NCBI RefSeq assembly: GCF_001689125.2 | Contig: NZ_CP015405.2 | Coordinates: 4,304,501-4,368,500 of the forward strand | DNA length: 64,000 nucleotides | From: Blautia pseudococcoides | GTDB lineage: Bacteria > Bacillota > Clostridia > Lachnospirales > Lachnospiraceae | Reading direction: 5' to 3' | Part shown: positions 1 through 64,000 of the stretch, one piece after another | Numbering within the stretch: the first letter of the stretch is position 1 | Layout: each line of letters opens with the position of its first letter | Position numbers and translations under genes: made by a program | The notes under the pieces: generated by a model | Database searches by the model: none | Told to the model about the DNA's origin: nothing | Seen by the model: the letters and a program-made list of their open reading frames with translations, nothing else

Positions 1-110
1 CGGCTGGGGATATGCACAGGGGACAGTCATTGGTTGTCTGGGCGATCCGGGAAGGGCGGAAGGCGGCTGAGGAGGTGGATGCATCTTTGATGGGGTATTC
101 TAATTTGTAA
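1..110 (+). CDS. gltD: Glutamate synthase small subunit, C-terminal end (partial)
   Basis: The window opens inside a gene whose last 35 codons, read from base 3, end at a TAA at 108-110. The peptide contains [20 protein letters not shown] followed by AAEEVD and ends in MGYSNL. This is the conserved end of the NADPH-dependent glutamate synthase beta subunit (GltD) and related FAD/NAD-binding amidotransferase partners, where the GDxxRGxSLVVWAIxEGR segment contacts the flavin. The family function is passing electrons from NADPH to the GltB subunit for glutamate formation from glutamine and 2-oxoglutarate. Only the tail is visible, so it could also be a GltD-like subunit of another oxidoreductase. 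A hairpin with a T-run follows 22 bases after the stop. Confidence 0.8.
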
Positions 111-132
111 AAATGTAAACTTTGAAAACGCT

Positions 133-170
133 GTACCAGGCATAAAAACATGTCTGGTATGGTATTTTTT
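133..170 (+). terminator. Rho-independent terminator of gltD
   Basis: An 11-bp stem (133-143 with 150-160, including wobble pairs) and a 6-base A-rich loop are followed within a few bases by TTTTTT at 165-170. It lies directly downstream of the gltD stop. Confidence 0.7.
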
Positions 171-172
171 CG

Positions 173-201
173 TTGCATGTTTGTCTGGTTTGTGGTATGA
201 T
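173..201 (+). promoter_or_regulatory. Putative sigma-70 promoter
   Basis: TTGCAT at 173-178 and TATGAT at 196-201 are separated by 17 bases. The promoter would start a transcript near 208 that carries the strong ribosome binding site at 303-309 and the 13-codon ORF at 318. No longer gene follows on this strand, so the target may have been lost. Confidence 0.45.
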
Positions 202-317
202 ATATTCATTATTTAATGCATTTTCTGCATAGAATTATTTTCGTTCTGAAAATAAAAATTCCCACATTTTTAAAGCAATCATTAAAAAGGAAAACGTTTA
301 TCCAGGAGGGAGAAAGT

Positions 318-359
318 ATGGGGGAAAAGCTAAATGGGGATCAATTATTAAGTCAATAA
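318..359 (+). other. 13-codon ORF with a good ribosome binding site, likely gene remnant or leader peptide
   Basis: ATG at 318 lies 8 bases after AGGAGGG (303-309) and encodes MGEKLNGDQLLSQ before a TAA. The spacing is that of a translated start, and a promoter-like pair lies 120-145 bases upstream. No homology can be judged at this length. The surrounding non-genic stretch 171-556 otherwise shows only AT-rich sequence and a GC-rich hairpin (520-539) next to the fragment on the opposite strand. I read this as the start of a gene deleted by rearrangement; a leader peptide is the alternative. Confidence 0.3.
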
Positions 360-556
360 CAATTGTCCAGGTCTGATTGTGGATATTAGGAGATCAGAAG
401 AAACATGCATATTCAAATCAAACGATTAAATGCAGTAAAAGTAATTATGCCAAATTTCTGCCTCAGACAGAATCTATTGCATGTTACTAATAAATTCTAT
501 ATCTCTATGCAGAATCCTGGGAGGCAGCAGTCTCCCAGGACACCAGATGTTTCAGT

Positions 557-1036
557 TTATTTTCTGCCGTAGTTAAGTACGGTGTCATACATCGCTTCTA
601 TGTTTTCGCGTTTCGCATTATCAATACTTCCATTTGTATCAAAGATATATCCGCCGCCCGGGGCACAGGTATCTATGAGTGATTTGCAGGCATCTATGAC
701 CTGCTGTTTTGTTCCGTATTCCAGCAGATAGATGGGCAGATTTCCGGATATACAGGCAGTATTTCCAAGGGTTTTCTTGGCCTGGGCCATATCCACACTC
801 TCAAAATGATAGATAACTTTTCCGGCTGGTACGTCCGCAAGCTGTTCCAGACGGCTGTTGTATTTTCCTTCTGTGTAGATAAAGGGGGTGACTCCCATAT
901 CTATGAGGGCAAGCATGATCTTTTTCAGTGGTTTCCAGTATAGTTTTTCATACTGCCGGGGACTCATGAAGCCGTCCATCCCTTTGTGGAGCGGGAAGAA
1001 GACACGTTTAACCGGAAGTGGGGCATGTTTCGTTGG
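557..1036 (-). pseudogene. Uroporphyrinogen decarboxylase-family protein, 3' fragment
   Basis: On the minus strand an open frame runs from just after a TGA (1037-1039) to the stop at 557. It contains the UroD/MtaA-type segment FFPLHKGMDGFMSPRQYEK, then ALIDMGVTPFIYTEG, then GGGYIFDTNGSID near the end. These are hallmarks of the C-terminal half of the uroporphyrinogen decarboxylase superfamily, which includes corrinoid-protein methyltransferases of Clostridia. Intact members have roughly 340-400 residues; only about 160 are left and the N-terminal half of the barrel is missing. The homologous reading starts before the first ATG (976-979), so the visible ATG is not a true start. No ribosome binding site precedes it. 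Almost certainly non-functional. Confidence 0.7.
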
Positions 1037-1291
1037 TCATAAAGACCCCTTTCCCACATTTTTTCTGCTTTTTGTGGAAAACCCTGTCCATTTGGCAGTA
1101 GAATGTGTATAAATGGTTTCGTGCAAAGTTTATATCTTTATTATACTAAATTGCAGGGGAATGTAAATGAGATCAATGGATTTTGCTTGCATTTTTATGG
1201 TGTAAATGATATGGTTTGCGGGCAGACAACGAAGGAAAATAAATGGTTCTATACTTTTAGATATAGTATACAGTTAAAAGAAGGAGGCAGT

Positions 1292-3163
1292 ATGGATAAA
1301 TATCAAATACTGAAAAAATACTTTGGCTATGATACCTTCCGGGATGGGCAGGAACTGCTGATAGACAGCATTCTGTCGGGGAGGGATGTGCTAGGGATCA
1401 TGCCCACAGGAGCGGGAAAATCCCTTTGTTACCAGGTGCCTGCCATGCTTATGGATGGGATCACCCTGGTGATCTCGCCTCTCATTTCCCTGATGAAGGA
1501 CCAGGTGGGTTCTTTGAATCAGGCGGGGATCCATGCGGCGTTTCTGAACAGTTCGCTGACAGTGGGGCAATATTATAAAGCGCTGGATTATGCGAGACAG
1601 GGGAGATACCCCATTATCTATGTGGCGCCGGAGCGGCTGGTGACAGAGGAGTTTTTGGATTTTGCCCTTCATGCAAATATTGTGATGGTGGCGGTGGATG
1701 AGGCACATTGTGTTTCCCAGTGGGGACAGGATTTCAGGCCCAGTTATCTGAAGATTGTGGAGTTTATTAAAAAACTGCCGAAACGGCCCGTAGTGAGCGC
1801 ATTTACGGCTACGGCCACCAAAGAGGTGCGGGATGATATTATGGATATTCTGCTCCTGGAGGATCCGGAGGTATTGACAACAGGGTTTGACAGGCCGAAC
1901 CTATATTTTGGAGTGCAGGCTCCAAAGAATAAATATGAAGTGCTGAAAAATTATCTGGAAATGCATCCCGGTGAATGCGGCATTGTATACTGTCTGACCA
2001 GGAAAGGTGTGGAGGAAGTATGCGGAAGGCTGCGGGAGGATGGGTTTTCCGTGACCCGTTATCATGCAGGGCTTGGTGACGGGGAGAGGAAGCGGAATCA
2101 GGATGATTTTATATATGACAGGTATCAGATCATCGTGGCCACAAATGCGTTTGGCATGGGAATTGACAAGTCAAACGTAAGATTTGTGGTGCATTATAAT
2201 ATGCCGAAAAACATGGAGAGTTATTACCAGGAGGCTGGCCGTGCAGGACGTGACGGGGAGCCGTCGGAGTGTATTTTGCTCTATGGGGGGCAGGATGTGG
2301 TGACAAACCAACTGTTCATTGACAACAGCCAGGATAACCAGGAGCTTGACCAGGTGACACAGGAGATGGTGGCAGAGCGGGACAGGGAGAGACTTCGTAA
2401 GATGACGTATTATTGTTTTACGAATGAATGCCTGCGGGATTACATACTGCGGTATTTCGGAGAATATGGGGAGAATTACTGCGGGAATTGTTCTAACTGT
2501 CTGAGCCAGTTTGAGACTGTGGATGTGACAGAGATTGCAAAGGCCCTGATCGGGTGTGTGAAAAGCAGCAGACAGAGATATGGAACTACGGTTATTATAG
2601 ACACGGTACACGGGGCAAATACGGCGAAGATAAGAAATTACAGGATGAATGAGAATCCCAATTATGGGGAGCTGGCAAAAGTGCCCACCTATAGGCTGAG
2701 ACAGGTTATCAATTATCTGCTATTAAATGAGTATCTTACCGTTACCAATGATGAGTACGCAGTTGTAAAGCTGACCGTTAAATCGGAGGAGGTGCTGGCT
2801 GACGGGGTACAGATCACTATGAAAATGGCAAAAGAGCAGGAACATACATCCGGTGAGAAGAAAAAGAAGAAGAGCAGGAAAGGGCCTGCCGCCGGGTTTG
2901 CAGGAGCGGAATTTACGGAGGAAGAGGAACAGCTCTTTGAAGTGCTGCGGGGGCTTCGGACAGAAATTGCAAGGGAGGAGAAGGTCCCGCCTTATATTGT
3001 TTTCTCCGACAAGACCTTGACCCATATGTGTATATTAAAGCCGAGAACCAGAAACGCAATGTTGTCGGTTACAGGGGTGGGAGAATTTAAATATGAAAAG
3101 TACGGGGAGCGCTTTGTGGCCTGTATCAGGGATAATGTGCCGGATGACGGGGATAGTGTTTGA
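1292..3163 (+). CDS. recQ: ATP-dependent DNA helicase RecQ
   Basis: This 623-residue protein is a 3'-5' superfamily 2 helicase for recombination and replication repair. The Walker A motif MPTGAGKS lies at about 37-44 and the DEAH box (VDEAHCVSQWGQDFRP) at about 134-149. Motif VI includes QEAGRAGRDG. The RecQ zinc site follows as C-x(6)-C...CGNC-x2-C at about 374-400, and an HRDC-like domain covers roughly 540-610. A lysine-rich linker (KKKKKSRKG) precedes HRDC. The start was set at ATG 1292, 6 bases after AAGGAGG; the frame is open 189 bases further upstream, but that part has no family similarity and no ribosome site. The gene stands alone and its stop touches a decayed ORF. The family call is secure. 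Confidence 0.96.
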   Translation: MDKYQILKKYFGYDTFRDGQELLIDSILSGRDVLGIMPTGAGKSLCYQVPAMLMDGITLVISPLISLMKDQVGSLNQAGIHAAFLNSSLTVGQYYKALDYARQGRYPIIYVAPERLVTEEFLDFALHANIVMVAVDEAHCVSQWGQDFRPSYLKIVEFIKKLPKRPVVSAFTATATKEVRDDIMDILLLEDPEVLTTGFDRPNLYFGVQAPKNKYEVLKNYLEMHPGECGIVYCLTRKGVEEVCGRLREDGFSVTRYHAGLGDGERKRNQDDFIYDRYQIIVATNAFGMGIDKSNVRFVVHYNMPKNMESYYQEAGRAGRDGEPSECILLYGGQDVVTNQLFIDNSQDNQELDQVTQEMVAERDRERLRKMTYYCFTNECLRDYILRYFGEYGENYCGNCSNCLSQFETVDVTEIAKALIGCVKSSRQRYGTTVIIDTVHGANTAKIRNYRMNENPNYGELAKVPTYRLRQVINYLLLNEYLTVTNDEYAVVKLTVKSEEVLADGVQITMKMAKEQEHTSGEKKKKKSRKGPAAGFAGAEFTEEEEQLFEVLRGLRTEIAREEKVPPYIVFSDKTLTHMCILKPRTRNAMLSVTGVGEFKYEKYGERFVACIRDNVPDDGDSV

Positions 3164-3464
3164 CAGAGGATAAGGAACAGAGGTTTTTGTCTGCCGATAA
3201 GATGACGCTGAGTGAACTGGTCTCTCAGATAAATGAACTGCGTGATGAAAGCGCTGTGAAGCGTCTTACCAATAAGGCAGTGCAGTAAAAGCTGCTGGAT
3301 GAAGGATATCCCGAAACATAGGGAATCGGGGGAGAAAAGGGAAAGAAAATAGGATTACAGCAGAGATGCGGGTAAGCGAAAAAGGGAATGAGTATGAGGT
3401 TCTGTATTATTCAAAGAATGCACAGAGGGCACTGCTGGAGATGATAAAGGAGGGGGAAAAGTAG
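3160..3464 (+). pseudogene. Decayed ORF directly after recQ
   Basis: A reading frame overlapping the recQ stop gives MTLSELVSQINELRDESAVK and continues to GTGCAG before an in-frame TAA (3286-3288) and a TAG shortly after. From about 3350 another frame resumes coherent sequence (EMRVSEKGNEYEVLYYSKNA) to a TAG at 3462-3464. Together the parts read like one small protein of about 95 residues broken by two stops and a frameshift. The hydrophilic, winged-helix-like pattern does not identify the family. A decayed partner or C-terminal extension of recQ is possible. Confidence 0.45.
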
Positions 3465-3617
3465 GAGAAAAATTGGTTGTGAAAAAAGGCTTTGGATATT
3501 TAATTAAATTCAATTAACCTTTATGACATACAAAAGAGACGATAAGATAAATATTAAAGTGAATATTACAAATTTGCAAAAATTAAGAAAGAATTAATTT
3601 GATTGTTAATGGTTTTG
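3465..3617 (+). other. AT-rich intergenic stretch before the pilus promoter
   Basis: No gene is seen here. The stretch is very AT-rich with A-tracts (for example AAAATTAAG), which suits an upstream promoter element or a nucleoid-protein target. Together with the pilin leader (3647-3806) it makes up the 340-base gap before the first pilin gene. Confidence 0.4.
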
Positions 3618-3646
3618 TTGACAAAAGTAGTCAAAAATTATATAAT
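3618..3646 (+). promoter_or_regulatory. Strong sigma-70 promoter of the type IV pilus operon
   Basis: TTGACA at 3618-3623 and TATAAT at 3641-3646 are both perfect consensus with a 17-base spacer. It is the only strong promoter seen before the pilin gene. Transcription would begin near 3653, leaving a leader of about 150 bases. Confidence 0.85.
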
Positions 3647-3652
3647 AAATCA

Positions 3653-3806
3653 ATGCAAGAGTTCGGGTAAATGCGGCATACAAGCAGTGGCTTGCAATAT
3701 GATTATACGAAGAGTAAATGCAGGTTTGCTATTTTATCCGCATGTATCATCCACATTCAGGTGCAGGTATGTGGATGGAAAATAAAGTTAATGGAGGAAT
3801 TCACAT
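3653..3806 (+). promoter_or_regulatory. Pilin 5' leader with a hairpin next to the ribosome site
   Basis: The leader is about 150 bases long. It contains a perfect 9-bp stem (3748-3756 with 3769-3777, 12-base loop) that ends about 15 bases before GGAGG (3793-3797). No c-di-GMP-I or c-di-GMP-II riboswitch consensus was recognised. The hairpin may stabilise the abundant pilin mRNA or modulate translation; this is inference. Confidence 0.4.
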
Positions 3807-4229
3807 ATGGTGAAAAAATTAAGGGAAAACCGGAAAAATAAAAAAGGTTTTACTCTGGTGGAATTGATTGTTGTTATTGTTATTATTTTGGTGCTGTCAG
3901 CGGTAATGGTACCTAATGTTCTGAAATATGTTGAAAAATCACAAAAGGCCAATTGTAAGGCAGATGCAGGTACTATTTTAGTAGACTTACAGGCACAGAT
4001 TGCTGATTTATATTCAACAGAGAATATAACAGTCACTTTGCCGACAACAGCCGCAGGTGCAACAGTTACAAGTGTTGCAGCAGGCGCTACACAAGTAGTT
4101 CCTAAAAATAAAAATGAAGCAAATTATACGGTTACTGATGGAGAAGTTACATATTTTTCATACTTTAATGGGAAATTTAATGCAATTTGGACGAAAGATG
4201 TAGGCTGGTCTGGAACTTGTATGGATTAA
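3807..4229 (+). CDS. pilA: Major type IV pilin (prepilin)
   Basis: This 140-residue prepilin is the likely main fibre subunit. The leader is basic (MVKKLRENRKNKKG), with cleavage expected after Gly14; the mature protein begins FTLVELIVVIVIILVLS with glutamate at +5, followed by the hydrophobic alpha-1 helix. The C-terminal part is short and Ala/Thr/Val-rich with only two cysteines. It is first in the operon, under a consensus promoter and before an intercistronic terminator (4716-4754), an arrangement that would give it the highest expression. A ComGC-like role in DNA uptake is an alternative, but the later PilT and minor pilins favour a retractable pilus. Ribosome site GGAGG lies 9 bases upstream. 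Confidence 0.92.
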   Translation: MVKKLRENRKNKKGFTLVELIVVIVIILVLSAVMVPNVLKYVEKSQKANCKADAGTILVDLQAQIADLYSTENITVTLPTTAAGATVTSVAAGATQVVPKNKNEANYTVTDGEVTYFSYFNGKFNAIWTKDVGWSGTCMD

Positions 4230-4262
4230 TTGAATGAACATAAGGAGGTTTCATAATTAAAA

Positions 4263-4706
4263 ATGCAAACAGATTATGAAACTCTCACCCGCAAAACAAA
4301 ATTCCGCAGACTACTAAAAATCTCCCTGCTAACGCTCCTAATCAGCATAGCTGTTCTTGCACCAGCGCTATGGTATTGGGATCAATCCATACAAATGCGG
4401 TCTGCACTGCGAAGTGCCAAAAATGTGCTCCTGAACACAGAACTGCTCTCTATACAGTACAATGGTTTAGATGAACCGCTTCTGGACAGTTCACGTGAAA
4501 GTGGAATGGCGGAGGAGGCGGAAGAGGAAGTGAAGAGTTATTCCGGTGTGGAAGGTGAAATTCATCTTGTATCTTGGGATAAAGCCAAATGCCGTGTGCT
4601 GAGCATGACATATCAGGAGGGAAAATACTTAGTAATCTACGAAGCAGATGATAAGGATTCCGGAATATGGACAATTTACCGGAAGACCCGGCATTATAAA
4701 AACTAA
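4263..4706 (+). CDS. Single-pass membrane protein of the pilus operon
   Basis: The 147-residue product has a basic N-terminus, one transmembrane helix at about 18-38 (LLKISLLTLLISIAVLAPAL) and an extracytoplasmic part with an acidic stretch (EEAEEEVKSY) and a C-terminal beta-rich segment. There is no prepilin cleavage motif. No family was recognised. Its place between the major pilin and the prepilin peptidase and its topology suggest a pilus accessory protein, for example a minor subunit-like or platform component. The ribosome site AAGGAGG lies about 12 bases before the ATG, a little far. A terminator-like hairpin follows immediately. Confidence 0.75.
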   Translation: MQTDYETLTRKTKFRRLLKISLLTLLISIAVLAPALWYWDQSIQMRSALRSAKNVLLNTELLSIQYNGLDEPLLDSSRESGMAEEAEEEVKSYSGVEGEIHLVSWDKAKCRVLSMTYQEGKYLVIYEADDKDSGIWTIYRKTRHYKN

Positions 4707-4715
4707 TAACAGGAG

Positions 4716-4754
4716 GGGATTTCGTTTGGTATGAGCCAGGTGAAATCCCTTTTT
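4716..4754 (+). terminator. Intercistronic terminator or attenuator after the pilin genes
   Basis: GGGATTTC (4716-4723) pairs perfectly with GAAATCCC (4742-4749) and is followed by TTTTT. It lies between the first two genes and pilD. Because the following genes belong to the same system, partial termination would raise pilin over machinery transcript. Confidence 0.7.
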
Positions 4755-4876
4755 GTCATTTCCGGGGGCAAACGTGAAATTTAATTCGGAATTGTCTTTT
4801 TAAGAGGATGAATATTCGTGTATCACCAAGAGAAGTTCGTCCTTCTAAAAAAATAATTCGGAACAAAGAGGCTGAT

Positions 4877-5656
4877 ATGGACGTATATAATAGTTATCAG
4901 GCATTCATTGCTGTATTGATATTTTTTTCGGGAACGTGTATTTTTTCTTTTCTGAACGTGATCATCTACCGTGTTCCCAGAAAAATGGATTTTGTGAGAG
5001 GACATTCTCTCTGCCCATCCTGCAGTCATCAATTGGGGGCTTTGGATTTGATTCCGCTGTTCAGTTACGTTTTCCTGGGTGGAAAGTGCCGTTACTGTAA
5101 AAAGAAAATTGGTGTCAGGGATACACTCATAGAACTTTTTGGCGGCGGAGCCGCGCTGTTCTGCGCTTGGTATTATAAGGAAAATCCGGCTGTGGCATTG
5201 ACCGTGTTCCTGTTTTTCTGTATTCTGACAGTAGTGTCGTTTATGGACATAGACACCATGGAAATTGAGGACGGGAGCTGGATCGCCATATACATATTGG
5301 CTGTGGCAGCATGTTTTACAATGCCGGAAATATCCCTTGTCTCCAGGCTCATGGGGGTTGTCTGCGTGAGTATCCCCATGCTTCTTCTGACACTGGCAGT
5401 ACCGGGGGCATTCGGCGGCGGGGATATTAAGCTGATGGGCGCATGCGGAGCATTTTTGGGATGGAAAATCACACTGGTTTCCGCGTTCCTTGCTATTTTA
5501 CTGGGAGGAATATGGGGGATCGGACTGCTGCTTGGGAAGAAGAAAAGCAGGAAGGACCATTTCGCGTTTGGACCCTTTCTCTGTATGGGGATGGTAATCG
5601 GCCTTTTATGGGGAGAACAGATTATTTCATGGTATTTGGGATTTTTGAAAATATAA
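4877..5656 (+). CDS. pilD: Type IV prepilin peptidase (leader peptidase/N-methyltransferase)
   Basis: This 259-residue polytopic membrane aspartyl protease (A24 family) cleaves prepilin leaders after glycine and methylates the new N-terminus. The two CxxC pairs of bifunctional enzymes are present (CPSC and CRYC, about 45-75), as are both catalytic aspartates: one in FMDIDTMEI (near 125) and one in GGGDIKLMGACGAFLG (near 182). Multiple hydrophobic helices fill the rest. The start was put at ATG 4877, 8 bases after AAAGAGG; an upstream in-frame ATG at 4808 has its ribosome site directly abutting and would add a charged, non-membrane extension. It should process all five prepilin-like proteins of the operon. 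Confidence 0.93.
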   Translation: MDVYNSYQAFIAVLIFFSGTCIFSFLNVIIYRVPRKMDFVRGHSLCPSCSHQLGALDLIPLFSYVFLGGKCRYCKKKIGVRDTLIELFGGGAALFCAWYYKENPAVALTVFLFFCILTVVSFMDIDTMEIEDGSWIAIYILAVAACFTMPEISLVSRLMGVVCVSIPMLLLTLAVPGAFGGGDIKLMGACGAFLGWKITLVSAFLAILLGGIWGIGLLLGKKKSRKDHFAFGPFLCMGMVIGLLWGEQIISWYLGFLKI

Positions 5657-5711
5657 CGGCTAAAGGTATGGGGATACTGTACTTTTCAACTACATATTGG
5701 GAGGCCTTTTT

Positions 5712-6911
5712 ATGGCACAGTTTAAATATAAGGCAAGGACACTGGATGGTAAAGTAATAAAGGGCATCATGAACGTAGCTGATGACACGGAGCTGCAGCA
5801 GAAACTGCATGAACAGGACGCTTTTTTACTGAATGCCAAAGAAATGAAGAATGCAAAAGGCGTAAAGCAGTTCAAGCCTAAAGTTCTGGCGGATTTTTCA
5901 AGGCAGCTGGGTACACTGATCGCTTCCGGCGTTACGCTTGTCAGAGCCCTGAATATTATAGCCAGCGGTGAGGCGGTCAGCCAGAAACAGCGGGGAATCT
6001 ATGAGGATTTACTCAGACAGATTCGGCAGGGTATTGCGCTCTCAGATGCCATGGAGGCACAGAACGGGGCGTTTCCGCCTTTGATGATTTATATGTACCG
6101 CTCAGCAGAGACCAGCGGTAATTTGGATAAAGTATCTATGCAGATGGCAGAACATTATGAGAAGAGCCACAAACTGAACTCAAAAATATCCAGTTCTATG
6201 ACATATCCTAAGATATTGGGGATTATGGTGGTAGCAGTTGTACTGATACTTACTAAATTTGTGCTTCCCCAGTTTGAAGAGCTGTTCGCCCAGATGGAAG
6301 AGCTGCCCCTGTCTACCAGGATTCTCATGGGGTTCAGTGATCTCCTGCAGAACCACTGGATCATAGTGCTGGTAGTGGTGATACTTCTCATTGTAGGTGT
6401 CAGAGCACTGCTGTTTATTCCGAAGGTGCGCCTGCAGTGGCACAGGTTTAAACTGAAAGTACCTCTGTTTGGAAAGCTGCAGAAGACAATCTGTACATCG
6501 AGGTTTGCAAGGACATTGAGTTCTCTGTATTCCGCGGGTATCCCCATTGTCTCAGCGCTGCAGATCGCAAGGAAGACAATCGGAAATGATTATATAGATG
6601 CCCAGTTTGATCAGGTGATCCCCTTTGTAAGAGCAGGTAATAATCTGAGTGACGGCCTGGATTTGGTAGATGGATTTGTAAGAAAACTGTCCGACTCCAT
6701 ACGGGTGGGGGAGGAGACGGGAAGTCTGGATACCATGTTGTCCTCAACTGCAGATTTTATGGAATATGATGCAGATATGGCAATTGCAAAAATGGTTTCT
6801 TATGTTGAGCCGATCATGCTTTTGGTTATGGGCGTGATCGTGGCATTTGTTATGGTATCTGTATTCAGTGCACTTTATGGTTCTTATGATTCCATTGCAG
6901 GAATGTCTTAG
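5712..6911 (+). CDS. pilC: Type IV pilus inner-membrane platform protein PilC
   Basis: The 399-residue protein is of the GspF/PilC family. The N-terminus MAQFKYKARTLDGK is typical of the family, and two T2SS-F domains follow (about 60-180 and 265-390), each with FxRQLGTLIxSG-like and FARTLSSLYSAGIP segments. Three transmembrane regions lie near 165-190, 215-240 and 370-395. PilC couples the ATPases to pilin polymerisation. Start ATG 5712 is 8 bases after GGAGG; an upstream in-frame ATG at 5697 overlaps that site. The gene sits 55 bases after pilD and 14 before pilM. Confidence 0.95.
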   Translation: MAQFKYKARTLDGKVIKGIMNVADDTELQQKLHEQDAFLLNAKEMKNAKGVKQFKPKVLADFSRQLGTLIASGVTLVRALNIIASGEAVSQKQRGIYEDLLRQIRQGIALSDAMEAQNGAFPPLMIYMYRSAETSGNLDKVSMQMAEHYEKSHKLNSKISSSMTYPKILGIMVVAVVLILTKFVLPQFEELFAQMEELPLSTRILMGFSDLLQNHWIIVLVVVILLIVGVRALLFIPKVRLQWHRFKLKVPLFGKLQKTICTSRFARTLSSLYSAGIPIVSALQIARKTIGNDYIDAQFDQVIPFVRAGNNLSDGLDLVDGFVRKLSDSIRVGEETGSLDTMLSSTADFMEYDADMAIAKMVSYVEPIMLLVMGVIVAFVMVSVFSALYGSYDSIAGMS

Positions 6912-6925
6912 AAAGGGGAAACAAC

Positions 6926-8407
6926 ATGCTGACCGTATATTTATCGAATAAATACATAAGGATAGTGACAGGTGATTATTCCTCCGGAAAAGTGAGTGTC
7001 CGGGGGATGTACTATACAATTGACACCACAGGATGTCTGGTGAACGGGGCTATTGTGGATGAGGAAAGCCTGCTTGAACTGCTGCGGGAACAGTGGGAGG
7101 TGCAGAACCTGCCCAAAAAAGATGTCTATCTGGTGCTGGACAGCAACCAGTTTACGGCGAAGGTTGTGCAGGTACCGGTATTGAATGAAAAGAAAATGAT
7201 GGAATACCTGAGCCGTGAATTTACGGATGTGGGGAGAATATCCAGTCCGGTTTACGGCTATTTTCAGTTACATGGGGAGGATAAAAAGGCAAAGATACGG
7301 AAGGTATTTGCCATGGCAGCACCCAGGGATTATGCCATACAGTTTGTTGAGTTGTTTGCGAAGCTGGGTGTGAAGCTGTCCGGAATTGAATGTGCCAATG
7401 GGTCCATGATACGGCTTTTGGATAAGATGGAGCAGCTCAAAGGAAAAACCTGTATTGTCCAGTTTGTGGATGAGATGAACCTGACCAATGCGCTCTTAGT
7501 TGAAGGCAGGTATGAGACCTTTAACAAAAAGAGACTCTTCTCAGAGCCGGGGACACCCGGATATGCGGTGGAGACAGCCAGGGCTGTCAGTAATCTGATC
7601 CAGTTTGCAAAGGCGCAGAATATACCGCAGAAGATAACGGATGTGTATGTTGCGGGGTTGTCAGATGAGGACTACATTGTTTATGAGGACAGCATAGCCC
7701 AGATCAATGCGGATCTGGGTGTGGATAAACTGGAAAGCAGCAAATATTTTACATACGCCAAGACAAATGACCCATATATCAGCTTTGCCAATTTTGCACT
7801 GGCTATTGGCGGAATGCTGAAGACAGATCCGAAAACAAATGTGGCGGCTCAGATTAAATATACACCGGAACAGATAGAGAGAAGAAAAGCCAGAAGAAAG
7901 ATCACAGTTCCGGTGGGGGTAATTATAGGCGTGTTAGTTCTGGTATCTCTTGTGCTGCTGGTGAGAAAAATTATGCTGACCAATGAATTGAAAGCATTGG
8001 AGGATTTTAATCAAAGTGCTTCTGTCCTTGAAGCGTGTCAGGAATATGATGCGGCCCAGGAAAGAATGTCAGCTATATCAGCCATCCACACAGGCATGGA
8101 ATCCCTTGGCGTGGAACTGGAGGAATATCCTCTTGTGGACAGCACAGTGGAGTATACCATCGTAGCCTGCGCAGAAGGACTGGTATCTGCGCAGATCAGC
8201 TCCTATGATTCCACAACGGGAATACTGAGCTTTAATACCAGTGCAGGGGATGTGGAGCAGATCAACCAGTTTATTGCGCTGCTTATGGAAAAGGAGATCT
8301 TTGCGTCTGTGGATTACACCGGATACTCACAGAACCAGGACGGAGACTGGAGTGTGAAAGTGAACTGCACGATGGCCCCGGTACAGCAGGAGGTAGCAGA
8401 GGAATGA
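6926..8407 (+). CDS. PilM-PilN fusion protein of the pilus alignment complex
   Basis: The 493-residue product has two parts. Residues 1-300 have the actin-like PilM fold pattern: an N-terminal beta strand (MLTVYLSNKYIRIV), the SHS2-like segment ending in PVLNEKKMMEYLSREF, and an ASKHA-type second half. A short cytoplasmic linker leads to a single transmembrane helix at about 325-346 (VPVGVIIGVLVLVSLVLLV). Residues 347-493 form a coiled coil and a small domain, as in PilN. In most bacteria PilM and PilN are separate, PilM docking on the N-terminal tail of PilN. Here the docking is covalent. The next gene, pilO, overlaps by 4 bases (ATGA). The PilM part is clear; PilN is inferred from topology and order. 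Confidence 0.85.
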   Translation: MLTVYLSNKYIRIVTGDYSSGKVSVRGMYYTIDTTGCLVNGAIVDEESLLELLREQWEVQNLPKKDVYLVLDSNQFTAKVVQVPVLNEKKMMEYLSREFTDVGRISSPVYGYFQLHGEDKKAKIRKVFAMAAPRDYAIQFVELFAKLGVKLSGIECANGSMIRLLDKMEQLKGKTCIVQFVDEMNLTNALLVEGRYETFNKKRLFSEPGTPGYAVETARAVSNLIQFAKAQNIPQKITDVYVAGLSDEDYIVYEDSIAQINADLGVDKLESSKYFTYAKTNDPYISFANFALAIGGMLKTDPKTNVAAQIKYTPEQIERRKARRKITVPVGVIIGVLVLVSLVLLVRKIMLTNELKALEDFNQSASVLEACQEYDAAQERMSAISAIHTGMESLGVELEEYPLVDSTVEYTIVACAEGLVSAQISSYDSTTGILSFNTSAGDVEQINQFIALLMEKEIFASVDYTGYSQNQDGDWSVKVNCTMAPVQQEVAEE

Positions 8408-9120
8408 CACTGAAAGTAACGGAGAGAGACAAAAAAATATTGCTGGTATTGGCCGTTTTTCTTATTATGTTCGGCCTGATCGCAGGGATTCTGATGCCTC
8501 TGATGGAAAATACGCAGAAGCTGGGGGAAGAGATCGCGGAGGCAGAGGTGGAAAAGCAGGAGAAAGAAATGAAAGTGACAGCACTGCCCGGGATGAAAAA
8601 CAGAATGGAAAAGGCGGAAACGGAACTGGCTGCCATGCAGGAAAAGTATTACCCTGTGATGAAAAGTGTGGAGATTGACCGTATGATGACCAACACAGCA
8701 GTAAACTGCGGCATACAGGTTTCAGATATGGACATTAAAATGCCTGACTTTACAGCGTATACCACGATTCTGAACTACGGAGATATTATATTTGGCGCGG
8801 AGCAGGAAAACAGTGAGGAGACACCCTTTGACGGTATGTATACAGCCAGTCTTACTATGAACATGACTGGCTCCAGGGAAAATCTGCAGGCCATGCTGGA
8901 TGTCACCGTCAGTCAGAAGCCCAGACAGAGGGTGACTGATTTTTCATGGCAGAAGAACCAGAAGGAAGGCAGCAGTGAATACACATTGAGTATGTCAGTT
9001 GAAATATATATGTATCAGGATGTTGAGATGTATGTGCAGGAGCGGCTTTTAGGGGAAGCTCTTGAAAATATGGAGACAGAAACCGGGACAGAAGGAAACA
9101 GTGAGGCAGAGGAGCAGTAG
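8404..9120 (+). CDS. pilO: PilO-like pilus alignment protein
   Basis: The 238-residue protein has a short cytoplasmic tail and one transmembrane helix (KILLVLAVFLIMFGLIAGIL, about 11-30). A periplasmic-type coiled coil (about 35-85, rich in Glu/Lys) and a compact alpha/beta domain (about 90-220) follow. This is the topology of PilO/GspM-like proteins, which pair with PilN to link the motor to the extracellular fibre. The start overlaps the previous stop as ATGA, indicating translational coupling. Sequence identity in this family is always low, so the call rests on topology and position. Confidence 0.8.
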   Translation: MTLKVTERDKKILLVLAVFLIMFGLIAGILMPLMENTQKLGEEIAEAEVEKQEKEMKVTALPGMKNRMEKAETELAAMQEKYYPVMKSVEIDRMMTNTAVNCGIQVSDMDIKMPDFTAYTTILNYGDIIFGAEQENSEETPFDGMYTASLTMNMTGSRENLQAMLDVTVSQKPRQRVTDFSWQKNQKEGSSEYTLSMSVEIYMYQDVEMYVQERLLGEALENMETETGTEGNSEAEEQ

Positions 9121-9128
9121 GAGTTATC

Positions 9129-10814
9129 ATGGACAATAATATCAGAAATGTTCGTATCGGAGACGTTTTGAAAGAATACGGATATGTCACGGAAGAACAG
9201 ATAAGCGCAGCCCTGGCTTATCAGAAAGAGCATAAAGGGGTACGTCTGGGAGCTGCCTTGACGGATATGGGATTTATTTCAGAGGAGCAGCTTTTGGAGG
9301 CACTGTCCACACTTCTTCAGGTGCGGATCATTGATATTTCCACAATTGAGGTGGATGTGGAAGCTGTACAGAAGATTCCCAGGCAGCTAGCGGAAAAATA
9401 TGAGATGCTGGCTGTAAAACAGGCGGAAGGTGTACTGACCATTGTTCTGTATGACCCGCTTAATTTCTATGCTATTGAGGATATCCGACAGCTCACGGGT
9501 ATGCAGCTTGAAATCTGCCTAAGCGGCCGAAGCAGCCTGAAAAATGCCATTGGTTATTACTACAGTGAGGTGGAAGCCAGAAAAGCTGCAAGTGTGGCAA
9601 ATGAACAGTTCGAGGATCTGGCCCTTACGGATGAGTTTAATATAGACGAGGAGGGAGATGATGACACTCCCATTATCAACCTGCTCAGCCGTTTGATCGA
9701 CAGGGCATATAATACAAATGCGTCAGATATCCATATCGAACCATTTGAGGATAAGACTACAGTCCGTATGCGTATTGACGGTGTGATCGTAGAATTTGTG
9801 ACACTGCAGAAAAACCTGCATGCGTCTTTGATCGCGAGGATCAAGATTTTAGGCAACATGGATATTGCAGAGCGGAGAGTTCCCCAGGACGGGCATTTCA
9901 GAATGAGGGTGGCAGGAGAATATGTGAATATCCGAGTGTCTGTGATTCCCACAGTGTTTGGGGAAAAGGCCGTGCTCAGACTGCTTGCCAATAACTCCAA
10001 CATAGATTATCCGGAAACTTTTGGTATGCACGAGGGTGATTACAAGAAATTGAAGAGTATGCTGGGGTCTCCAAATGGGATCATTTATTTTACAGGACCT
10101 ACAGGCTCCGGAAAAACCACCACACTGTATATGATACTTACAGGGCTGTCTAAACGTGCAGTGAATATTTCCACCATAGAGGACCCGGTGGAAAAGAACC
10201 TGCCTAAAATCAACCAGATGCAGGTAAACAATCAGTCTGGACTGACTTTTGAGATTGGTCTGCGGGCGTTGCTGCGTCAGGACCCCGATATTATCATGGT
10301 AGGTGAAACCAGGGATGTGGAGACTGCATCCATTTCAGTCCGTTCGGCAATTACCGGTCATCTGGTGTTTTCCACGCTTCATACGAATGATGCGTCGTCT
10401 TCGATCATCAGACTGGAGGATATGGGGCTGCAGCCTTATATGGTTGCTAACTCGCTGGTAGGGATCATCGCGCAGAGACTTATGAGGAAAATATGTCCTG
10501 ACTGCGGGGAGGAGACCGCTCCCACTGCGGAGGAGAGACAGGTCGTGGGGCCGGATATCAAGAAAATCATGCATCCTAAGGGATGTCCACAGTGTAACTA
10601 TACGGGATATAGAGGAAGGATCGCGATCCATGAAGTGCTGCTGATAGACAGGACTGTCCGTAAGATGATCATGGAGGGGGCTTCTGCGGAGGCCATACAG
10701 GATTATGCTGTTGAGAAGCAAAATATGAAGACACTGAAGGATGCCGGACTGAGTATGGTTCAGGAGGGGGTCACAAGTGTGGAAGAACTGAAAAAGGTAG
10801 CGTATTACAAATAG
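9129..10814 (+). CDS. pilB: Type IV pilus assembly ATPase PilB
   Basis: The 561-residue hexameric extension motor has two N-terminal MshEN-type segments: RIGDVLKEYGYVTEEQ at 10-25 and RLGAALTDMGFISEEQLLEA at about 40-60. Such segments bind c-di-GMP in MshE and some PilB proteins. The ATPase core carries Walker A GPTGSGKTTT (about 323-332), the Asp box, Walker B DPDIIMVGE (about 385-393) and a His box. A tetracysteine zinc site (CPDC...CPQC, about 456-490) is characteristic of PilB/GspE extension ATPases and absent from PilT. It starts 8 bases after pilO; the ribosome site GGAG lies within the preceding gap. Confidence 0.96.
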   Translation: MDNNIRNVRIGDVLKEYGYVTEEQISAALAYQKEHKGVRLGAALTDMGFISEEQLLEALSTLLQVRIIDISTIEVDVEAVQKIPRQLAEKYEMLAVKQAEGVLTIVLYDPLNFYAIEDIRQLTGMQLEICLSGRSSLKNAIGYYYSEVEARKAASVANEQFEDLALTDEFNIDEEGDDDTPIINLLSRLIDRAYNTNASDIHIEPFEDKTTVRMRIDGVIVEFVTLQKNLHASLIARIKILGNMDIAERRVPQDGHFRMRVAGEYVNIRVSVIPTVFGEKAVLRLLANNSNIDYPETFGMHEGDYKKLKSMLGSPNGIIYFTGPTGSGKTTTLYMILTGLSKRAVNISTIEDPVEKNLPKINQMQVNNQSGLTFEIGLRALLRQDPDIIMVGETRDVETASISVRSAITGHLVFSTLHTNDASSSIIRLEDMGLQPYMVANSLVGIIAQRLMRKICPDCGEETAPTAEERQVVGPDIKKIMHPKGCPQCNYTGYRGRIAIHEVLLIDRTVRKMIMEGASAEAIQDYAVEKQNMKTLKDAGLSMVQEGVTSVEELKKVAYYK

Positions 10815-10909
10815 ACAGGCGGAAACAGTGCGGTTGTTTGGTCAGTGTATATGCAGACTGTTAAATGCAGAACAGGATTTCGGCAGAAATGAAAATGGAG
10901 GGCAAAGTA

Positions 10910-11959
10910 ATGTATGATCTGAATCAATTAATAATGATGGGAAGGGAGGAGAATGCTTCTGACCTTCATATTTCTGCGGGAATGCCGCTTATGATGCGTG
11001 TTCATGGAAAGCTGGAACAGACACTTGCACAGCCGGATGACCATGAGACAGAGCTTATGCTGTATGGCCTTTTGGATGAGAGACAGAAGGAACGTCTGGC
11101 AGAGGGATATGATATTGACTTTGCGCTGGAAACTCCGGACCACAACAGGCAGAGGGTGAATGTGTTCCGGCAGCAGGGGAAGATTGCAGCTACTATACGT
11201 CTGCTGAATAATCATATCCCCACTTTGGAGGAACTGCATATGCCCCAGCTTCTGTACAAACTGGCTGAGGAACCCAGAGGGCTGATCCTGGTCACAGGGC
11301 CTACGGGAAGCGGTAAGTCAACCACATTGGCAGCAATGATCGAACACATTAACCAGACAAGGGCAGAGCATATCATAACCATAGAAGATCCGGTTGAGTA
11401 CACGTATGAGAGTAAAATGGCTCTGATACACCAGAGAGAGACAGGAAGAGATGTGATTGATTTTGCATCTGCGCTGCGAAGTGCACTGCGTGAAGACCCG
11501 GACATTATCTTGGTGGGAGAGATGCGTGACTATGAGACCATCATGGCTGCGCTGACTGCGGCTGAGACAGGACATCTGGTGCTGTCAACGCTCCATACCA
11601 CAGGTGCGGCACAGACGATTGAGCGTGTGATTGACGCGTGTCCTTCAGAAAGCCAGAATCAGGCAAGAACACAGCTGGCAGGAGTTTTAAAGGGTGTTAT
11701 CACCCAGTGTCTGATGCCTGTGCCGGATGGCAGAGGAAGGATCCCAGGAACAGAGATTCTTCTAGGTACTGATGCGATCACGAATCTGATCCGTGAGAAT
11801 AAGAGCCATCAGATGAGTAGTATGATGCAGTCAGGCGGTGCTTCGGGTATGCATACGCTGAATATGGATCTGATGAGACTTGTGCGGGAAGGGTATATAA
11901 CAAAGGAGACGGCGGTCCAGTATACTAATGATAAAAGGGATTTGGAACAGTATTTCTAG
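10910..11959 (+). CDS. pilT: Type IV pilus retraction ATPase PilT
   Basis: The 349-residue retraction motor opens with the N-terminal motif NASDLHISAGMPLMMRVHG of the PilT family. Walker A GPTGSGKST is at about 130-138 and Walker B DPDIILVGEMRD at about 195-206. The C-terminal AITNLIRENKSHQ stretch (about 288-300) matches the PilT signature AIRNLIRExKxHQ, which is needed for retraction. There is no tetracysteine site. The start was set at ATG 10910, 7 bases after GGAGG; the frame is open to 10865 without a ribosome site. Presence of PilT means the pilus is probably dynamic and may support twitching or DNA uptake. Confidence 0.95.
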   Translation: MYDLNQLIMMGREENASDLHISAGMPLMMRVHGKLEQTLAQPDDHETELMLYGLLDERQKERLAEGYDIDFALETPDHNRQRVNVFRQQGKIAATIRLLNNHIPTLEELHMPQLLYKLAEEPRGLILVTGPTGSGKSTTLAAMIEHINQTRAEHIITIEDPVEYTYESKMALIHQRETGRDVIDFASALRSALREDPDIILVGEMRDYETIMAALTAAETGHLVLSTLHTTGAAQTIERVIDACPSESQNQARTQLAGVLKGVITQCLMPVPDGRGRIPGTEILLGTDAITNLIRENKSHQMSSMMQSGGASGMHTLNMDLMRLVREGYITKETAVQYTNDKRDLEQYF

Positions 11960-12081
11960 GATCATGTCCGGCCGGTGGCCGGTGCGGGCAGTCCGGTAGT
12001 TGACTGGCAGAAGCAGTGTGCGTATTTGTATTAACAAACGTTTCTGCAGGGATACCAGATGTGGGCTTGAATAAGGAATGA

Positions 12082-15000
12082 GTGGATCAGATGGAAAAAG
12101 GGGTATTGTACAGGAAAATTCACAAAAATAGAACAGACAGGAACAGAAACCAGGGTGGATATACGCTGGTTGAACTTATTGTGGTCATTTGTATTGTGCT
12201 GATACTGGCTGGAGGGGCAGTGTTTGGCGTGATGACGTGGATCCGGTGGTCGCAGTTTAAGGAGCAGAATGAGTATGCGAAGACGTTGTTTAGTGCAGCG
12301 CAGAATCATTTGACGGAATATAGTGAGAATGGGCAGCTTGGCGTGCTGCAGCAAGTTCTATATGAAAATGAAGACTATAGAAATCAGGTAAAGGTGAATG
12401 AATTAGTGAATGACGAGGGCGGGAAATATAGCCTTGATTCCTTATGGCCAGCCAGCCAGGGAAAAACTGACAAAGAGAAATACAGAGGTGAGATCTGTTA
12501 TCTTAAAGGCGATGCTCAGACATTCAGACAATATCAGGAGTACAAGACTGGCAATGGAGATAAACCAGATGTTGAAATTATTGCATTATACGATCTGCTT
12601 TTACCATATGTATATGATTCTTCTATACTGAATGCGGCTGTTTGTGTGGAATTCACTCCGGAAGACGGACAGGTCTTTTCTGTTCTGTATAGTAATAAAA
12701 ATGAAAAGTTTGAATATGGCAATGTAAATAAAAAGGGAACCGTTGATATTACTAACCGGGAATATAGTGTCCGTAAAAAGAATCTAGTGGGGTATTATGG
12801 TGTTGACACATTGTCAAAAGCTACTAGTACAAAAGCGCAGAAGCCATCACTGACTGATGTTAAGTTAAATAACGGGGATACTTTGAACCTGTCCTTCAGG
12901 CTCAGCAAGGTAAAAGAAGCTCTTACAGCAATGACATATGAAATTACAATATGCCATAAGGATACTAAAGATAAAAAGCTGGTCATCCAGCTGGACGGAA
13001 CAAAGCTGCAGAGAAAAGATGCTGAGAGCAGGGAACCGGTCATATGTAAAGTGAGTAAATACAATAATACCGGGAAGCGGCTGGAATCCAGGGAATTCCC
13101 TGTTTTGGCCTGGCTGGAGGAAAATGAGACTGTAAGAGTGATTTTAGATGCAGTGGACTTGAGTGCGTCCAGTGCATGTTATAATTATGCAATTGATTTA
13201 ATTAACGCGGAAGATCCTAAGGGTACGTCTGATGTCTATGAGACATTTAAGAATTCCTACAGCTTTCATCGTTTTGGTGTAAATACGGAAGACATTTTCT
13301 GTACGGTTAAAGGTTCAGGTGCTTACTATAAACCGACAGCAAAGAAGCAGAGCAATAGTACAAACACGTATTTTGCTTCTTATAAAGACACAGAAAATAA
13401 TGACGACAGCAGTACATATACATATTCCTTAACAAGTATAAGACATTTATATAATATTCGTTATCTGGAAGATAAAACAGAGGAAAAAAAAGAAATGCAA
13501 GTGATACATAATGTATATCAGCTTGCCAATAATATTGACTGGAAAAAATTTATATCAGAAGGAAATCTGTATGATACAGACCGGGTTTATAAGAAAGAGA
13601 AAAAAGAAGGAAAATTATCATCTGTTTCTCCCATAAAGGAGGCAAATACGGCGTTCCCTTCCATTATACAATTAAAGTCTACATCAACCTTAGAAAGTAA
13701 AGGGGATAAAGCATACTCTATAAGCGGTATGACGCTGCTGGAAAGTTCTAATAGTAAAGTGGGTTCTTATGGTACAACAGATATTGCAGGAACGATCCAA
13801 AATGTAAAAAATGGGCCTGTCGGTTTATTTATTCAAAATAACGGGGCAATACATAAGCTTATATTGGATCAAATTACAGTGAATGGCACAAATTCAGTAG
13901 GGACTTTTTCTGGAAAAAATGCAGGGCAGTTATCAGAGCTTACAGTCAATAATAGTGAAGAGGAGAAAAGTCCAAGCATTGTGTCAGGTGTATCTAATGT
14001 TGGTGGAATCACAGGAGAACAGATAACAAAAAGCAATGCTGGTCCAGCAGAACTTAAGGCGCTTGTCAACCGTGCAGCTGTGACAGGAGTCACGTACGCC
14101 GGTGGTATTGCAGGTCGTTTTCAGGCAGATGAAACTAACAGCATTTTGGTCAAAAACTGCACCAATTATGGAATTGTGGAAGCTGTGCCGTTTAATGAAA
14201 AAGGTCAGACTAATGCGGCTACAGCTAAGTATATCGGGGGGATCACAGGACTATGCGATAATAAGACTGACGATGAGAAGCAGCTGCAAATAAAGAATTG
14301 TACCAGTTCGCCCCAATATACATCTTTAGAAATAGAGAATTTGCTTCAAAAGGGTAATGAAGAGATTCTTACTGCAAAATTAAACGGAGTGTACGTTGGA
14401 GGGATTGCGGGATATAACAGAAACAGCCTGATAGAAAACTGCAATACGGAACAGGAAAAAAACAGAGAAGGATTTATCTTTGGATTTCAGTTTGTGGGTG
14501 GAATCGTTGGATATAATGAAAGCAAGGCTGTATCGCTGGATGGAAAAGAAAATGTAAACGAAGCAAATGTAATTGGTAACAGCTATGTGGGTGGAATAAG
14601 TGGATGTAACAGCGGCAGCTTAGGCGAAAACGCCGGCATTCAAATCCCCGATCTTGAGAGAGATGAAAGTAAAAAAATATCAAATTGGATAAATAAAGGA
14701 ATTATTGCCGCCAGTGGAGATTATGTGGGGGGTATCACAGGTGTCAACACAGGCATCATTGAGAATTGCAGCAGTGAGGTAACCTCAGATAATACAGCAA
14801 GGAAGATCACGGATGCACAGACCCTGCATGGCGACTATGCAGGTGGAATTGCAGGTTATAATAATGGAAGTATCAGGGCAGCAGAACCGGGTCAGGACTA
14901 TTTCAGGAAAACAATTCCGCTAGTCAGTTATATTGCAGGAAACAATTATGTGGGCGGAATTGTAGGATATAATGATGTGGAAGCAAGAGTGGAAGACTAT

Positions 15001-18000
15001 ACACTTGCAGGAGGATATATTAAAGGGTCGGGTACTTTTGTAGGCGGATACGTGGGGCTGAATGCATCTAAAGCGTTGTTGGAGGATCAGGTATTAGTAT
15101 CGAACCCGAATGTAGTTACAGGTAATTATTGTGTCAGTGGCATAATAGGAGGAAATATTGTAGCATCAAATGAAAACATCCGGGCTGAATTTAATTCAGA
15201 CAATTTTTTGGGGAATGTAGACGCAACCGCTTTTACAGGTGGGTTTATAGGTTATAATCAGCTTTTACAGGGCAATGCAGATGAGGAAAAAGATAGGGAT
15301 AAGACTGGAGCCTTAGCAAAAGAGATTATAGAGGAGATGGAAGCGTCTGGGAATATTTTAGAAGAGGTTGTACAAGAAATATCCGATGTATCAGGCGAAG
15401 AAACGGAGAACCGCCTTACGATAGAAGGTTTGGAGGATAACTCCGATCAATTGATCAAATTTGGAAGTCTAAATGCGGATATCTATGTGGGAGGTGTAGT
15501 AGGGTATAATACTCCGGATACCAGGCTTACGATCGCTAATGTTGTAAATAAGACACCGGTGACAGCAAGAAAAGGGATTACAAACTCTGAGAAGAGGCCT
15601 GAAGGCAACGAATCTGTAGAGGAAGAATTTTCATTTTCTTATGCTGGAGGGGTTATTGGTAAGGTCGAAAAGTATGTGATAGTGGATAACTGTAGTAATC
15701 AGGATGTGGGGGATGTGACAGCGCAGGGAACATATCTGGGAGGTATCTGTGAGGTTAATGAGGGCTTAATTAAGAAGTGCAGTGTATCCAGTATTGGAAG
15801 TGCTGATCGTAGTTATGTTGGAGGCATTGCAGGATTAAATAAGGGAACTGTGGAGGATTGTAGATTTACGGATAAGACGATTACAGGTAAAGATTATGTA
15901 GGTGGGATTGTATCAGAAAATTATGGCACCATTAAGACACCATACCTGTTCCAGGCCAATGTAGTTGCCACTGGGGATTATGTAGGTGGTGTGGCTGGTT
16001 ATAATTATGATAGTGGTGTTATCTTGCTTAATGAGAGAAGGCCTGAGGATGTAAAGATCAATGATCTGGCTATTGCCAGTGTCAGTTCATCAGGTGATTA
16101 TATTGGCGGCGTTACGGGTAAAAACCATGGAAACCTGAATAATGACTATAGTTTTGCTCTATCCGGCAGTGTAAATGGCAACAAAGTTGTAGGAGGATTT
16201 GCAGGTAGTAATATGGATCACCCCATGCAAGGGCTTACAAATAATGCGTCGGTTACTGCTGTTAACGGAACCGTAGGTGGAATCGGTGGTGAATCATCAG
16301 GGGTCATAGAGGAATGCTGGAATAACGGCATCATATCGTCTACAAAGTCAGGTGTAGCAGGTGGTATCGTTTCATTTAATAATAGTAGTATAAAAAATTG
16401 TACTGATACCCAGATTGTAACAGCATCTAATGGAGACTGCGGAGGCATTGCCGCGGAAAACAATGGAAAGATTACGGGGAGTAAAGTAGAAGGCAGGATC
16501 ACATTCAGTGGAAATGAAAATATCGGTGGGTTGGTAGGGAGAAATAATAAAAAAGGTTTAATTGAAAACTGTACAATACGTGATATTACCGTTGAGAATA
16601 TGGATAACAGCGGTTCCAGCAATATAGGCGGAATAGCAGGAATCAACAGCGGGGAAATCAGGTTAGGCAGTAACGCAGTTCAAAATGCAAACGTGTATTC
16701 CTATACTTCTAAAAGTAATTTAGGGGGAGTAGCAGGGATCAACAACACGGAAAGCCAAATCAGTGGTGCGGAATTGGCAGATGTTATGATAGGATTTGCC
16801 GGTAACAATGCCACCTATGCTAATATGGGAGGTATTACAGGGGCTAACTATGGTTTTATTGAAAAATGCACTGTGGCTGCAGATATAACCGGTAATATGG
16901 GCAGTACGGATACGGGGTATGGCGGTATAGCCGGAGTGAATGAATCGAGTATTTTAAAATGCAGTTATGATGGGATGTTAAAGGCCAATGGTTCTGCAGA
17001 CAATTTGGTAAACATGGGAGGGATAACCGGCAAGAATAATGAGAACGGTAATATTAGTTATTCTTATATAGGTTTGGCAAAGAACACCACAATTGAATCG
17101 GGATTTCAAAATGGCAACGTGGCTATGGGATATGTAGGCGGCCTGGTGGGATGGAATTATGGTAAGATCATGGATTGCGATAACGCTAGCATGTCTCAGA
17201 AAGAAGTAAAAGTGATTAATCGTGCAGGCCATACCGGTGGTATTGTCGGCAATAATGTAAAAGGCGCCGTGGTTACCGGAAGCAGAGAGGAATTGCTGTC
17301 TACAGGAAAGAAATGGTCTGTAGAATCCACGTACTATACTAATGATGCAGGAACCGGTGGTATTATGGGATACAGTTCCTCTGGCAGAGACATAAGTTAT
17401 GTGGCTAATTATGCGGATGTCAGTGTTAATAAAAACAGTTCAAATGTCACTGGTGGCGGCTTAATAGGCCGAATGGAAAACAACGAGAATGGAGCCATGA
17501 AAATAGCTTATTATGAGAATTACGGTGATGTAAAAGGGATTCTCGTTGGGGGCGCTATTGGGCGTGTAAAATATAAAGGGGCATCTTTTGAGAAGTGCGT
17601 AAACTATGGGGATATAGAGGCCGGTAAAGTGGGTGGTACATCTATAGCGGCAGGTTTAGTTGCCTCATTTTATGCAAATGATATAACCATGGATATGCCA
17701 ATCTCTATATTTACAGCATGTAAAAATTTCGGTGATATTACAAGTGTTGACCAAGCAGGAGGAATTACGGGACATACCAATCCATTAAAGACAATTACTA
17801 TTAAATATTCTGACTGTGTTAATGAAGGCTGTATAAAAGGCAGCACAGCAGGAGGAATAGGGGCGGTAATAAACAGTGCAAATACATATTTTTATCGCTG
17901 CAGAAACTATGGTAATAGTTCTGATTCCGGTTTTTATGGTATTGTACCCCAGACAAGTTACAAGAGAATACAGGATGCCTTTAGTATCACAAATAAGGGT

Positions 18001-21000
18001 GGTTTGGCAAAAAGCGGTGGCACCATTGAAGAATCTTATTATTTCTCTGGGAGATCATCCGCTGGAGTTAAATTAACTGTAAATGCCCAATCGGGGTTAT
18101 ATACTATTTACAATTCTAATAAAAAATTTCAACTGACAGGATTAGTGAATAACCCTCAAAATAGCTTTAATGACGCTTCCAAGTTTACTTTTATTGAGGA
18201 AGAAAAAGGTCCACGTCAGCTTATTTACGAGGAAATAGACCCTAAAATTGTTGAGTATTATAGAGGTAAGACTGCAGCATTAGATTCACCGGATTCACCG
18301 ACAGGTCTGACAATGCAGAATAAGTCAGGTGTTTTAGTAGTGAAATGGGGACACAAAAACAGCACTTATGATAAGGATCAATTGGTATACAGGGTGATTG
18401 ATACAAAGGATAATGACCGGGAAGTTTTCAGCAATTTTGAAGATCCTATGGATATTTCTTATGGTATTGAGTTTTACGGTATGCAGATTCCTGTTGAATA
18501 TTATGGATATAAGATGGAGGCATATGTAAGAACGGTCAGTGGAAAATATAATGAAGAGGATTATAAAAAAGAAATATACGGACCGGACAGTGGCAGGCGT
18601 CAGCCAGGGGCATCTGCCTGGGTGAAGGCGGAGACGTCTGTAAAAGAACCATTACCAGAGCCTAAAATACATATAGAGCTGGCTGCATACGGACAAAACG
18701 GTGGGTGTAATGCCCAGAGTTTTGTGGCTGTTCTGGATAATAAGGAGGATTATTCAGGAAGCAAAGCTACAAAGATAAATATAAGTTTATCTAATGGAAA
18801 TAGTTTTTCAATTAACACTGCTAATGGAAAATCTGTAGCAAATACATCTCTGCAAAATATAAATGAAAATCAGATAATAACTGCATATGCGGTGGCTGCA
18901 GGTGATTATTCTGAATCCGGTCGTGTAACTTTGCAATGTGCGTTTTATGGAGTAAACGCGCTGAAAAATAATAATTATGTGACATCTGTTTTTTCGGAAT
19001 TCTATGGAGATAGGACCGGAAATTTATACAACCAGATAAATATGACAAAAGCAAATAATGTGACAGAATTATATATGAATTCCGAATTAGTAGTAAAGGA
19101 TTACAGATTTAATGATATGGCAGAGAACCAAGTATTAACTTGCGATATTGCAGTTGCAGCAGGCGTCTCCCATGTAACACAGAATTCAGGAACTATGACG
19201 AGTAATCTGAATAATCTACCGGAAGATTTATTGGACTATAAAAATATAACGGTGCGTACATATCCCTGGCAGAACCAGTCATATGTCTGTTGGTATGGCC
19301 ACCCGGTGAAAAATGGAATAACTGAGACCGAATTGATATCTTATATGAAAAACGGTGATCTTCTGGACAAAGAAAGACAGAATAGTCCTATTTTTACAAC
19401 AGGTTCAGATAATACAAAGATTTCTTTAAAAGCAGGATATGTTATAAGGCGTAATAGTGATGGGACATATGAAGTGATCTATAGTGCTATTCTTGCCAAC
19501 AATGATTACAGCAGGCAGGTTAAGAGCCGTAATTACGTTGTTTCAGATGATAAGAGCAAGGTAACGGCAGCAAATCCGGCATATGACAGAGCTATCCAGC
19601 CATCCCCTGTTATAAGTAAAATATATCCTCTTAGGAGCGATGGGAAATCATATAATTTTGTATGGGATGAAGGAAAAGCAGATAAAAATGCAATATATGA
19701 TCTGCAGTTGCGGGGTGTTACGAATGATGGAACAAAGGTACTGTTAAAGGCAGTCACTGTAAATAGTGAAACACCGGACAGTTATCATGCAGAAGGGAAC
19801 GCCTACTGGACTTATACATTCCAGGACAACGAGGAGGTGTGGAATTATCCAAATATTGTATTATCAGTAGCACACGTGGGTGCCACTGACGGAAATAATA
19901 AGACTCTGAAATTTCCTTCCAGAAGCGAACAATCATTTGATATACATTTGAAACTTTCACAAGTATCAAGGCCCACAGTCCTTCTTCATAAAAATGATAG
20001 TGAGGTAGAGAAAAACTCTCTTAGTTATGATATTACCTGGAATCAGGTACCTACTGCAGAACGCGGGCATATAGGTGGATATGAGATAACGGTCAACCGC
20101 TCAAGTAGGGATAATGAAGCTACATCAAAGTATGATAAAAAAGATGACTTTGATAAAGACCTTGAAAAGTATAAGCAGTCATATGAAAGCAAAGGCGGAG
20201 ATGTAACAGAGGAGGCTGGAAACCAAAACGCGGTTTATGTGTGGAAGGAAAATAAAAACGGTGGGACAGTAGAAAAAAGAATGGAATTGGGCTGGACGCA
20301 AACACCTGAACTTACCATATCAAAAAATCTTACAGAGATATGGACATTCAATATGGAAGAAGGAGATAAGGAAAAAAATACTATAACCAGAATGCTGGAT
20401 TTAAATGATTATGAGAGGGGCGAATTATTGGAAATTTCTGTCCGTGCATTGTCAGCGCTTGGCAATACTGTTTATCGAAATGGTCCTGATGGTGTAGTGA
20501 GAGAAATGACATTGCCCAGCCGTCTTATAGTGCCTGACGTTTCCGGGATAGAATCTACGCCTCAATATAAAAAACATGAGGATGGAAAAACAGATACATA
20601 TATGACGAAGAACCAATTTACCGAAGAAGGGATTTCTTTATCTTTAGAGGATGAGCATGAAAATCTCTATCAAGGAAAATATCAGATTGCAATGGCTGTA
20701 TATGAGGAACCTGTTGAGGAGGATATAGCAGATACATCCGCAAAAACACCAGGAGATGCACCTCAGGGAGACAGTACTTCGGATTACTGGAATTCAGGCA
20801 GCGGATTGATCAAAACGCTGGTCACGAAAGAGTCACAGACAGTTATGAATGGAAATTTCAGCAGTTCTTCATATGTATTAAAAGGAATTAATACTGAGTA
20901 TGCAGGGAAATGGCTGAAAATAGCACTCAGGAGTATATCGGAAAGTAATATTAGTTCCTGGTGGTCTGATGAGGATGATGCCACAGAAAAAACTGTAAAT

Positions 21001-22524
21001 TACAAATGGATTCATATACCAAGGGTTCAGGTGGAAGAAACACAGCAGTCTGAAGGGATAAAAACAATATATTATGATAATCACGGAGGATGGACACTGG
21101 ATAATCTTGTGACACATATTCCCGTGGAACACAAATCGTTAAAGTTTGAGGGGCGCCTTTTTGCAGATGGATATCGTATACAAAGAATAAGGGCTGCTTC
21201 TGATACTGATATTGATCAGGATGTTCATTATACCGCATATGGAGTAGATTGGATTTACCTGGAGCCGTCAGGTGATGGAGGATATCATGTGTACTGTAAC
21301 TCATCGGCACAGGATGTTGGGATAGGGAATATTCAAAATGAAGCCCCGGCCTGCTGGCAAGATGATACGGCTGTGTATTGGACTACCATTTATAAAGGGG
21401 ATTTTGCGGAACTTCCATTTACAGAAAATGCATGGGAATCTTCGGATGCCACAGAGCCTATTGAGGTTCGTTCCTTTATAGAATGGGAAGAAAGCACAGA
21501 GGAGAATATTCCGGTATTTACATTTGTCCTTTTAGATGCTGAAAAAATCAATGGATCTGTATATGATAAGAATTTATTTACATCACAGGTATCCGTACAG
21601 GCTGTAGTTTCAGGGTCTGAGGATGATGGAAATCTTACAAGGTATGAAAACTCACCGATATCACTTTGGTTCCGTTATAAACAGGAGCCGGATCTCTGGC
21701 TTACAGACACCACCACATTAACGGATTATGCGCCGGAACCAATGATAGATTTGTTATGCGAAGTTTCTTCCTACAGGGATATCGCATACCAAATTACGGA
21801 TACGGGAAAAAACAGAAGGGTTTATCAGATAGAGATCACGAACCCTGAAGATGGTTCAGTTCTTGATAAGAGGTATATAAGTGCTTATGGTGCAGGTATT
21901 GATCCTGTAAGTATACTTCTGCCTCTCCGGGAGGACATATATGCCCAATATGCAGGGAAATATATTTCTGTGCGGGCTGCAGAAATTGTATCAGAACAAG
22001 GGCTGGGCAGATGGAGTGAATGGACACAGCCTGCAATATTGCCTGACTTAACAATACCGCGTCCGGAAGTGGAACAACAGGACAGCAGTATGGATGCATA
22101 TGTAACGGAGAGCAGTGGTTTTGAAGACCGTGGGATGGTTTCTATCCAGGCAACAAAACTATGCTGGACGTATGATCAGGAGACCGATGCTAAGTTAGAG
22201 GGATATGAAATAGAGATTGGAACCGGTCCTGCATCAATAAAGATATGGAGGGATTCGAGTGGATCCTGGTGTTATCAGACAGGGGATGGTGGACAGGAGT
22301 ATATCCGTAAGGGAGAACCTGCCAGACTTATAACGCTTGTCTCACAGGTGACAATAAATGAATCATCTTATGAACTATCAACTGATATAAACTTAACAGC
22401 AACAGCGACAGAGAATGGAATGGAATTTACGGTTACAACTCCGTTCCCAAATGTTTTGTTTACGTTTAATCATGAACAGATAGAGGCTGTTTTTGACTCT
22501 TCTGTATCTATATTGCCAATATAA
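12082..22524 (+). CDS. Giant modular pseudopilin/adhesin with GLUG-like repeats
   Basis: This 3480-residue protein begins as a type III prepilin: a basic leader ending GG (25-26) and mature start YTLVELIVVICIVLILAGG with Glu at +5. Residues about 45-600 form a globular region. About 35 repeats of the pattern aromatic-V/A-GGI-A/T/V-G-x-N, often followed by an ENC/KNC strand, run from about 605 to 1930, resembling GLUG-type beta repeats of bacterial adhesins. Residues about 2060-3480 contain fibronectin-III-like segments (VVKWGH near 2080, SYDITWNQ near 2645, TKLCWTYDQ near 3360). There is no C-terminal membrane anchor or sorting signal, so anchoring must be through the pilin helix. The GTG at 12082 follows AAGGA by 4 bases; ATG 12091 is the alternative. 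It precedes three minor pilin genes. A pilus-tip adhesin is inferred. AT content is visibly higher than in neighbouring housekeeping genes. Confidence 0.9.
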   Translation: MDQMEKGVLYRKIHKNRTDRNRNQGGYTLVELIVVICIVLILAGGAVFGVMTWIRWSQFKEQNEYAKTLFSAAQNHLTEYSENGQLGVLQQVLYENEDYRNQVKVNELVNDEGGKYSLDSLWPASQGKTDKEKYRGEICYLKGDAQTFRQYQEYKTGNGDKPDVEIIALYDLLLPYVYDSSILNAAVCVEFTPEDGQVFSVLYSNKNEKFEYGNVNKKGTVDITNREYSVRKKNLVGYYGVDTLSKATSTKAQKPSLTDVKLNNGDTLNLSFRLSKVKEALTAMTYEITICHKDTKDKKLVIQLDGTKLQRKDAESREPVICKVSKYNNTGKRLESREFPVLAWLEENETVRVILDAVDLSASSACYNYAIDLINAEDPKGTSDVYETFKNSYSFHRFGVNTEDIFCTVKGSGAYYKPTAKKQSNSTNTYFASYKDTENNDDSSTYTYSLTSIRHLYNIRYLEDKTEEKKEMQVIHNVYQLANNIDWKKFISEGNLYDTDRVYKKEKKEGKLSSVSPIKEANTAFPSIIQLKSTSTLESKGDKAYSISGMTLLESSNSKVGSYGTTDIAGTIQNVKNGPVGLFIQNNGAIHKLILDQITVNGTNSVGTFSGKNAGQLSELTVNNSEEEKSPSIVSGVSNVGGITGEQITKSNAGPAELKALVNRAAVTGVTYAGGIAGRFQADETNSILVKNCTNYGIVEAVPFNEKGQTNAATAKYIGGITGLCDNKTDDEKQLQIKNCTSSPQYTSLEIENLLQKGNEEILTAKLNGVYVGGIAGYNRNSLIENCNTEQEKNREGFIFGFQFVGGIVGYNESKAVSLDGKENVNEANVIGNSYVGGISGCNSGSLGENAGIQIPDLERDESKKISNWINKGIIAASGDYVGGITGVNTGIIENCSSEVTSDNTARKITDAQTLHGDYAGGIAGYNNGSIRAAEPGQDYFRKTIPLVSYIAGNNYVGGIVGYNDVEARVEDYTLAGGYIKGSGTFVGGYVGLNASKALLEDQVLVSNPNVVTGNYCVSGIIGGNIVASNENIRAEFNSDNFLGNVDATAFTGGFIGYNQLLQGNADEEKDRDKTGALAKEIIEEMEASGNILEEVVQEISDVSGEETENRLTIEGLEDNSDQLIKFGSLNADIYVGGVVGYNTPDTRLTIANVVNKTPVTARKGITNSEKRPEGNESVEEEFSFSYAGGVIGKVEKYVIVDNCSNQDVGDVTAQGTYLGGICEVNEGLIKKCSVSSIGSADRSYVGGIAGLNKGTVEDCRFTDKTITGKDYVGGIVSENYGTIKTPYLFQANVVATGDYVGGVAGYNYDSGVILLNERRPEDVKINDLAIASVSSSGDYIGGVTGKNHGNLNNDYSFALSGSVNGNKVVGGFAGSNMDHPMQGLTNNASVTAVNGTVGGIGGESSGVIEECWNNGIISSTKSGVAGGIVSFNNSSIKNCTDTQIVTASNGDCGGIAAENNGKITGSKVEGRITFSGNENIGGLVGRNNKKGLIENCTIRDITVENMDNSGSSNIGGIAGINSGEIRLGSNAVQNANVYSYTSKSNLGGVAGINNTESQISGAELADVMIGFAGNNATYANMGGITGANYGFIEKCTVAADITGNMGSTDTGYGGIAGVNESSILKCSYDGMLKANGSADNLVNMGGITGKNNENGNISYSYIGLAKNTTIESGFQNGNVAMGYVGGLVGWNYGKIMDCDNASMSQKEVKVINRAGHTGGIVGNNVKGAVVTGSREELLSTGKKWSVESTYYTNDAGTGGIMGYSSSGRDISYVANYADVSVNKNSSNVTGGGLIGRMENNENGAMKIAYYENYGDVKGILVGGAIGRVKYKGASFEKCVNYGDIEAGKVGGTSIAAGLVASFYANDITMDMPISIFTACKNFGDITSVDQAGGITGHTNPLKTITIKYSDCVNEGCIKGSTAGGIGAVINSANTYFYRCRNYGNSSDSGFYGIVPQTSYKRIQDAFSITNKGGLAKSGGTIEESYYFSGRSSAGVKLTVNAQSGLYTIYNSNKKFQLTGLVNNPQNSFNDASKFTFIEEEKGPRQLIYEEIDPKIVEYYRGKTAALDSPDSPTGLTMQNKSGVLVVKWGHKNSTYDKDQLVYRVIDTKDNDREVFSNFEDPMDISYGIEFYGMQIPVEYYGYKMEAYVRTVSGKYNEEDYKKEIYGPDSGRRQPGASAWVKAETSVKEPLPEPKIHIELAAYGQNGGCNAQSFVAVLDNKEDYSGSKATKINISLSNGNSFSINTANGKSVANTSLQNINENQIITAYAVAAGDYSESGRVTLQCAFYGVNALKNNNYVTSVFSEFYGDRTGNLYNQINMTKANNVTELYMNSELVVKDYRFNDMAENQVLTCDIAVAAGVSHVTQNSGTMTSNLNNLPEDLLDYKNITVRTYPWQNQSYVCWYGHPVKNGITETELISYMKNGDLLDKERQNSPIFTTGSDNTKISLKAGYVIRRNSDGTYEVIYSAILANNDYSRQVKSRNYVVSDDKSKVTAANPAYDRAIQPSPVISKIYPLRSDGKSYNFVWDEGKADKNAIYDLQLRGVTNDGTKVLLKAVTVNSETPDSYHAEGNAYWTYTFQDNEEVWNYPNIVLSVAHVGATDGNNKTLKFPSRSEQSFDIHLKLSQVSRPTVLLHKNDSEVEKNSLSYDITWNQVPTAERGHIGGYEITVNRSSRDNEATSKYDKKDDFDKDLEKYKQSYESKGGDVTEEAGNQNAVYVWKENKNGGTVEKRMELGWTQTPELTISKNLTEIWTFNMEEGDKEKNTITRMLDLNDYERGELLEISVRALSALGNTVYRNGPDGVVREMTLPSRLIVPDVSGIESTPQYKKHEDGKTDTYMTKNQFTEEGISLSLEDEHENLYQGKYQIAMAVYEEPVEEDIADTSAKTPGDAPQGDSTSDYWNSGSGLIKTLVTKESQTVMNGNFSSSSYVLKGINTEYAGKWLKIALRSISESNISSWWSDEDDATEKTVNYKWIHIPRVQVEETQQSEGIKTIYYDNHGGWTLDNLVTHIPVEHKSLKFEGRLFADGYRIQRIRAASDTDIDQDVHYTAYGVDWIYLEPSGDGGYHVYCNSSAQDVGIGNIQNEAPACWQDDTAVYWTTIYKGDFAELPFTENAWESSDATEPIEVRSFIEWEESTEENIPVFTFVLLDAEKINGSVYDKNLFTSQVSVQAVVSGSEDDGNLTRYENSPISLWFRYKQEPDLWLTDTTTLTDYAPEPMIDLLCEVSSYRDIAYQITDTGKNRRVYQIEITNPEDGSVLDKRYISAYGAGIDPVSILLPLREDIYAQYAGKYISVRAAEIVSEQGLGRWSEWTQPAILPDLTIPRPEVEQQDSSMDAYVTESSGFEDRGMVSIQATKLCWTYDQETDAKLEGYEIEIGTGPASIKIWRDSSGSWCYQTGDGGQEYIRKGEPARLITLVSQVTINESSYELSTDINLTATATENGMEFTVTTPFPNVLFTFNHEQIEAVFDSSVSILPI
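13890..17880 (+). repeat. Coding region of about 35 degenerate GLUG-like protein repeats
   Basis: Within the giant gene, motifs such as YVGGIAGYN, YVGGIVGYN, YAGGIAGYN and NIGGIAGIN recur roughly every 30-50 residues. The DNA copies are diverged, so this is old protein-level repetition, not recent tandem duplication. Spacing is irregular and the intervening loops vary in length. Confidence 0.85.
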
Positions 22525-22548
22525 GCTTATTAGGAAAGGACACCAGCT

Positions 22549-23226
22549 ATGAAAAAGAGGTCGTTAAGAAATAATAAAAATGGTTCTGGGCTTATTATTG
22601 CCATAGCCATAATGGCGGTACTTATGATGCTTAGCCTGGCCTTGCTGCTGGTGTCTTTTTCTCTGTATTCTACAGCCAGAAGACAGCAGGATTCCGCCCA
22701 ATGCCGCGAACTGGCCCAATCTCTGAGCAAGGAATTAGAATATGAAATTACAATCCCGTCAACAGAGGCCTACAAGAGCGGAGCGGCAGAAAAATACCCT
22801 TTGTGGTTTTATTTAAGATTTAATGTATGGCAAAATAGTTGGAAATATTTTAACAATGATGAGAGAGGGCATATGGCGGAGTATGCTTATCGGCATTTTA
22901 ACGTAGGATTTACAGCTAATTTAAACAAGGAACTGACAGATGGGATGTCTGTATTAATGTATTGGATAAGTGAAGATGAGGTCAGTGATAAGAATGGAAC
23001 TCAACTGGTAGTATCTGTTACAAGTGAAAAGGGAAAAGCCAAAACAACAATTACCTCCTATTTTGAACTTAATGTCACAGACAGTAAAGAATTACCAAAG
23101 GAAGATGAGGATGATTATGATGCACTTTCCGGTGGGCAGGAATTTGAAAAAAAGAATATTGATCCGGACGGAAATACAATTGATGAAGGTGAGATATGGA
23201 GCTGGGAATTAAGTGAGCGGGAGTAG
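22549..23226 (+). CDS. PilX-like minor pseudopilin
   Basis: The 225-residue protein has a basic leader (MKKRSLRNNKNGSG) followed by a hydrophobic helix GLIIAIAIMAVLMMLSLALLL. It lacks the +5 glutamate of ordinary pilins, as seen in PilX/GspK-like initiator subunits that sit at the fibre tip. The helix continues as RRQQDSAQCRELAQSLSKEL, typical of the amphipathic half of alpha-1. The C-terminus is acidic (PKEDEDDYD). Position after the giant and before PilV/PilW-like genes supports the minor-pilin cassette reading. The stop overlaps the upstream region of the next gene. Assignment to PilX is by position and helix pattern only. Confidence 0.75.
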   Translation: MKKRSLRNNKNGSGLIIAIAIMAVLMMLSLALLLVSFSLYSTARRQQDSAQCRELAQSLSKELEYEITIPSTEAYKSGAAEKYPLWFYLRFNVWQNSWKYFNNDERGHMAEYAYRHFNVGFTANLNKELTDGMSVLMYWISEDEVSDKNGTQLVVSVTSEKGKAKTTITSYFELNVTDSKELPKEDEDDYDALSGGQEFEKKNIDPDGNTIDEGEIWSWELSERE

Positions 23227-23239
23227 AAGGTGTGATGAA

Positions 23240-23617
23240 ATGATGAAGAACAGAAAGAGCGGAACGACAATGATAGAGACTTTAGTTGCATTTTTAGTTG
23301 TTGTATTGATCACTGCAATGTTTTCAAAGGTGGTATCAGTTTCAGTGCATATGTTAAATTCTTCTCGGAAGGTGTTGGCTAATACAGAAAAGTTTAATGA
23401 ACAATATTATAAATATGAAAATTTAAACAATATGAAAACCTCTTCTATGGACTTATATTTGGAGATTGACAAGGAGCAGGCAACTGTACTAAATGGTGCA
23501 TCTTATGTAGAACTCAACTTGAGCAGAGAATCCGGATTAAAATATAACGTAAACGATTGGGGTACAGGGTTTGTAATGTACACGTTTGAAGTGCCAGAAG
23601 CGTCAACTGGGAAATAA
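23240..23617 (+). CDS. PilV-like minor pseudopilin
   Basis: The 125-residue product has leader MMKNRKSG with cleavage after Gly8 and mature N-terminus TTMIETLVAFLVVVLITAMF, Glu at +5. The MIETLVA start is typical of PilV/GspI-like minor pilins. The remaining 90 residues are a small, tyrosine-rich globular part. Start ATG 23240 lies 7 bases after GAAGGTG (23226-23232); the frame is open from a GTG at 23213 that would overlap the previous gene. A second ATG (23243) is equally possible. Confidence 0.8.
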   Translation: MMKNRKSGTTMIETLVAFLVVVLITAMFSKVVSVSVHMLNSSRKVLANTEKFNEQYYKYENLNNMKTSSMDLYLEIDKEQATVLNGASYVELNLSRESGLKYNVNDWGTGFVMYTFEVPEASTGK

Positions 23618-23639
23618 AAAGTATTCATAGGGGATTGAT

Positions 23640-24830
23640 ATGAACCGCGGCAGACATAAAGAAAGATATAATAAATATACGGTACTAAAATTAAAAAAGA
23701 CCTTCAATAGTAAAAAGGGGGTTACATTAATTGAATTGATAGTGACATTTGCGCTTATCAGTTTATTTATATTGCTTTCCACCCAAGTTATTTCCTCTGC
23801 TATGAACGTTTATTATAAAATCCAAAGCATTAATTATGGCAGGCAGGTATCGGATACACTTATGGATAAAATAGCCGGAACTATATCTGCAGCTCAGGTG
23901 AATATCGAACGAGTGAACATTGAAAATGAGGAATTAAATACAAAATATACATTGCAGATCGAGGACGATATGTCCAAGATAGATTTGTATAATGGAAGTG
24001 GGAGTCACATCTACATAACAAATACAAAGCCAGATACAGGTGGTGATAAGCAATTGGTTATTCATTATTACCGGGTTGAATCTGTTTTGAATGATAGTAA
24101 TAAGAAATTAGTTTATGAGCCGATAGACTGGACTTTTGATAAAAAAATGTATCTTGATTATAAAATTACTAAGTTGGAATTTTCATTAGCGGATCCCGAT
24201 GGTATAATATATCCCGAAAATGTAATTAGAATTCATTTAGAGATAGACCACAAAAAGTTTGGCAGTTATTCGACTACAAGATATGTGGAGTGTTATAACT
24301 TCCAGGATAAAGATGATTTTGAGAAAATTAAAGGTCCTGGGAAAGCTGAATCGGGTGGTGAGACGCCAACACCAGACCCACCAGAAAATAGCCAAACTTA
24401 TCCGGATACAGATATTGTAGTGAAAAATGATTATTGGCCGACAGCGGAAGATTTTGCAGATAATGAAAATAAAATAATAGTTCTTAAGCCGGGTAATATT
24501 TTCAAGTATTCATATGGTGATGTTGATAAGTATTATGTCATGGTAGGAGAAAGAGACCTGAACAATTGGAATTATAAGACACCTGCGGATTACATAGCCA
24601 ACGGTAATAATTTAGAGTTTGAATTGACAGGGACGATCCATGAGTATTCAAGTGACGATGATATTAAAACTAATGTGAAGCATGGTGATCTATGTATATG
24701 GGGCGGGGAATATTATGCTTATAAAGGATATGATGAAGAAGTGAAAAACCCCGGCATCCAACCAGAGTCCTGGATAAAAATTGTCAATGACAGGATAAAA
24801 GATGGGCCCGCGATCCGGACACGGGAATAG
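23640..24830 (+). CDS. PilW-like minor pseudopilin with a carbohydrate-binding-like C-terminus
   Basis: The 396-residue prepilin has a long basic leader ending KKG (27), then [20 protein letters not shown] with Glu at +5. The helix continues with a [11 protein letters not shown] region as in PilW/GspJ proteins. A globular beta-rich part spans about 90-235. A Pro/Thr linker ([14 protein letters not shown]) follows, and the C-terminal part ends in [16 protein letters not shown]...[11 protein letters not shown], a pattern like carbohydrate-binding module family 5/12 (aromatic Y-Y-x-x-x-G and W-x-K-I). The final residues DGPAIRTRE run into sequence of another gene remnant, so the native C-terminus may have been altered. 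Last gene of the operon. Confidence 0.8.
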
Positions 24831-24968
24831 AACCTGAAGCATTTGGCGCCTCCTGGAGTCCTCTCGTTCACGGTTCAGCACCGGATGTTGCGGGGAAAAA
24901 TGTGGCGAACCCTGCCGCGGCTGTCTGGTCAGGAAGTCAGATGCTGGATTATCTGGGGGAGAGAAGAT
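24831..24968 (+). pseudogene. 3' remnant of an isocitrate/isopropylmalate dehydrogenase-family gene
   Basis: In the frame whose codons include GAT at 24812, the translation after the pilW stop reads [20 protein letters not shown] followed by [17 protein letters not shown]. This is the conserved C-terminal motif of NAD(P)-dependent isocitrate, isopropylmalate and tartrate dehydrogenases (VHGSAPDIAGKxIANP). Only about 45 family residues remain and no start or upstream domain exists, since the pilus operon abuts it. The frame stays open to TGA 25022-25024, but the glnA promoter lies in its last part. It marks an old recombination junction at the end of the pilus operon. Confidence 0.7.
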
Positions 24969-24980
24969 TAAATCCTTATA

Positions 24981-25009
24981 TTGACAATTCTAACTTCCCT
25001 TGCTATAAT
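24981..25009 (+). promoter_or_regulatory. Consensus sigma-70 promoter of glnA
   Basis: TTGACA (24981-24986) and TATAAT (25004-25009) are perfect with a 17-base spacer. The start point would be near 25016, just before the P1 hairpin at 25025. It leaves a 175-base leader before glnA. Confidence 0.85.
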
Positions 25010-25024
25010 ACCAACCATAAATGA

Positions 25025-25080
25025 AAGAACAAGGGCGTTCTTATTCGGAGGGTACTCTGGATAAGCACGCCCATTTTTTA
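25025..25080 (+). promoter_or_regulatory. ANTAR-type antiterminator/terminator switch in the glnA leader
   Basis: Two exclusive structures share bases. P1 is AAGAAC (25025-25030), hexaloop AAGGGC (25031-25036), GTTCTT (25037-25042); the loop has A at position 1 and G at position 4, the signature recognised by ANTAR proteins. A second hairpin, 25043-25062, follows directly with a GGGTAC loop (or tetraloop), which departs from the consensus. The terminator pairs 25033-25049 with 25056-25072 (one mismatch), followed by TTTTTT from 25074; its 5' arm uses the P1 loop and 3' arm. The second gene of the operon encodes an ANTAR protein. Antitermination when the protein binds is inferred from this architecture. 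Confidence 0.7.
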
Positions 25081-25190
25081 TCCAAAGATCACAAACCAGA
25101 CAATTTTACCAAAACCGGACCCATCGCCCGCCTCCTAAGCACCCGTATCCGGTTCCATTCCTATCATCCATCAAGAGAGGAGATAATACA

Positions 25191-26522
25191 ATGCAAAACT
25201 ACACCAGGGAAGCAATCCTGCGCATGGCAGAGGAAGAGGACGTAGAATTCATCCGCCTGCAGTTCACCGATATGTTCGGGACATTAAAAAATATTGCGAT
25301 CCCATCCAGCAAGTTAGAAAAAGCCATGGATAACCGCTGCGTCATAGACGCGTCCTCCATCGGAGGTTTTATCCGGAACGAGGAGGCAGATATGTATCTG
25401 CATCCCGACCTGTCCACCTTTACAATCCTTCCCTGGCGCCCCCAGCAGGGAAAAGTGGCCCGGTTTATCTGTGATATTTATCAGGAAGACGGTACACCCT
25501 ATAAAGAAAGCCCCCGATTCATTTTGAACCGTGTTGCAGCGAAAGCCGCGGAGATGGGATATTCCCTTATGGTGAACCCGGAATGCGAGTTTTTCCTTTT
25601 CCACACAGACGATAACGGTATGCCCACAACCACAACACATGAAAAGGCGGGATACATGGATCTAAGTCCTGTGGATCTGGGTGAGAATGCCAGACGAGAC
25701 ATGGTGCTGACTCTTGAGGAGATGGGATATGAAATTGAATCCTCCCACCACGAAATAGCCCCCGGACAGCATGAAATTGATTTCCGGTTCTCCGATGCCC
25801 CGGAGACCGCCGATAAAGTAATGACCTTCAAGGTGGCTGTGAGAACCATAGCAAAGCGCCACGGCCTTCACGCCACCTTCATGCCCAAACCAAAAGCAGG
25901 CGTCAACGGTTCCGGTATGCATGTGAACATGTACCTGATGAAAGACGGAAAGAACATCTTTTCAGACCCGTCTGATGACCTGGGACTGAGCCGCGGGGGA
26001 TATTCCTTCCTGGCAGGCATTTTTGCGCATATCAAAGGTATGACCGCCCTGTGTAACCCGCTTGTTAATTCCTATAAAAGATTAGCCCCCGGTTTTGAAG
26101 CACCCTCAGACATTACCTGGTCATCCAAGCAGCGCACCGCATTGGTACGGGTACAGACCCAGCGGGACGAAGGAGCAAGGCTGGAGCTGAGAAGCCCGGA
26201 TTCTTCCTCCAATCCATATCTGGTATTTGCACTGTGTCTGGCGGCAGGTCTGGATGGGATCGAAAAGAACCTGCAGGCTCCAAAAGAGCTGAAAGAAAAT
26301 ATCCGGAAACTCTCCAGGGAGGAGAAGGAGAACGCAGGCATTGATACCCTGCCGGAAAATCTCAGCGAGGCACTGGAGGAATTTAACAGGGACCCTCTCA
26401 TGAGAGCCGTGTTGGGCGATACTTTTACAAAGTGCTATGTGAAAGCGAAGAAAAAAGAGTGGGAGAGTTACATGGAACAGGTTTCTGAGTGGGAGATCGA
26501 ACAATATCTGTACCGTGTATAA
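25191..26522 (+). CDS. glnA: Glutamine synthetase, type I
   Basis: The 443-residue enzyme makes glutamine from glutamate, ammonia and ATP. The beta-grasp N-terminal domain starts EEDVEFIRLQFTDMFGTLKN. Catalytic-domain motifs include MVNPECEFFLF, HHEIAPGQHEIDFRF, the ATP-binding GSGMHVNMYL (K-P-K-AGVNGSGMH) and RLAPGFEAPSD followed by RTALVR...RLELRSPDSSSNPY. Length matches the GSI-alpha class of Firmicutes, which lacks the adenylylation loop insert. The ribosome site AGAGGAG precedes ATG 25191. It sits behind an attenuator and is followed after 18 bases by an ANTAR-domain gene, so its expression is probably set by antitermination. Confidence 0.97.
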   Translation: MQNYTREAILRMAEEEDVEFIRLQFTDMFGTLKNIAIPSSKLEKAMDNRCVIDASSIGGFIRNEEADMYLHPDLSTFTILPWRPQQGKVARFICDIYQEDGTPYKESPRFILNRVAAKAAEMGYSLMVNPECEFFLFHTDDNGMPTTTTHEKAGYMDLSPVDLGENARRDMVLTLEEMGYEIESSHHEIAPGQHEIDFRFSDAPETADKVMTFKVAVRTIAKRHGLHATFMPKPKAGVNGSGMHVNMYLMKDGKNIFSDPSDDLGLSRGGYSFLAGIFAHIKGMTALCNPLVNSYKRLAPGFEAPSDITWSSKQRTALVRVQTQRDEGARLELRSPDSSSNPYLVFALCLAAGLDGIEKNLQAPKELKENIRKLSREEKENAGIDTLPENLSEALEEFNRDPLMRAVLGDTFTKCYVKAKKKEWESYMEQVSEWEIEQYLYRV

Positions 26523-26540
26523 AGGAACAGGAGGCAGTGC

Positions 26541-27092
26541 ATGAGCATCATCATTATCGTGTTACCGAAACCGGAAGATGCAAAGAAAATACGGAAAATC
26601 CTCATACAGCATGGATTTGAAAATACCGTAGCATGTACAACTGCCGCCCAGGCTTTGATCGAAGTGAACAAACATCCCGCAGGACTGGTGATCAGCGGTT
26701 ATAAGCTGCCCGACATGTATTACCGGGAGTTGGCAGAATGTCTGCCCGGATTTTTTGAAATGCTGCTTATCGGTTCTGCAAATGTGGTCAGCTCGGCAGG
26801 ATCAGGGATCATGGCAGTCACCATGCCTATCCGTATTTATGAACTGGTAAACACTGTGGAAATGCAGCTTTACCAGATTGAGCGCAGACAAAAAAAAGTA
26901 AAGAAAAAGCCAAAACCGCGGTGTGAGCGGGACCAGAACTATATTACAAACGCGAAGCTCCTTCTGATGGACAGAAACCATCTCACAGAGGAAGAGGCAT
27001 ACCGTTATATACAAAAATGCAGCATGGACAGTGCTACCGGCATGGTAGAGACAGCGCAGATGATACTGACGCTTATCTACGATGAAGTATAA
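26541..27092 (+). CDS. ANTAR-domain RNA-binding regulator with degenerate receiver
   Basis: The 183-residue protein has a receiver-like N-terminal half (1-115) and an ANTAR C-terminal domain (about 130-180: AKLLLMDRNHLTEEEAYRYI...SMDSATGMVETAQMIL). ANTAR three-helix domains bind paired hexaloop hairpins in nascent RNA and prevent termination. In the receiver, the position usually holding the phospho-accepting Asp reads LVISGYKLPD, with Ser in place of Asp, and the acidic pocket is also changed (IVLPKPEDA). Control by phosphorylation is therefore unlikely; a small ligand or protein partner may replace it. A basic linker (RRQKKVKKKPKPR) joins the halves. It lies 18 bases after glnA and likely acts on the glnA leader. 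Confidence 0.88.
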   Translation: MSIIIIVLPKPEDAKKIRKILIQHGFENTVACTTAAQALIEVNKHPAGLVISGYKLPDMYYRELAECLPGFFEMLLIGSANVVSSAGSGIMAVTMPIRIYELVNTVEMQLYQIERRQKKVKKKPKPRCERDQNYITNAKLLLMDRNHLTEEEAYRYIQKCSMDSATGMVETAQMILTLIYDEV

Positions 27093-27144
27093 AGAGGAAC
27101 GGCAGCAAAGCCTGTACCAAATCGTCATAAAGGAGAAATGTGAT

Positions 27145-28359
27145 ATGTTTACGATCAACAATAATTATCTGAAACTTCAGGGCAGCTACCTGTTTTCCAA
27201 TATAGCAAAAAAAGTGGCTGACTATCAGCATCAAAACCCTAATGCAGACATGATCCGGCTGGGGATCGGTGATGTCACACAGCCTTTGGCACCGGCTATT
27301 ATAAAGGCACTTCACAGCGCAGTGGATGATATGGCAAATGCGGAGACATTCCATGGCTACGCTCCGGATAAAGGTTACGATTTTCTGAGAAATGCCATTG
27401 CGGACAATGATTACCGAAATCGTGGCTGTGATATTGAAGCAGATGAGATTTTTGTATCAGATGGAGCAAAATGTGACTCCGGAAATATCCAGGAAATTTT
27501 CGGACCGGATAATAAGATCGCTGTCTGCGACCCGGTATATCCTGTGTATGTAGACACGAATGTCATGGCAGGCAGAACAGGTAATTATAATCCGGACGCA
27601 CAGAATTATGACGGTATGATCTACATGCCCTGTGTGGAGGACAATCATTTTGTCCCTGAACTTCCAAAGGAAACTCCGAATATTATTTATCTGTGTTTCC
27701 CGAATAATCCCACAGGAGCAGGGATCACAAGAGCAGAGCTGCAGGAATGGGTGGATTATGCCAACCGCGTGGGCGCGGTGATCATTTACGATGCAGCATA
27801 TGAAGCATATATAACAGAAAAAGACGTACCTCACAGCGTGTATGAATGCAAAGGTGCGAGACATTGTGCCATCGAACTTCACAGTTTTTCAAAAAATGCC
27901 GGGTTCACCGGAGTCCGTCTTGGCTACACAGTAGTGCCAAAAGATCTGAAATGCGGCAGTGTATCCCTGCATGACCTCTGGTCCAGAAGGCATGGGACCA
28001 AGTATAATGGCGCGCCGTATATTGTACAACGGGCCGGGGAAGCTGTTTACTCCCCGGAAGGAAAAGAGCAGTTGAGAGCCCAGGTGGACTATTATATGAA
28101 AAACGCGAAGGTGATTTGCGAAGGCTTGAAAAATGCAGGATACTCCGTATCCGGCGGCATCAATGCCCCGTATGTGTGGCTGAAAACACCCGGCCGGTTA
28201 AGTTCCTGGGAGTTCTTTGATGAACTTCTCAGCAAAGCAAATGTGGTGGGAACACCCGGCAGCGGTTTTGGAGCACACGGAGAAGGCTATTTTAGACTGT
28301 CAGCCTTCGGAACCTATGAAAATACAGTGAAAGCGATCGAACGGATCACAAAGATGTGA
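27145..28359 (+). CDS. dapL: LL-diaminopimelate aminotransferase
   Basis: The 404-residue PLP enzyme of fold type I converts tetrahydrodipicolinate directly to LL-2,6-diaminopimelate for lysine and peptidoglycan synthesis. The N-terminal NNNYLKLQGSYLFSNIAKKV, then RLGIGDVTQPLAPAI and GYAPDKGYDFLRNAIA, are DapL hallmarks. The PLP lysine lies in ELHSFSKNAGFTGVRLGYTV. The start was set at ATG 27145 behind AAGGAG; an in-frame ATG at 27082 overlaps the previous gene and adds 21 residues unrelated to the family. It follows the ANTAR gene by 52 bases and may share its transcript. A terminator follows. Confidence 0.95.
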   Translation: MFTINNNYLKLQGSYLFSNIAKKVADYQHQNPNADMIRLGIGDVTQPLAPAIIKALHSAVDDMANAETFHGYAPDKGYDFLRNAIADNDYRNRGCDIEADEIFVSDGAKCDSGNIQEIFGPDNKIAVCDPVYPVYVDTNVMAGRTGNYNPDAQNYDGMIYMPCVEDNHFVPELPKETPNIIYLCFPNNPTGAGITRAELQEWVDYANRVGAVIIYDAAYEAYITEKDVPHSVYECKGARHCAIELHSFSKNAGFTGVRLGYTVVPKDLKCGSVSLHDLWSRRHGTKYNGAPYIVQRAGEAVYSPEGKEQLRAQVDYYMKNAKVICEGLKNAGYSVSGGINAPYVWLKTPGRLSSWEFFDELLSKANVVGTPGSGFGAHGEGYFRLSAFGTYENTVKAIERITKM

Positions 28360-28372
28360 TCAATAATATCCT

Positions 28373-28417
28373 GTCCCCAGGTATCTGGATTTTTCTGGAT
28401 ATCCCCGGGACTTTTTT
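28373..28417 (+). terminator. Rho-independent terminator after dapL
   Basis: GTCCCC...GGTATC (28373-28385) pairs with GATATCC...GGGAC (28398-28411), followed by TTTTTT at 28412-28417. Confidence 0.75.
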
Positions 28418-28444
28418 AATTTATAGAAAAAGGAGAACTGTGAT

Positions 28445-29776
28445 ATGGAATTTGCAGCAGGTATTTTAAAAAAGGAAACACTGGAGCTTCCGCAGATACT
28501 GGAAGTTAAAGAATCAGACCGGGAAATCCTGGTGGAGGGAACTGTTCACAGTATCAGAAATATGGGAGAGATCGCCTTTGTGATCCTGAGAAAAAGAGAC
28601 GGTCTGCTGCAGGCGGTATGGGAGGAGGGGAAGACAGATCTTTCCATTTGCCATTTGAAGGAAGGAGACTGTGTCCGTGTCTCAGGTACCATTCATGAGG
28701 AGGAAAGAGCGCCGCATGGAAAGGAACTGCGGCTTTCAAAGGTTGAGATCCTGTCATCTCCCGCCGCGCCTCTTCCGCTTGCCATAGACAAATGGAAGCT
28801 GAACACATCTCTGGAGACTAAACTGAACCTGCGCCCCATATCTCTGCGGAATATAAAGGAAAGGGCCCGTTTTAAGATTCAGGAGGGTGTGTGCAGGGCC
28901 TTTCGTGAATTTTTATACAGCCAGGGATTTACGGAAGTACATACTCCGAAAATAGGATCAAAAGGGGCGGAGGGCGGTTCCAGCCTTTTTAAATTCAGTT
29001 ATTTCCACAAGCCCGCCATTCTGGAGCAGAGCCCACAGTTTTATAAACAGATAATGGTGGGGGTATTTGACAGGGTGTTTGAGACGGGCCCTGTGTTCCG
29101 TGCGGAGAAGCATAACACAAGGCGGCATCTGAACGAATATACCAGCCTGGATCTTGAAATGGGGTATATTGACAGCTTTATGGATATCTGTGCCATGGAG
29201 ACAGGGTTTCTCCGGTATACAATGGAGCTGCTGAAAAAAGAATACGCCAAAGAGCTGAAGATTCTGGGGATCAGGCTGCCGGGAACCGATAAAATTCTCT
29301 GTGTCCGTTTTACCGAAGCAAAAGAGCTGGTGTCTGAAAAATACCGCAGGAAAATTAAAAATCCGTTTGATCTGGAGCCGGAGGAGGAGGAACTGATCGG
29401 TCGGTACTTCAAAGAGGAATATGATTCGGATTTTGTGTTCGTCACACATTATCCCTCCAAAAAAAGGCCCTTTTATGCAATGGATGACCCGGAGGATGAA
29501 CGGTTTACCCTGAGCTTTGATCTGCTGTTTAAAGGTCTGGAGGTGACAACCGGGGGACAGCGTATCCATGACTACAATATGCTGACCGGGAAATTGGAGA
29601 GAAGAGGCATGAGCCGGGAGGGGATGGAGCAGTATCTGGATACCTTCAAGTACGGTATGCCACCCCATGGGGGCCTGGGTATTGGCCTGGAGAGGCTTAC
29701 CATGCAGCTTTTAGGTGAAGATAACGTGAGGGAAGCCTGTCTTTTCCCAAGAGATATGAACCGGCTGGAACCGTAG
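28445..29776 (+). CDS. aspS: Archaeal-type (non-discriminating) aspartyl-tRNA synthetase
   Basis: This 443-residue class IIb synthetase has an OB-fold anticodon-binding domain (1-105), then motif 2 FETGPVFRAEKHNTRRHLNEYTSLDLEMG and motif 3 GLGIGLERLTMQLL. It lacks the GAD insertion of the bacterial AspRS, and its short length matches the archaeal/eukaryotic-like AspRS2 seen in some Clostridia. Such enzymes can charge both tRNA-Asp and tRNA-Asn with aspartate. The neighbouring gatCAB genes would then convert Asp-tRNA-Asn to Asn-tRNA-Asn. A close relative, AsnRS, is the alternative; the neighbour genes favour AspRS2. ATG 28445 follows AAGGAG by 8 bases. Confidence 0.88.
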   Translation: MEFAAGILKKETLELPQILEVKESDREILVEGTVHSIRNMGEIAFVILRKRDGLLQAVWEEGKTDLSICHLKEGDCVRVSGTIHEEERAPHGKELRLSKVEILSSPAAPLPLAIDKWKLNTSLETKLNLRPISLRNIKERARFKIQEGVCRAFREFLYSQGFTEVHTPKIGSKGAEGGSSLFKFSYFHKPAILEQSPQFYKQIMVGVFDRVFETGPVFRAEKHNTRRHLNEYTSLDLEMGYIDSFMDICAMETGFLRYTMELLKKEYAKELKILGIRLPGTDKILCVRFTEAKELVSEKYRRKIKNPFDLEPEEEELIGRYFKEEYDSDFVFVTHYPSKKRPFYAMDDPEDERFTLSFDLLFKGLEVTTGGQRIHDYNMLTGKLERRGMSREGMEQYLDTFKYGMPPHGGLGIGLERLTMQLLGEDNVREACLFPRDMNRLEP

Positions 29777-29795
29777 AGAAAAGGAGAATATTGTT

Positions 29796-30092
29796 ATGGC
29801 AAAACAGATCATAGATGATACCGTTATGGAAAATGTGGAAATTTTGGCAAAACTGGCCCTCAAACCCCAGGAGCGGGAAGCCGCCAGGGAAAAAATGCAG
29901 GAGATGCTGGATTATGTAGATAAATTAAATGAGCTGGACACAGAGGGAATCCAACCGCTTTCCCACACCTTTCCGGTGGAAAATGTTTTCCGGGAGGATA
30001 TTGTAACAAACGGGAACGACCGTGAGGCCATGATAAAAAATGCGCCCAGGAGCAAGGACGGCCAGTACCAGGTACCGAAAACAGTGCAGTGA
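29796..30092 (+). CDS. gatC: Asp-tRNA(Asn)/Glu-tRNA(Gln) amidotransferase subunit C
   Basis: The 98-residue helper subunit belongs to the GatCAB complex. It begins with the helix DDTVMENVEILAKLALKPQE and carries the conserved LDYVDKLNELDTEGIQPLSH and DIVTNGNDREAMIKNAPRSK segments. GatC wraps around GatA and GatB and stabilises the complex. It lies 19 bases after aspS with AAAGGAG 10 bases before the ATG and is followed closely by gatA. Confidence 0.95.
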   Translation: MAKQIIDDTVMENVEILAKLALKPQEREAAREKMQEMLDYVDKLNELDTEGIQPLSHTFPVENVFREDIVTNGNDREAMIKNAPRSKDGQYQVPKTVQ

Positions 30093-30119
30093 CAGCGGTT
30101 GAAGATGGAGGTTAGGGAT

Positions 30120-31589
30120 ATGGAGATCAAAGAAATGACAGCCCTCACTCTGGGCCGGGCCATTAAGAGCAGAGAGGCAGGCGTCAGGGAAGCGGTGAAA
30201 GCATCTCTGGACCAGATCGGAAAGGTGGACAGCACACTCCACGCCTTTCTGGAGACAGATGAAAAGAAAATATATGACAGGGTGAAAGAGGTAGAGAGCG
30301 GTATAAAAACAGGAAAATATACAGGCCCTCTCGCCGGTGTTCCTGTGGCGGTAAAAGACAATATTTGTACCAGGGACAGAAAGACCACCTGCGCGTCCAG
30401 GATTCTGGAAAATTTTGTTCCGCCATACGATGCGGAGGCTGTACGCAGAATGGAAGATGCGGGAATGATCGTCATTGGCAAAACCAACATGGATGAATTT
30501 GCCATGGGCAGCACCTCAGAGACCTCAGCCTATGGCATTACCAGAAATCCCTGGGATACAGACAAAGTGCCGGGCGGTTCGTCAGGAGGCTCCTGCGCGG
30601 CGGTGGCAGCGGATGAAGTGTTCGCCGCATTAGGAAGTGATACAGGCGGTTCTATCCGTCAGCCGGCCGCTTACTGCGGTGTGGTGGGAATAAAGCCCAC
30701 CTACGGAACCGTATCCAGATATGGCCTTATAGCATATGCCTCATCCCTGGACCAGATTGGACCGGTGGGAAAGGATGTGTCCGACTGTGCGGCACTGCTG
30801 GAGACTGTGGCAGGGTATGACCCAAAAGACAGCACTTCCGTGATGCGGAAGGATCTGCAGTTTACCGGATATTTGAAAAAGGATTTGCGTGGAATGAAGA
30901 TTGGGATTCCCAGGGAATATCTGGCGGAAGGTCTGGAGAAGGATGTGAAGAGGGCGCTTGTGGATGCGGTGCACCTGATGACAAGAAACGGTGCCATTGT
31001 GGAATTCTTCTCCCTGGGCCTGGTGGATTATGTGATCCCTGCTTATTATATTATCGCCTCAGCGGAGGCAAGCTCCAACCTGGCCCGTTTCGATGGCGTA
31101 AAATATGGTTACAGGACAGAGGTGTTTGAGGGACTTCACCACATGTATAAAAGAACCAGGGCTGAGGGCTTCGGGGAAGAGGTGAAGCGCCGGATCCTGC
31201 TTGGTTCTTTTGTGCTGAGTTCCGGCTACTATGATGCGTATTACCTGAAAGCCCTGAAAGTAAAGGCAATGATAAAGAAAGCGTTTGACCAGGCTTTTGT
31301 TAAGTATGATATGCTGCTTGCGCCTGCGGCTCCTTCTACCGCGCCAAAGGTTGGGAGCAGCCTTTCGGAACCGCTGAACATGTATCTGAGTGACATTTAT
31401 ACAGCAGGGGTTAATCTGGCAGGCCTTCCTGCCATAAGTGTTCCCTGCGGCAGGGACAGCAGTGGCATGCCTGTGGGACTGCAGTTTATCGGGGATTGTT
31501 TTCAGGAGAAAAAAATCATACAGGCCGCATATGCCTATGAACAGATCAGGGGAGAGTTTCCCAAAGCACACGGAAAGGGGGTAAAATAA
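30120..31589 (+). CDS. gatA: Asp-tRNA(Asn)/Glu-tRNA(Gln) amidotransferase subunit A
   Basis: This 489-residue amidase-signature enzyme releases ammonia from glutamine for the GatB site. The catalytic Lys lies in VAVKDNICT (about 77), and the Ser-cisSer-Lys triad partners in GGSSGGSCAAVAADE (about 150) and GSDTGGSIRQPAA (about 175). The start was set at ATG 30120, 9 bases after GGAGG (30106-30110); the frame is open from a TTG at 30099 that overlaps the ribosome site. The stop overlaps gatB by one base (TAATG). Confidence 0.97.
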   Translation: MEIKEMTALTLGRAIKSREAGVREAVKASLDQIGKVDSTLHAFLETDEKKIYDRVKEVESGIKTGKYTGPLAGVPVAVKDNICTRDRKTTCASRILENFVPPYDAEAVRRMEDAGMIVIGKTNMDEFAMGSTSETSAYGITRNPWDTDKVPGGSSGGSCAAVAADEVFAALGSDTGGSIRQPAAYCGVVGIKPTYGTVSRYGLIAYASSLDQIGPVGKDVSDCAALLETVAGYDPKDSTSVMRKDLQFTGYLKKDLRGMKIGIPREYLAEGLEKDVKRALVDAVHLMTRNGAIVEFFSLGLVDYVIPAYYIIASAEASSNLARFDGVKYGYRTEVFEGLHHMYKRTRAEGFGEEVKRRILLGSFVLSSGYYDAYYLKALKVKAMIKKAFDQAFVKYDMLLAPAAPSTAPKVGSSLSEPLNMYLSDIYTAGVNLAGLPAISVPCGRDSSGMPVGLQFIGDCFQEKKIIQAAYAYEQIRGEFPKAHGKGVK

Positions 31590-33037
31590 TGGGAAAGCAA
31601 TATGAGACAGTCATTGGCCTGGAGGTGCATGTGGAGCTTGCTACGGCTGCAAAAATATTCTGCGGGTGCTCTGCAAAATTCGGTGGGGCGCCCAATACCC
31701 ATACTTGTCCGGTATGTACCGGAATGCCCGGGTCCCTGCCTGTCCTGAACAAACAGGTGGTAGAGTATGCCCTGGCCCTTGGGCTGGCTGCCAACTGCCG
31801 GGTAAACCGCACCTGTAAATTCGACCGTAAGAATTATTTTTACCCGGACAATCCACAGAACTACCAGATCTCCCAGTTATATCTCCCCATCTGTTACGGC
31901 GGATTTCTGGAAATTGAGACGGCATCCGTGAAGAAAAAGATCAGGATCCATGAGATGCACATGGAGGAGGATGCCGGAAAGCTGATCCATGATGCCTGGG
32001 AAGACTGTTCCCTTGTGGACTACAACAGAAGCGGTGTACCGTTGGTGGAGATCGTATCTGAACCGGATATGAGGAGTTCTGAGGAGGTTATTGCTTATCT
32101 GGAAAAACTGCGCTTGATCTGCCAGTACCTTGGTGTCTCGGACTGTAAACTTCAGGAGGGATCTATGCGGGCGGATGTGAATCTGTCTGTGCGGGAGGCC
32201 GGGAGCAGTGAACTGGGCACCAGAACGGAGATGAAGAACTTAAACTCCTTTAAGGCCATTGCCAGAGCTATTGAAGGGGAGCGTGAACGCCAGATTGAGC
32301 TTTTGGAAGAGGGGAAATGCGTGCAGCAGGAGACAAGAAGATGGGATGACAATAAGGAATATTCTTATGCTATGCGTTCAAAAGAGGATGCCAAGGATTA
32401 CAGGTATTTTCCTGACCCTGATCTGCCTCCTGTTGTGATCAGTGAGGCGTGGACAAAACGGATAAAAGAGCGGCAGCCCGAGCTTCAGGAGGAAAAGGCA
32501 GGGCGCTATGAGAAAGAATTGGGTTTGTCTGCCTATGACGCCTGGCTTTTAACACAGTCCAGATACCTGGCAGATTTGTTTGAACAGACAGTCAGCCTTC
32601 TGGAAGAGAAAAAGATTGCCGGCGGGCCTAAAAAGGCAGCCAATTGGTTTATCGGTGAGACCCTGAGGCTATTAAAAGACAGAGGAATGGAAACAGAAGA
32701 GATCCGCTTCACACCCGGGCATCTGGCGGGCCTGATCGCAGTCTGTGAAAAGGGGGAGGTGAACAACCGGACGGCAAAAAAGGTGTTTGAGATCATGTTT
32801 GACAAAGATATAGACCCGGTTTCTTATATAGAAGAAAACGGTCTGAAGTCTGTCACAGACACAGGCGCGCTGGAGCGTGTGGTGGATAAAGTGCTGGCCG
32901 GGAATCCCAAGACAGTGGAGGAATACCAAACCGGGAAAACAAAGGTTCTAGGTTTTCTTGTAGGCCAGGTTATGAAAGAGATGAAAGGAAAGGCAGACCC
33001 ACAGACGGTGAACCGGCTTTTGAGTGAAAAACTGTGA
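31589..33037 (+). CDS. gatB: Asp-tRNA(Asn)/Glu-tRNA(Gln) amidotransferase subunit B
   Basis: The 482-residue kinase-like subunit phosphorylates the misacylated amino acid and amidates it with ammonia channelled from GatA. Motifs seen are YETVIGLEVHVELAT, the zinc site with CGC...CPVCTGMPGSLP, DRKNYFYPDNPQNYQISQ, EDAGKLIHD and RSGVPLVEIVSEPD. The YqeY/tail domain with VNNRTAKKVFE lies near the C-terminus. The start codon shares a base with the gatA stop, which indicates coupling. It ends the aspS-gatCAB operon. Confidence 0.97.
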   Translation: MGKQYETVIGLEVHVELATAAKIFCGCSAKFGGAPNTHTCPVCTGMPGSLPVLNKQVVEYALALGLAANCRVNRTCKFDRKNYFYPDNPQNYQISQLYLPICYGGFLEIETASVKKKIRIHEMHMEEDAGKLIHDAWEDCSLVDYNRSGVPLVEIVSEPDMRSSEEVIAYLEKLRLICQYLGVSDCKLQEGSMRADVNLSVREAGSSELGTRTEMKNLNSFKAIARAIEGERERQIELLEEGKCVQQETRRWDDNKEYSYAMRSKEDAKDYRYFPDPDLPPVVISEAWTKRIKERQPELQEEKAGRYEKELGLSAYDAWLLTQSRYLADLFEQTVSLLEEKKIAGGPKKAANWFIGETLRLLKDRGMETEEIRFTPGHLAGLIAVCEKGEVNNRTAKKVFEIMFDKDIDPVSYIEENGLKSVTDTGALERVVDKVLAGNPKTVEEYQTGKTKVLGFLVGQVMKEMKGKADPQTVNRLLSEKL

Positions 33038-33191
33038 TCCTGCAGAGTAGAACTTTACAACTTATTTTTAATCGCTTATACTGTCTTTAAGACTATCCGG
33101 GTAATAGGATAAAACAGCAGCACAGCCGCTGCAGTCATTCCGCGTTTGTATTCTGAACGCGGCATGTGGACGGAAAGAAAAGGAGACAGTT

Positions 33192-33971
33192 ATGGAGATC
33201 AGGGAATTTCAGGAAAAGCTCAAAGAAACACTGGAGCTGGCTGTAAGAAACGGAAAAAAGATACACGCAGATACAGTGGAAGAACTTTTTGCCGGAAACG
33301 GGCTCACAGAAGGTCAGATACAGAAAGTATATGAATACCTGGCTGTTCAGGGAATCCAGGTGGAGGGAAAGAAGAGGCAGACAGCAGACGCACCTTCGGA
33401 ACAAGGAGAAATTGATCCAGGCGGGAATGAGGACAGTGGGGAAAAAGAAGAAAAAGCTGCGTTATCCCAGGAAGAACTGGAATATCTGGAGGATTACGAG
33501 AGCATACTTTCTGATATACCCAAAGAGAAGCCCGGGGAGAGGGAAAGCCTTTATAAAGGGGTATTGAACCATGAGGATGCGGCAAAAAAACGTCTGGCAG
33601 AGCTGTATATGTCTCAGGTAGTAACAACGGCAAGAGAGCTGAAACACAGGGAAGTCTTTATCGGTGATATGATAGCAGAGGGAAATATCGGTCTGCTGAG
33701 TGCCATTGAAATGCTTCATGAGGCCCAGGACATCCACGCATTCCTCTGCGGGGAGATCAGAAATGCCATTCTGCTCATGCTGGAAGAGCAGACGGACCGG
33801 AAGCAGGGGGATGATATCCTTGTGGAGAAAGTACGTGATCTGGAGACAAAGATCAAAGAACTTCTGGAAGACGAGGAGGTCAAATACAGTGTGGATGAAC
33901 TGGCTGCCTTTCTGGACATGGACGTGGATGAAATACAGGCTGTGCTGCGGCTGACCGGTGACGATAAATAG
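33192..33971 (+). CDS. Sigma-70-like protein lacking region 4
   Basis: The 259-residue product begins like sigma-A region 1.1 (residues 1-58, with VEELFAGNGLTEGQIQKVYEYL), followed by an acidic linker and a region 1.2-like stretch. Region 2 is recognisable at about 128-175: AKKRLAELYMSQVVTTARE then DMIAEGNIGLLSAIEM, matching AKNRLxExNLRLV and DLIQEGNIGLMKA. The aromatic -10-melting residues expected in region 2.3/2.4 are poorly kept (FLCGEIRNAILLMLEE). A region 3-like helix bundle ends the protein (YSVDELAAFLDMDVDEIQAV), and region 4 is absent. It may be a degenerate sigma factor or a regulator that competes for core polymerase. It stands alone, 155 bases after gatB, with GGAG before the ATG. 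Confidence 0.75.
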   Translation: MEIREFQEKLKETLELAVRNGKKIHADTVEELFAGNGLTEGQIQKVYEYLAVQGIQVEGKKRQTADAPSEQGEIDPGGNEDSGEKEEKAALSQEELEYLEDYESILSDIPKEKPGERESLYKGVLNHEDAAKKRLAELYMSQVVTTARELKHREVFIGDMIAEGNIGLLSAIEMLHEAQDIHAFLCGEIRNAILLMLEEQTDRKQGDDILVEKVRDLETKIKELLEDEEVKYSVDELAAFLDMDVDEIQAVLRLTGDDK

Positions 33972-34134
33972 GAGGGCGGAACAAGGGACTGTGCTGTGTG
34001 GAAACGGTGAACAGCAGCACTTCATATATTTTTTATAGAATAAACATAGCCAATTCATTGAATAATTCACAAAAAAGTGGCATACTTAAACCATAGATTT
34101 CCCAATGGATCAGGAAATCATGGAGGAAAAACAG

Positions 34135-35997
34135 ATGGAAGTGAAAGACAAAAAACCTAAAAAACCAATTATGTTCTACTATGCCATTGTCATAGTCGTT
34201 CTGATTCTGCTGAATACCCTGCTTGTGCCCTCGATCGCGGAGCGGAGTATCAAGGAAGTCAGATATGATGAATTTTTAAATGATTTGGACGGCGGCAAGA
34301 TAGATGAGGTAAAACTGGATGATGACACCATTTATTATACCGTGAAAGACGGCGATAAGACACAGGTTTACAAGACGGGAAGAATTAATGATCTGCAGGA
34401 GGTTGAACGGCTGGATAAAGCGGATGTGAAATTCGCCAAGGAGATTCCCACAAGGCAGTCCCCAATCCTCACCTTCCTGCTGTCCTGGATCATCCCCATT
34501 GCTATTTTCTTATTCATCGGTAACTGGCTGAGTAAGAAGATGATGTCAGGCATGGGCGGGGGAGCCGGGGCCATGAGTTTTGGAAAGAGCAATGCCAAGG
34601 TCTATGTAAAATCTACCAATGGCATTATGTTCTCAGACGTAGCCGGGGAGGACGAGGCAAAGGATCTGCTGACAGAGATCGTGGACTATCTCCATAACCC
34701 TGAAAGGTACCGGGAAATCGGTGCATCCATGCCGAAAGGCGCCCTTCTGGTAGGCCCTCCGGGAACAGGTAAGACGCTTCTGGCAAAAGCCGTGGCAGGC
34801 GAGGCCAACGTTCCCTTTTTCTCCATATCGGGCTCTGAATTTGTGGAGATGTTCGTTGGTATGGGTGCTGCCAAAGTACGTGATCTGTTTAAGCAGGCCA
34901 ATGAAAAAGCACCCTGTATCGTATTTATTGATGAGATTGATACCATTGGTAAGAAGCGTGACGGCAACATCAGCGGCAACGATGAGCGTGAGCAGACACT
35001 GAACCAGCTTCTGACCGAGATGGACGGATTTGACGGTTCCAAAGGTGTCGTGATCCTGGCGGCAACGAACCGTCCCGATTCCCTGGATGCGGCTCTGCTC
35101 CGTCCGGGTCGTTTTGACAGGCGTATCCCTGTGGAACTTCCTGATCTGCAGGGGCGTGAGGAGATCCTGAAAGTCCATGCCAAAAAAATCAAAATATCCG
35201 ACAACGTGGATTTCCGTGAAATTGCCAAGGCTGCATCCGGCGCATCGGGAGCGGAACTGGCTAATATTGTAAATGAAGCGGCATTGAGGGCTGTTCGTGA
35301 CAGAAGAAAGTTTGCCACACAGGCAGATATGGAGGAGAGCATTGAGGTGGTCATTGCAGGATACCAGAAGAAGAACCGTGTGCTTTCCGAGAAAGAGAAA
35401 CTGATCGTTTCCTACCATGAGATTGGCCATGCGCTGGTAGCTGCCATGCAGACAGATTCCGCACCTGTCCATAAGATCACCATCATACCCAGAACTTCGG
35501 GAGCCTTGGGATACACTATGCAGGTGGAGGATGGGGAACATTTCCTTATGTCAAAAGAGGAACTGGAAAATAAGATCGCTACGTTTACAGGCGGGCGTGC
35601 GGCGGAGGAATTGATTTTCCATTCCGTTACAACGGGTGCGTCCAATGATATCGAGCAGGCGACCAAATTGGCAAGAGGCATGATCACCCGGTTTGGTATG
35701 AGCGACGAGTTTGATATGGTAGCCATGGAAAATGTGACAAACCAGTATCTTGGTGGTGATACCTCCCTGGCATGTTCCTTTGAAACCCAGACCCTCATTG
35801 ATAAAAGGGTGGTGGAACTGGTGAGAGAACAGCATGAGAAGGCATATAAGATCCTGCAGGAGAATATGGGAAAACTGCATGAGCTGGCAAAACACCTGTT
35901 TGAGAATGAGACCATAACAGGAGAAGAGTTTATGAGGATCCTCCATACCCCGCTTCCTCAAATAGAGGAAAACCGGGAACCACAGGCAGCAGAATAA
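34135..35997 (+). CDS. ftsH: ATP-dependent zinc metalloprotease FtsH
   Basis: The 620-residue membrane AAA+ protease has two transmembrane helices (about 15-32 and 115-137) flanking an extracytoplasmic domain. The AAA module has Walker A GPPGTGKT (about 207), Walker B CIVFIDEID, the pore motif FVGMGA and SRH RPGRFDRRIPVELPD. The M41 zinc protease motif HEIGH lies near 428. It degrades membrane and regulatory proteins. The start was put at ATG 34135, 8 bases after GGAGG (34122-34126); an in-frame ATG at 34105 lacks a ribosome site. A perfect 20-bp bidirectional terminator follows. Confidence 0.97.
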   Translation: MEVKDKKPKKPIMFYYAIVIVVLILLNTLLVPSIAERSIKEVRYDEFLNDLDGGKIDEVKLDDDTIYYTVKDGDKTQVYKTGRINDLQEVERLDKADVKFAKEIPTRQSPILTFLLSWIIPIAIFLFIGNWLSKKMMSGMGGGAGAMSFGKSNAKVYVKSTNGIMFSDVAGEDEAKDLLTEIVDYLHNPERYREIGASMPKGALLVGPPGTGKTLLAKAVAGEANVPFFSISGSEFVEMFVGMGAAKVRDLFKQANEKAPCIVFIDEIDTIGKKRDGNISGNDEREQTLNQLLTEMDGFDGSKGVVILAATNRPDSLDAALLRPGRFDRRIPVELPDLQGREEILKVHAKKIKISDNVDFREIAKAASGASGAELANIVNEAALRAVRDRRKFATQADMEESIEVVIAGYQKKNRVLSEKEKLIVSYHEIGHALVAAMQTDSAPVHKITIIPRTSGALGYTMQVEDGEHFLMSKEELENKIATFTGGRAAEELIFHSVTTGASNDIEQATKLARGMITRFGMSDEFDMVAMENVTNQYLGGDTSLACSFETQTLIDKRVVELVREQHEKAYKILQENMGKLHELAKHLFENETITGEEFMRILHTPLPQIEENREPQAAE

Positions 35998-36000
35998 ATA

Positions 36001-36069
36001 AACCGGCCCCTGTTGTTATACGCGGAACAGCGAATATAGCTGTCCGGTATATAACAACAGGGGCCGGTT
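36001..36069. terminator. Bidirectional terminator between ftsH and the permease gene
   Basis: A perfect 20-bp stem (36001-36020 with 36050-36069) with a 29-base loop lies between two convergent genes. T-rich sequence follows on the plus side and an A-rich 5' flank (T-rich on minus) allows use in both directions. Confidence 0.85.
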
Positions 36070-36073
36070 TTAC

Positions 36074-37405
36074 TTATTCTTCTTTGGGCAGGATGATATT
36101 CAGCAGTATAGCGATCAGGGTCGCCAGCACAACCGGAGATTTGCCGAAAATCATGGTTACCCAGCTTGGGAAGGTGGCAAGGGCTGCAGCTGCCTGGGAA
36201 ATTCCCATTCCAAGTGCAGCTGCCAGGCCTACAATGGAAGTGTTCCTGTAGTTCATATCCTCAGAGGTGATGAGCTTCATACCTGTCATTGCAATGGAGG
36301 CAAACACAGATACAGTAGCGCCGCCCAGAACGCACTGGGGAATGGTGGTGAGCAGTGCGGAAAACTTGGGAATCAGTCCCGCCACACCCAGGATAATGGC
36401 TGCCAGCCCCAGAACACAACGGTTCACCACCTTCGTGGTTGCCACAATACCTACATTCTGGCTGTAGGTAGCTGTGGGAAGTCCGCCGAACACGGCACTG
36501 ATAATATTCATAATCCCGTATCCCACAATGCCGCCCTGCAGCTCTTTGTCACTGGGTTGTCTGCCAAGCCCGCCCACAGTCGTTGCCGTGAAGTCACCGA
36601 TGGCCTGGACGGAGTTGATGGCAAAGAGAAGGCCGATGGCTACACAGGATGACACCTCAAAATTAATGCCGAAATGCATAACCTGCGGGAGCTGGAACAC
36701 GCTGGCGGATGCCACGCTGCTGAAACTGACCATGCCGAAAAAGGCGGAGACCACGTATCCGGCAACCATACCGATCAGGATAGAAGCCAGCTTCACAATG
36801 CCTTTTCCAAAGTGGTTCAGTACAGTTACGACCACAAGAGTAAATATGGCTACTGCCCAGTTCTGCCAGGAACCGTAGGTCTCGCTGCTGGTACCGCCTG
36901 CCATATAGTTGATGGCAGTGGGATACAGGGACAGGCCGATGGTAAACACAACAGTCCCGGTGATCAGAGGTGGAAAGAACACCCTGATCTTCCGGACAAG
37001 CAGTCCCACAACAATAGCTACACAGCCGCCCGCGATCTGAGATCCAAGTATGGTCGCAACACCATACCCCTCGGCAATGGCCTGCATACTGGGCACATAG
37101 GCAAAGCTGACGCCCATGATGACCGGCAGGGAGGAACCGATGTGGAATCCGCTTTTGGTGCCCAGAGGAAAAAGCTGGAGCAGTGTGGAAATTGCGGACA
37201 CAAAAAGAGCTGCCTGGATAAGGATGACCTTGTCTCCCTGAGACATACCTCCTCCGCTAACAGCACCTGAAACAATAATGGCCGGTGTAACACAGCCAAC
37301 GATCATGGCGACTACATGCTGCAGTGCCAGCGGCAGTACCTGCCGGAACGCGGGAATGCCTTCCAGTTCAAAGATACTTCCTTTACCGATTTCCATTCCT
37401 TTCAT
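36074..37405 (-). CDS. NCS2-family purine (uracil/xanthine/urate) permease
   Basis: This 443-residue, about 14-helix membrane transporter belongs to the nucleobase-cation-symport-2 family. Hallmarks are PLALQHVVAMIVGCVTPAII near the N-terminus, and QNVGIVATTKVVNR, the NCS2 signature N-V-G, near residue 315. The substrate-site segment reads FAINSVQAIGDFTATT, with ExQ-type residues altered as in xanthine/urate carriers. Substrate cannot be fixed by eye; xanthine or uric acid is more likely than uracil. The ATG lies 8 bases after GGGGGT on the minus strand. A promoter 150 bases upstream and a structured leader suggest regulated expression. Confidence 0.9.
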   Translation of the reverse strand: MKGMEIGKGSIFELEGIPAFRQVLPLALQHVVAMIVGCVTPAIIVSGAVSGGGMSQGDKVILIQAALFVSAISTLLQLFPLGTKSGFHIGSSLPVIMGVSFAYVPSMQAIAEGYGVATILGSQIAGGCVAIVVGLLVRKIRVFFPPLITGTVVFTIGLSLYPTAINYMAGGTSSETYGSWQNWAVAIFTLVVVTVLNHFGKGIVKLASILIGMVAGYVVSAFFGMVSFSSVASASVFQLPQVMHFGINFEVSSCVAIGLLFAINSVQAIGDFTATTVGGLGRQPSDKELQGGIVGYGIMNIISAVFGGLPTATYSQNVGIVATTKVVNRCVLGLAAIILGVAGLIPKFSALLTTIPQCVLGGATVSVFASIAMTGMKLITSEDMNYRNTSIVGLAAALGMGISQAAAALATFPSWVTMIFGKSPVVLATLIAILLNIILPKEE

Positions 37406-37551
37406 TATGTAATTACCCCCATTTGATTTTCCGAAACATCATGGCCCGGAGTGTTTGAAATTTCCTTCCTGTTATCTGTCCGCCCCACTCTTGTGGTCAA
37501 ATTGCTGTCCCTGGAAACATTTTATGAAACACGATATGTTAGATTACTATA
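37406..37551 (-). promoter_or_regulatory. Leader of the purine permease, possible cis-regulator
   Basis: The leader is about 140 bases long. It contains a compact hairpin CCAC-AAGA-GTGG and flanking TTTCC/GGAA helices. The purine riboswitch core was looked for and not found. No terminator with a T-run is present, so any control would be translational. The call is a candidate only. Confidence 0.3.
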
Positions 37552-37580
37552 ATATTAGCAAATGGGCGGACTATAGTCAA
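37552..37580 (-). promoter_or_regulatory. Promoter of the purine permease
   Basis: Read on the minus strand: TTGACT (37580-37575), 17-base spacer, TAATAT (37557-37552). Confidence 0.65.
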
Positions 37581-37597
37581 TGGAAAAATACAAAATA

Positions 37598-37614
37598 TTT
37601 TAGATAATCTAAAA
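37598..37614. promoter_or_regulatory. Palindromic operator candidate between divergent genes
   Basis: TTTTAGATAATCTAAAA is a perfect 17-base palindrome. It lies 18 bases upstream of the -35 of the permease promoter and just before a TATAAT (37622-37627) that may serve the plus-strand exonuclease gene. The gap 37406-37769 holds only these control elements. Confidence 0.5.
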
Positions 37615-37769
37615 ATTTTTGTATAATATGATTGAGAATGCCATGTTGCACCTTACAGAGAATAATGGTAAAATCAAAAAAGATGCTTTCCGGTTACCGG
37701 ACACTGAGTGGACGGTAACGCTTTCCAAGAGACAGGAACAAATATAAAAGAGAGCTGCAGGACTTAATT

Positions 37770-38726
37770 ATGAACTATATTGTATTTGATTTGGAATGGA
37801 ATCAGTGCCCCTACGGAAAGGACAGGGAGAATAAACGGCTGCCCTTTGAGATTATCGAGATAGGAGCGGTGAAGCTGGATGAGAACAGAAATATGACGGA
37901 CCAGTTTCATGAGATTGTCAAGCCTTCTGTGTACCACAGGCTGCACTACCGCACAAAAGAAATACTACATATTGATAAACAGACACTGGAAAACGGGGTA
38001 CCATTCTCAAAGGCGGTCCGCAGGTTCCTGAACTGGTGTGGAGAAGATGTGATGTTCTGTACCTGGGGCCCCTCCGATCTGGTGGAGCTGCAGCGTAATA
38101 TGAAATACTACAGGCTGACTTACCTTTTGGAAGGTCCTCTCCGCTATTATGATGTGCAGAAGCTGTTCGGCATTGCATGTGAGGGTGACAAGACCAGCCG
38201 TTCCCTGGAATACGCCATTGACTATATGGAGCTTAGCAAAGGAGAAAACTTCCACAGGGCCCTGAACGATGCTGTCTACACCGCCGGGATATTCGCACGT
38301 CTGCCCATGGACACAGTGAGAAAGTTCTTTTCTATTGACTGCTATCAGAATCCCAAGTCAAAAAGCGAGGAGATCCACACGGTATTTGATGACTATTCTA
38401 AATACATCTCCAGGGAATTTCCTACAAAAGAGGAGACCATGAAAGACCGTGAAGTGGTGAGTACACGTTGCTTTTTCTGCGGAAAAACCGCCAAGAAGAA
38501 GATTCGCTGGTTTTCCCTTAATCCCAAGACCCACATGTGCCTGGCCTTCTGCCCTGAACACGGTTACTTCCGCGGCAAGGCAAGACTAAAAAGGACAGAT
38601 GAGGGGAACTATTATGTGGTCAAGACCGTAAAGAAGATCAGCGAGGAAGAGGCAGAGGAAGTAAGACAGAAACGGGATGTGCTGAGAAAAAAGAGACGCG
38701 CAAAGAGACATCAGGATTATTATTAG
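37770..38726 (+). CDS. DEDDh-type 3'-5' exonuclease (KapD/DnaQ-like)
   Basis: The 318-residue nuclease starts MNYIVFDLEWNQ, the Exo I motif with DxE. Exo II-like (FCTWGPSDLVELQ) and Exo III (HRALNDAVYTAGIF, with H-x4-D) segments complete the DEDDh active site within residues 1-180. The C-terminal part has a cysteine/histidine cluster (CFFCGK...CPEHGYFRG), suggesting a zinc ribbon, and ends in a strongly basic tail (RKKRRAKRH) fit for nucleic acid binding. The family includes sporulation inhibitor KapD and RNA-processing exonucleases; exact substrate unknown. A bidirectional terminator separates it from the convergent dacF-like gene. Confidence 0.85.
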   Translation: MNYIVFDLEWNQCPYGKDRENKRLPFEIIEIGAVKLDENRNMTDQFHEIVKPSVYHRLHYRTKEILHIDKQTLENGVPFSKAVRRFLNWCGEDVMFCTWGPSDLVELQRNMKYYRLTYLLEGPLRYYDVQKLFGIACEGDKTSRSLEYAIDYMELSKGENFHRALNDAVYTAGIFARLPMDTVRKFFSIDCYQNPKSKSEEIHTVFDDYSKYISREFPTKEETMKDREVVSTRCFFCGKTAKKKIRWFSLNPKTHMCLAFCPEHGYFRGKARLKRTDEGNYYVVKTVKKISEEEAEEVRQKRDVLRKKRRAKRHQDYY

Positions 38727-38731
38727 AAGGA

Positions 38732-38782
38732 AAAACCCCATCGGAAAGCTGCCGGGAATCGGCGGCCTTCCGATGGGGTTTT
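38732..38782. terminator. Bidirectional terminator
   Basis: A perfect 15-bp stem, AAAACCCCATCGGAA (38732-38746) with TTCCGATGGGGTTTT (38768-38782), serves the convergent genes on both sides. Confidence 0.85.
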
Positions 38783-38854
38783 GCTATTGGTCATTGTCCG
38801 GCATCTCCGGGCCTTTGCCCAGTAGAATGTGGGTGCCTGTCTTCACATCACTCA

Positions 38855-40351
38855 TCATTTTTTATTCTTTTTGCTTCTCTTTCTCCGGTGTCTCTTGATT
38901 TTTATGATTAGAAGCACAATATAGAAGATCACCGCAGTTACCAGGAAAATAAGCGCCGGATATTTCCATTTGGGCATGTTCTGGAAATTATATTTGAGTT
39001 CCTGAAAAAAATCGCCCAGGGAAGAGGATGAGGTCTTAGGCGTTCGGCCGGCAGAGGCGCTGCTTTGAGCTGCCGCCCTGGCTGTATTGGCAGGGGAACT
39101 TTTGGCTGTTTCCAGAAATTCCGACAGTGTAAGGGTTGGACAGACTTCCGCATGGCTGACAGCCAGGAGCTGTTCCCCCAGATAGTACTCTGTGGTCTGG
39201 TTCTTCTTATCTAAGCTGGTCTTCCTGGTCAGATCCTCAACAGGCAGGTCTGCGGGCAGGTCTACCGTCACGGTATCTGTAAAGCGCGTCATCATTTTGG
39301 ATTTTGTCAGGTTATATAGATAGCGTTCAATGGGCAGAGGCTTCAGGCACTGGACTTCCCCCTTCTGGGCAAGAACCGCCTTGTGAAAATTGGAGAAGCC
39401 ATAGTCGAGCAGTGCTGCAGTGTCCGGGTATTGATAGACGGCATTGTCGGCCAGAACAACGGAGATAAGGTACATGCCGTTTCTCTGGGCATAGGTCACC
39501 AGGGTATTTCCCGCATCACTGGTATATCCGGTCTTCCCTCCCAGGCAGCCGTCATAATGCAGATCCCCTGTTACCAGCATTTTGTGATGGTTGTTCAGCC
39601 AGCGTTCTTCATCTGTGATGTTTGTCTTGGGTTCAATGTAGTATTCTTCGCCAATGATACTGCGGAAGGTTTCATTCTTGAACGCTTCCCTGGCAATGTT
39701 GGCGAGGTCCCTGGCTGTGGTGTAATGTTCCGGGTCGTGGAGGCCGTTGGCGTTGACAAAATGGGTATTTTTGCAGCCCAGCTCCTCAGCCCTGGCATTC
39801 ATCATATTTACAAAGTCAGGGATACTGCCGCCCACGAATTCTGCCACACCGGAGGAGACTTCATTGGCAGAAGCCAGAAGGATGGCGTACAGACTTTGTT
39901 CCATTGTAAGTATTTCACCCGGTTTGACGCCGATATGTGTGCTGCCGGGTTCAATGCCGTTTACAGCTTCGGCTGAGAAGGTGACCTGATCTGTAAGGGC
40001 GCTGTTTTCGATTGCCACCAGGGCGGTCATGATTTTTGTGGTACTGGCCGGATAGCGTTTTTCATCAATACCTTTGGCATAGAGTATCTCACCTGTCTCT
40101 GCATCCATGAGGATGGCAGTTTCCGCCGCTACCTGAGGGCCTGTGGGCCAACCGGGAGTGGCATCGGACTGGACTTCCCAGTTGTAGCTGTCAGGCGGGG
40201 CGTTTGGGTCCTTTGGCGTTTCAGCCGCATTTGGGCCGGCAGGAGCCTGCGCTGTGTTCTGCTGTGCTCCGTATATGGTGGTCCGGCCGCTGCCAAGGAG
40301 CAGGCAGGAGGACAGGACCAGGGCGTTTATCCATAATCTGGGTCTTTTCAC
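38855..40351 (-). CDS. dacF: D-alanyl-D-alanine carboxypeptidase (class A low-mass PBP)
   Basis: The 498-residue peptidase S11 protein trims the terminal D-Ala of peptidoglycan stem peptides. A signal peptide (1-28) precedes a Pro/Ala-rich linker. Active-site motifs are STTK (103-106), SAN (about 160) and KTG (about 274). A PBP5-type beta domain follows, then a linker and, unusually for the amphipathic-anchor class, a true C-terminal transmembrane helix (PALIFLVTAVIFYIVLLII) with a basic tail (KRHRRKRSKKNKK). Family naming dacF versus dacA is by overall pattern only. Expressed alone on the minus strand. Confidence 0.92.
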   Translation of the reverse strand: MKRPRLWINALVLSSCLLLGSGRTTIYGAQQNTAQAPAGPNAAETPKDPNAPPDSYNWEVQSDATPGWPTGPQVAAETAILMDAETGEILYAKGIDEKRYPASTTKIMTALVAIENSALTDQVTFSAEAVNGIEPGSTHIGVKPGEILTMEQSLYAILLASANEVSSGVAEFVGGSIPDFVNMMNARAEELGCKNTHFVNANGLHDPEHYTTARDLANIAREAFKNETFRSIIGEEYYIEPKTNITDEERWLNNHHKMLVTGDLHYDGCLGGKTGYTSDAGNTLVTYAQRNGMYLISVVLADNAVYQYPDTAALLDYGFSNFHKAVLAQKGEVQCLKPLPIERYLYNLTKSKMMTRFTDTVTVDLPADLPVEDLTRKTSLDKKNQTTEYYLGEQLLAVSHAEVCPTLTLSEFLETAKSSPANTARAAAQSSASAGRTPKTSSSSLGDFFQELKYNFQNMPKWKYPALIFLVTAVIFYIVLLIIKIKRHRRKRSKKNKK

Positions 40352-40434
40352 AATAAAATCCTCATTTCTTAAAGGCTTTAATCATTATAAGAGATTTTTT
40401 CCCCGGTTACAAGCCCTTTTCCCAAACAAAGCTA

Positions 40435-40463
40435 TTGACAAAATAGTGTATTAGTGTTATGGT
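40435..40463 (+). promoter_or_regulatory. Promoter of the GntR-ABC operon
   Basis: TTGACA (40435-40440), a 17-base spacer and TATGGT (40458-40463). Confidence 0.7.
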
Positions 40464-40472
40464 TAATTACAC
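40446..40472 (+). promoter_or_regulatory. Probable autoregulatory operator of the YtrA-type regulator
   Basis: GTGTA...TACAC arms (40446-40450 and 40468-40472) form an imperfect inverted repeat that covers the -10 box. Operators of this shape, over the promoter of their own operon, are usual for YtrA-subfamily GntR repressors. Confidence 0.55.
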
Positions 40473-40532
40473 AAGTAATGAACCATATGACCAATGCACG
40501 ATACATATTCTTGAAAGAGAGGAGTGGGATAC

Positions 40533-40910
40533 TTGCAGGAATTACTGAGTCAGGAAAAGTCCATATATTTACAGATCAAGGAGATGATAGAAAATGACAT
40601 TATCCGTGACATCCTGCTGGAAGAGGAGCGGGTGCCCAGTACCAACGAGCTGGCAAAGCTCTACGCCATTAACCCGGCAACGGCGGCTAAGGGTGTGAAT
40701 CTTCTGGTGGATGAAGGTACTTTGTACAAGAAAAGGGGGATTGGAATGTTTGTTGCAGCGGGAGCAAAGCAGAGTATTGTAAAGAAAAGAAAAAACAGGT
40801 TTTTTGATGACTATATCAGGAGCCTTCTGACAGAAGCAGCAAGCCTGGGAATTACCAAGGAGGAGCTGATAGATATGATAGCAGCTGGAAAAGGGGAGGA
40901 AGTAAAATGA
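40533..40910 (+). CDS. GntR-family transcriptional repressor, YtrA subfamily
   Basis: The 125-residue protein has a winged helix-turn-helix (about 7-75) containing SIYLQIKEMIENDII and RVPSTNELAKLYAINPATAAKGVNLL, the GntR signature. A short 45-residue helical C-terminal dimerisation part follows, the hallmark of YtrA-type regulators linked to ABC transporters. TTG 40533 was chosen because it is 8 bases from AGAGAGGAG; the frame opens at GTG 40524, which overlaps the ribosome site. The stop overlaps the ATPase start (ATGA). Confidence 0.9.
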   Translation: MQELLSQEKSIYLQIKEMIENDIIRDILLEEERVPSTNELAKLYAINPATAAKGVNLLVDEGTLYKKRGIGMFVAAGAKQSIVKKRKNRFFDDYIRSLLTEAASLGITKEELIDMIAAGKGEEVK

Positions 40911-41788
40911 GTGAGATGGTTTTAAAATGTGAGAATCTGGTAAAACGGTATAAAGATAAAAAGGCATTGGATAACGTAAGCCTTACCCTGGAGAAAGGGA
41001 AGATATATGGACTGATCGGAAGAAACGGCGCGGGCAAGACAACACTTTTATCTATTCTGACGGCTCAGAATCCGGCCACACACGGAACGGTCACATTGGC
41101 CGGACAGCCGGTCTGGGAGAATGAGTCCTCCCTTTCTCATCTTTGCTTTTCAAGGGAGATAAATGCAAATGTGAATGCCGGCGGGATCGGCGGGCTGAAG
41201 ATAAAAGATTATCTCAAAATGGCAGAGACATATATGCCTCATTGGGATAAGGAGATGGCGGAACATCTGCTGGACATTTTCCATTTGGACAGGAAAAAAA
41301 GAATTTCCAAGCTCTCAAAGGGCATGACCTCTATGATCACCATAATTGTGGCGCTTGCCAGCAAGGCGGAATTTACTCTGCTGGATGAACCCGTGGCAGG
41401 ACTTGATGTGGTGGCGAGAGAGCAGTTTTACAGAATCCTGCTGGAGGAGTATACAGAGACAGGGCGTACCTTTGTCATATCCACCCACATTATCGAGGAG
41501 GCAGCAGACTTGTTTGAGGAGGTTATTATCCTGCACAACGGCAGGATGCTTCTGAAGGAAAACACCCAGGAACTTCTGGAAAGCTGTGTGCATGTCAGCG
41601 GGAAAGGGGAGGATGTGGATGGGGCAACAGCAGGGCTTGTCAAATACAGGGAGGAGAGCATCGGAAGGAGTAAAAGTGTGACTGTAAAGCTGGAGCCGGG
41701 ACAGAGGCTGGAGAGCACGGAGAATGTTACGGTACAGCCTATGAATCTCCAGAAAATATTTGTGGCAATGTGCGGCGGGGAGGTGTAG
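40907..41788 (+). CDS. ABC transporter ATP-binding protein
   Basis: The 293-residue ATPase has Walker A GRNGAGKTTLL (about 38-48), a Q-loop replaced by LCFSREINANVNAGG, signature LSKGMTSM in place of the standard LSGGQ, and Walker B FTLLDEPVAGLD. An unusual signature motif of this sort is common in YtrB-like transporters of the bacitracin/acetoin group. It overlaps the GntR gene by 4 bases and precedes two membrane genes. Substrate unknown; export of a cell-envelope-active compound or peptide is a frequent role for this operon type. Confidence 0.9.
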   Translation: MSEMVLKCENLVKRYKDKKALDNVSLTLEKGKIYGLIGRNGAGKTTLLSILTAQNPATHGTVTLAGQPVWENESSLSHLCFSREINANVNAGGIGGLKIKDYLKMAETYMPHWDKEMAEHLLDIFHLDRKKRISKLSKGMTSMITIIVALASKAEFTLLDEPVAGLDVVAREQFYRILLEEYTETGRTFVISTHIIEEAADLFEEVIILHNGRMLLKENTQELLESCVHVSGKGEDVDGATAGLVKYREESIGRSKSVTVKLEPGQRLESTENVTVQPMNLQKIFVAMCGGEV

Positions 41789-41790
41789 CA

Positions 41791-42450
41791 ATGAAAAAAT
41801 GGAGAATGTTCATTGAATCAGCGTTACAGGTTATAGGAATGTCCATTGTGGTAGTGCTGGGGATCACACTGCTGACCGGAGGGCAGATCCACATGGGGCT
41901 TTCTGATTCATCGGGTGGCCAGGTGGTTTCTGATCTGCCTGCCAAAATGATCTTTGTCAGTATCTTTATCGGGTCAGTAACTTCCTCCAGTGTCTATTCA
42001 AGCTATATACCTGCCGCCATGTGCCTGAACTGCAGGCGTATAGATGTATTGATAGGAATGCAGACCATGAAGTTTATAATTGCCGTGCTTATGGCTGTCA
42101 TCACTATACTGCTGTTCCAGATTGGCGGCTGGCAGTTTATGAATGGGGATGTGAGACTGGAACTGGTGGCGATCGCATTCTGTGCTATGATACTCGTTGT
42201 GTCTCTGGGGGAGGTTGTGGGACTTATTTATCTGCGGTTTCACAAGATAGGCATGATGATCATGGTAATGTTTTTCGCGGCAGGCGGTGGGGCTCTTGGG
42301 GTATTTGTAGCCATGGATCTCAAGAAAAGCATTTCTTTTAATTTTGAGTTTGCCAACATTCTTTTATACGCAGCCATAGCCGCGGCAGTGGTATGGGTAT
42401 TGGATATTTTCATTTCAAGGCGCCTGCTTGCAGGTCTTGAGGTCCGGTAG
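41791..42450 (+). CDS. ABC transporter membrane protein
   Basis: The 219-residue protein has six predicted transmembrane helices, beginning after KKWRMFIESALQ. It has no recognisable catalytic motif and is probably one half of the membrane channel for the adjacent ATPase. Start ATG 41791 follows GGAGGTG by 6 bases; the frame is open to 41770 inside the previous gene. The final helix is followed by a short basic end. Confidence 0.75.
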   Translation: MKKWRMFIESALQVIGMSIVVVLGITLLTGGQIHMGLSDSSGGQVVSDLPAKMIFVSIFIGSVTSSSVYSSYIPAAMCLNCRRIDVLIGMQTMKFIIAVLMAVITILLFQIGGWQFMNGDVRLELVAIAFCAMILVVSLGEVVGLIYLRFHKIGMMIMVMFFAAGGGALGVFVAMDLKKSISFNFEFANILLYAAIAAAVVWVLDIFISRRLLAGLEVR

Positions 42451-42462
42451 AGGAGGAGAATT

Positions 42463-43173
42463 ATGTGGAAATCAATAAAAGGCCAGGTAAAACTGGAGCT
42501 TTGTGACATAAGTGTTTATCTTGCCACGGAGATTGGATTGTGTGTACTGGGTATGGCGATTATGATCTGTATACAGATTTTTGGTCATGAGAAAAGTTAT
42601 TTTCTGATAGGCAGCATGATAGCCACGTTAGGAGTGCTGTTCATGGTGTTGTTTGGAAATATATTCGGCATGTGTATGGGATTTGATGTGGCAGTCAGTA
42701 TGGGAAAGACAAGACGGTATTATGTGCCGTCAGCGGTGATCACTTACTTTATGATGACTTTGCTGCTGGTGGCTGGGCTGTTTGTGCTCATTAGGGTGGA
42801 GACAGGGGTGTACGCCATTCTGTTCCCGGAAAAAATAAAGGAGAGCATCCCCGTGCTGACAAAATTCACACTGCCCTGGGTCGTGGGCCTGTCTGCAGTG
42901 TTGACCGGATGTGGAGTACTGGGGGCTGCGGTAGTCAGACAGTTCAGAAGAGGAAAGATCATTATCCTGGCAGCCTGGCTTCTCGGCTGCTGGACCATAC
43001 CGGGTGCCACAGACAGCAGGGACAGAAATATCCTGGACCGCATAGGGAATGCATGGGGACAATGGTTCGCGGGTTTCCAGCTTCCGGTACAGATCAGTAT
43101 GCTGGTGGGGGCAGGGGTTATTTTCACTGTGACCGCTTATCTGTTGTTTCGGAAACAGGCAGTGCAGTGGTAG
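42463..43173 (+). CDS. ABC transporter membrane protein
   Basis: The 236-residue protein with six hydrophobic segments is related in shape, though not obviously in sequence, to the previous gene. It begins MWKSIKGQVKLELCD, and a conserved-looking GMCMGFDVAVSMGKTRRYY stretch lies between helices 2 and 3, resembling the cytoplasmic loop of YtrC/D-type permeases that contacts the ATPase. ATG 42463 follows AGGAGGAG. It is the last gene of the operon and could form a heterodimeric channel with the preceding one. Confidence 0.75.
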   Translation: MWKSIKGQVKLELCDISVYLATEIGLCVLGMAIMICIQIFGHEKSYFLIGSMIATLGVLFMVLFGNIFGMCMGFDVAVSMGKTRRYYVPSAVITYFMMTLLLVAGLFVLIRVETGVYAILFPEKIKESIPVLTKFTLPWVVGLSAVLTGCGVLGAAVVRQFRRGKIIILAAWLLGCWTIPGATDSRDRNILDRIGNAWGQWFAGFQLPVQISMLVGAGVIFTVTAYLLFRKQAVQW

Positions 43174-43183
43174 GATTGTTACT

Positions 43184-43411
43184 ATGCCTAAGAATACATT
43201 CAATAGCTGTGGAGCAGAATATCTATATCTTCCAAAATCGCTGAAAACTACAGATGAGAATAATGGTTTCTATACATATTTACACGATGTTAAAAAAATT
43301 TATTATGGCGGCAGCGAAGAGGAATGGGCAACGTTGACCAATAATGCAGAACGAATGGATATTGATGCAACAGAGATTATTTATAATGCTGATCCGGAGG
43401 ATTTGAAATAA
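43184..43411 (+). pseudogene. C-terminal fragment of a BspA-like leucine-rich repeat protein
   Basis: This 75-codon frame reads YLPKSLKTTDENNGFYTYLH, then VKKIYYGGSEEEWATLTNN, then ATEIIYNADPE. The K-x-YYxGSEEEW pattern is the terminal capping repeat of BspA-type LRR surface proteins. No upstream LRRs, signal peptide or good ribosome site exist, and the frame begins 8 bases after the ABC gene. It is most likely a deletion remnant. A tiny expressed protein is not excluded. Confidence 0.6.
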
Positions 43412-43466
43412 TAGCCATTGGCGGAGATGACGGAAAGACAAAATGTTAGAAATTCTCCCATATCCC

Positions 43467-43496
43467 TTGACATTTTCTTCCCTATCTATTTATAAT
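43467..43496 (+). promoter_or_regulatory. Promoter of ileS
   Basis: TTGACA (43467-43472), an 18-base spacer and TATAAT (43491-43496). Confidence 0.8.
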
Positions 43497-43502
43497 GAAA
43501 TT

Positions 43503-43741
43503 TGATAACGACAAAGACGATGATGGAGACAGTGTTCTGCATGAGAAAACCACAGCGAGCCGGGGAAGGTGCAAGCCCGGTATGAGTATCAGCAGAAGAA
43601 TATCACTCCGGAGCCGCTGCCTGAAATATAAGTAAGGGATGCCGGATTTCCCCCGTTAAAAGGAACGCGTATGATAGTATGTGTGAGAGGTGGTTAAACG
43701 ATAGCTGAGGCTTTCGTCCTGTTGCAGGGCGGAGGCCTTTT
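43503..43741 (+). promoter_or_regulatory. T-box leader specific for isoleucine tRNA
   Basis: Stem I features include GATGATGGAGACAG near the 5' end and GAGCCGGGGAAGGTGCAAGC, the AG-bulge and distal-loop region. The specifier loop reads GAATATCAC with the Ile codon ATC at 43602-43604. The antiterminator region carries AGAGGTGGTTAA with TGGT (43690-43693) to pair with the tRNA ACCA end. The terminator is a 14-bp stem with three wobbles (43707-43720 with 43724-43737), followed by TTTT. Uncharged tRNA-Ile would favour readthrough into ileS. Confidence 0.9.
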
Positions 43742-43844
43742 ATTATTGTACCGGGAAGTCCAGGGACATCCCGATCCAACAATAAAGCCCTCCGGGCAGG
43801 GTTCATATAAAAATCCCCCAGGCACAGAGAAAGGAGAATTAAAC

Positions 43845-46800
43845 ATGTATCAGAAAGTCCCCACGAACATGAATTTTGTGGAAAGAGAAAAAAACATCGA
43901 GAAATTCTGGGAAGACAACGAAATTTTTAAAAAGAGCATGGAACACAGAAAAGAAGGTGAGACCTACACTTTCTATGACGGCCCGCCCACAGCCAATGGA
44001 AAGCCCCATATCGGCCATGTTCTGACACGTGTTATCAAAGATATGATCCCCAGATACCGCACCATGAAAGGCTGTATGGTGCCGAGAAAAGCAGGGTGGG
44101 ATACCCACGGCCTTCCGGTGGAGCTGGAAGTGGAAAAAATGCTGGGACTGGACGGAAAGGAGCAGATTGAGGAGTATGGCCTGGAGCCGTTCATCAATCA
44201 CTGCAAAGAGTCTGTCTGGAAATACAAAGGAATGTGGGAGGATTTCTCAGGTACCGTAGGATTCTGGGCAGACATGGACAATCCGTATGTCACCTACCAC
44301 GATGATTTTATTGAGTCCGAATGGTGGGCATTAAAACAAATCTGGGACAAGGGTCTTTTGTACAAGGGCTATAAAATCGTTCCTTACTGCCCGCGCTGTG
44401 GAACCCCCCTCTCCAGCCATGAGGTTGCCCAGGGATATAAGGACGTAAAAGAACGCTCCGCGATCGCCCGCTTCAAAGTAAAAGGCGAGGATGCCTATAT
44501 TTTAGCATGGACCACAACACCATGGACACTTCCGTCCAATGTGGCACTGTGTGTGAATCCAAACGAGACTTATGTAAAAGTAAAATCCGGTGAATACACA
44601 TATTACATGGCAGAGGCGCTTCTTGATAAAGTTCTGGGCGAGGGAAATCACCAAATCCTGGAGCACTATACAGGAAAAGATCTGGAGTACAAAGAGTATG
44701 AACCTCTCTTCCCTTTCGTAGAACTGAAGAAGAAAGCATATTATGTAACGTGCGATACTTATGTAACGCTGACAGACGGTACCGGTGTGGTCCATATTGC
44801 ACCTGCCTTTGGTGAAGATGACAGCAAGGTGGGAAGAGCATACGACCTGCCGTTCTTACAGTTAGTAGATGAAAAAGGTGAGATGACAAAGGAGACCCCA
44901 TGGGCAGGCACCTTCTGCAAAAAAGCAGATAAAGAAGTGCTTGTGGACCTGGAAAAACGCGGTCTGCTTTTAGACGCGCCTGTATTTGAACACAGCTATC
45001 CTCACTGCTGGAGATGTGACACTCCGCTTATCTACTATGCGAGAGAGTCCTGGTTCATCAACATGACAGCCGTGAAGGAGGACTTGATCCGCAACAATAA
45101 CACCATCAACTGGATTCCGGAGAGCATCGGCAAGGGCCGTTTTGGAGACTGGCTGGAGAATGTACAGGACTGGGGTATCAGCCGTAACCGCTACTGGGGA
45201 ACCCCGCTGAATGTGTGGGAATGTGAATGCGGACATATGCACTCCATCGGAAGCAAAGAAGAGTTAAAGGCAATGTCCGACAACTGTCCGGATGACATTG
45301 AGCTGCACAGGCCATACATTGACAATGTCACCATCCGCTGCCCGAAATGCGGCAAAGAGATGCACCGTGTGCCTGAGGTGATCGACTGCTGGTTTGACTC
45401 CGGTTCCATGCCCTTTGCACAGCATCACTATCCATTTGAGAATAAAGACCTGTTTGAGCAGCAGTTCCCGGCAGATTTCATCTCCGAGGCTGTGGACCAG
45501 ACAAGAGGATGGTTCTACTCCCTGCTGGCTATCTCCACCCTGATCTTCAACAAGGCTCCCTTTAAGAACGTTATCGTTCTGGGCCATGTGCAGGATGAGA
45601 ACGGACAGAAGATGAGCAAATCAAAGGGCAACGCCGTAGACCCGTTTGAGGCTCTGGATACTTACGGGGCTGATGCCATCCGCTGGTATTTCTATGTAAA
45701 CAGCGCACCCTGGCTGCCAAACCGTTTCCACGGAAAGGCTGTACAGGAAGGACAGCGTAAATTCATGGGAACACTGTGGAACACCTACGCGTTCTTTGTG
45801 CTGTATGCAAATATCGACAACTTCGACGCTGCAAAATACAAACTGGAATACGACAAGCTTCCGGTCATGGATAAATGGCTGCTGTCAAAATTGAATACCC
45901 TGGTGAAAACCGTGGATGACAACCTGGCAAACTACCGCATCCCTGAAACAGCCCGCGCGCTGCAGGAGTTTGTGGATGAGATGAGTAACTGGTATGTGAG
46001 AAGGAGCCGTGAGCGTTTCTGGGCAAAAGGTATGGAGCAGGATAAGATAAATGCTTATATGACCCTGTACACAGCCCTTGTGACTGTTGCGAAAGCTGCA
46101 GCGCCTATGATTCCGTTTATGACAGAGGATATTTACCAGAACCTTGTGAGAAGCATTGATAAGGATGCACCGGAAAGTATCCATCTGTGTGATTTCCCGG
46201 AGTCCAATAAGGCATGGATTGATGAAGAACTGGAAGCGGACATGGAAAATCTTCTGGAGATCGTAGTCATGGGCCGTGCATGCAGAAATGCGGCAAACAT
46301 CAAGAACCGCCAGCCAATCGGTAAAATGTTCGTGAAGGCAGCCTTCCAGCTCTCTGGCTTCTATCAGGAGATCATAGAGGATGAGCTGAATGTGAAGAAA
46401 ATGAGCTTCACAGACGATGTGAGGGATTTCACATCCTACAGCTTCAAGCCGCAGTTAAAGACCGTGGGACCTAAGTACGGCAAGCATCTGAACAGTATCA
46501 GGGCAGCCCTGTCAGCCATTGACGGCAATGCAGCCATGGATGAGCTGAAGGCCGGCGGTGAGCTGAAACTTGACATAGACGGTCAGGAAATAGTATTATT
46601 AGAAAGTGACTTACTCATTGACACTGCGCAGATGGAAGGATATGTTTCCGAATCAGACAATGACATCACGGTTGTACTCGATACAAACCTGACTCCGGAA
46701 TTAATTGAAGAGGGCTTTGTGAGAGAGATCATCAGCAAAGTCCAGACCATGCGTAAAGAGGCTGGTTTCGAGGTAATGGATAAAATCAGGATCTCCCTTA

Positions 46801-46961
46801 CAGGAAACCAGGTGATTGAGGGCATCTTCCGCGCTCACGAGGCGGACATCAAGGCAGAGGTACTGGCAGAAGACGTCAACTACAATGAAGTAAGCGGCTA
46901 TACAAAGGATTGGAAGATCAATTCTGAAAGCGTGACATTAGGCGTGGAGAAGATTTCATAA
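43845..46961 (+). CDS. ileS: Isoleucyl-tRNA synthetase
   Basis: The 1038-residue class I synthetase has the HIGH motif as GKPHIGHVL, an editing domain (about 190-400) with CDTYVTLTDGTGVVHIAPAFG, the catalytic WFINMTAVKEDLI and WGISRNRYWGTPL segments, and KMSKSKGN. The C-terminal anticodon region has no zinc-knuckle end. The overall pattern (GTVGFWADMDNPYVTYHD) is that of the eukaryote-like type 2 IleRS, which in known cases is less sensitive to mupirocin. Start ATG 43845 lies 8 bases after AAAGGAG; the frame opens in the T-box terminator. Control is by the upstream T-box. Confidence 0.97.
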   Translation: MYQKVPTNMNFVEREKNIEKFWEDNEIFKKSMEHRKEGETYTFYDGPPTANGKPHIGHVLTRVIKDMIPRYRTMKGCMVPRKAGWDTHGLPVELEVEKMLGLDGKEQIEEYGLEPFINHCKESVWKYKGMWEDFSGTVGFWADMDNPYVTYHDDFIESEWWALKQIWDKGLLYKGYKIVPYCPRCGTPLSSHEVAQGYKDVKERSAIARFKVKGEDAYILAWTTTPWTLPSNVALCVNPNETYVKVKSGEYTYYMAEALLDKVLGEGNHQILEHYTGKDLEYKEYEPLFPFVELKKKAYYVTCDTYVTLTDGTGVVHIAPAFGEDDSKVGRAYDLPFLQLVDEKGEMTKETPWAGTFCKKADKEVLVDLEKRGLLLDAPVFEHSYPHCWRCDTPLIYYARESWFINMTAVKEDLIRNNNTINWIPESIGKGRFGDWLENVQDWGISRNRYWGTPLNVWECECGHMHSIGSKEELKAMSDNCPDDIELHRPYIDNVTIRCPKCGKEMHRVPEVIDCWFDSGSMPFAQHHYPFENKDLFEQQFPADFISEAVDQTRGWFYSLLAISTLIFNKAPFKNVIVLGHVQDENGQKMSKSKGNAVDPFEALDTYGADAIRWYFYVNSAPWLPNRFHGKAVQEGQRKFMGTLWNTYAFFVLYANIDNFDAAKYKLEYDKLPVMDKWLLSKLNTLVKTVDDNLANYRIPETARALQEFVDEMSNWYVRRSRERFWAKGMEQDKINAYMTLYTALVTVAKAAAPMIPFMTEDIYQNLVRSIDKDAPESIHLCDFPESNKAWIDEELEADMENLLEIVVMGRACRNAANIKNRQPIGKMFVKAAFQLSGFYQEIIEDELNVKKMSFTDDVRDFTSYSFKPQLKTVGPKYGKHLNSIRAALSAIDGNAAMDELKAGGELKLDIDGQEIVLLESDLLIDTAQMEGYVSESDNDITVVLDTNLTPELIEEGFVREIISKVQTMRKEAGFEVMDKIRISLTGNQVIEGIFRAHEADIKAEVLAEDVNYNEVSGYTKDWKINSESVTLGVEKIS

Positions 46962-46999
46962 GGAATCTTCCCGGCCGGTCAGTTCCGGAGGAGGAGAAA

Positions 47000-49462
47000 A
47001 TGTTAGATAATAATTTTAAAAAAGAAGAATTTAAGAAAAGCGTCAAGGAAAATGTAAAGATGCTTTACAGAAAGACCATTGAGGAGGCAAGCCAGGAGCA
47101 GATTTTCCAGGCAGTTTCCCTTGCGGTCAAAGACGTTATCATTGACAACTGGTTATTGACACAAAAACAGTATGAGAAGGATGACCCGAAGATTGTATAC
47201 TACCTGTCCATGGAGTTTCTTATGGGCCGTGCGCTGGGCAACAACCTGATCAATCTGTGCGCATACAATGAAGTGAAAGAAGCTCTGGAGGAACTGGGCT
47301 TTGATTTAAATGTGATCGAGGACCAGGAGCCGGACCCGGCTCTTGGAAACGGCGGTCTGGGAAGACTGGCAGCATGTTTCCTGGATTCCCTGGCAACCCT
47401 TGGCTACTGTGCTTACGGCTGCGGTATCCGTTACCATTATGGTCTGTTCAAACAGAAGATAGAGAACGGATTCCAGGTGGAAGTACCGGATAACTGGCTG
47501 AAAGACGGCTACCCATTCGAGCTTCGCCGTCCGGAATACGCCAAAGAAGTAAAATTCGGAGGATATGTAAAGGTAGTATATGACCCTGCCACAGGCAGAA
47601 ACAATTTCGTACAGGAGGGATACCAGTCCGTACTGGCTATTCCTTACGATATGCCTATCGTGGGTTACAACAATAAGATCGTCAATACCCTGAGGATCTG
47701 GGATGCACAGGCCATCAGCGAATTCCAGCTTGACCTGTTTGACAAGGGCGATTACAGAAAAGCAGTTGAGCAGGAGAACCTTGCAAAGAACATCTGTGAT
47801 GTCCTTTATCCCAATGACAATCACTATGCAGGTAAAGAGCTGCGTCTGAAACAGCAGTATTTCTTCATCTCCGCAAGTATCCAGGCTGCCATTGAGAAAT
47901 ATAAAAAATCTCACAATGACCTGCATGACCTGCCGAAGAAAGTCACCTTCCAGTTAAATGATACCCATCCGACCATGACTGTGGCGGAGCTGATGCGTAT
48001 CCTTCTGGACGAGGAAGGGATGACCTGGGAGGAGGCATGGGAGATCACAACCCATACCTGTGCCTATACCAACCACACCATTATGGCAGAAGCATTGGAA
48101 AAGTGGCCTATTGAGCTGTTCTCCAAACTGCTTCCCCGTATTTATCAGATCATTGAGGAGATCAACCGCAGATTTATCCAGGAAATCAACAACAAATATC
48201 CGGGAAATCAGGAAAAAGTCCGCAAAATGGCCATCATCTATGACGGACAGGTGAAGATGGCACACCTTGCTATCGCAGGCGGATACTCTGTGAACGGTGT
48301 TGCAAGGCTCCATACGGAAATCCTGAAAAAGCAGGAATTAAAGGATTTCTATGAGATGTATCCCAATAAATTCAACAACAAGACCAACGGTATCACACAG
48401 AGACGTTTCCTGCTCCATGGCAACCCGCTGCTGGCAGACTGGGTGACAGACCATATCGGAGACGGCTGGATCACCGACCTGGCACAGCTTTCCAAGCTGA
48501 AAGTATATGCAGATGATAAGAGGGCACAGCAGGAGTTCATGAACATTAAATATCAGAACAAAGTGCGCCTTGCAAAATACATCATGGAGAACAACGGCAT
48601 TGAGGTTGACCCACGTTCCATCTTTGATGTACAGGTAAAACGTCTGCATGAGTACAAACGCCAGCTTATGAATATTCTGCATGTTATGTATCTGTACAAC
48701 CAGATCAAAGAGCATCCGGAAATGGATTTCTATCCCAGAACCTTTATTTTCGGCGCAAAAGCCGCAGCAGGATATGTGCGCGCAAAACTGACTATCAAGC
48801 TGATCAATGCAGTTGCAGATGTGGTGAACAACGATAAATCCATCAATGGCAAATTGAAAGTTGTATTTATTGAGAACTACCGCGTATCCAATGCGGAGAT
48901 GATCTTTGCGGCAGCAGATGTATCTGAGCAGATTTCTACTGCAAGTAAAGAGGCGTCTGGAACCGGAAACATGAAGTTTATGCTGAACGGAGCGGTTACC
49001 ATCGGTACTATGGACGGTGCCAACGTGGAGATCGTGGAGGAAGTAGGCCAGGAGAATGCATTTATCTTCGGTCTGTCCTCAGATGAAGTTATCAACTTTG
49101 AGAACCACGGCGGATACGATCCTATGCAGTATTTTAACAACGACCCGGATATCCGTAATGTGCTGATGCAGTTGATCAACGGAACGTATTCCAATGGTGA
49201 CTTTGAGCTGTTCCGTGATATCTATGATTCACTGCTGAATACAAAGAGCAGTGACAGGGCAGATACTTACTTTATTCTGGCTGACTTTAAGGCTTATGCG
49301 GAAGCACAGAAGCGTGTGGAAGAGGCTTATAAGGATGAAGCGGGATGGGCTGAGAAGGCACTGCTGAATACAGCATGCTCCGGTAAGTTTACATCTGACA
49401 GGACGATACAGCAGTATGTGGATGAGATCTGGCATCTGGATAAGGTTACGATTGATAAATAG
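47000..49462 (+). CDS. glgP: Glycogen/starch alpha-glucan phosphorylase
   Basis: The 820-residue GT35 enzyme releases glucose-1-phosphate from storage glucan. Hallmarks are DPALGNGGLGRLAACFLDSLATL, RLHEYKRQLMNIL and the PLP-lysine segment EASGTGNMKFMLNGAVTIGT. The chain is full length for the bacterial family. It lies 38 bases after ileS behind GGAGGAGG and may be partly cotranscribed. A terminator follows. Confidence 0.97.
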   Translation: MLDNNFKKEEFKKSVKENVKMLYRKTIEEASQEQIFQAVSLAVKDVIIDNWLLTQKQYEKDDPKIVYYLSMEFLMGRALGNNLINLCAYNEVKEALEELGFDLNVIEDQEPDPALGNGGLGRLAACFLDSLATLGYCAYGCGIRYHYGLFKQKIENGFQVEVPDNWLKDGYPFELRRPEYAKEVKFGGYVKVVYDPATGRNNFVQEGYQSVLAIPYDMPIVGYNNKIVNTLRIWDAQAISEFQLDLFDKGDYRKAVEQENLAKNICDVLYPNDNHYAGKELRLKQQYFFISASIQAAIEKYKKSHNDLHDLPKKVTFQLNDTHPTMTVAELMRILLDEEGMTWEEAWEITTHTCAYTNHTIMAEALEKWPIELFSKLLPRIYQIIEEINRRFIQEINNKYPGNQEKVRKMAIIYDGQVKMAHLAIAGGYSVNGVARLHTEILKKQELKDFYEMYPNKFNNKTNGITQRRFLLHGNPLLADWVTDHIGDGWITDLAQLSKLKVYADDKRAQQEFMNIKYQNKVRLAKYIMENNGIEVDPRSIFDVQVKRLHEYKRQLMNILHVMYLYNQIKEHPEMDFYPRTFIFGAKAAAGYVRAKLTIKLINAVADVVNNDKSINGKLKVVFIENYRVSNAEMIFAAADVSEQISTASKEASGTGNMKFMLNGAVTIGTMDGANVEIVEEVGQENAFIFGLSSDEVINFENHGGYDPMQYFNNDPDIRNVLMQLINGTYSNGDFELFRDIYDSLLNTKSSDRADTYFILADFKAYAEAQKRVEEAYKDEAGWAEKALLNTACSGKFTSDRTIQQYVDEIWHLDKVTIDK

Positions 49463-49501
49463 AGATAGTGTTATCCTGGTGAGTGCAGGGTGATGATGTG
49501 A

Positions 49502-49548
49502 GGGAGCTGTCCTGATGAATTGAGAGGTTCATGGGACGGCTCCCTTTT
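49502..49548 (+). terminator. Terminator after glgP
   Basis: GGGAGCTGTCC (49502-49512) pairs with GGGACGGCTCCC (49533-49544, one bulge), followed by TTTT. Confidence 0.7.
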
Positions 49549-49567
49549 GGTATTGGTGTATGCGGAC

Positions 49568-49750
49568 GCCGGGTCTGGCCATAAGCTTCCCTGTACGGAC
49601 GGGAGCAGAGAACTTCCGAGCTAACACGCAACCCGCACGAAGTTCATCGCCTTAGGGTTCTTCACTAAGTGCTTACTAGCGTGTGGATCTCGTAAGATTC
49701 TCTAAGCGCTCCTAAACGTCCGTACAGGGAAGCTTATGGCCAGACCCGGC
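49568..49750. repeat. 183-bp fold-back element with perfect 34-bp inverted arms
   Basis: The left arm 49568-49601 (GCCGGGTCTGGCC...) is the exact reverse complement of the right arm 49717-49750. The 115-base centre is itself an imperfect palindrome: GAGAACTTCCGAG...ACACGC near 49608-49628 answers GCGTGT...ATCTCGTAAGATTCTC near 49678-49703, and a further GCAC...GTGC pair lies inside. No ORF, T-run or promoter box is present in it. It could be a MITE-like element or encode a large stable RNA hairpin. The rest of the 605-base gap to the next gene holds the glgP terminator and the promoter at 49952. Confidence 0.85.
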
Positions 49751-49951
49751 TGTGCGTTTATGCGGGAAGGGTAAGCAGTTCGACGTGGATACAGTAGAGG
49801 GTTCTGTTTATGTCAGATTTCTACTTGCCGTTATTGGCTTAAAATACCGACAGAATAGAAATTATTAAAATGATTTCTGAATTTGATGTTAAAATATATC
49901 TGACATGTAATAATTGGTGTATTTGTCAAAACTACGTGCCAATCATTTCTT

Positions 49952-49980
49952 TTGACATCCTTTTTGGTCTATGGTACACT
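49952..49980 (+). promoter_or_regulatory. Promoter of the TPR/AAA-like gene
   Basis: TTGACA (49952-49957), a 17-base spacer and TACACT (49975-49980). Its position proves that the open frame extending upstream to 49870 is not part of the gene if this promoter is used. Confidence 0.7.
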
Positions 49981-50067
49981 GAAAATAATTATGGAGAAAT
50001 ATACCCTACCGTAATAATGTCTGAAGACTACTCGAAATGGAAGAATATACTAACAGAGGTGAAAACA

Positions 50068-52905
50068 GTGGACAAGAACGAATACCGTGCCAAACTGGAC
50101 GTGATCAACGATCTGGTTGACAGGCAGGACTATAAGGGGGCTCTGGAGATTGTCGATACGATTGACTGGCGCAGGGTGCGAAGTGCAAGAACACTCTGTA
50201 TGGTCGGCGAGATTTATGAGGCGAATAAACGGTATGAAGACAGCCGCAGGCTGCTCATACTGGCACATCAGAGGGCACCTATAGGAAAAACAGTAATATA
50301 CCGGCTGGTTGAGCTGGCGGTCAAAATGGGGGATTTTGATGAGGCAGTGGAATATTACAATCAGTTTGTAGAGATTTCCCCGAATGATAACTCACGCTAC
50401 ATATTAAAGTACAAGATTTACAGAGGAAGACGTTCACCCATCCAGGAACAGATGGCAATTCTGGAAGAGTACAAGGGACGTGAGTATACGGAGCGCTGGT
50501 CCTATGAGCTGGCAAGGCTGTATGCCAAGGCCGGCATGAAGGACAAATGTGTGGAAGAATGCGATGACTTGATTCTCTGGTTCAGTGAAGGCAAATACGT
50601 GATAAAAGCCATGGAGCTGAAAATGAAATATGCTCCGCTTTCCCCAAGCCAGGAGGAAAAGTACAGAAACCGTTATGTGGAACCGTCACCGGAGAGCGCA
50701 GCGGCAGCGGCAGCAGCCACAATAACCGCAGCCACTCAGGCAGCGTCAAAGCTTGTCAGTCAGTCCGTCGGCGCAGGCGTGTCGGAACAAATTACAGATG
50801 AAATGCCCCATATCGAGTCAGTCCGCTCCAGGGCAACTGGAAAGGCACCGGAGGAAGTATCCGTATTTTCACCGATTTTTGAGACTACAGGGGTTTTACA
50901 GGATAAAATTGCGAAGGGCATCCGGGATGTATTCTCCGGAGGACCGAAGGAAGAGGAAGAGACCCAAGCCCAGGCGGAGGAGACAGCAGATCCCGCTGCT
51001 GAAGATACCCGGGACTACAGCATGGAGGATGACACTGAGGATTACGTGGTGAAGGAACTGGAACCGGACAATCCCGCATCCGGAAGCATCGCAGCCGCAG
51101 CTATAAGGCAGCCGGCAGCAAGGCCGGTTGAGGCGCCAAGGCCTCAGGCAGTACAGGCCGCCGCTGAACCTGCTCCGGAGGTGGATTTGGATGCCATCCT
51201 GGCTGAGACAGCCGGAGAGCTGGCCCAGGCTGTTGCCAAGGTTTCCAGTGGAGTGACGCCGATCAGCGCAGCGGAAACAATTGCGGCAGAGAATACGCCG
51301 ACAGATGGGGGGAACAAAGCTGCTGCATCAGAAGGTACGCCGTCAGTGGCGGAGAACAAAGCTGCTGCATCGGAAGGTACGCCGTCAGATGGGGGGAACA
51401 AAGCTGCTGCATCAGAAGGTACGCCGTCAGATACGGAGAACAAAGCTGCTGCATCAGAAGGTACGCCGTCAGTGGTGGAAGCGGGAGCCGCTGCATCAGA
51501 AGGTATGCCGTCAGTGGTGGAAGCAGGAGCTGTTGTGCCGGAGGATGCACCGGGAGGATCTGCTGTGCAGGCCGCTACAGCGAATGAAGTCAGTGAGACG
51601 GAAACAGCCACGGTCAGAAGTGATGATGCGGATACAGCCTCAGCCGGCAGCATTGAACCTCAGACCATATACCAGCATGACCGGGAACCAAAGCCGGTTT
51701 CGGAAGCTGCTGAAGAATCCGTCAAAGAATATACAGTCGGCGCCCTGCCGTCTGTTTCTGAGACAGAGGAGAGATACACACAGGCGGAGGAAGCGCATCA
51801 GGAATCTGCACAGCCGATTTCCGGGGAAGCGGAAGAGGAGGAACTTCTGCAGCAGCTTTCCATGGAAGCTATCATGGCAGAGGCTGCCATAACCACAGAA
51901 CCGGACAACCTGGACGGCAGAACCATTGAGATACCTGTGGAAGAGGTACGGGCAGGACTTGGAGGAATGACCATTGACCTTCAGAAGGCACTGGAATCAG
52001 CTGTAATGGAACCGGAAAGTCCTGTACAGTCTGAGCCTGACGAGTCAGAGAATGAATATATCCATACGGTTGCCGAGGATAAGCGCATGCCGGCAGAGGC
52101 GTCCCTGTCTCCGGCTGGAACAGCCACGGCGTCCATTCTGAGACATCACCTTACCCCGGAGGAACAGAAACGTCTCTTCACCTATTTTGCTCCCATACCC
52201 GGGCTGACCCAGCAGATCACAGAAGCCCTTGACATTGCCCAGGAATCGGCATGTGAGAGGACATCAAAATCCGGAAATATAGTTATTACAGGCCGTGAAG
52301 GCGCAGGCAAAACCCGCTTGTCCGAAGGCCTTATAAAAGCCATCTGTAAGGAACGCCACATGGAAGGTGCCAAGATCGCCTATCTGGATGCAGAGAAGAT
52401 GAACGCAAAAGACCCGGCCTATGTGGTAGACAAGCTTGCAGGCGGATTTCTGGTGGTAGAGAATGCCTCATCCCTGAAGGAAGATGTAATAGAAAAACTC
52501 TCCAAGGCAATGGAGTTCAGGACAAACCGTCTGACTGTTATTCTGGAAGATTTAAAACCCGGCATTCAGAGTCTGGAAAAGACATATCCTGACTTTATGG
52601 AAAAATTCGATTCCCGTGTGGTCATTCCGGTCTTCACCAATGACGAGCTGGTATCCTTTGCTAAGACATACTCCAAAGAGATGGGATATAAGATTGATGA
52701 CATGGCTGTTCTGGCCCTGTATACCCTGATTGGCGACAACCAGGATGAAGACGATCCCGTATCTGTGGGACAGGTAAAAGAGATGATGGACAACGCGATC
52801 AAACGCGCCTCCAGAGGCGGAAGGCGCCCAGGCAAGAAAGTGGCAAAGCGCCATTTGGATGAGAGCGGACGCATTATGCTTTACGAAAAAGACTTTGATG
52901 TATAA
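50068..52905 (+). CDS. TPR protein with low-complexity repeats and a C-terminal AAA-like ATPase domain
   Basis: This 945-residue, three-part protein has helical TPR-like repeats at about 1-200 (NDLVDRQDYKGALEIVDTID, VEYYNQFVEISPNDNSRYI). Residues about 210-690 are acidic, Ala/Glu/Pro-rich and disordered, and include six 14-residue repeats (408-491). Residues about 700-945 form an ATPase domain with Walker A GREGAGKT (742-749) and segments reminiscent of CbxX/SpoVK-type AAA proteins, although the Walker B position reads GFLVVENASSL. GTG 50068 was chosen: AGAGGTGA lies 5 bases upstream and family-like sequence starts VDKNEYRAKLDVIND. ATG 50018 is the alternative. Function unknown; the layout suggests a scaffold that remodels partners. 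Confidence 0.8.
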   Translation: MDKNEYRAKLDVINDLVDRQDYKGALEIVDTIDWRRVRSARTLCMVGEIYEANKRYEDSRRLLILAHQRAPIGKTVIYRLVELAVKMGDFDEAVEYYNQFVEISPNDNSRYILKYKIYRGRRSPIQEQMAILEEYKGREYTERWSYELARLYAKAGMKDKCVEECDDLILWFSEGKYVIKAMELKMKYAPLSPSQEEKYRNRYVEPSPESAAAAAAATITAATQAASKLVSQSVGAGVSEQITDEMPHIESVRSRATGKAPEEVSVFSPIFETTGVLQDKIAKGIRDVFSGGPKEEEETQAQAEETADPAAEDTRDYSMEDDTEDYVVKELEPDNPASGSIAAAAIRQPAARPVEAPRPQAVQAAAEPAPEVDLDAILAETAGELAQAVAKVSSGVTPISAAETIAAENTPTDGGNKAAASEGTPSVAENKAAASEGTPSDGGNKAAASEGTPSDTENKAAASEGTPSVVEAGAAASEGMPSVVEAGAVVPEDAPGGSAVQAATANEVSETETATVRSDDADTASAGSIEPQTIYQHDREPKPVSEAAEESVKEYTVGALPSVSETEERYTQAEEAHQESAQPISGEAEEEELLQQLSMEAIMAEAAITTEPDNLDGRTIEIPVEEVRAGLGGMTIDLQKALESAVMEPESPVQSEPDESENEYIHTVAEDKRMPAEASLSPAGTATASILRHHLTPEEQKRLFTYFAPIPGLTQQITEALDIAQESACERTSKSGNIVITGREGAGKTRLSEGLIKAICKERHMEGAKIAYLDAEKMNAKDPAYVVDKLAGGFLVVENASSLKEDVIEKLSKAMEFRTNRLTVILEDLKPGIQSLEKTYPDFMEKFDSRVVIPVFTNDELVSFAKTYSKEMGYKIDDMAVLALYTLIGDNQDEDDPVSVGQVKEMMDNAIKRASRGGRRPGKKVAKRHLDESGRIMLYEKDFDV
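51289..51540 (+). repeat. Six tandem 42-bp coding repeats
   Basis: Units begin at 51289, 51331, 51373, 51415, 51457 and 51499; the consensus peptide is EGTPSDGGNKAAAS. Units 2-4 are nearly identical at DNA level, which points to recent unit duplication, while units 1, 5 and 6 have diverged. All keep the frame, so unit number may vary between strains without breaking the protein. Confidence 0.9.
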
Positions 52906-52911
52906 AAATAT

Positions 52912-52939
52912 CCCCGGCAGGCGCACATGCCTGCCGGGG
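52912..52939. other. GC-rich intercistronic hairpin
   Basis: A perfect 11-bp stem (52912-52922 with 52929-52939) and 6-base loop lie between the stop of the ATPase gene and rsmA. On the plus strand no T-run follows, so it may set mRNA processing or stability and not full termination. Confidence 0.6.
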
Positions 52940-52967
52940 AACCTTAATTATGACGGGAGATGAAAAG

Positions 52968-53849
52968 ATGACAGCCCCATATCTGGGAAACCCAAAAGGG
53001 ACGATTGAAGTCCTGCAGAAATATGACTTTGTTTTTCAAAAGAAATACGGGCAGAACTTTTTGATCGACACCCATGTACTCGACAAAATAATAGATGCTG
53101 CACATATCACGAAGGAGGACTTCGTCCTGGAGATCGGCCCCGGTATCGGAACCATGACCCAATACCTGGCACAGGCGGCGGGAAAGGTATATGCGGTTGA
53201 AATCGACAAGACGCTGATTCCCATTCTGGAAGACACGCTTCAGGAATTTCCGAATGTGACCATATTAAATGAAGACATTCTGAAAGTCGATATCAAAAAA
53301 CTGGCAGAGGAACACAACGCAGGAAAACCCATCAAAGTTGTAGCGAATCTGCCATATTATATTACCACGCCGATCATCATGGGATTGTTTGAAGGTTATG
53401 TGCCCATTGCGTCTATTACGGTAATGGTGCAGAAAGAGGTGGCGGACCGTATGCAGGTAGGGCCGGGAACCAAGGACTACGGTGCCCTGTCCCTGGCAGT
53501 CCAGTATTATGCTGACCCCTATATTGTGGCAAATGTACCGCCCAACTGCTTTATGCCCAGACCTAAAGTGGGAAGTGCAGTTATACGCCTGACACGCCAC
53601 AAAGAACCTCCGGTGGATGTTAAGGACGAAAAGCTTATGTTCCGCCTGATTCGTGCTTCCTTTAACCAAAGGCGCAAAACGCTGGCTAACGGACTGAACA
53701 ATTCCCCTGAACTGTCATTTACCAAGGAGGAAATACAGCGTACCATAGAAGCCTGCGGCTTCCGGGAAGGGATTCGGGGGGAGGCACTGACACTGGCGGA
53801 TTTCGCACAGCTCGCCAACGCGCTTGCAGATATTGGAGACTCCGCTTAG
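52968..53849 (+). CDS. rsmA: 16S rRNA (adenine(1518)-N6/adenine(1519)-N6)-dimethyltransferase
   Basis: The 293-residue KsgA-family enzyme dimethylates two adjacent adenines in helix 45 of 16S rRNA. The SAM-binding segment reads VLEIGPGIGTMTQYLA, with KYGQNFLID before it and the catalytic VVANLPYYITTPIIM (NLPY motif) after it. The C-terminal FNQRRKTLANGL helix is typical. ATG 52968 is 8 bases from GGGAG; an in-frame ATG at 52950 precedes that ribosome site. It may share a transcript with the preceding ATPase gene. Confidence 0.95.
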   Translation: MTAPYLGNPKGTIEVLQKYDFVFQKKYGQNFLIDTHVLDKIIDAAHITKEDFVLEIGPGIGTMTQYLAQAAGKVYAVEIDKTLIPILEDTLQEFPNVTILNEDILKVDIKKLAEEHNAGKPIKVVANLPYYITTPIIMGLFEGYVPIASITVMVQKEVADRMQVGPGTKDYGALSLAVQYYADPYIVANVPPNCFMPRPKVGSAVIRLTRHKEPPVDVKDEKLMFRLIRASFNQRRKTLANGLNNSPELSFTKEEIQRTIEACGFREGIRGEALTLADFAQLANALADIGDSA

Positions 53850-53955
53850 GAGCTGACAGTAACCGTTCAAGCATCTGAAGTGTTACGAAGGCCGGCCCAT
53901 GATGTAAGGATTAGGGATGTTCCTGTAGTGGGAATGTATCCGTAATGATGAAGGA

Positions 53956-54259
53956 TCAGCAGATTTTATTGCCATTTGCCATCAGCTTAAATTTTATGCC
54001 CAGTATTTCGGAAGCCCGCTTACACATGAGCATACGCTGCATGAAAATTTCATAATAGTCCATAATGGAACAAATCTCTTCATCCAGTTCAATATTGAGC
54101 TGGATGATTTTTTTATCCATTTGAATGGAGAGGTTCGGAAATGGCCGGTCAATTTGGCCTGGTCCCCAAGCAGGATGATCTTAGTCCCCTTTCCGGCCAA
54201 GGTGTCCTGGCAGACCCTTCCAAGATGCGTCTTTCATCCAGGACGGATATTTTTCTCAT
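53956..54259 (-). pseudogene. Small decayed gene of unknown family
   Basis: On the minus strand AGGAGGGA is followed by ATG (54259-54257) and MRKISVLDERRILE. The sense then moves to a second frame (CQDTLAGKGTKIILLGDQAK) and a third (MDKKIIQLNIELDEEICSIM ending LGIKFKLMANGNKIC, stop at 53956). Joined, they would make about 100 residues. The good ribosome site with two frame breaks suggests a recent pseudogene. No family was recognised, and three unrelated short frames cannot be excluded. The rest of 53850-54500 holds the leader described below and nothing else visible. Confidence 0.4.
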
Positions 54260-54343
54260 ATAGTAAGGTCCCTCCTGTTTTTTCATTTTACATCCCAATC
54301 TTACATCTATATAGCAAAGGGTTCTATCCGTCTATTGTTAAAT

Positions 54344-54416
54344 CCGCTGAGAGTTTTCGTAAAACAGCGGCACCGGCAGCCGTTTTACAGGCATTTAACC
54401 AAGAACTTACGAAAAC
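54344..54416 (+). promoter_or_regulatory. Leader element with competing helices before the phosphonate operon
   Basis: Helix A: CCGCTG (54344-54349) with CAGCGG (54365-54370), plus inner TTTT/AAAA. Helix B: GTTTTCGTAA (54353-54362) with TTACGAAAAC (54407-54416), a perfect 10-bp pair. Helix C: GTAAAAC (54359-54365) with GTTTTAC (54382-54388). A and B use overlapping bases and cannot coexist, nor can B and C. This resembles a riboswitch or other RNA switch, but no known class is recognised and no terminator T-run follows. Confidence 0.45.
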
Positions 54417-54500
54417 GGGATGGATAAAAAGGTGAAAATGCAGTTTAATAAGCTTTGTCAGCGGCTTTGCTGTACATGAAAGGAAAGGAGAATACATTTC

Positions 54501-55271
54501 ATGTTAGAACTTCAGAATGTAACAAAATCCTATGACGGAGTCACCATTTTGCAGAATATCAATCTTTGTATCGAGGAGGGAGAAATCGTCTCTATCCTGG
54601 GACCGTCCGGATGCGGAAAAACAACACTTTTGAATCTTATACTTGGTATTACTGATTTAGATGAAGGAAAGATCGTATTCAATGACAGAGATATGACAAA
54701 TGTACCCATGGAGGAACGCGGATTTAACATTGTATTTCAGGATTATGCCCTGTTTCCCAATTTAAATGTATATGAAAATATTACCTATGGGCTCAGAAAC
54801 AAACCGAATATTTCCAGCGATAAGGAAGTACAGGAATTCATTCACCTTCTGGGACTGGAAGAACACCTGGATAAAAAAATAGAACAGCTCTCCGGGGGTC
54901 AGAAACAGCGCGTGGCTCTTGCCCGGACCATGGTAATGAAGCCCAAGATACTCCTTCTGGATGAGCCTCTGAGTGCCCTTGACGGAGTCATAAAAGAATC
55001 CATCAAAGAGAAAATAAAAGAGATCGCCAGGGAATTTCACCTGACTACCATCATCGTCACCCACGATCCGGAGGAAGCGCTGACTTTGTCCGACAAGGTG
55101 CTGATCGTAAACAAGGGAACCATTTCCCAGTACGGATGCCCGGAAGAGATCATCACTTCCCCGCAGAATCTCTTTGTAAAAGAGTTTATCCTGAACCAGC
55201 TTGAGATCAAGAAAAACAATATTTTTATGCTGTTCCGTCAGGATAAGCAGGTGAGCCTGCAGGTGGTGTAA
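54501..55271 (+). CDS. ABC transporter ATP-binding protein, probable 2-aminoethylphosphonate uptake
   Basis: The 256-residue importer ATPase has Walker A GPSGCGKTT (34-42), Q-loop FQDYALFPNLNVYENI, signature LSGGQKQRVALARTM and Walker B ILLLDEPLSALDG. The chain is of the PotA/FbpC-like type but lacks most of the regulatory C-terminal TOBE region. It is first in a five-gene run that ends in phnW and phnX, which makes 2-aminoethylphosphonate the likely cargo; by sequence alone iron or polyamine importers look alike. AAAGGAG precedes the ATG. Confidence 0.88.
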   Translation: MLELQNVTKSYDGVTILQNINLCIEEGEIVSILGPSGCGKTTLLNLILGITDLDEGKIVFNDRDMTNVPMEERGFNIVFQDYALFPNLNVYENITYGLRNKPNISSDKEVQEFIHLLGLEEHLDKKIEQLSGGQKQRVALARTMVMKPKILLLDEPLSALDGVIKESIKEKIKEIAREFHLTTIIVTHDPEEALTLSDKVLIVNKGTISQYGCPEEIITSPQNLFVKEFILNQLEIKKNNIFMLFRQDKQVSLQVV

Positions 55272-55275
55272 ACAT

Positions 55276-56955
55276 ATGATAAAAAGAAACGAAAAGGAAA
55301 TAAAAGTAATCTATGTGCTGGTGGTCCTCCTGTTTCTGGTCTTCCTTGCGGTCCCCATACTGAGACTTCTCGGAAAGTCCTTTGAAGGGGCAGCGGGGTT
55401 GTCCGTGGAGAATTACATAACCGTGCTGACAGGAAAAGGATTCGGCAGGGCGCTTCTGAACAGTCTGTGGATCTCGGTCTGCAGTGCGCTTCTGGCCACT
55501 CTGCTGGCTTTTTTCCTGGCTTATGCCATCCACTATACAAACCTGAAGAAGAGGACCAAAAAACTGATCCGTACCCTGGCTGTGCTGCCCATGCTGCTTC
55601 CCACAATTACTTACGGGTTTGCCATCATTTATTCCTTTGGCAAACAGGGACTTCTGACAAGACTTTTCGGACGCCAGATTTTTGAGATATATGGGTTTAA
55701 CGGTCTGCTTCTGGGGTATGTGATCTATACCCTTCCCGTTTCCTTCCTGCTTATTCTGAACACCATGAGCTACATAGACAAGAAATTCATGGTGGTGTCC
55801 AGAGTCATGGGAGATAAGCCCTTCGCCACATTTATGGGAACCGTGGTGCGCCCTCTTCTGGGCACCCTTGCGGCCTCCATGGTACAGTGCTTTTTCCTGT
55901 GCTTCACAGATTACGGGATCCCTGCATCAGTGGGCGGAAAATTTGAGGTTGTGGCAACAGTTCTCTATAACGAGATGCTGGGCAGTATACCCAACTTCCA
56001 GAATGGAGCCGTGGTGGCAATGATGATGCTCCTTCCCTCTGTGCTGAGTATTTCACTGCTTCACTGGCTGGAACGCTACAATGTCCGATACAACAAAATT
56101 TCCACCATAGAAATAAGAAAAAACAGAAGGAGAGATTACTTCTGCGGCGTGACCAGCAGCGTGATCCTGCTTGTGATCCTCTCCGTGTTTGCTGTGATCA
56201 TTGTGGTTCCCTTTGTGGAAGAATGGCCCTACCGAACCGATTTCACCCTGTCACATGTGACAGAAGTGTTCCGGGACAGCAGCCTGCTGGGGGTTTACAA
56301 AAATTCACTGTTTATGGCAGTGCTGACAGCCCTTGCGGGACTTATCACCACTTACGGCGCGGCACTTGCCACAGCCAGAAGCCAGCTGAACAGGAAATGG
56401 AAGGGTATCATTGAGAGCATCGCACTGGTGACTAACACCATTCCGGGTATGGTGATCGGTATTGCGTTTCTTCTTATTTTTACAGGCACACCGCTGCAGA
56501 ATACCTTTGCCCTGATCATCCTGTGCAATGTGGTGCATTTTTTCTCCACACCATATCTGATGATGAAGAATTCCCTGGAGAAGCTGAACAGTTCCTGGGA
56601 GACAACTGCCCTTCTCATGGGGGACTCCTGGGCAAAGACCATCTTCAGGATCGTGACGCCCAACATGCGCTCCACTATCCTGGAAGTGTTCAGCTATTAC
56701 TTCGTCAACGCCATGGTGACAGTCAGCGCCGTCATCTTCATTGCCGGTGCCAGGACCATGGTCATCACTACCAAGATAAAGGAACTTCAGTATTATACCA
56801 GATTCAATGAAATATTCGTCCTGTCCCTGCTGATCCTGGCAACGAATCTGCTGGTAAAGGGATTTGTGGGATATCTGTCCCAGAGGGAATTCCATCCGGG
56901 AAAAATCCCGGACTTATCCATATTAAAAAAGAAAAGAGGAGTACAGAAAGTATGA
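55276..56955 (+). CDS. ABC transporter permease, fused double unit, probable 2-aminoethylphosphonate uptake
   Basis: The 559-residue protein has about twelve transmembrane helices in two homologous halves, as in FbpB-like and phosphonate permeases. Each half carries an EAA-like loop that contacts the ATPase (VMGDKPFATFMGTVVRPLL near 180; LMGDSWAKTIFRIVTPNM near 455). It replaces the two separate permeases, PhnU and PhnV, of other AEP importers. The start is 4 bases after the ATPase stop and the last codon overlaps the next gene by ATGA. Confidence 0.88.
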   Translation: MIKRNEKEIKVIYVLVVLLFLVFLAVPILRLLGKSFEGAAGLSVENYITVLTGKGFGRALLNSLWISVCSALLATLLAFFLAYAIHYTNLKKRTKKLIRTLAVLPMLLPTITYGFAIIYSFGKQGLLTRLFGRQIFEIYGFNGLLLGYVIYTLPVSFLLILNTMSYIDKKFMVVSRVMGDKPFATFMGTVVRPLLGTLAASMVQCFFLCFTDYGIPASVGGKFEVVATVLYNEMLGSIPNFQNGAVVAMMMLLPSVLSISLLHWLERYNVRYNKISTIEIRKNRRRDYFCGVTSSVILLVILSVFAVIIVVPFVEEWPYRTDFTLSHVTEVFRDSSLLGVYKNSLFMAVLTALAGLITTYGAALATARSQLNRKWKGIIESIALVTNTIPGMVIGIAFLLIFTGTPLQNTFALIILCNVVHFFSTPYLMMKNSLEKLNSSWETTALLMGDSWAKTIFRIVTPNMRSTILEVFSYYFVNAMVTVSAVIFIAGARTMVITTKIKELQYYTRFNEIFVLSLLILATNLLVKGFVGYLSQREFHPGKIPDLSILKKKRGVQKV

Positions 56956-57929
56956 AAATGAAAAAAGTAACGGCATTCATAATGACAGCAGCCCTGGGGG
57001 TATCTATTCTTGCCGGATGCGGCTCAGGCAGTGAGAAACAGGTAGTCATCTATTCAAACGCAGATGATGAGGCTGTAGAAGCCATGAAAGAGACCCTGGA
57101 CGCAAACGGCTACGAGGGAAAATATCTGTTCCAGACCTTCGGTACCTCCGAACTTGGGGGCAAACTGCTGGCAGAGGGGAAAAATATTGAGGCGGACATG
57201 GTGACCATGAGTTCCTTTTACCTGGACAGTGCACAGGAGCAGAACAACATGTTCCGGGATCTGACCTTTGACTATAACACCCTTACAGAATTCCCTGCAT
57301 TCTATGCACCTATCACCTCCCAGGAGGGAGCCATTCTTCTGAATACAGAGATGCTCAGTGAAAATAAGCTGGACAGGCCTGAGAGCCTCAAAGACCTGAC
57401 AAAGCCGGAATACAAAGACCTGCTGTCTGTGACAGACATCAAAAGTTCATCCACGGCATGGCTTCTCATGCAGGCCCTTGTCAGCGAATACGGGGAGGAC
57501 GGCGCCAAGGACGTTTTGAAAGGCATCTATGAAAATGCCGGGGCACACATCGAAAGCTCAGGCTCCGCGCCGCTGAAAAAAATCCGTGCCGGTGAGGTTG
57601 CAGTTGGATTCGGCCTCCGCCACCAGGCAGTTGCCGACAAAAAGGACGGCCTTCCTGTAGACTATGTGGACCCAAAAGAGGGCAATTTCTCCCTCACAGA
57701 GTCCGTTGCAGTGGTCGACAAGAAAGACGCCAATCCCCTGGCTATGGAAATGGCCCAGTGCATGGTGGAAAAGGGAAGAAGCGAACTGATCAAGACATAT
57801 CCAAACCCAATCTACCAGGGCGAGGAAGCAGACCCGGATAATGTGTCCACCTATCCGAAAGTTTTCTCAGAGAAGTTAACCGTATCCCTTCTGGAACGCC
57901 ATCAGGAGCTTTCAGAGGAATGTAAATAA
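56952..57929 (+). CDS. Substrate-binding lipoprotein, probable 2-aminoethylphosphonate receptor
   Basis: The 325-residue type 2 periplasmic-binding-fold protein has lipoprotein signal MKMKKVTAFIMTAALGVSIL with lipobox LAGC (Cys23). The mature part starts VVIYSNADDEAVEAMKETLD, and contains GGKLLAEGKNIEADMVTMSS, as in the family-6 binding proteins for Fe3+, spermidine and AEP. The ligand is inferred from the neighbouring phnW and phnX genes. It is anchored on the outer face of the membrane and delivers substrate to the fused permease. Confidence 0.88.
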   Translation: MKMKKVTAFIMTAALGVSILAGCGSGSEKQVVIYSNADDEAVEAMKETLDANGYEGKYLFQTFGTSELGGKLLAEGKNIEADMVTMSSFYLDSAQEQNNMFRDLTFDYNTLTEFPAFYAPITSQEGAILLNTEMLSENKLDRPESLKDLTKPEYKDLLSVTDIKSSSTAWLLMQALVSEYGEDGAKDVLKGIYENAGAHIESSGSAPLKKIRAGEVAVGFGLRHQAVADKKDGLPVDYVDPKEGNFSLTESVAVVDKKDANPLAMEMAQCMVEKGRSELIKTYPNPIYQGEEADPDNVSTYPKVFSEKLTVSLLERHQELSEECK

Positions 57930-57971
57930 GCAGCCACTCCAAAACAAAATAAAAACACAGGAGAAATGAAA

Positions 57972-59069
57972 ATGTTAAACTATAAATTATTAACCCCAGG
58001 CCCTCTGACCACAACAGACACCGTAAAAAAAGAGATGCTTTTTGACCACTGCACATGGGATGATGACTATAAAAAAATCACCCTGAAAATCCGTAGCCAG
58101 CTTTTGAAGCTGGCCCATGTATCCGAGCCGGAATACACAGTTGTCCTCATGCAGGGCAGCGGAACCTTTGGCGTGGAGTCTGTTATCACCAGCGTGATCG
58201 GCAAAAGCGACAAACTCCTCATTGCAGCAAACGGTGCCTACGGGGAGAGAATGGCCGACATTGCCGCTCATGCAGGCATCCCCTATGTACTTTACCGTGA
58301 GGAATACGACAAAGTCCCCTCCCCCAAGATCATTAAAAAAATCATGAAAGAGGACCCGGAGATCACACATGTATCCATGGTACACAGCGAGACAACATCC
58401 GGTATCCTCAACGACATAGAGTCAGTTGCAAAAGTAGTAAAAGAAATGGGCAGGACCTTCATCGTGGATGCCATGTCCAGCTTCGGGGGCGTAGATATCC
58501 CGGCAGCCCAATGGGGTATTGACTTCCTGGTCAGCAGTGCCAACAAATGCATCCAGGGCGTTCCCGGATTCTCCTTCATCATCTGCAGAACAGACAAACT
58601 CATGGACAGCAGCGGAAAAGCCAGAAGCCTGTCCCTGGATCTGTACGACCAGTGGCTGACCATGAACAAAGACGGAAAATGGCGTTTTACATCCCCCACC
58701 CACGTAGTTCTGGCCTTTGCGAAAGCCCTGGAGGAACTGGAGGAGGAAGGCGGCATCCCGGCCCGTTCCAAACGCTACGCAGAGAACAACCGTTACCTCA
58801 TCGAAAAACTACGGGAACTGGGAATCCGCCCCTACATAGAAGGCAGATACCAAGGCCCCATCATCACCACCTTCTTCTATCCGGAGGGAAGCCGCTTCTC
58901 CTTCCAGGAGATGTACCGGTACATCAAAGAGAGAGGCTATGCCATCTACCCAGGCAAAGTCACAGATGCCGATACCTTCCGCATTGGAAACATAGGCGAG
59001 ATCTACCATGAAGACATGGAAAACCTTTACAATATCATCAAAGAATTTCTGGAGGCAGACAAAAAATGA
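57972..59069 (+). CDS. phnW: 2-aminoethylphosphonate--pyruvate transaminase
   Basis: The 365-residue PLP enzyme transfers the amino group of 2-aminoethylphosphonate to pyruvate, giving phosphonoacetaldehyde and alanine. Family marks are LLTPGPLTTTDTVKKEMLFD near the start, MQGSGTFGVESVI, VHSETTSGILNDIE and the PLP lysine in SSANKCIQGVPGFSF (near 190). ATG 57972 is 8 bases from AGGAGA; ATG 57966 is only 1-2 bases away from it. The stop overlaps phnX (ATGA). Confidence 0.95.
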   Translation: MLNYKLLTPGPLTTTDTVKKEMLFDHCTWDDDYKKITLKIRSQLLKLAHVSEPEYTVVLMQGSGTFGVESVITSVIGKSDKLLIAANGAYGERMADIAAHAGIPYVLYREEYDKVPSPKIIKKIMKEDPEITHVSMVHSETTSGILNDIESVAKVVKEMGRTFIVDAMSSFGGVDIPAAQWGIDFLVSSANKCIQGVPGFSFIICRTDKLMDSSGKARSLSLDLYDQWLTMNKDGKWRFTSPTHVVLAFAKALEELEEEGGIPARSKRYAENNRYLIEKLRELGIRPYIEGRYQGPIITTFFYPEGSRFSFQEMYRYIKERGYAIYPGKVTDADTFRIGNIGEIYHEDMENLYNIIKEFLEADKK

Positions 59070-59833
59070 ACAAATTTGACGCGATCATATTCGACTGGGC
59101 AGGAACCACAGTAGACTACGGAAGCTTTGCTCCCGTACAGGCATTCATAAAAGCCTTTGAAGAGTTTAGCATAACACCCACAATAGAGGAGGTACGCGCC
59201 CCCATGGGTATGCTGAAGATAGACCACATCCGCACCATGCTTTCCATGGACCGCATTAAAAACCTGTGGACCCAGATCCACGGCACCCCCTGGACCGAGG
59301 ACGACGTAAAAGAAGTGTACGAGCACAGCGAGACCGCCATCCTGGAGATCCTCCCGGACTTTGCGTCCCCCAAGCCCCACGTCCCTGAGACCATAGAAAA
59401 ACTGCGGAGCCTGGGCCTGCAGATAGGCTCCACCACAGGCTACACAGAGCAAATGATGAAAATTGTAGCCCCCAGAGCCGCAGAACAAGGCTATGCTCCC
59501 GACTTCTGGTTCAGCCCTGACGACGTAGGCGGCATTGGCCGTCCCTACCCCTACATGATCTTCCGCAACATGGAATCCATGCACCTCATGGATGTCCGCC
59601 GAATCATAAAAGTAGGAGACACGGTAGCTGACATCAAAGAAGGCAAAAACGCAGGCATGCTCTCCGTAGGTGTCCTGGAAGGCAGCTCCGTCCTGGGCCT
59701 CACCGAATCCGAATACAACGCCCTGTCCCCTGCCGACAGGTCCGCCCATCTCACCCAGGCCGCCCAAACCTACAAAACCGCCGGCGCCGACCACATCATC
59801 CAAGACATCCGGGGCCTCCTAGACCTCCTATAA
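59066..59833 (+). CDS. phnX: Phosphonoacetaldehyde hydrolase (phosphonatase)
   Basis: The 255-residue HAD-family enzyme cleaves the C-P bond of phosphonoacetaldehyde to acetaldehyde and phosphate. The nucleophile lies in FDWAGTTVD (Asp10 within IIFDWAG) and the Schiff-base lysine in MGMLKIDHIR (Lys51). Downstream HAD motifs include GSTTGYT and KVGDTVADIKEG. The gene completes the pathway started by phnW. Codon use here is markedly C-rich compared with other genes in the window. A terminator follows. Confidence 0.95.
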   Translation: MNKFDAIIFDWAGTTVDYGSFAPVQAFIKAFEEFSITPTIEEVRAPMGMLKIDHIRTMLSMDRIKNLWTQIHGTPWTEDDVKEVYEHSETAILEILPDFASPKPHVPETIEKLRSLGLQIGSTTGYTEQMMKIVAPRAAEQGYAPDFWFSPDDVGGIGRPYPYMIFRNMESMHLMDVRRIIKVGDTVADIKEGKNAGMLSVGVLEGSSVLGLTESEYNALSPADRSAHLTQAAQTYKTAGADHIIQDIRGLLDLL

Positions 59834-59846
59834 TTAACAATTCCCA

Positions 59847-59888
59847 AAAGAACCGCACCCCAAATCCAACACCGGTGCGGTTCTTTCT
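59847..59888. terminator. Terminator after phnX
   Basis: A perfect 13-bp stem (59847-59859 with 59874-59886) ends in TTCTTTCT. It may also serve the convergent AraC gene. Confidence 0.75.
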
Positions 59889-60003
59889 AAATATCCATAT
59901 TCTTCTTCCAATCCACATATCCGCATCCAGCCCCACACCATCTCCCAAACTAACGCCTTTATTCTTTTACCGTTCTCTCCCCTCCTCCCCGTCCCTTTCG
60001 CCA

Positions 60004-61224
60004 TCATTTCTGATGAATCATCTCCCGATACTCACTAGGCGTCCTCCCCATATTCCTTTTAAACAACCGCGTAAAATAATTCAAATCCGCCACCCCGCAC
60101 GCCGCCGCAATACTTTGTATCTGCAAATCCGTAGAATTCAGCAAAAACACCGCATTCTCAATCCTTTTCTTATTCACAAAATCCGTCAGCGTACTCCCTG
60201 TTTCCTTCTTAAACAGTGTAGACAAGTAACTGGGACTGATAGAAAACTCCTCCGCCAGCCTTTTAAGACTCAGATCATCTGTCAAATACAGACAAATATG
60301 GTTGATCACATTCTGAATAATTGGTGAATACCCCTTCAAAGAATGGGACTTCACCAGAAGACAATACTTCCGCATCATTTCCCGTTTCAGCTTCCCGTCC
60401 TCATCCTCGCTGGTGATCGTCTCAATCTCCCGTGCATACTTAGAAGAAAGTTCATCCAAATACAGCGGGTGCACCCCGCCATACTCCGCGGCCTTCCGAA
60501 GCAGGGTATTTAATATGATCAGATAATTCTTGGAGTCCCGGATGCGGTTGGAAAGCCTCTGCTCCAGAGAAACCGTCATCTCCCCGGCTGCCAGCAGCTC
60601 GATCTTTTTATAATTTCCTGAAGCCACTGCCTGCATCATCTCCTGCTCTGACTGGTACCTCTGTTCGATCAGCTCCCGGTTTTCCAGATTGACCTGTGCC
60701 TGTCCATAGTAAACCTTTGTAATTTCATCCATAAACATATCACAGTATTCAACAGAAAAATGTTCAGCCCCGCCAAATATTTCCGCTGCCAGCAGAAGCA
60801 GTATGGTGCGCACATCATCTTCGTGGTTAATGAAAGGGATCAGTTCATAATACTGTTTCAAAAATCCGGAAAACTCTGTGGGGATGGACAATTTTTGCTG
60901 CATCTTCAGGATGAATTTTTTATCGGCTCTGTGCTGCAGATAAGGACCGGCTATAAAAAAGGCAGGTGATTCCGTCTCCGGCAGCCGCATTACTGTGTGA
61001 TGGCAGTTAAAACAATCTTTGGAAAAATACATCACATGCTCTTTACTGTTTCTGATAAAATGCAGTGCGTTATCCCTGGAGTCACTGTCTGCCGCGATTT
61101 TCTTTCTCAATCCCAAATCCAGATCAATATGGTCAAGTTCATCCTCCATTAAGATGTAGGTTTGGAAATTATAATTTTTCAACACTTTCCGGGAAAAATT
61201 CAAAACAGTGTCATACGACGCCAT
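60004..61224 (-). CDS. AraC-family transcriptional regulator
   Basis: The 406-residue regulator has an N-terminal sensor region (1-300) without a recognised fold and a C-terminal two-HTH AraC domain (about 305-405). The latter carries NHICLYLTDDLSLKRLAEEFSISPSYLSTLFKKETG and GVADLNYFTRLFKRNMGRTPSEYRE. The sensor has a cysteine/histidine patch (FNCHH) that could bind metal, but this is speculation. It is divergent from the beta-glucuronidase gene with a 158-base shared control region, which makes that operon its likely target. Confidence 0.92.
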   Translation of the reverse strand: MASYDTVLNFSRKVLKNYNFQTYILMEDELDHIDLDLGLRKKIAADSDSRDNALHFIRNSKEHVMYFSKDCFNCHHTVMRLPETESPAFFIAGPYLQHRADKKFILKMQQKLSIPTEFSGFLKQYYELIPFINHEDDVRTILLLLAAEIFGGAEHFSVEYCDMFMDEITKVYYGQAQVNLENRELIEQRYQSEQEMMQAVASGNYKKIELLAAGEMTVSLEQRLSNRIRDSKNYLIILNTLLRKAAEYGGVHPLYLDELSSKYAREIETITSEDEDGKLKREMMRKYCLLVKSHSLKGYSPIIQNVINHICLYLTDDLSLKRLAEEFSISPSYLSTLFKKETGSTLTDFVNKKRIENAVFLLNSTDLQIQSIAAACGVADLNYFTRLFKRNMGRTPSEYREMIHQK

Positions 61225-61382
61225 ACATATGCCCCCTCATACTATTTTTAATTATTATCATACAATTTTTTGAAATGTTCAAGTCCTAAATAAAAAAATG
61301 CGAATAAAGCAAAAAAATGTAAGAATGCTGTTGGCTTAAAACTGCTAGAATCTAGCCATACAAGAAACGAGGAGGAGAAGAA
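61225..61382. promoter_or_regulatory. Shared control region of the AraC gene and uidA
   Basis: AT-rich region between divergent genes. A -10-like TAGAAT occurs at about 61349 without a good -35, which fits an activator-dependent promoter for uidA. The ribosome site GAGGAGGAG precedes ATG 61383. Confidence 0.4.
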
Positions 61383-63203
61383 ATGTTACAGTATTCAATG
61401 TTATACCCGAAGCAGTCCGTATCCAGAAGAACCGTGAGCATGGATGGCATGTGGAAATTTTGCCTGGACCCGGAAGGAAAGGGAACAGAAAACGGGTGGG
61501 CAGATGGAATCCCCCAGGCTGACCTTATTCCCGTGCCTGCCAGCTTTCAGGATTTTTACACAGACAAAGACACAAGGGAATATGCGGGTGATCTTTGGTA
61601 TGAGACAGATGTATTTGTTCCGGAAGAATATGCGGGAAAAAATGTAGCTATCCGCTTTGGGTGTGCAACCCACAGAGCAGAGGTTTATTTAAACGGTGTC
61701 CATGTGGCATCTCATGTGGGCGGGTTCCTTCCCTTTATGGCTGACATTACAAATGTGGCCAGATACAATGCAGTAAATAAGGTTGTTGTCAAAATCAACA
61801 ATGAGCTGAGTGAGACCAATATCCCCTGCGGTAAAACAAAAGTTCTCAGCAATGGAAAGAAAATGAACAGTCCGTATTTTGACTTTTTCAACTATTCCGG
61901 GTTACAGCGCCCTGTAAAGCTGGTTGCATATCCAAAGGAATATGTGTTTGACCTGACAGTGGACCACAGGATAAACGGCAGAGACGCGGAGGTTTCTTAC
62001 AGCGTAGTTACCACAGGAGAGCATCCGGTGGAGGTTACGGTTTATGATGAGGACGGCAGAGAAGTGGCAGTTTCCCAGGGAAAAGAGGGAATCCTCCACA
62101 TTGAAAATGCACATCTGTGGCAGGTGAGAAACGCTTATCTCTATACCTTTACGGTGCGCATCAAGGACGAAGAGGAAGTGCTGGATGAATATAGTGAGGA
62201 GATTGGCGTCCGCACTGTGGAGGTAAAGGGAAAAGACATCCTGATCAACGGTTCTCCTGTTTATCTGAAAGGTTTCGGAAAACACGAGGATAGTGATATT
62301 GTGGGCCGCGGGTTTCACATTGGGGTTATGAAGAGAGATTTTGAATGTATGAAATGGATCGGAGCTAACTCCTTCCGTACCTCCCATTATCCATACAGTG
62401 ACGAGATTTACCAGATGGCGGACCGTGAAGGCTTCCTGGTCATTGATGAGGTTCCGGCTGTGGGACTTTTTGAGAGTCTGATGAACTTCATGGAGGCATC
62501 TACTGGGAAGAAGACGGCATTTTTTGCAAAAGACACCATCCCTGAATTGCTGGAAAATCATCTGCGTGCAGTGGAGGAGATGATAACCAGAGACAAGAAC
62601 CATGCCTGCGTCATTGCCTGGTCCCTGTTAAACGAGCCTGAGACCACAGATGAGGCCGCAGTACCATATTTTGAGAAAGTGTTTGCGCGGGCTCATGAGC
62701 TGGATGTGCAGAAGCGCCCCAGAACATTTGCGCTGATCATGAATTCCCTGCCGGATACCTGCAAATGCTATCATCTGGCAGATGTGATCAGTATGAACCG
62801 TTACTATGGCTGGTATCTTATGGGCGGGTACGAGATGTGTGACGCAGAGGCGGCTTTTAGGGCAGAGATGGACAAGTGGGCCGGCAAGGACCTGGACAGA
62901 CCGTTTATCTTCACCGAATATGGAGCTGACACGTATGCCGCGGAGCACAAACTGCCTTCTGTTATGTGGAGCCAGGAATACCAGAAAGAATATCTGGAAA
63001 TGTGCCACAGAGTCTTTGACTCCTATGATTTCATCAAAGGTGAGCAGGTTTGGAATTTTGCAGATTTCCAGACCACAGAGGGGATCATGCGTGTAAACGG
63101 CAACAAAAAAGGAATCTTCACCAGACAGAGACAGCCAAAAGATGCAGCCTTCTACTTTAAGGAGCGCTGGGAAAGCCTGCCGCTGAACCATAAAAGTAAG
63201 TAA
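61383..63203 (+). CDS. uidA: Beta-glucuronidase, GH2
   Basis: The 606-residue glycoside hydrolase removes terminal glucuronic acid from conjugates. It has three GH2 domains: sugar-binding (1-180), immunoglobulin-like (180-275) and TIM barrel (275-600). The acid/base Glu418 lies in SLLNEPE and the nucleophile Glu512 in FTEYGAD. NGNKKG (572-577) is the N-K motif that recognises the glucuronate carboxylate and separates glucuronidases from galactosidases. A loop after VPAVGLFES (LMNFMEASTGKK) near the active site corresponds to the Loop-1 position. No signal peptide, so the enzyme is cytoplasmic. Confidence 0.95.
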   Translation: MLQYSMLYPKQSVSRRTVSMDGMWKFCLDPEGKGTENGWADGIPQADLIPVPASFQDFYTDKDTREYAGDLWYETDVFVPEEYAGKNVAIRFGCATHRAEVYLNGVHVASHVGGFLPFMADITNVARYNAVNKVVVKINNELSETNIPCGKTKVLSNGKKMNSPYFDFFNYSGLQRPVKLVAYPKEYVFDLTVDHRINGRDAEVSYSVVTTGEHPVEVTVYDEDGREVAVSQGKEGILHIENAHLWQVRNAYLYTFTVRIKDEEEVLDEYSEEIGVRTVEVKGKDILINGSPVYLKGFGKHEDSDIVGRGFHIGVMKRDFECMKWIGANSFRTSHYPYSDEIYQMADREGFLVIDEVPAVGLFESLMNFMEASTGKKTAFFAKDTIPELLENHLRAVEEMITRDKNHACVIAWSLLNEPETTDEAAVPYFEKVFARAHELDVQKRPRTFALIMNSLPDTCKCYHLADVISMNRYYGWYLMGGYEMCDAEAAFRAEMDKWAGKDLDRPFIFTEYGADTYAAEHKLPSVMWSQEYQKEYLEMCHRVFDSYDFIKGEQVWNFADFQTTEGIMRVNGNKKGIFTRQRQPKDAAFYFKERWESLPLNHKSK

Positions 63204-63322
63204 GCATACAGCCCGCACTAAGCAGAGATCCGATTGCCGTAGGTGTTTCGGCGGGATTTCTGCCTGTAACTGCAGGCGGGGGACAGTTGCCTGAGGATAA
63301 GAAAAAAAACAGGGAGATTACC

Positions 63323-64000
63323 ATGAACGAGAAAAATAATGCAAGGCCATTTGGGATACGGGATAAAATCGGCTATATGTTCGGTGACTTTGGAAATGAT
63401 TTTACCTTTATATTTGCCAGCTCCTTCCTAATGGTATTTTATACAAAGGTACTTGGGATCAGCGGTGCTATGGTAGGAACGCTGTTTCTGCTGGCCAGGG
63501 TAGTGGATGCCTTTACGGATATCACCATGGGGCGTATTGTGGACTCTGTGAAGCCGTCCAGAGACGGAAGGTTCCGCTGCTGGCTGAGAAGAATGTGCGG
63601 TCCGGTTGCCATTGCCAGCTTTTTAATGTACCAGGGCGGCATGGCAGGAGCGCCTATGACACTGAAGATTGTTTATATGTATGTGACATACCTGTTGTGG
63701 GGCAGTGTGTTTTATACATCTATCAATATCCCTTACGGTTCTATGGCATCAGCTATTACGGAGAAGCCGGATGAGAGGACTGCCCTCTCCACATTCCGTA
63801 CTGTGGGAGCCACACTGGCCGGTCTGGTTATCGGAACGGTGACACCGCTTCTGATCTACGTGAAGGATGCGGACGGCAATCAGGTTATCAGGAGTACCTC
63901 TATTTTCACTATCATTGCCGGTGTGTTCGCGGTATGCGCAATCCTTTGCTACATCATTTGCTATAAGCTTACTACAGAGCGTGTAAAAGTGGAGCCGGAT
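63323..64000 (+). CDS. GPH-family sugar (glucuronide) cation symporter, 5' part
   Basis: 226 codons are visible before the window ends. FGIRDKIGYMFGDFGNDFTF and RVVDAFTDITMGRIVDSVKP are the hallmark first helix and first loop of glycoside-pentoside-hexuronide symporters (MelB/UidB type). About six transmembrane helices are present; the family usually has twelve in about 450-480 residues. ATG 63323 follows AGGGAG by 6-7 bases. Position after uidA makes glucuronides or the released glycosides the likely cargo. The gap 63204-63322 contains a hairpin-prone GC-rich stretch only. Confidence 0.9.
   Translation, partial: MNEKNNARPFGIRDKIGYMFGDFGNDFTFIFASSFLMVFYTKVLGISGAMVGTLFLLARVVDAFTDITMGRIVDSVKPSRDGRFRCWLRRMCGPVAIASFLMYQGGMAGAPMTLKIVYMYVTYLLWGSVFYTSINIPYGSMASAITEKPDERTALSTFRTVGATLAGLVIGTVTPLLIYVKDADGNQVIRSTSIFTIIAGVFAVCAILCYIICYKLTTERVKVEPD

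What the first reader, a model, noticed from the sequence alone, without database searches (positions are those of the whole stretch)
12082..22524. A 3480-residue pseudopilin: giant adhesin built on a type IV prepilin N-terminus
A single gene joins a canonical class III prepilin signal (GG|YTLVE with Glu+5) to about 35 GLUG-like repeats and a long FN3-like C-terminal part, with no other membrane or wall anchor. It is followed by PilX-, PilV- and PilW-like genes, the same kind of set that forms the tip-initiating complex with the separate adhesin PilY1 in proteobacteria. Here the adhesin would itself be a pilin and could extend far beyond the fibre tip. Modular pilins are known in streptococci, but those I know of are several times smaller; the size and repeat architecture seem unusual.
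Basis: partly seen in the sequence, partly recalled or inferred. Interest (0 to 1): 0.9.

Follow-up and report, generated by a model that had tools for sequence, protein, structure and literature searches.

The report
Giant modular pilin with solenoid stalk
A gut-type bacterium encodes a single 3,480-residue protein that begins like a type IV pilus subunit and lies in a pilus operon; it is predicted to carry a long repeat-built stalk and a chain of beta-sandwich domains that would likely work as an adhesive extension at the pilus tip, and relatives of about 1,500 to 7,700 residues occur beside pilus genes in other Clostridia.

Summary
Confirmed: window 12082-22524 is one uninterrupted 3,480-aa ORF with a class III prepilin signal (G26|YTLVE), one hydrophobic helix, at least 32 GLUG-type repeats and an all-beta C-terminal third (predicted), in a pil cluster and followed by K-, I- and J-like minor pilin genes. 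It is no fusion error: 94 of 96 compared relatives cover pilin, adaptor and stalk. It is no singleton: at least 32 of 299 sampled same-family genomes have a signal-bearing ORF of 1,500 aa or more, up to 7,662. All 24 genomes with the close PilC orthologue have a giant (22) or a short homologous pilin of 198 or 213 aa (2) before the K-like gene. Pilin module and stalk are conserved; the head varies most. The stalk is predicted to be a beta-solenoid like that of IgA1 proteases, without their catalytic motif. Best reading: a modular minor pilin of the tip complex that holds an adhesive head away from the fibre. Processing, tip location and adhesion are inferred. Modular pilins, and even prepilin plus GLUG, are in print; the giant class as a regular part of a pilus set is what I did not find described.

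The parts
3618..3646 (+). promoter-like site ahead of the pil cluster (12 of 12 consensus bases)
   Evidence: only 12/12 site of 63 found (shuffle mean 49.9), a consensus match, not proof
3807..4229 (+). pilA-like pilin, 140 aa
   Evidence: N_methyl E 3.9e-9, ComGC/GspG-like below cut-off
4263..4706 (+). small one-helix protein, 147 aa, kept in most related clusters, function unknown
   Evidence: no Pfam match; matches at this kind of place in many loci
4808..5656 (+). pilD, prepilin peptidase
   Evidence: A24_N_bact and Peptidase_A24
5697..6911 (+). pilC, platform protein
   Evidence: T2SSF E 7.7e-48, two stretches
6926..8407 (+). PilM/PilN-like protein (name inferred from place and look)
   Evidence: no Pfam match, sequence read
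8404..9120 (+). PilO-like protein
   Evidence: PilO 19.3 bits, cut-off 22: weak
9129..10814 (+). pilB, extension ATPase
   Evidence: T2SSE E 3.1e-126 and MshEN
10865..11959 (+). PilT-like retraction ATPase (by size and lack of MshEN)
   Evidence: T2SSE E 1.3e-49
12082..22524 (+). giant modular prepilin, 3,480 aa
12160..12804 (+). pilin module, residues 27-241
   Evidence: 54-residue helix in the model; short pilins of G152 and G172 align to residues 22-241; profile of the N-terminal region matches six solved-structure pilins
12805..13671 (+). adaptor region, residues 242-530 (boundaries approximate)
   Evidence: covered in 94 of 96 relatives
13672..18051 (+). GLUG repeat stalk, residues 531-1990 (boundaries approximate), predicted beta-solenoid in the part modelled (to residue 1093)
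18052..22521 (+). head, residues 1991-3480, predicted string of beta-sandwich, FN3-like domains (2284-3480 modelled)
22549..23226 (+). K-like (GspK/PilX-type) minor pilin without Glu+5
   Evidence: sequence; same order in relatives
23213..23617 (+). I-like minor pilin
   Evidence: ComGD E 0.0012, below cut-off
23640..24830 (+). J-like minor pilin, 396 aa, long C-terminal part
   Evidence: N_methyl 22.0 bits, cut-off 21.2; ComGF E 0.018, below cut-off

Best explanation
The 3,480-residue ORF joins a class III prepilin N-terminus to a GLUG repeat tract predicted to fold as a beta-solenoid stalk and to a head of predicted FN3-like domains, and it would work as a giant modular minor pilin that the pil machinery encoded beside it likely builds into the pilus tip complex to hold an adhesive head away from the fibre. 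Shown by sequence: signal with Glu+5, single hydrophobic helix, repeat tract, pil cluster, K/I/J-like neighbours, the slot kept in relatives, conserved pilin and stalk with a more variable head. Predicted: the solenoid and sandwich folds. Inferred: Sec export, cleavage by the neighbouring PilD, docking through the N-terminal helix with the K-, I- and J-like pilins as fourth (H-type) subunit, tip display, ligand binding by the head, and PilT-driven retraction. The ligand is unknown; CBM2 and F5/8-type modules in a few relatives make glycans the first guess.
For: Pilin: N_methyl above cut-off; A1 profile matches six PDB sequences, every one a pilin or geopilin domain (best S. sanguinis PilE1, E 1.8e-8); predicted 54-residue helix. 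Slot: 24 of 299 family genomes have the close PilC (44-100% identity), 22 with a giant and 2 with a 198- or 213-aa homologous pilin before a K-like gene; in the genus 2 of 20 have this PilC and the same 2 have the giant. Neighbours: of 36 stretches with a signal-bearing giant, 32 hold at least one machinery gene and 29 have a prepilin-like gene without Glu+5 directly downstream. Modularity: pilin, adaptor, stalk covered in 94, 94, 96 of 96 relatives, head parts in 65 and 61; pilin similarity follows PilC (rho 0.63, p 0.0005), head does not clearly (0.16, p 0.09) over 18 loci. Binding modules in relatives: CBM_2 in 2 and F5/8C in 3 of 120 listed (two of each rechecked).
Against: No experiment shows cleavage, piliation or binding. 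H, I, J, K names are by order and weak HMM scores. In 7 of 36 stretches no K-like gene follows directly, and 4 of 36 show no machinery gene nearby. A short pilin can fill the slot (2 of 24), so the giant is not needed by every such pilus. No named binding domain was found in the window's own head. Foldseek gave no PDB match with E at or below 0.001 for the N-terminal model, and C-terminal matches have TM-scores near 0.1. The globular part of the pilin module was hardly tested by the fold comparison.
Confidence: 0.7

Rival explanations
1. The giant is a pilin adhesin, but displayed along the fibre body or near its base, not at the tip.
For: System-specific minor pilins are spread along fibres in other species (PMC10191384, passage); a flexible linker could allow it (PMC8179133, passage).
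Against: Gene order with K-, I- and J-like genes in 29 of 36 stretches, and the lack of any other prepilin in the cluster to fill the fourth place, point to the tip set; a stalk and head this bulky would be hard to pack in a fibre (inference).
Confidence: 0.14
2. The prepilin helix serves only as a membrane anchor and export signal; the giant stays in the membrane as a surface adhesin and is never built into a pilus.
For: Nothing here tests polymerisation; uncleaved or unassembled pilins sit in the membrane (general knowledge).
Against: Glu+5 and signal are kept: 116 of 121 proteins match by a simple pattern; the giant travels with PilC and pilin-module similarity follows PilC.
Confidence: 0.11
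3. The cluster is a secretion-type pseudopilus and the giant is its plunger or a substrate carrier.
Against: MshEN-type PilB plus a second, PilT-like ATPase; relatives' clusters also carry both in 12 or more stretches by the 60-bit rule, though that rule cannot fully tell the two ATPases apart.
Confidence: 0.04
4. It is an M26-like peptidase on a pilin, as one paper proposed for the prepilin-IPR011493 architecture.
For: PMC8179133 reads that architecture as an M26 peptidase (passage); the solenoid matches IgA1 proteases; Peptidase_M26_N matches 1 of 15 distant giants (E 6e-5).
Against: No HExxH motif in 121 of 121 listed proteins nor in 39 of 39 giants of the genome loci; the matched part is the scaffold repeat.
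Confidence: 0.005
5. A sequencing or assembly error fused separate genes.
For: None found.
Against: Single 5.13 Mb contig, 100% complete; the order of parts is the same in relatives at 94 to about 30% identity.
Confidence: 0.005

Closest known systems
Modular type IV pilins, type case PilB of Streptococcus sanguinis (PMC8179133, passages read)
   Same: Pilin module with a large non-pilin part grafted on; proposed tip display; adhesion shown for PilB.
   Different: PilB has 454 residues after processing and one vWA module; the most extreme multi-domain case that paper names has 860 residues. Here 3,480 residues with a solenoid stalk and a multi-domain head.
Prepilin plus IPR011493 architecture listed in PMC8179133 (IPR011493 is the GLUG motif by recall)
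   Same: Probably the same pairing of prepilin signal and GLUG repeats.
   Different: There it is named in one sentence and read as an M26 peptidase; here it is a scaffold without HExxH in 121 of 121 proteins.
ComZ of Thermus thermophilus (PMC6561018, passages read)
   Same: A minor pilin with a beta-solenoid, argued to fit only at the pilus tip.
   Different: Its solenoid is about 380 residues, 6 nm long, inserted in the pilin fold, and it binds DNA; no long head.
H/I/J/K minor pilin tip complex with PilY1 (PMC10191384, passages read)
   Same: Set of four minor pilins including one without Glu5, next to pil machinery.
   Different: No PilY1 match here; the adhesive part would be on the fourth pilin itself.
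M26 IgA1 proteases (PDB 7uvk, 6xja)
   Different: No catalytic HExxH, prepilin instead of wall anchoring, pilus context.

Membership tests
Type IV pilin | Class III signal: leader ending in Gly, then a hydrophobic tract with Glu at +5 | tested here: met
   N_methyl 22.1 bits over cut-off 21.2; G26|YTLVE; TIGR02532 was just below cut-off for the whole protein (14.0 of 16.3) and above it for the first 249 residues (20.2)
Type IV pilin | Long continuous N-terminal helix | tested here: met
   Predicted helix of 54 residues; prediction only
Type IV pilin | Lollipop fold with antiparallel sheet | tested here: inconclusive
   Fold comparison covered mostly model residues 416-1042
Type IV pilin | Cleavage by prepilin peptidase and assembly into a fibre | not testable with these tools
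   PilD is encoded in the cluster; processing not observed
Modular pilin | Pilin module plus a domain not specific to pilus biology | tested here: met
   Glug above cut-off, predicted solenoid and sandwich domains
Modular pilin | Grafted part has a direct role in a pilus function | not tested
   needs experiment
H-type member of an H/I/J/K tip complex | Encoded with I, J and a K that lacks Glu+5 | tested here: met
   Window order; 29 of 36 relatives' stretches by pattern
H-type member of an H/I/J/K tip complex | Sequence or structure specific to H (GspH/FimU) | tested here: inconclusive
   GspH model hit on the first 249 residues is weak (E 0.032, 14.2 of 80 bits)
M26 IgA1 protease | Zinc-binding HExxH motif | tested here: not met
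   absent in the window protein and in 121 of 121 proteins
PilY1 tip adhesin | PilY1 C-terminal beta-propeller (PF05567) | tested here: not met
   no PF05567 in the giant nor in the genome (control weak, rang in 1 of 14, below cut-off)
Sortase-anchored wall adhesin | C-terminal LPXTG-type motif with hydrophobic tail | tested here: not met
   no such C-terminus; 4 of 121 proteins have an LPXTG-like string in the last 60 residues, none has a second hydrophobic segment

The most novel reading that the evidence does not exclude
Gut Clostridia have a type IV pilus subtype whose tip complex is built around a giant pilin: a tether of tens of nanometres that lengthens by repeat gain and swaps its head, so that retraction reels in whatever the head binds. 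In the extreme, a 7,662-residue member ends in two peptidoglycan hydrolase domains, which would make the pilus tip a long-reach enzyme carrier acting on neighbouring cells or on the cell's own wall.
Probability: 0.4. Interest if true: 0.82.

Novelty: new variant of a known kind. Interest (0 to 1): 0.62.

Why it matters
How pili of Gram-positive gut bacteria stick is poorly known. If these giants are pilus subunits, a large set of proteins now named hypothetical or 'prepilin-type' become candidate tip adhesins, and their exchangeable heads give a direct way to ask what Lachnospiraceae bind in the gut. They also escape current finders: PilFind was built for proteins under about 350 residues (PMC3244431, passages read). 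Two genomes (G152, G172) with an ordinary pilin in the same place offer a natural comparison of the machine with and without a giant.

Tried and rejected
Rejected: fusion artefact, M26 peptidase, PilY1, LPXTG anchoring (see rivals and membership rows). A c-di-GMP riboswitch or other known RNA ahead of pilA: no Rfam match in the window, only sub-threshold ones in 3100-4300, none in 7 related loci (18 had been asked for). Sequence search of PDB with the whole giant found nothing. Foldseek with the N-terminal model gave no match with E at or below 0.001. The long C-terminal part of the J-like protein has no Pfam match.

Dropped rows: my first HSP table showed some heads as absent wrongly (P0007 against its near twin P0008); the chained table replaces it and uses P0002-P0097, leaving out the last 24 of 120 listed proteins, mostly near-identical ones of about 2,220 aa. 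From I dropped G126 and G291, whose signal match was spurious (38 to 36 stretches), and did not count the next genes of G116 and G179a as K-like; G454 was not recognised by the pattern. The PilC limit was set after seeing the gap between E 1.4e-110 and 5.3e-89. The 13 proteins were chosen partly because one search already listed CBM2 or F5/8C for four of them, so its 2 of 13 are not rates; in the 120 listed the counts are 2 and 3.

Literature: no description of pilins above 1,000 residues in what I saw. The library holds open-licence papers only; I read passages of seven papers, none in full.

Full report
WHAT IS THERE. Window 12082-22524 (+) is one ORF of 3,480 aa. It has a class III prepilin signal with Glu at +5 (N_methyl just above cut-off), 32 strict GLUG-type repeats between residues 641 and 1924 against a shuffle mean of 2.5, and no second hydrophobic segment or C-terminal sorting signal. 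It follows a pil cluster: pilA-like 3807, a small unnamed gene 4263, pilD 4808, pilC 5697, a pilM/N-like gene 6926 (no Pfam match), a weakly PilO-like gene 8404, pilB 9129 with MshEN, and a PilT-like gene 10865. Three prepilin-like genes come after it: 22549, which lacks Glu+5 as GspK/PilX do, 23213 and 23640. The genome is a single 5.13 Mb contig with five N_methyl matches at E up to 1 (four above cut-off), four of the five in this cluster, and no PilY1 match (weak control).

NOT A SINGLETON. A protein search gave 2,147 proteins with E at or below 1e-3 among 7,996 candidates scored; not all of these need be prepilins. The 120 listed are 2,052-4,429 aa long; with the query, 116 of 121 carry the signal by a simple pattern. 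Of the other five, four look truncated or wrongly started and one is a pattern miss. In 299 same-family genomes a 12-sequence profile matches 113, mostly ordinary pilins; at least 32 genomes have a signal-bearing open frame of 1,500 residues or more (my count from the truncated list). In the class sample of 391, five genomes of four other families have one (2,035-3,752 residues). The nearest named relative (77% identity) is from an uncultured Blautia sp., so the source is probably Blautia or near it; that is inference.

CONTEXT. I called genes around the 26 other genomes and in 15 further stretches. Of these 41 stretches, 36 hold a giant with a sound signal by my rule; the other five are the two short-pilin loci, two spurious cases and one missed by the pattern. 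Of the 36, 32 hold at least one machinery gene at 60 bits or more and 29 at least two; in 29 the next gene is a prepilin-like gene without Glu+5. The seven exceptions: in G004 and G116 weakly K/I/J-like genes stand before the giant; G026 has a Glu+5 pilin next; G179 (two stretches), G222 and G534 show none by my pattern. Giants stand in tandem in G184, G160 and G120 and in the isolate AC2029; the first of the pair has no GLUG-type match in G160, G120 and AC2029.

THE SLOT. In the family sample 24 genomes have the close PilC orthologue (44-100% identity, E at or below 1.4e-110; the next genome is at 38% and 5.3e-89). Of these, 22 have a giant; G152 and G172 have a homologous pilin of 198 and 213 aa just before a K-like gene. 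The short pilins align with residues 22-241 of the window protein and so mark the pilin module. G172's match runs a few residues past its stop, so a shortened remnant of a giant is not excluded; G152's short pilin lies on another contig than its PilC. In the genus, 2 of 20 genomes have this PilC and the same two have the giant (3,480 and 3,997 residues).

MODULARITY. Across 96 relatives, pilin, adaptor and stalk are covered in 94, 94 and 96, the two head parts in 65 and 61; median identity where covered is 46, 40, 42, 31 and 34%. Over 18 loci, pilin-module similarity follows PilC similarity (Spearman 0.63, Mantel p 0.0005), the stalk less (0.46, p 0.003), the head not clearly (0.16, p 0.09). 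Named modules in relatives: CBM_2 in 2 and F5/8C in 3 of 120; DUF285 in 2, and LRR, M26_N and fn3 in 1 each, of 15 distant giants; List_Bact repeats in 4 and LRR in 1 of a further 14 ORFs, one of which is not a prepilin; some single names in that list are probably chance hits in repetitive sequence.

MECHANISM. Sec export, PilD cleavage, docking with K-, I- and J-like pilins as the fourth subunit, PilB extension and PilT retraction follow from family knowledge (PMC10191384: a tip complex of minor pilins capped by a subunit lacking Glu5; passages) and are inferred here. The adhesive role is inferred from the variable head, the binding modules in a few relatives and the analogy with S. sanguinis PilB (PMC8179133, passages).

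NOVELTY. Modular pilins are known. The pairing prepilin-IPR011493 is in print, read there as an M26 peptidase (that IPR011493 is GLUG is recalled). ComZ is a solenoid pilin (PMC6561018, passages). What I did not find is pilins above 1,000 residues described as a regular part of a pilus set. Hence 'new variant of a known kind'.

EXTREME MEMBER. G179 has a 7,662-aa ORF with the signal FTITE and 90 repeat matches, beside pilA-, pilT-, pilB- and pilD-like genes. It ends in NlpC/P60 (about residues 7419-7500, E 4.9e-15) and Hydrolase_2, a cell wall hydrolase (about 7557-7660, E 1.5e-13). Its N_methyl score (19.1) is below the cut-off (21.2), and the genome is 7.4 Mb with 7% estimated contamination, so its source is less certain.

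Noticed in passing
L170:1-13566 (-) and L169:10578-20000 (-), genome G179: A 7,662-aa prepilin-type ORF ends in NlpC/P60 and Hydrolase_2 cell wall hydrolase domains; a 2,563-aa ORF lies directly downstream.
   Followed up: partly
L047/L048 (G184), L049 (G160), L051 (G120), L091 (AC2029): Two giant prepilin ORFs in tandem; in three of the four loci the first has no GLUG-type match.
   Followed up: partly
L061/L062 (G002): The I- and J-like pilins are enlarged too (579 and 629 aa); the J-like one carries List_Bact repeat and MucBP matches.
   Followed up: partly
window 4263-4706: Small one-helix protein between pilA and pilD, recognisable in many related clusters, no Pfam match.
   Followed up: no
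window 24330-24827: C-terminal 166 residues of the J-like pilin look like an extra module rich in Trp/Tyr/Gly; no Pfam match.
   Followed up: partly
G000:C1:4676648-4676722 (L001, L074): A fifth prepilin (open frame of 270 aa) away from this cluster; a second, diverged PilC-like gene lies at 462708-463742 (26% identity).
   Followed up: no
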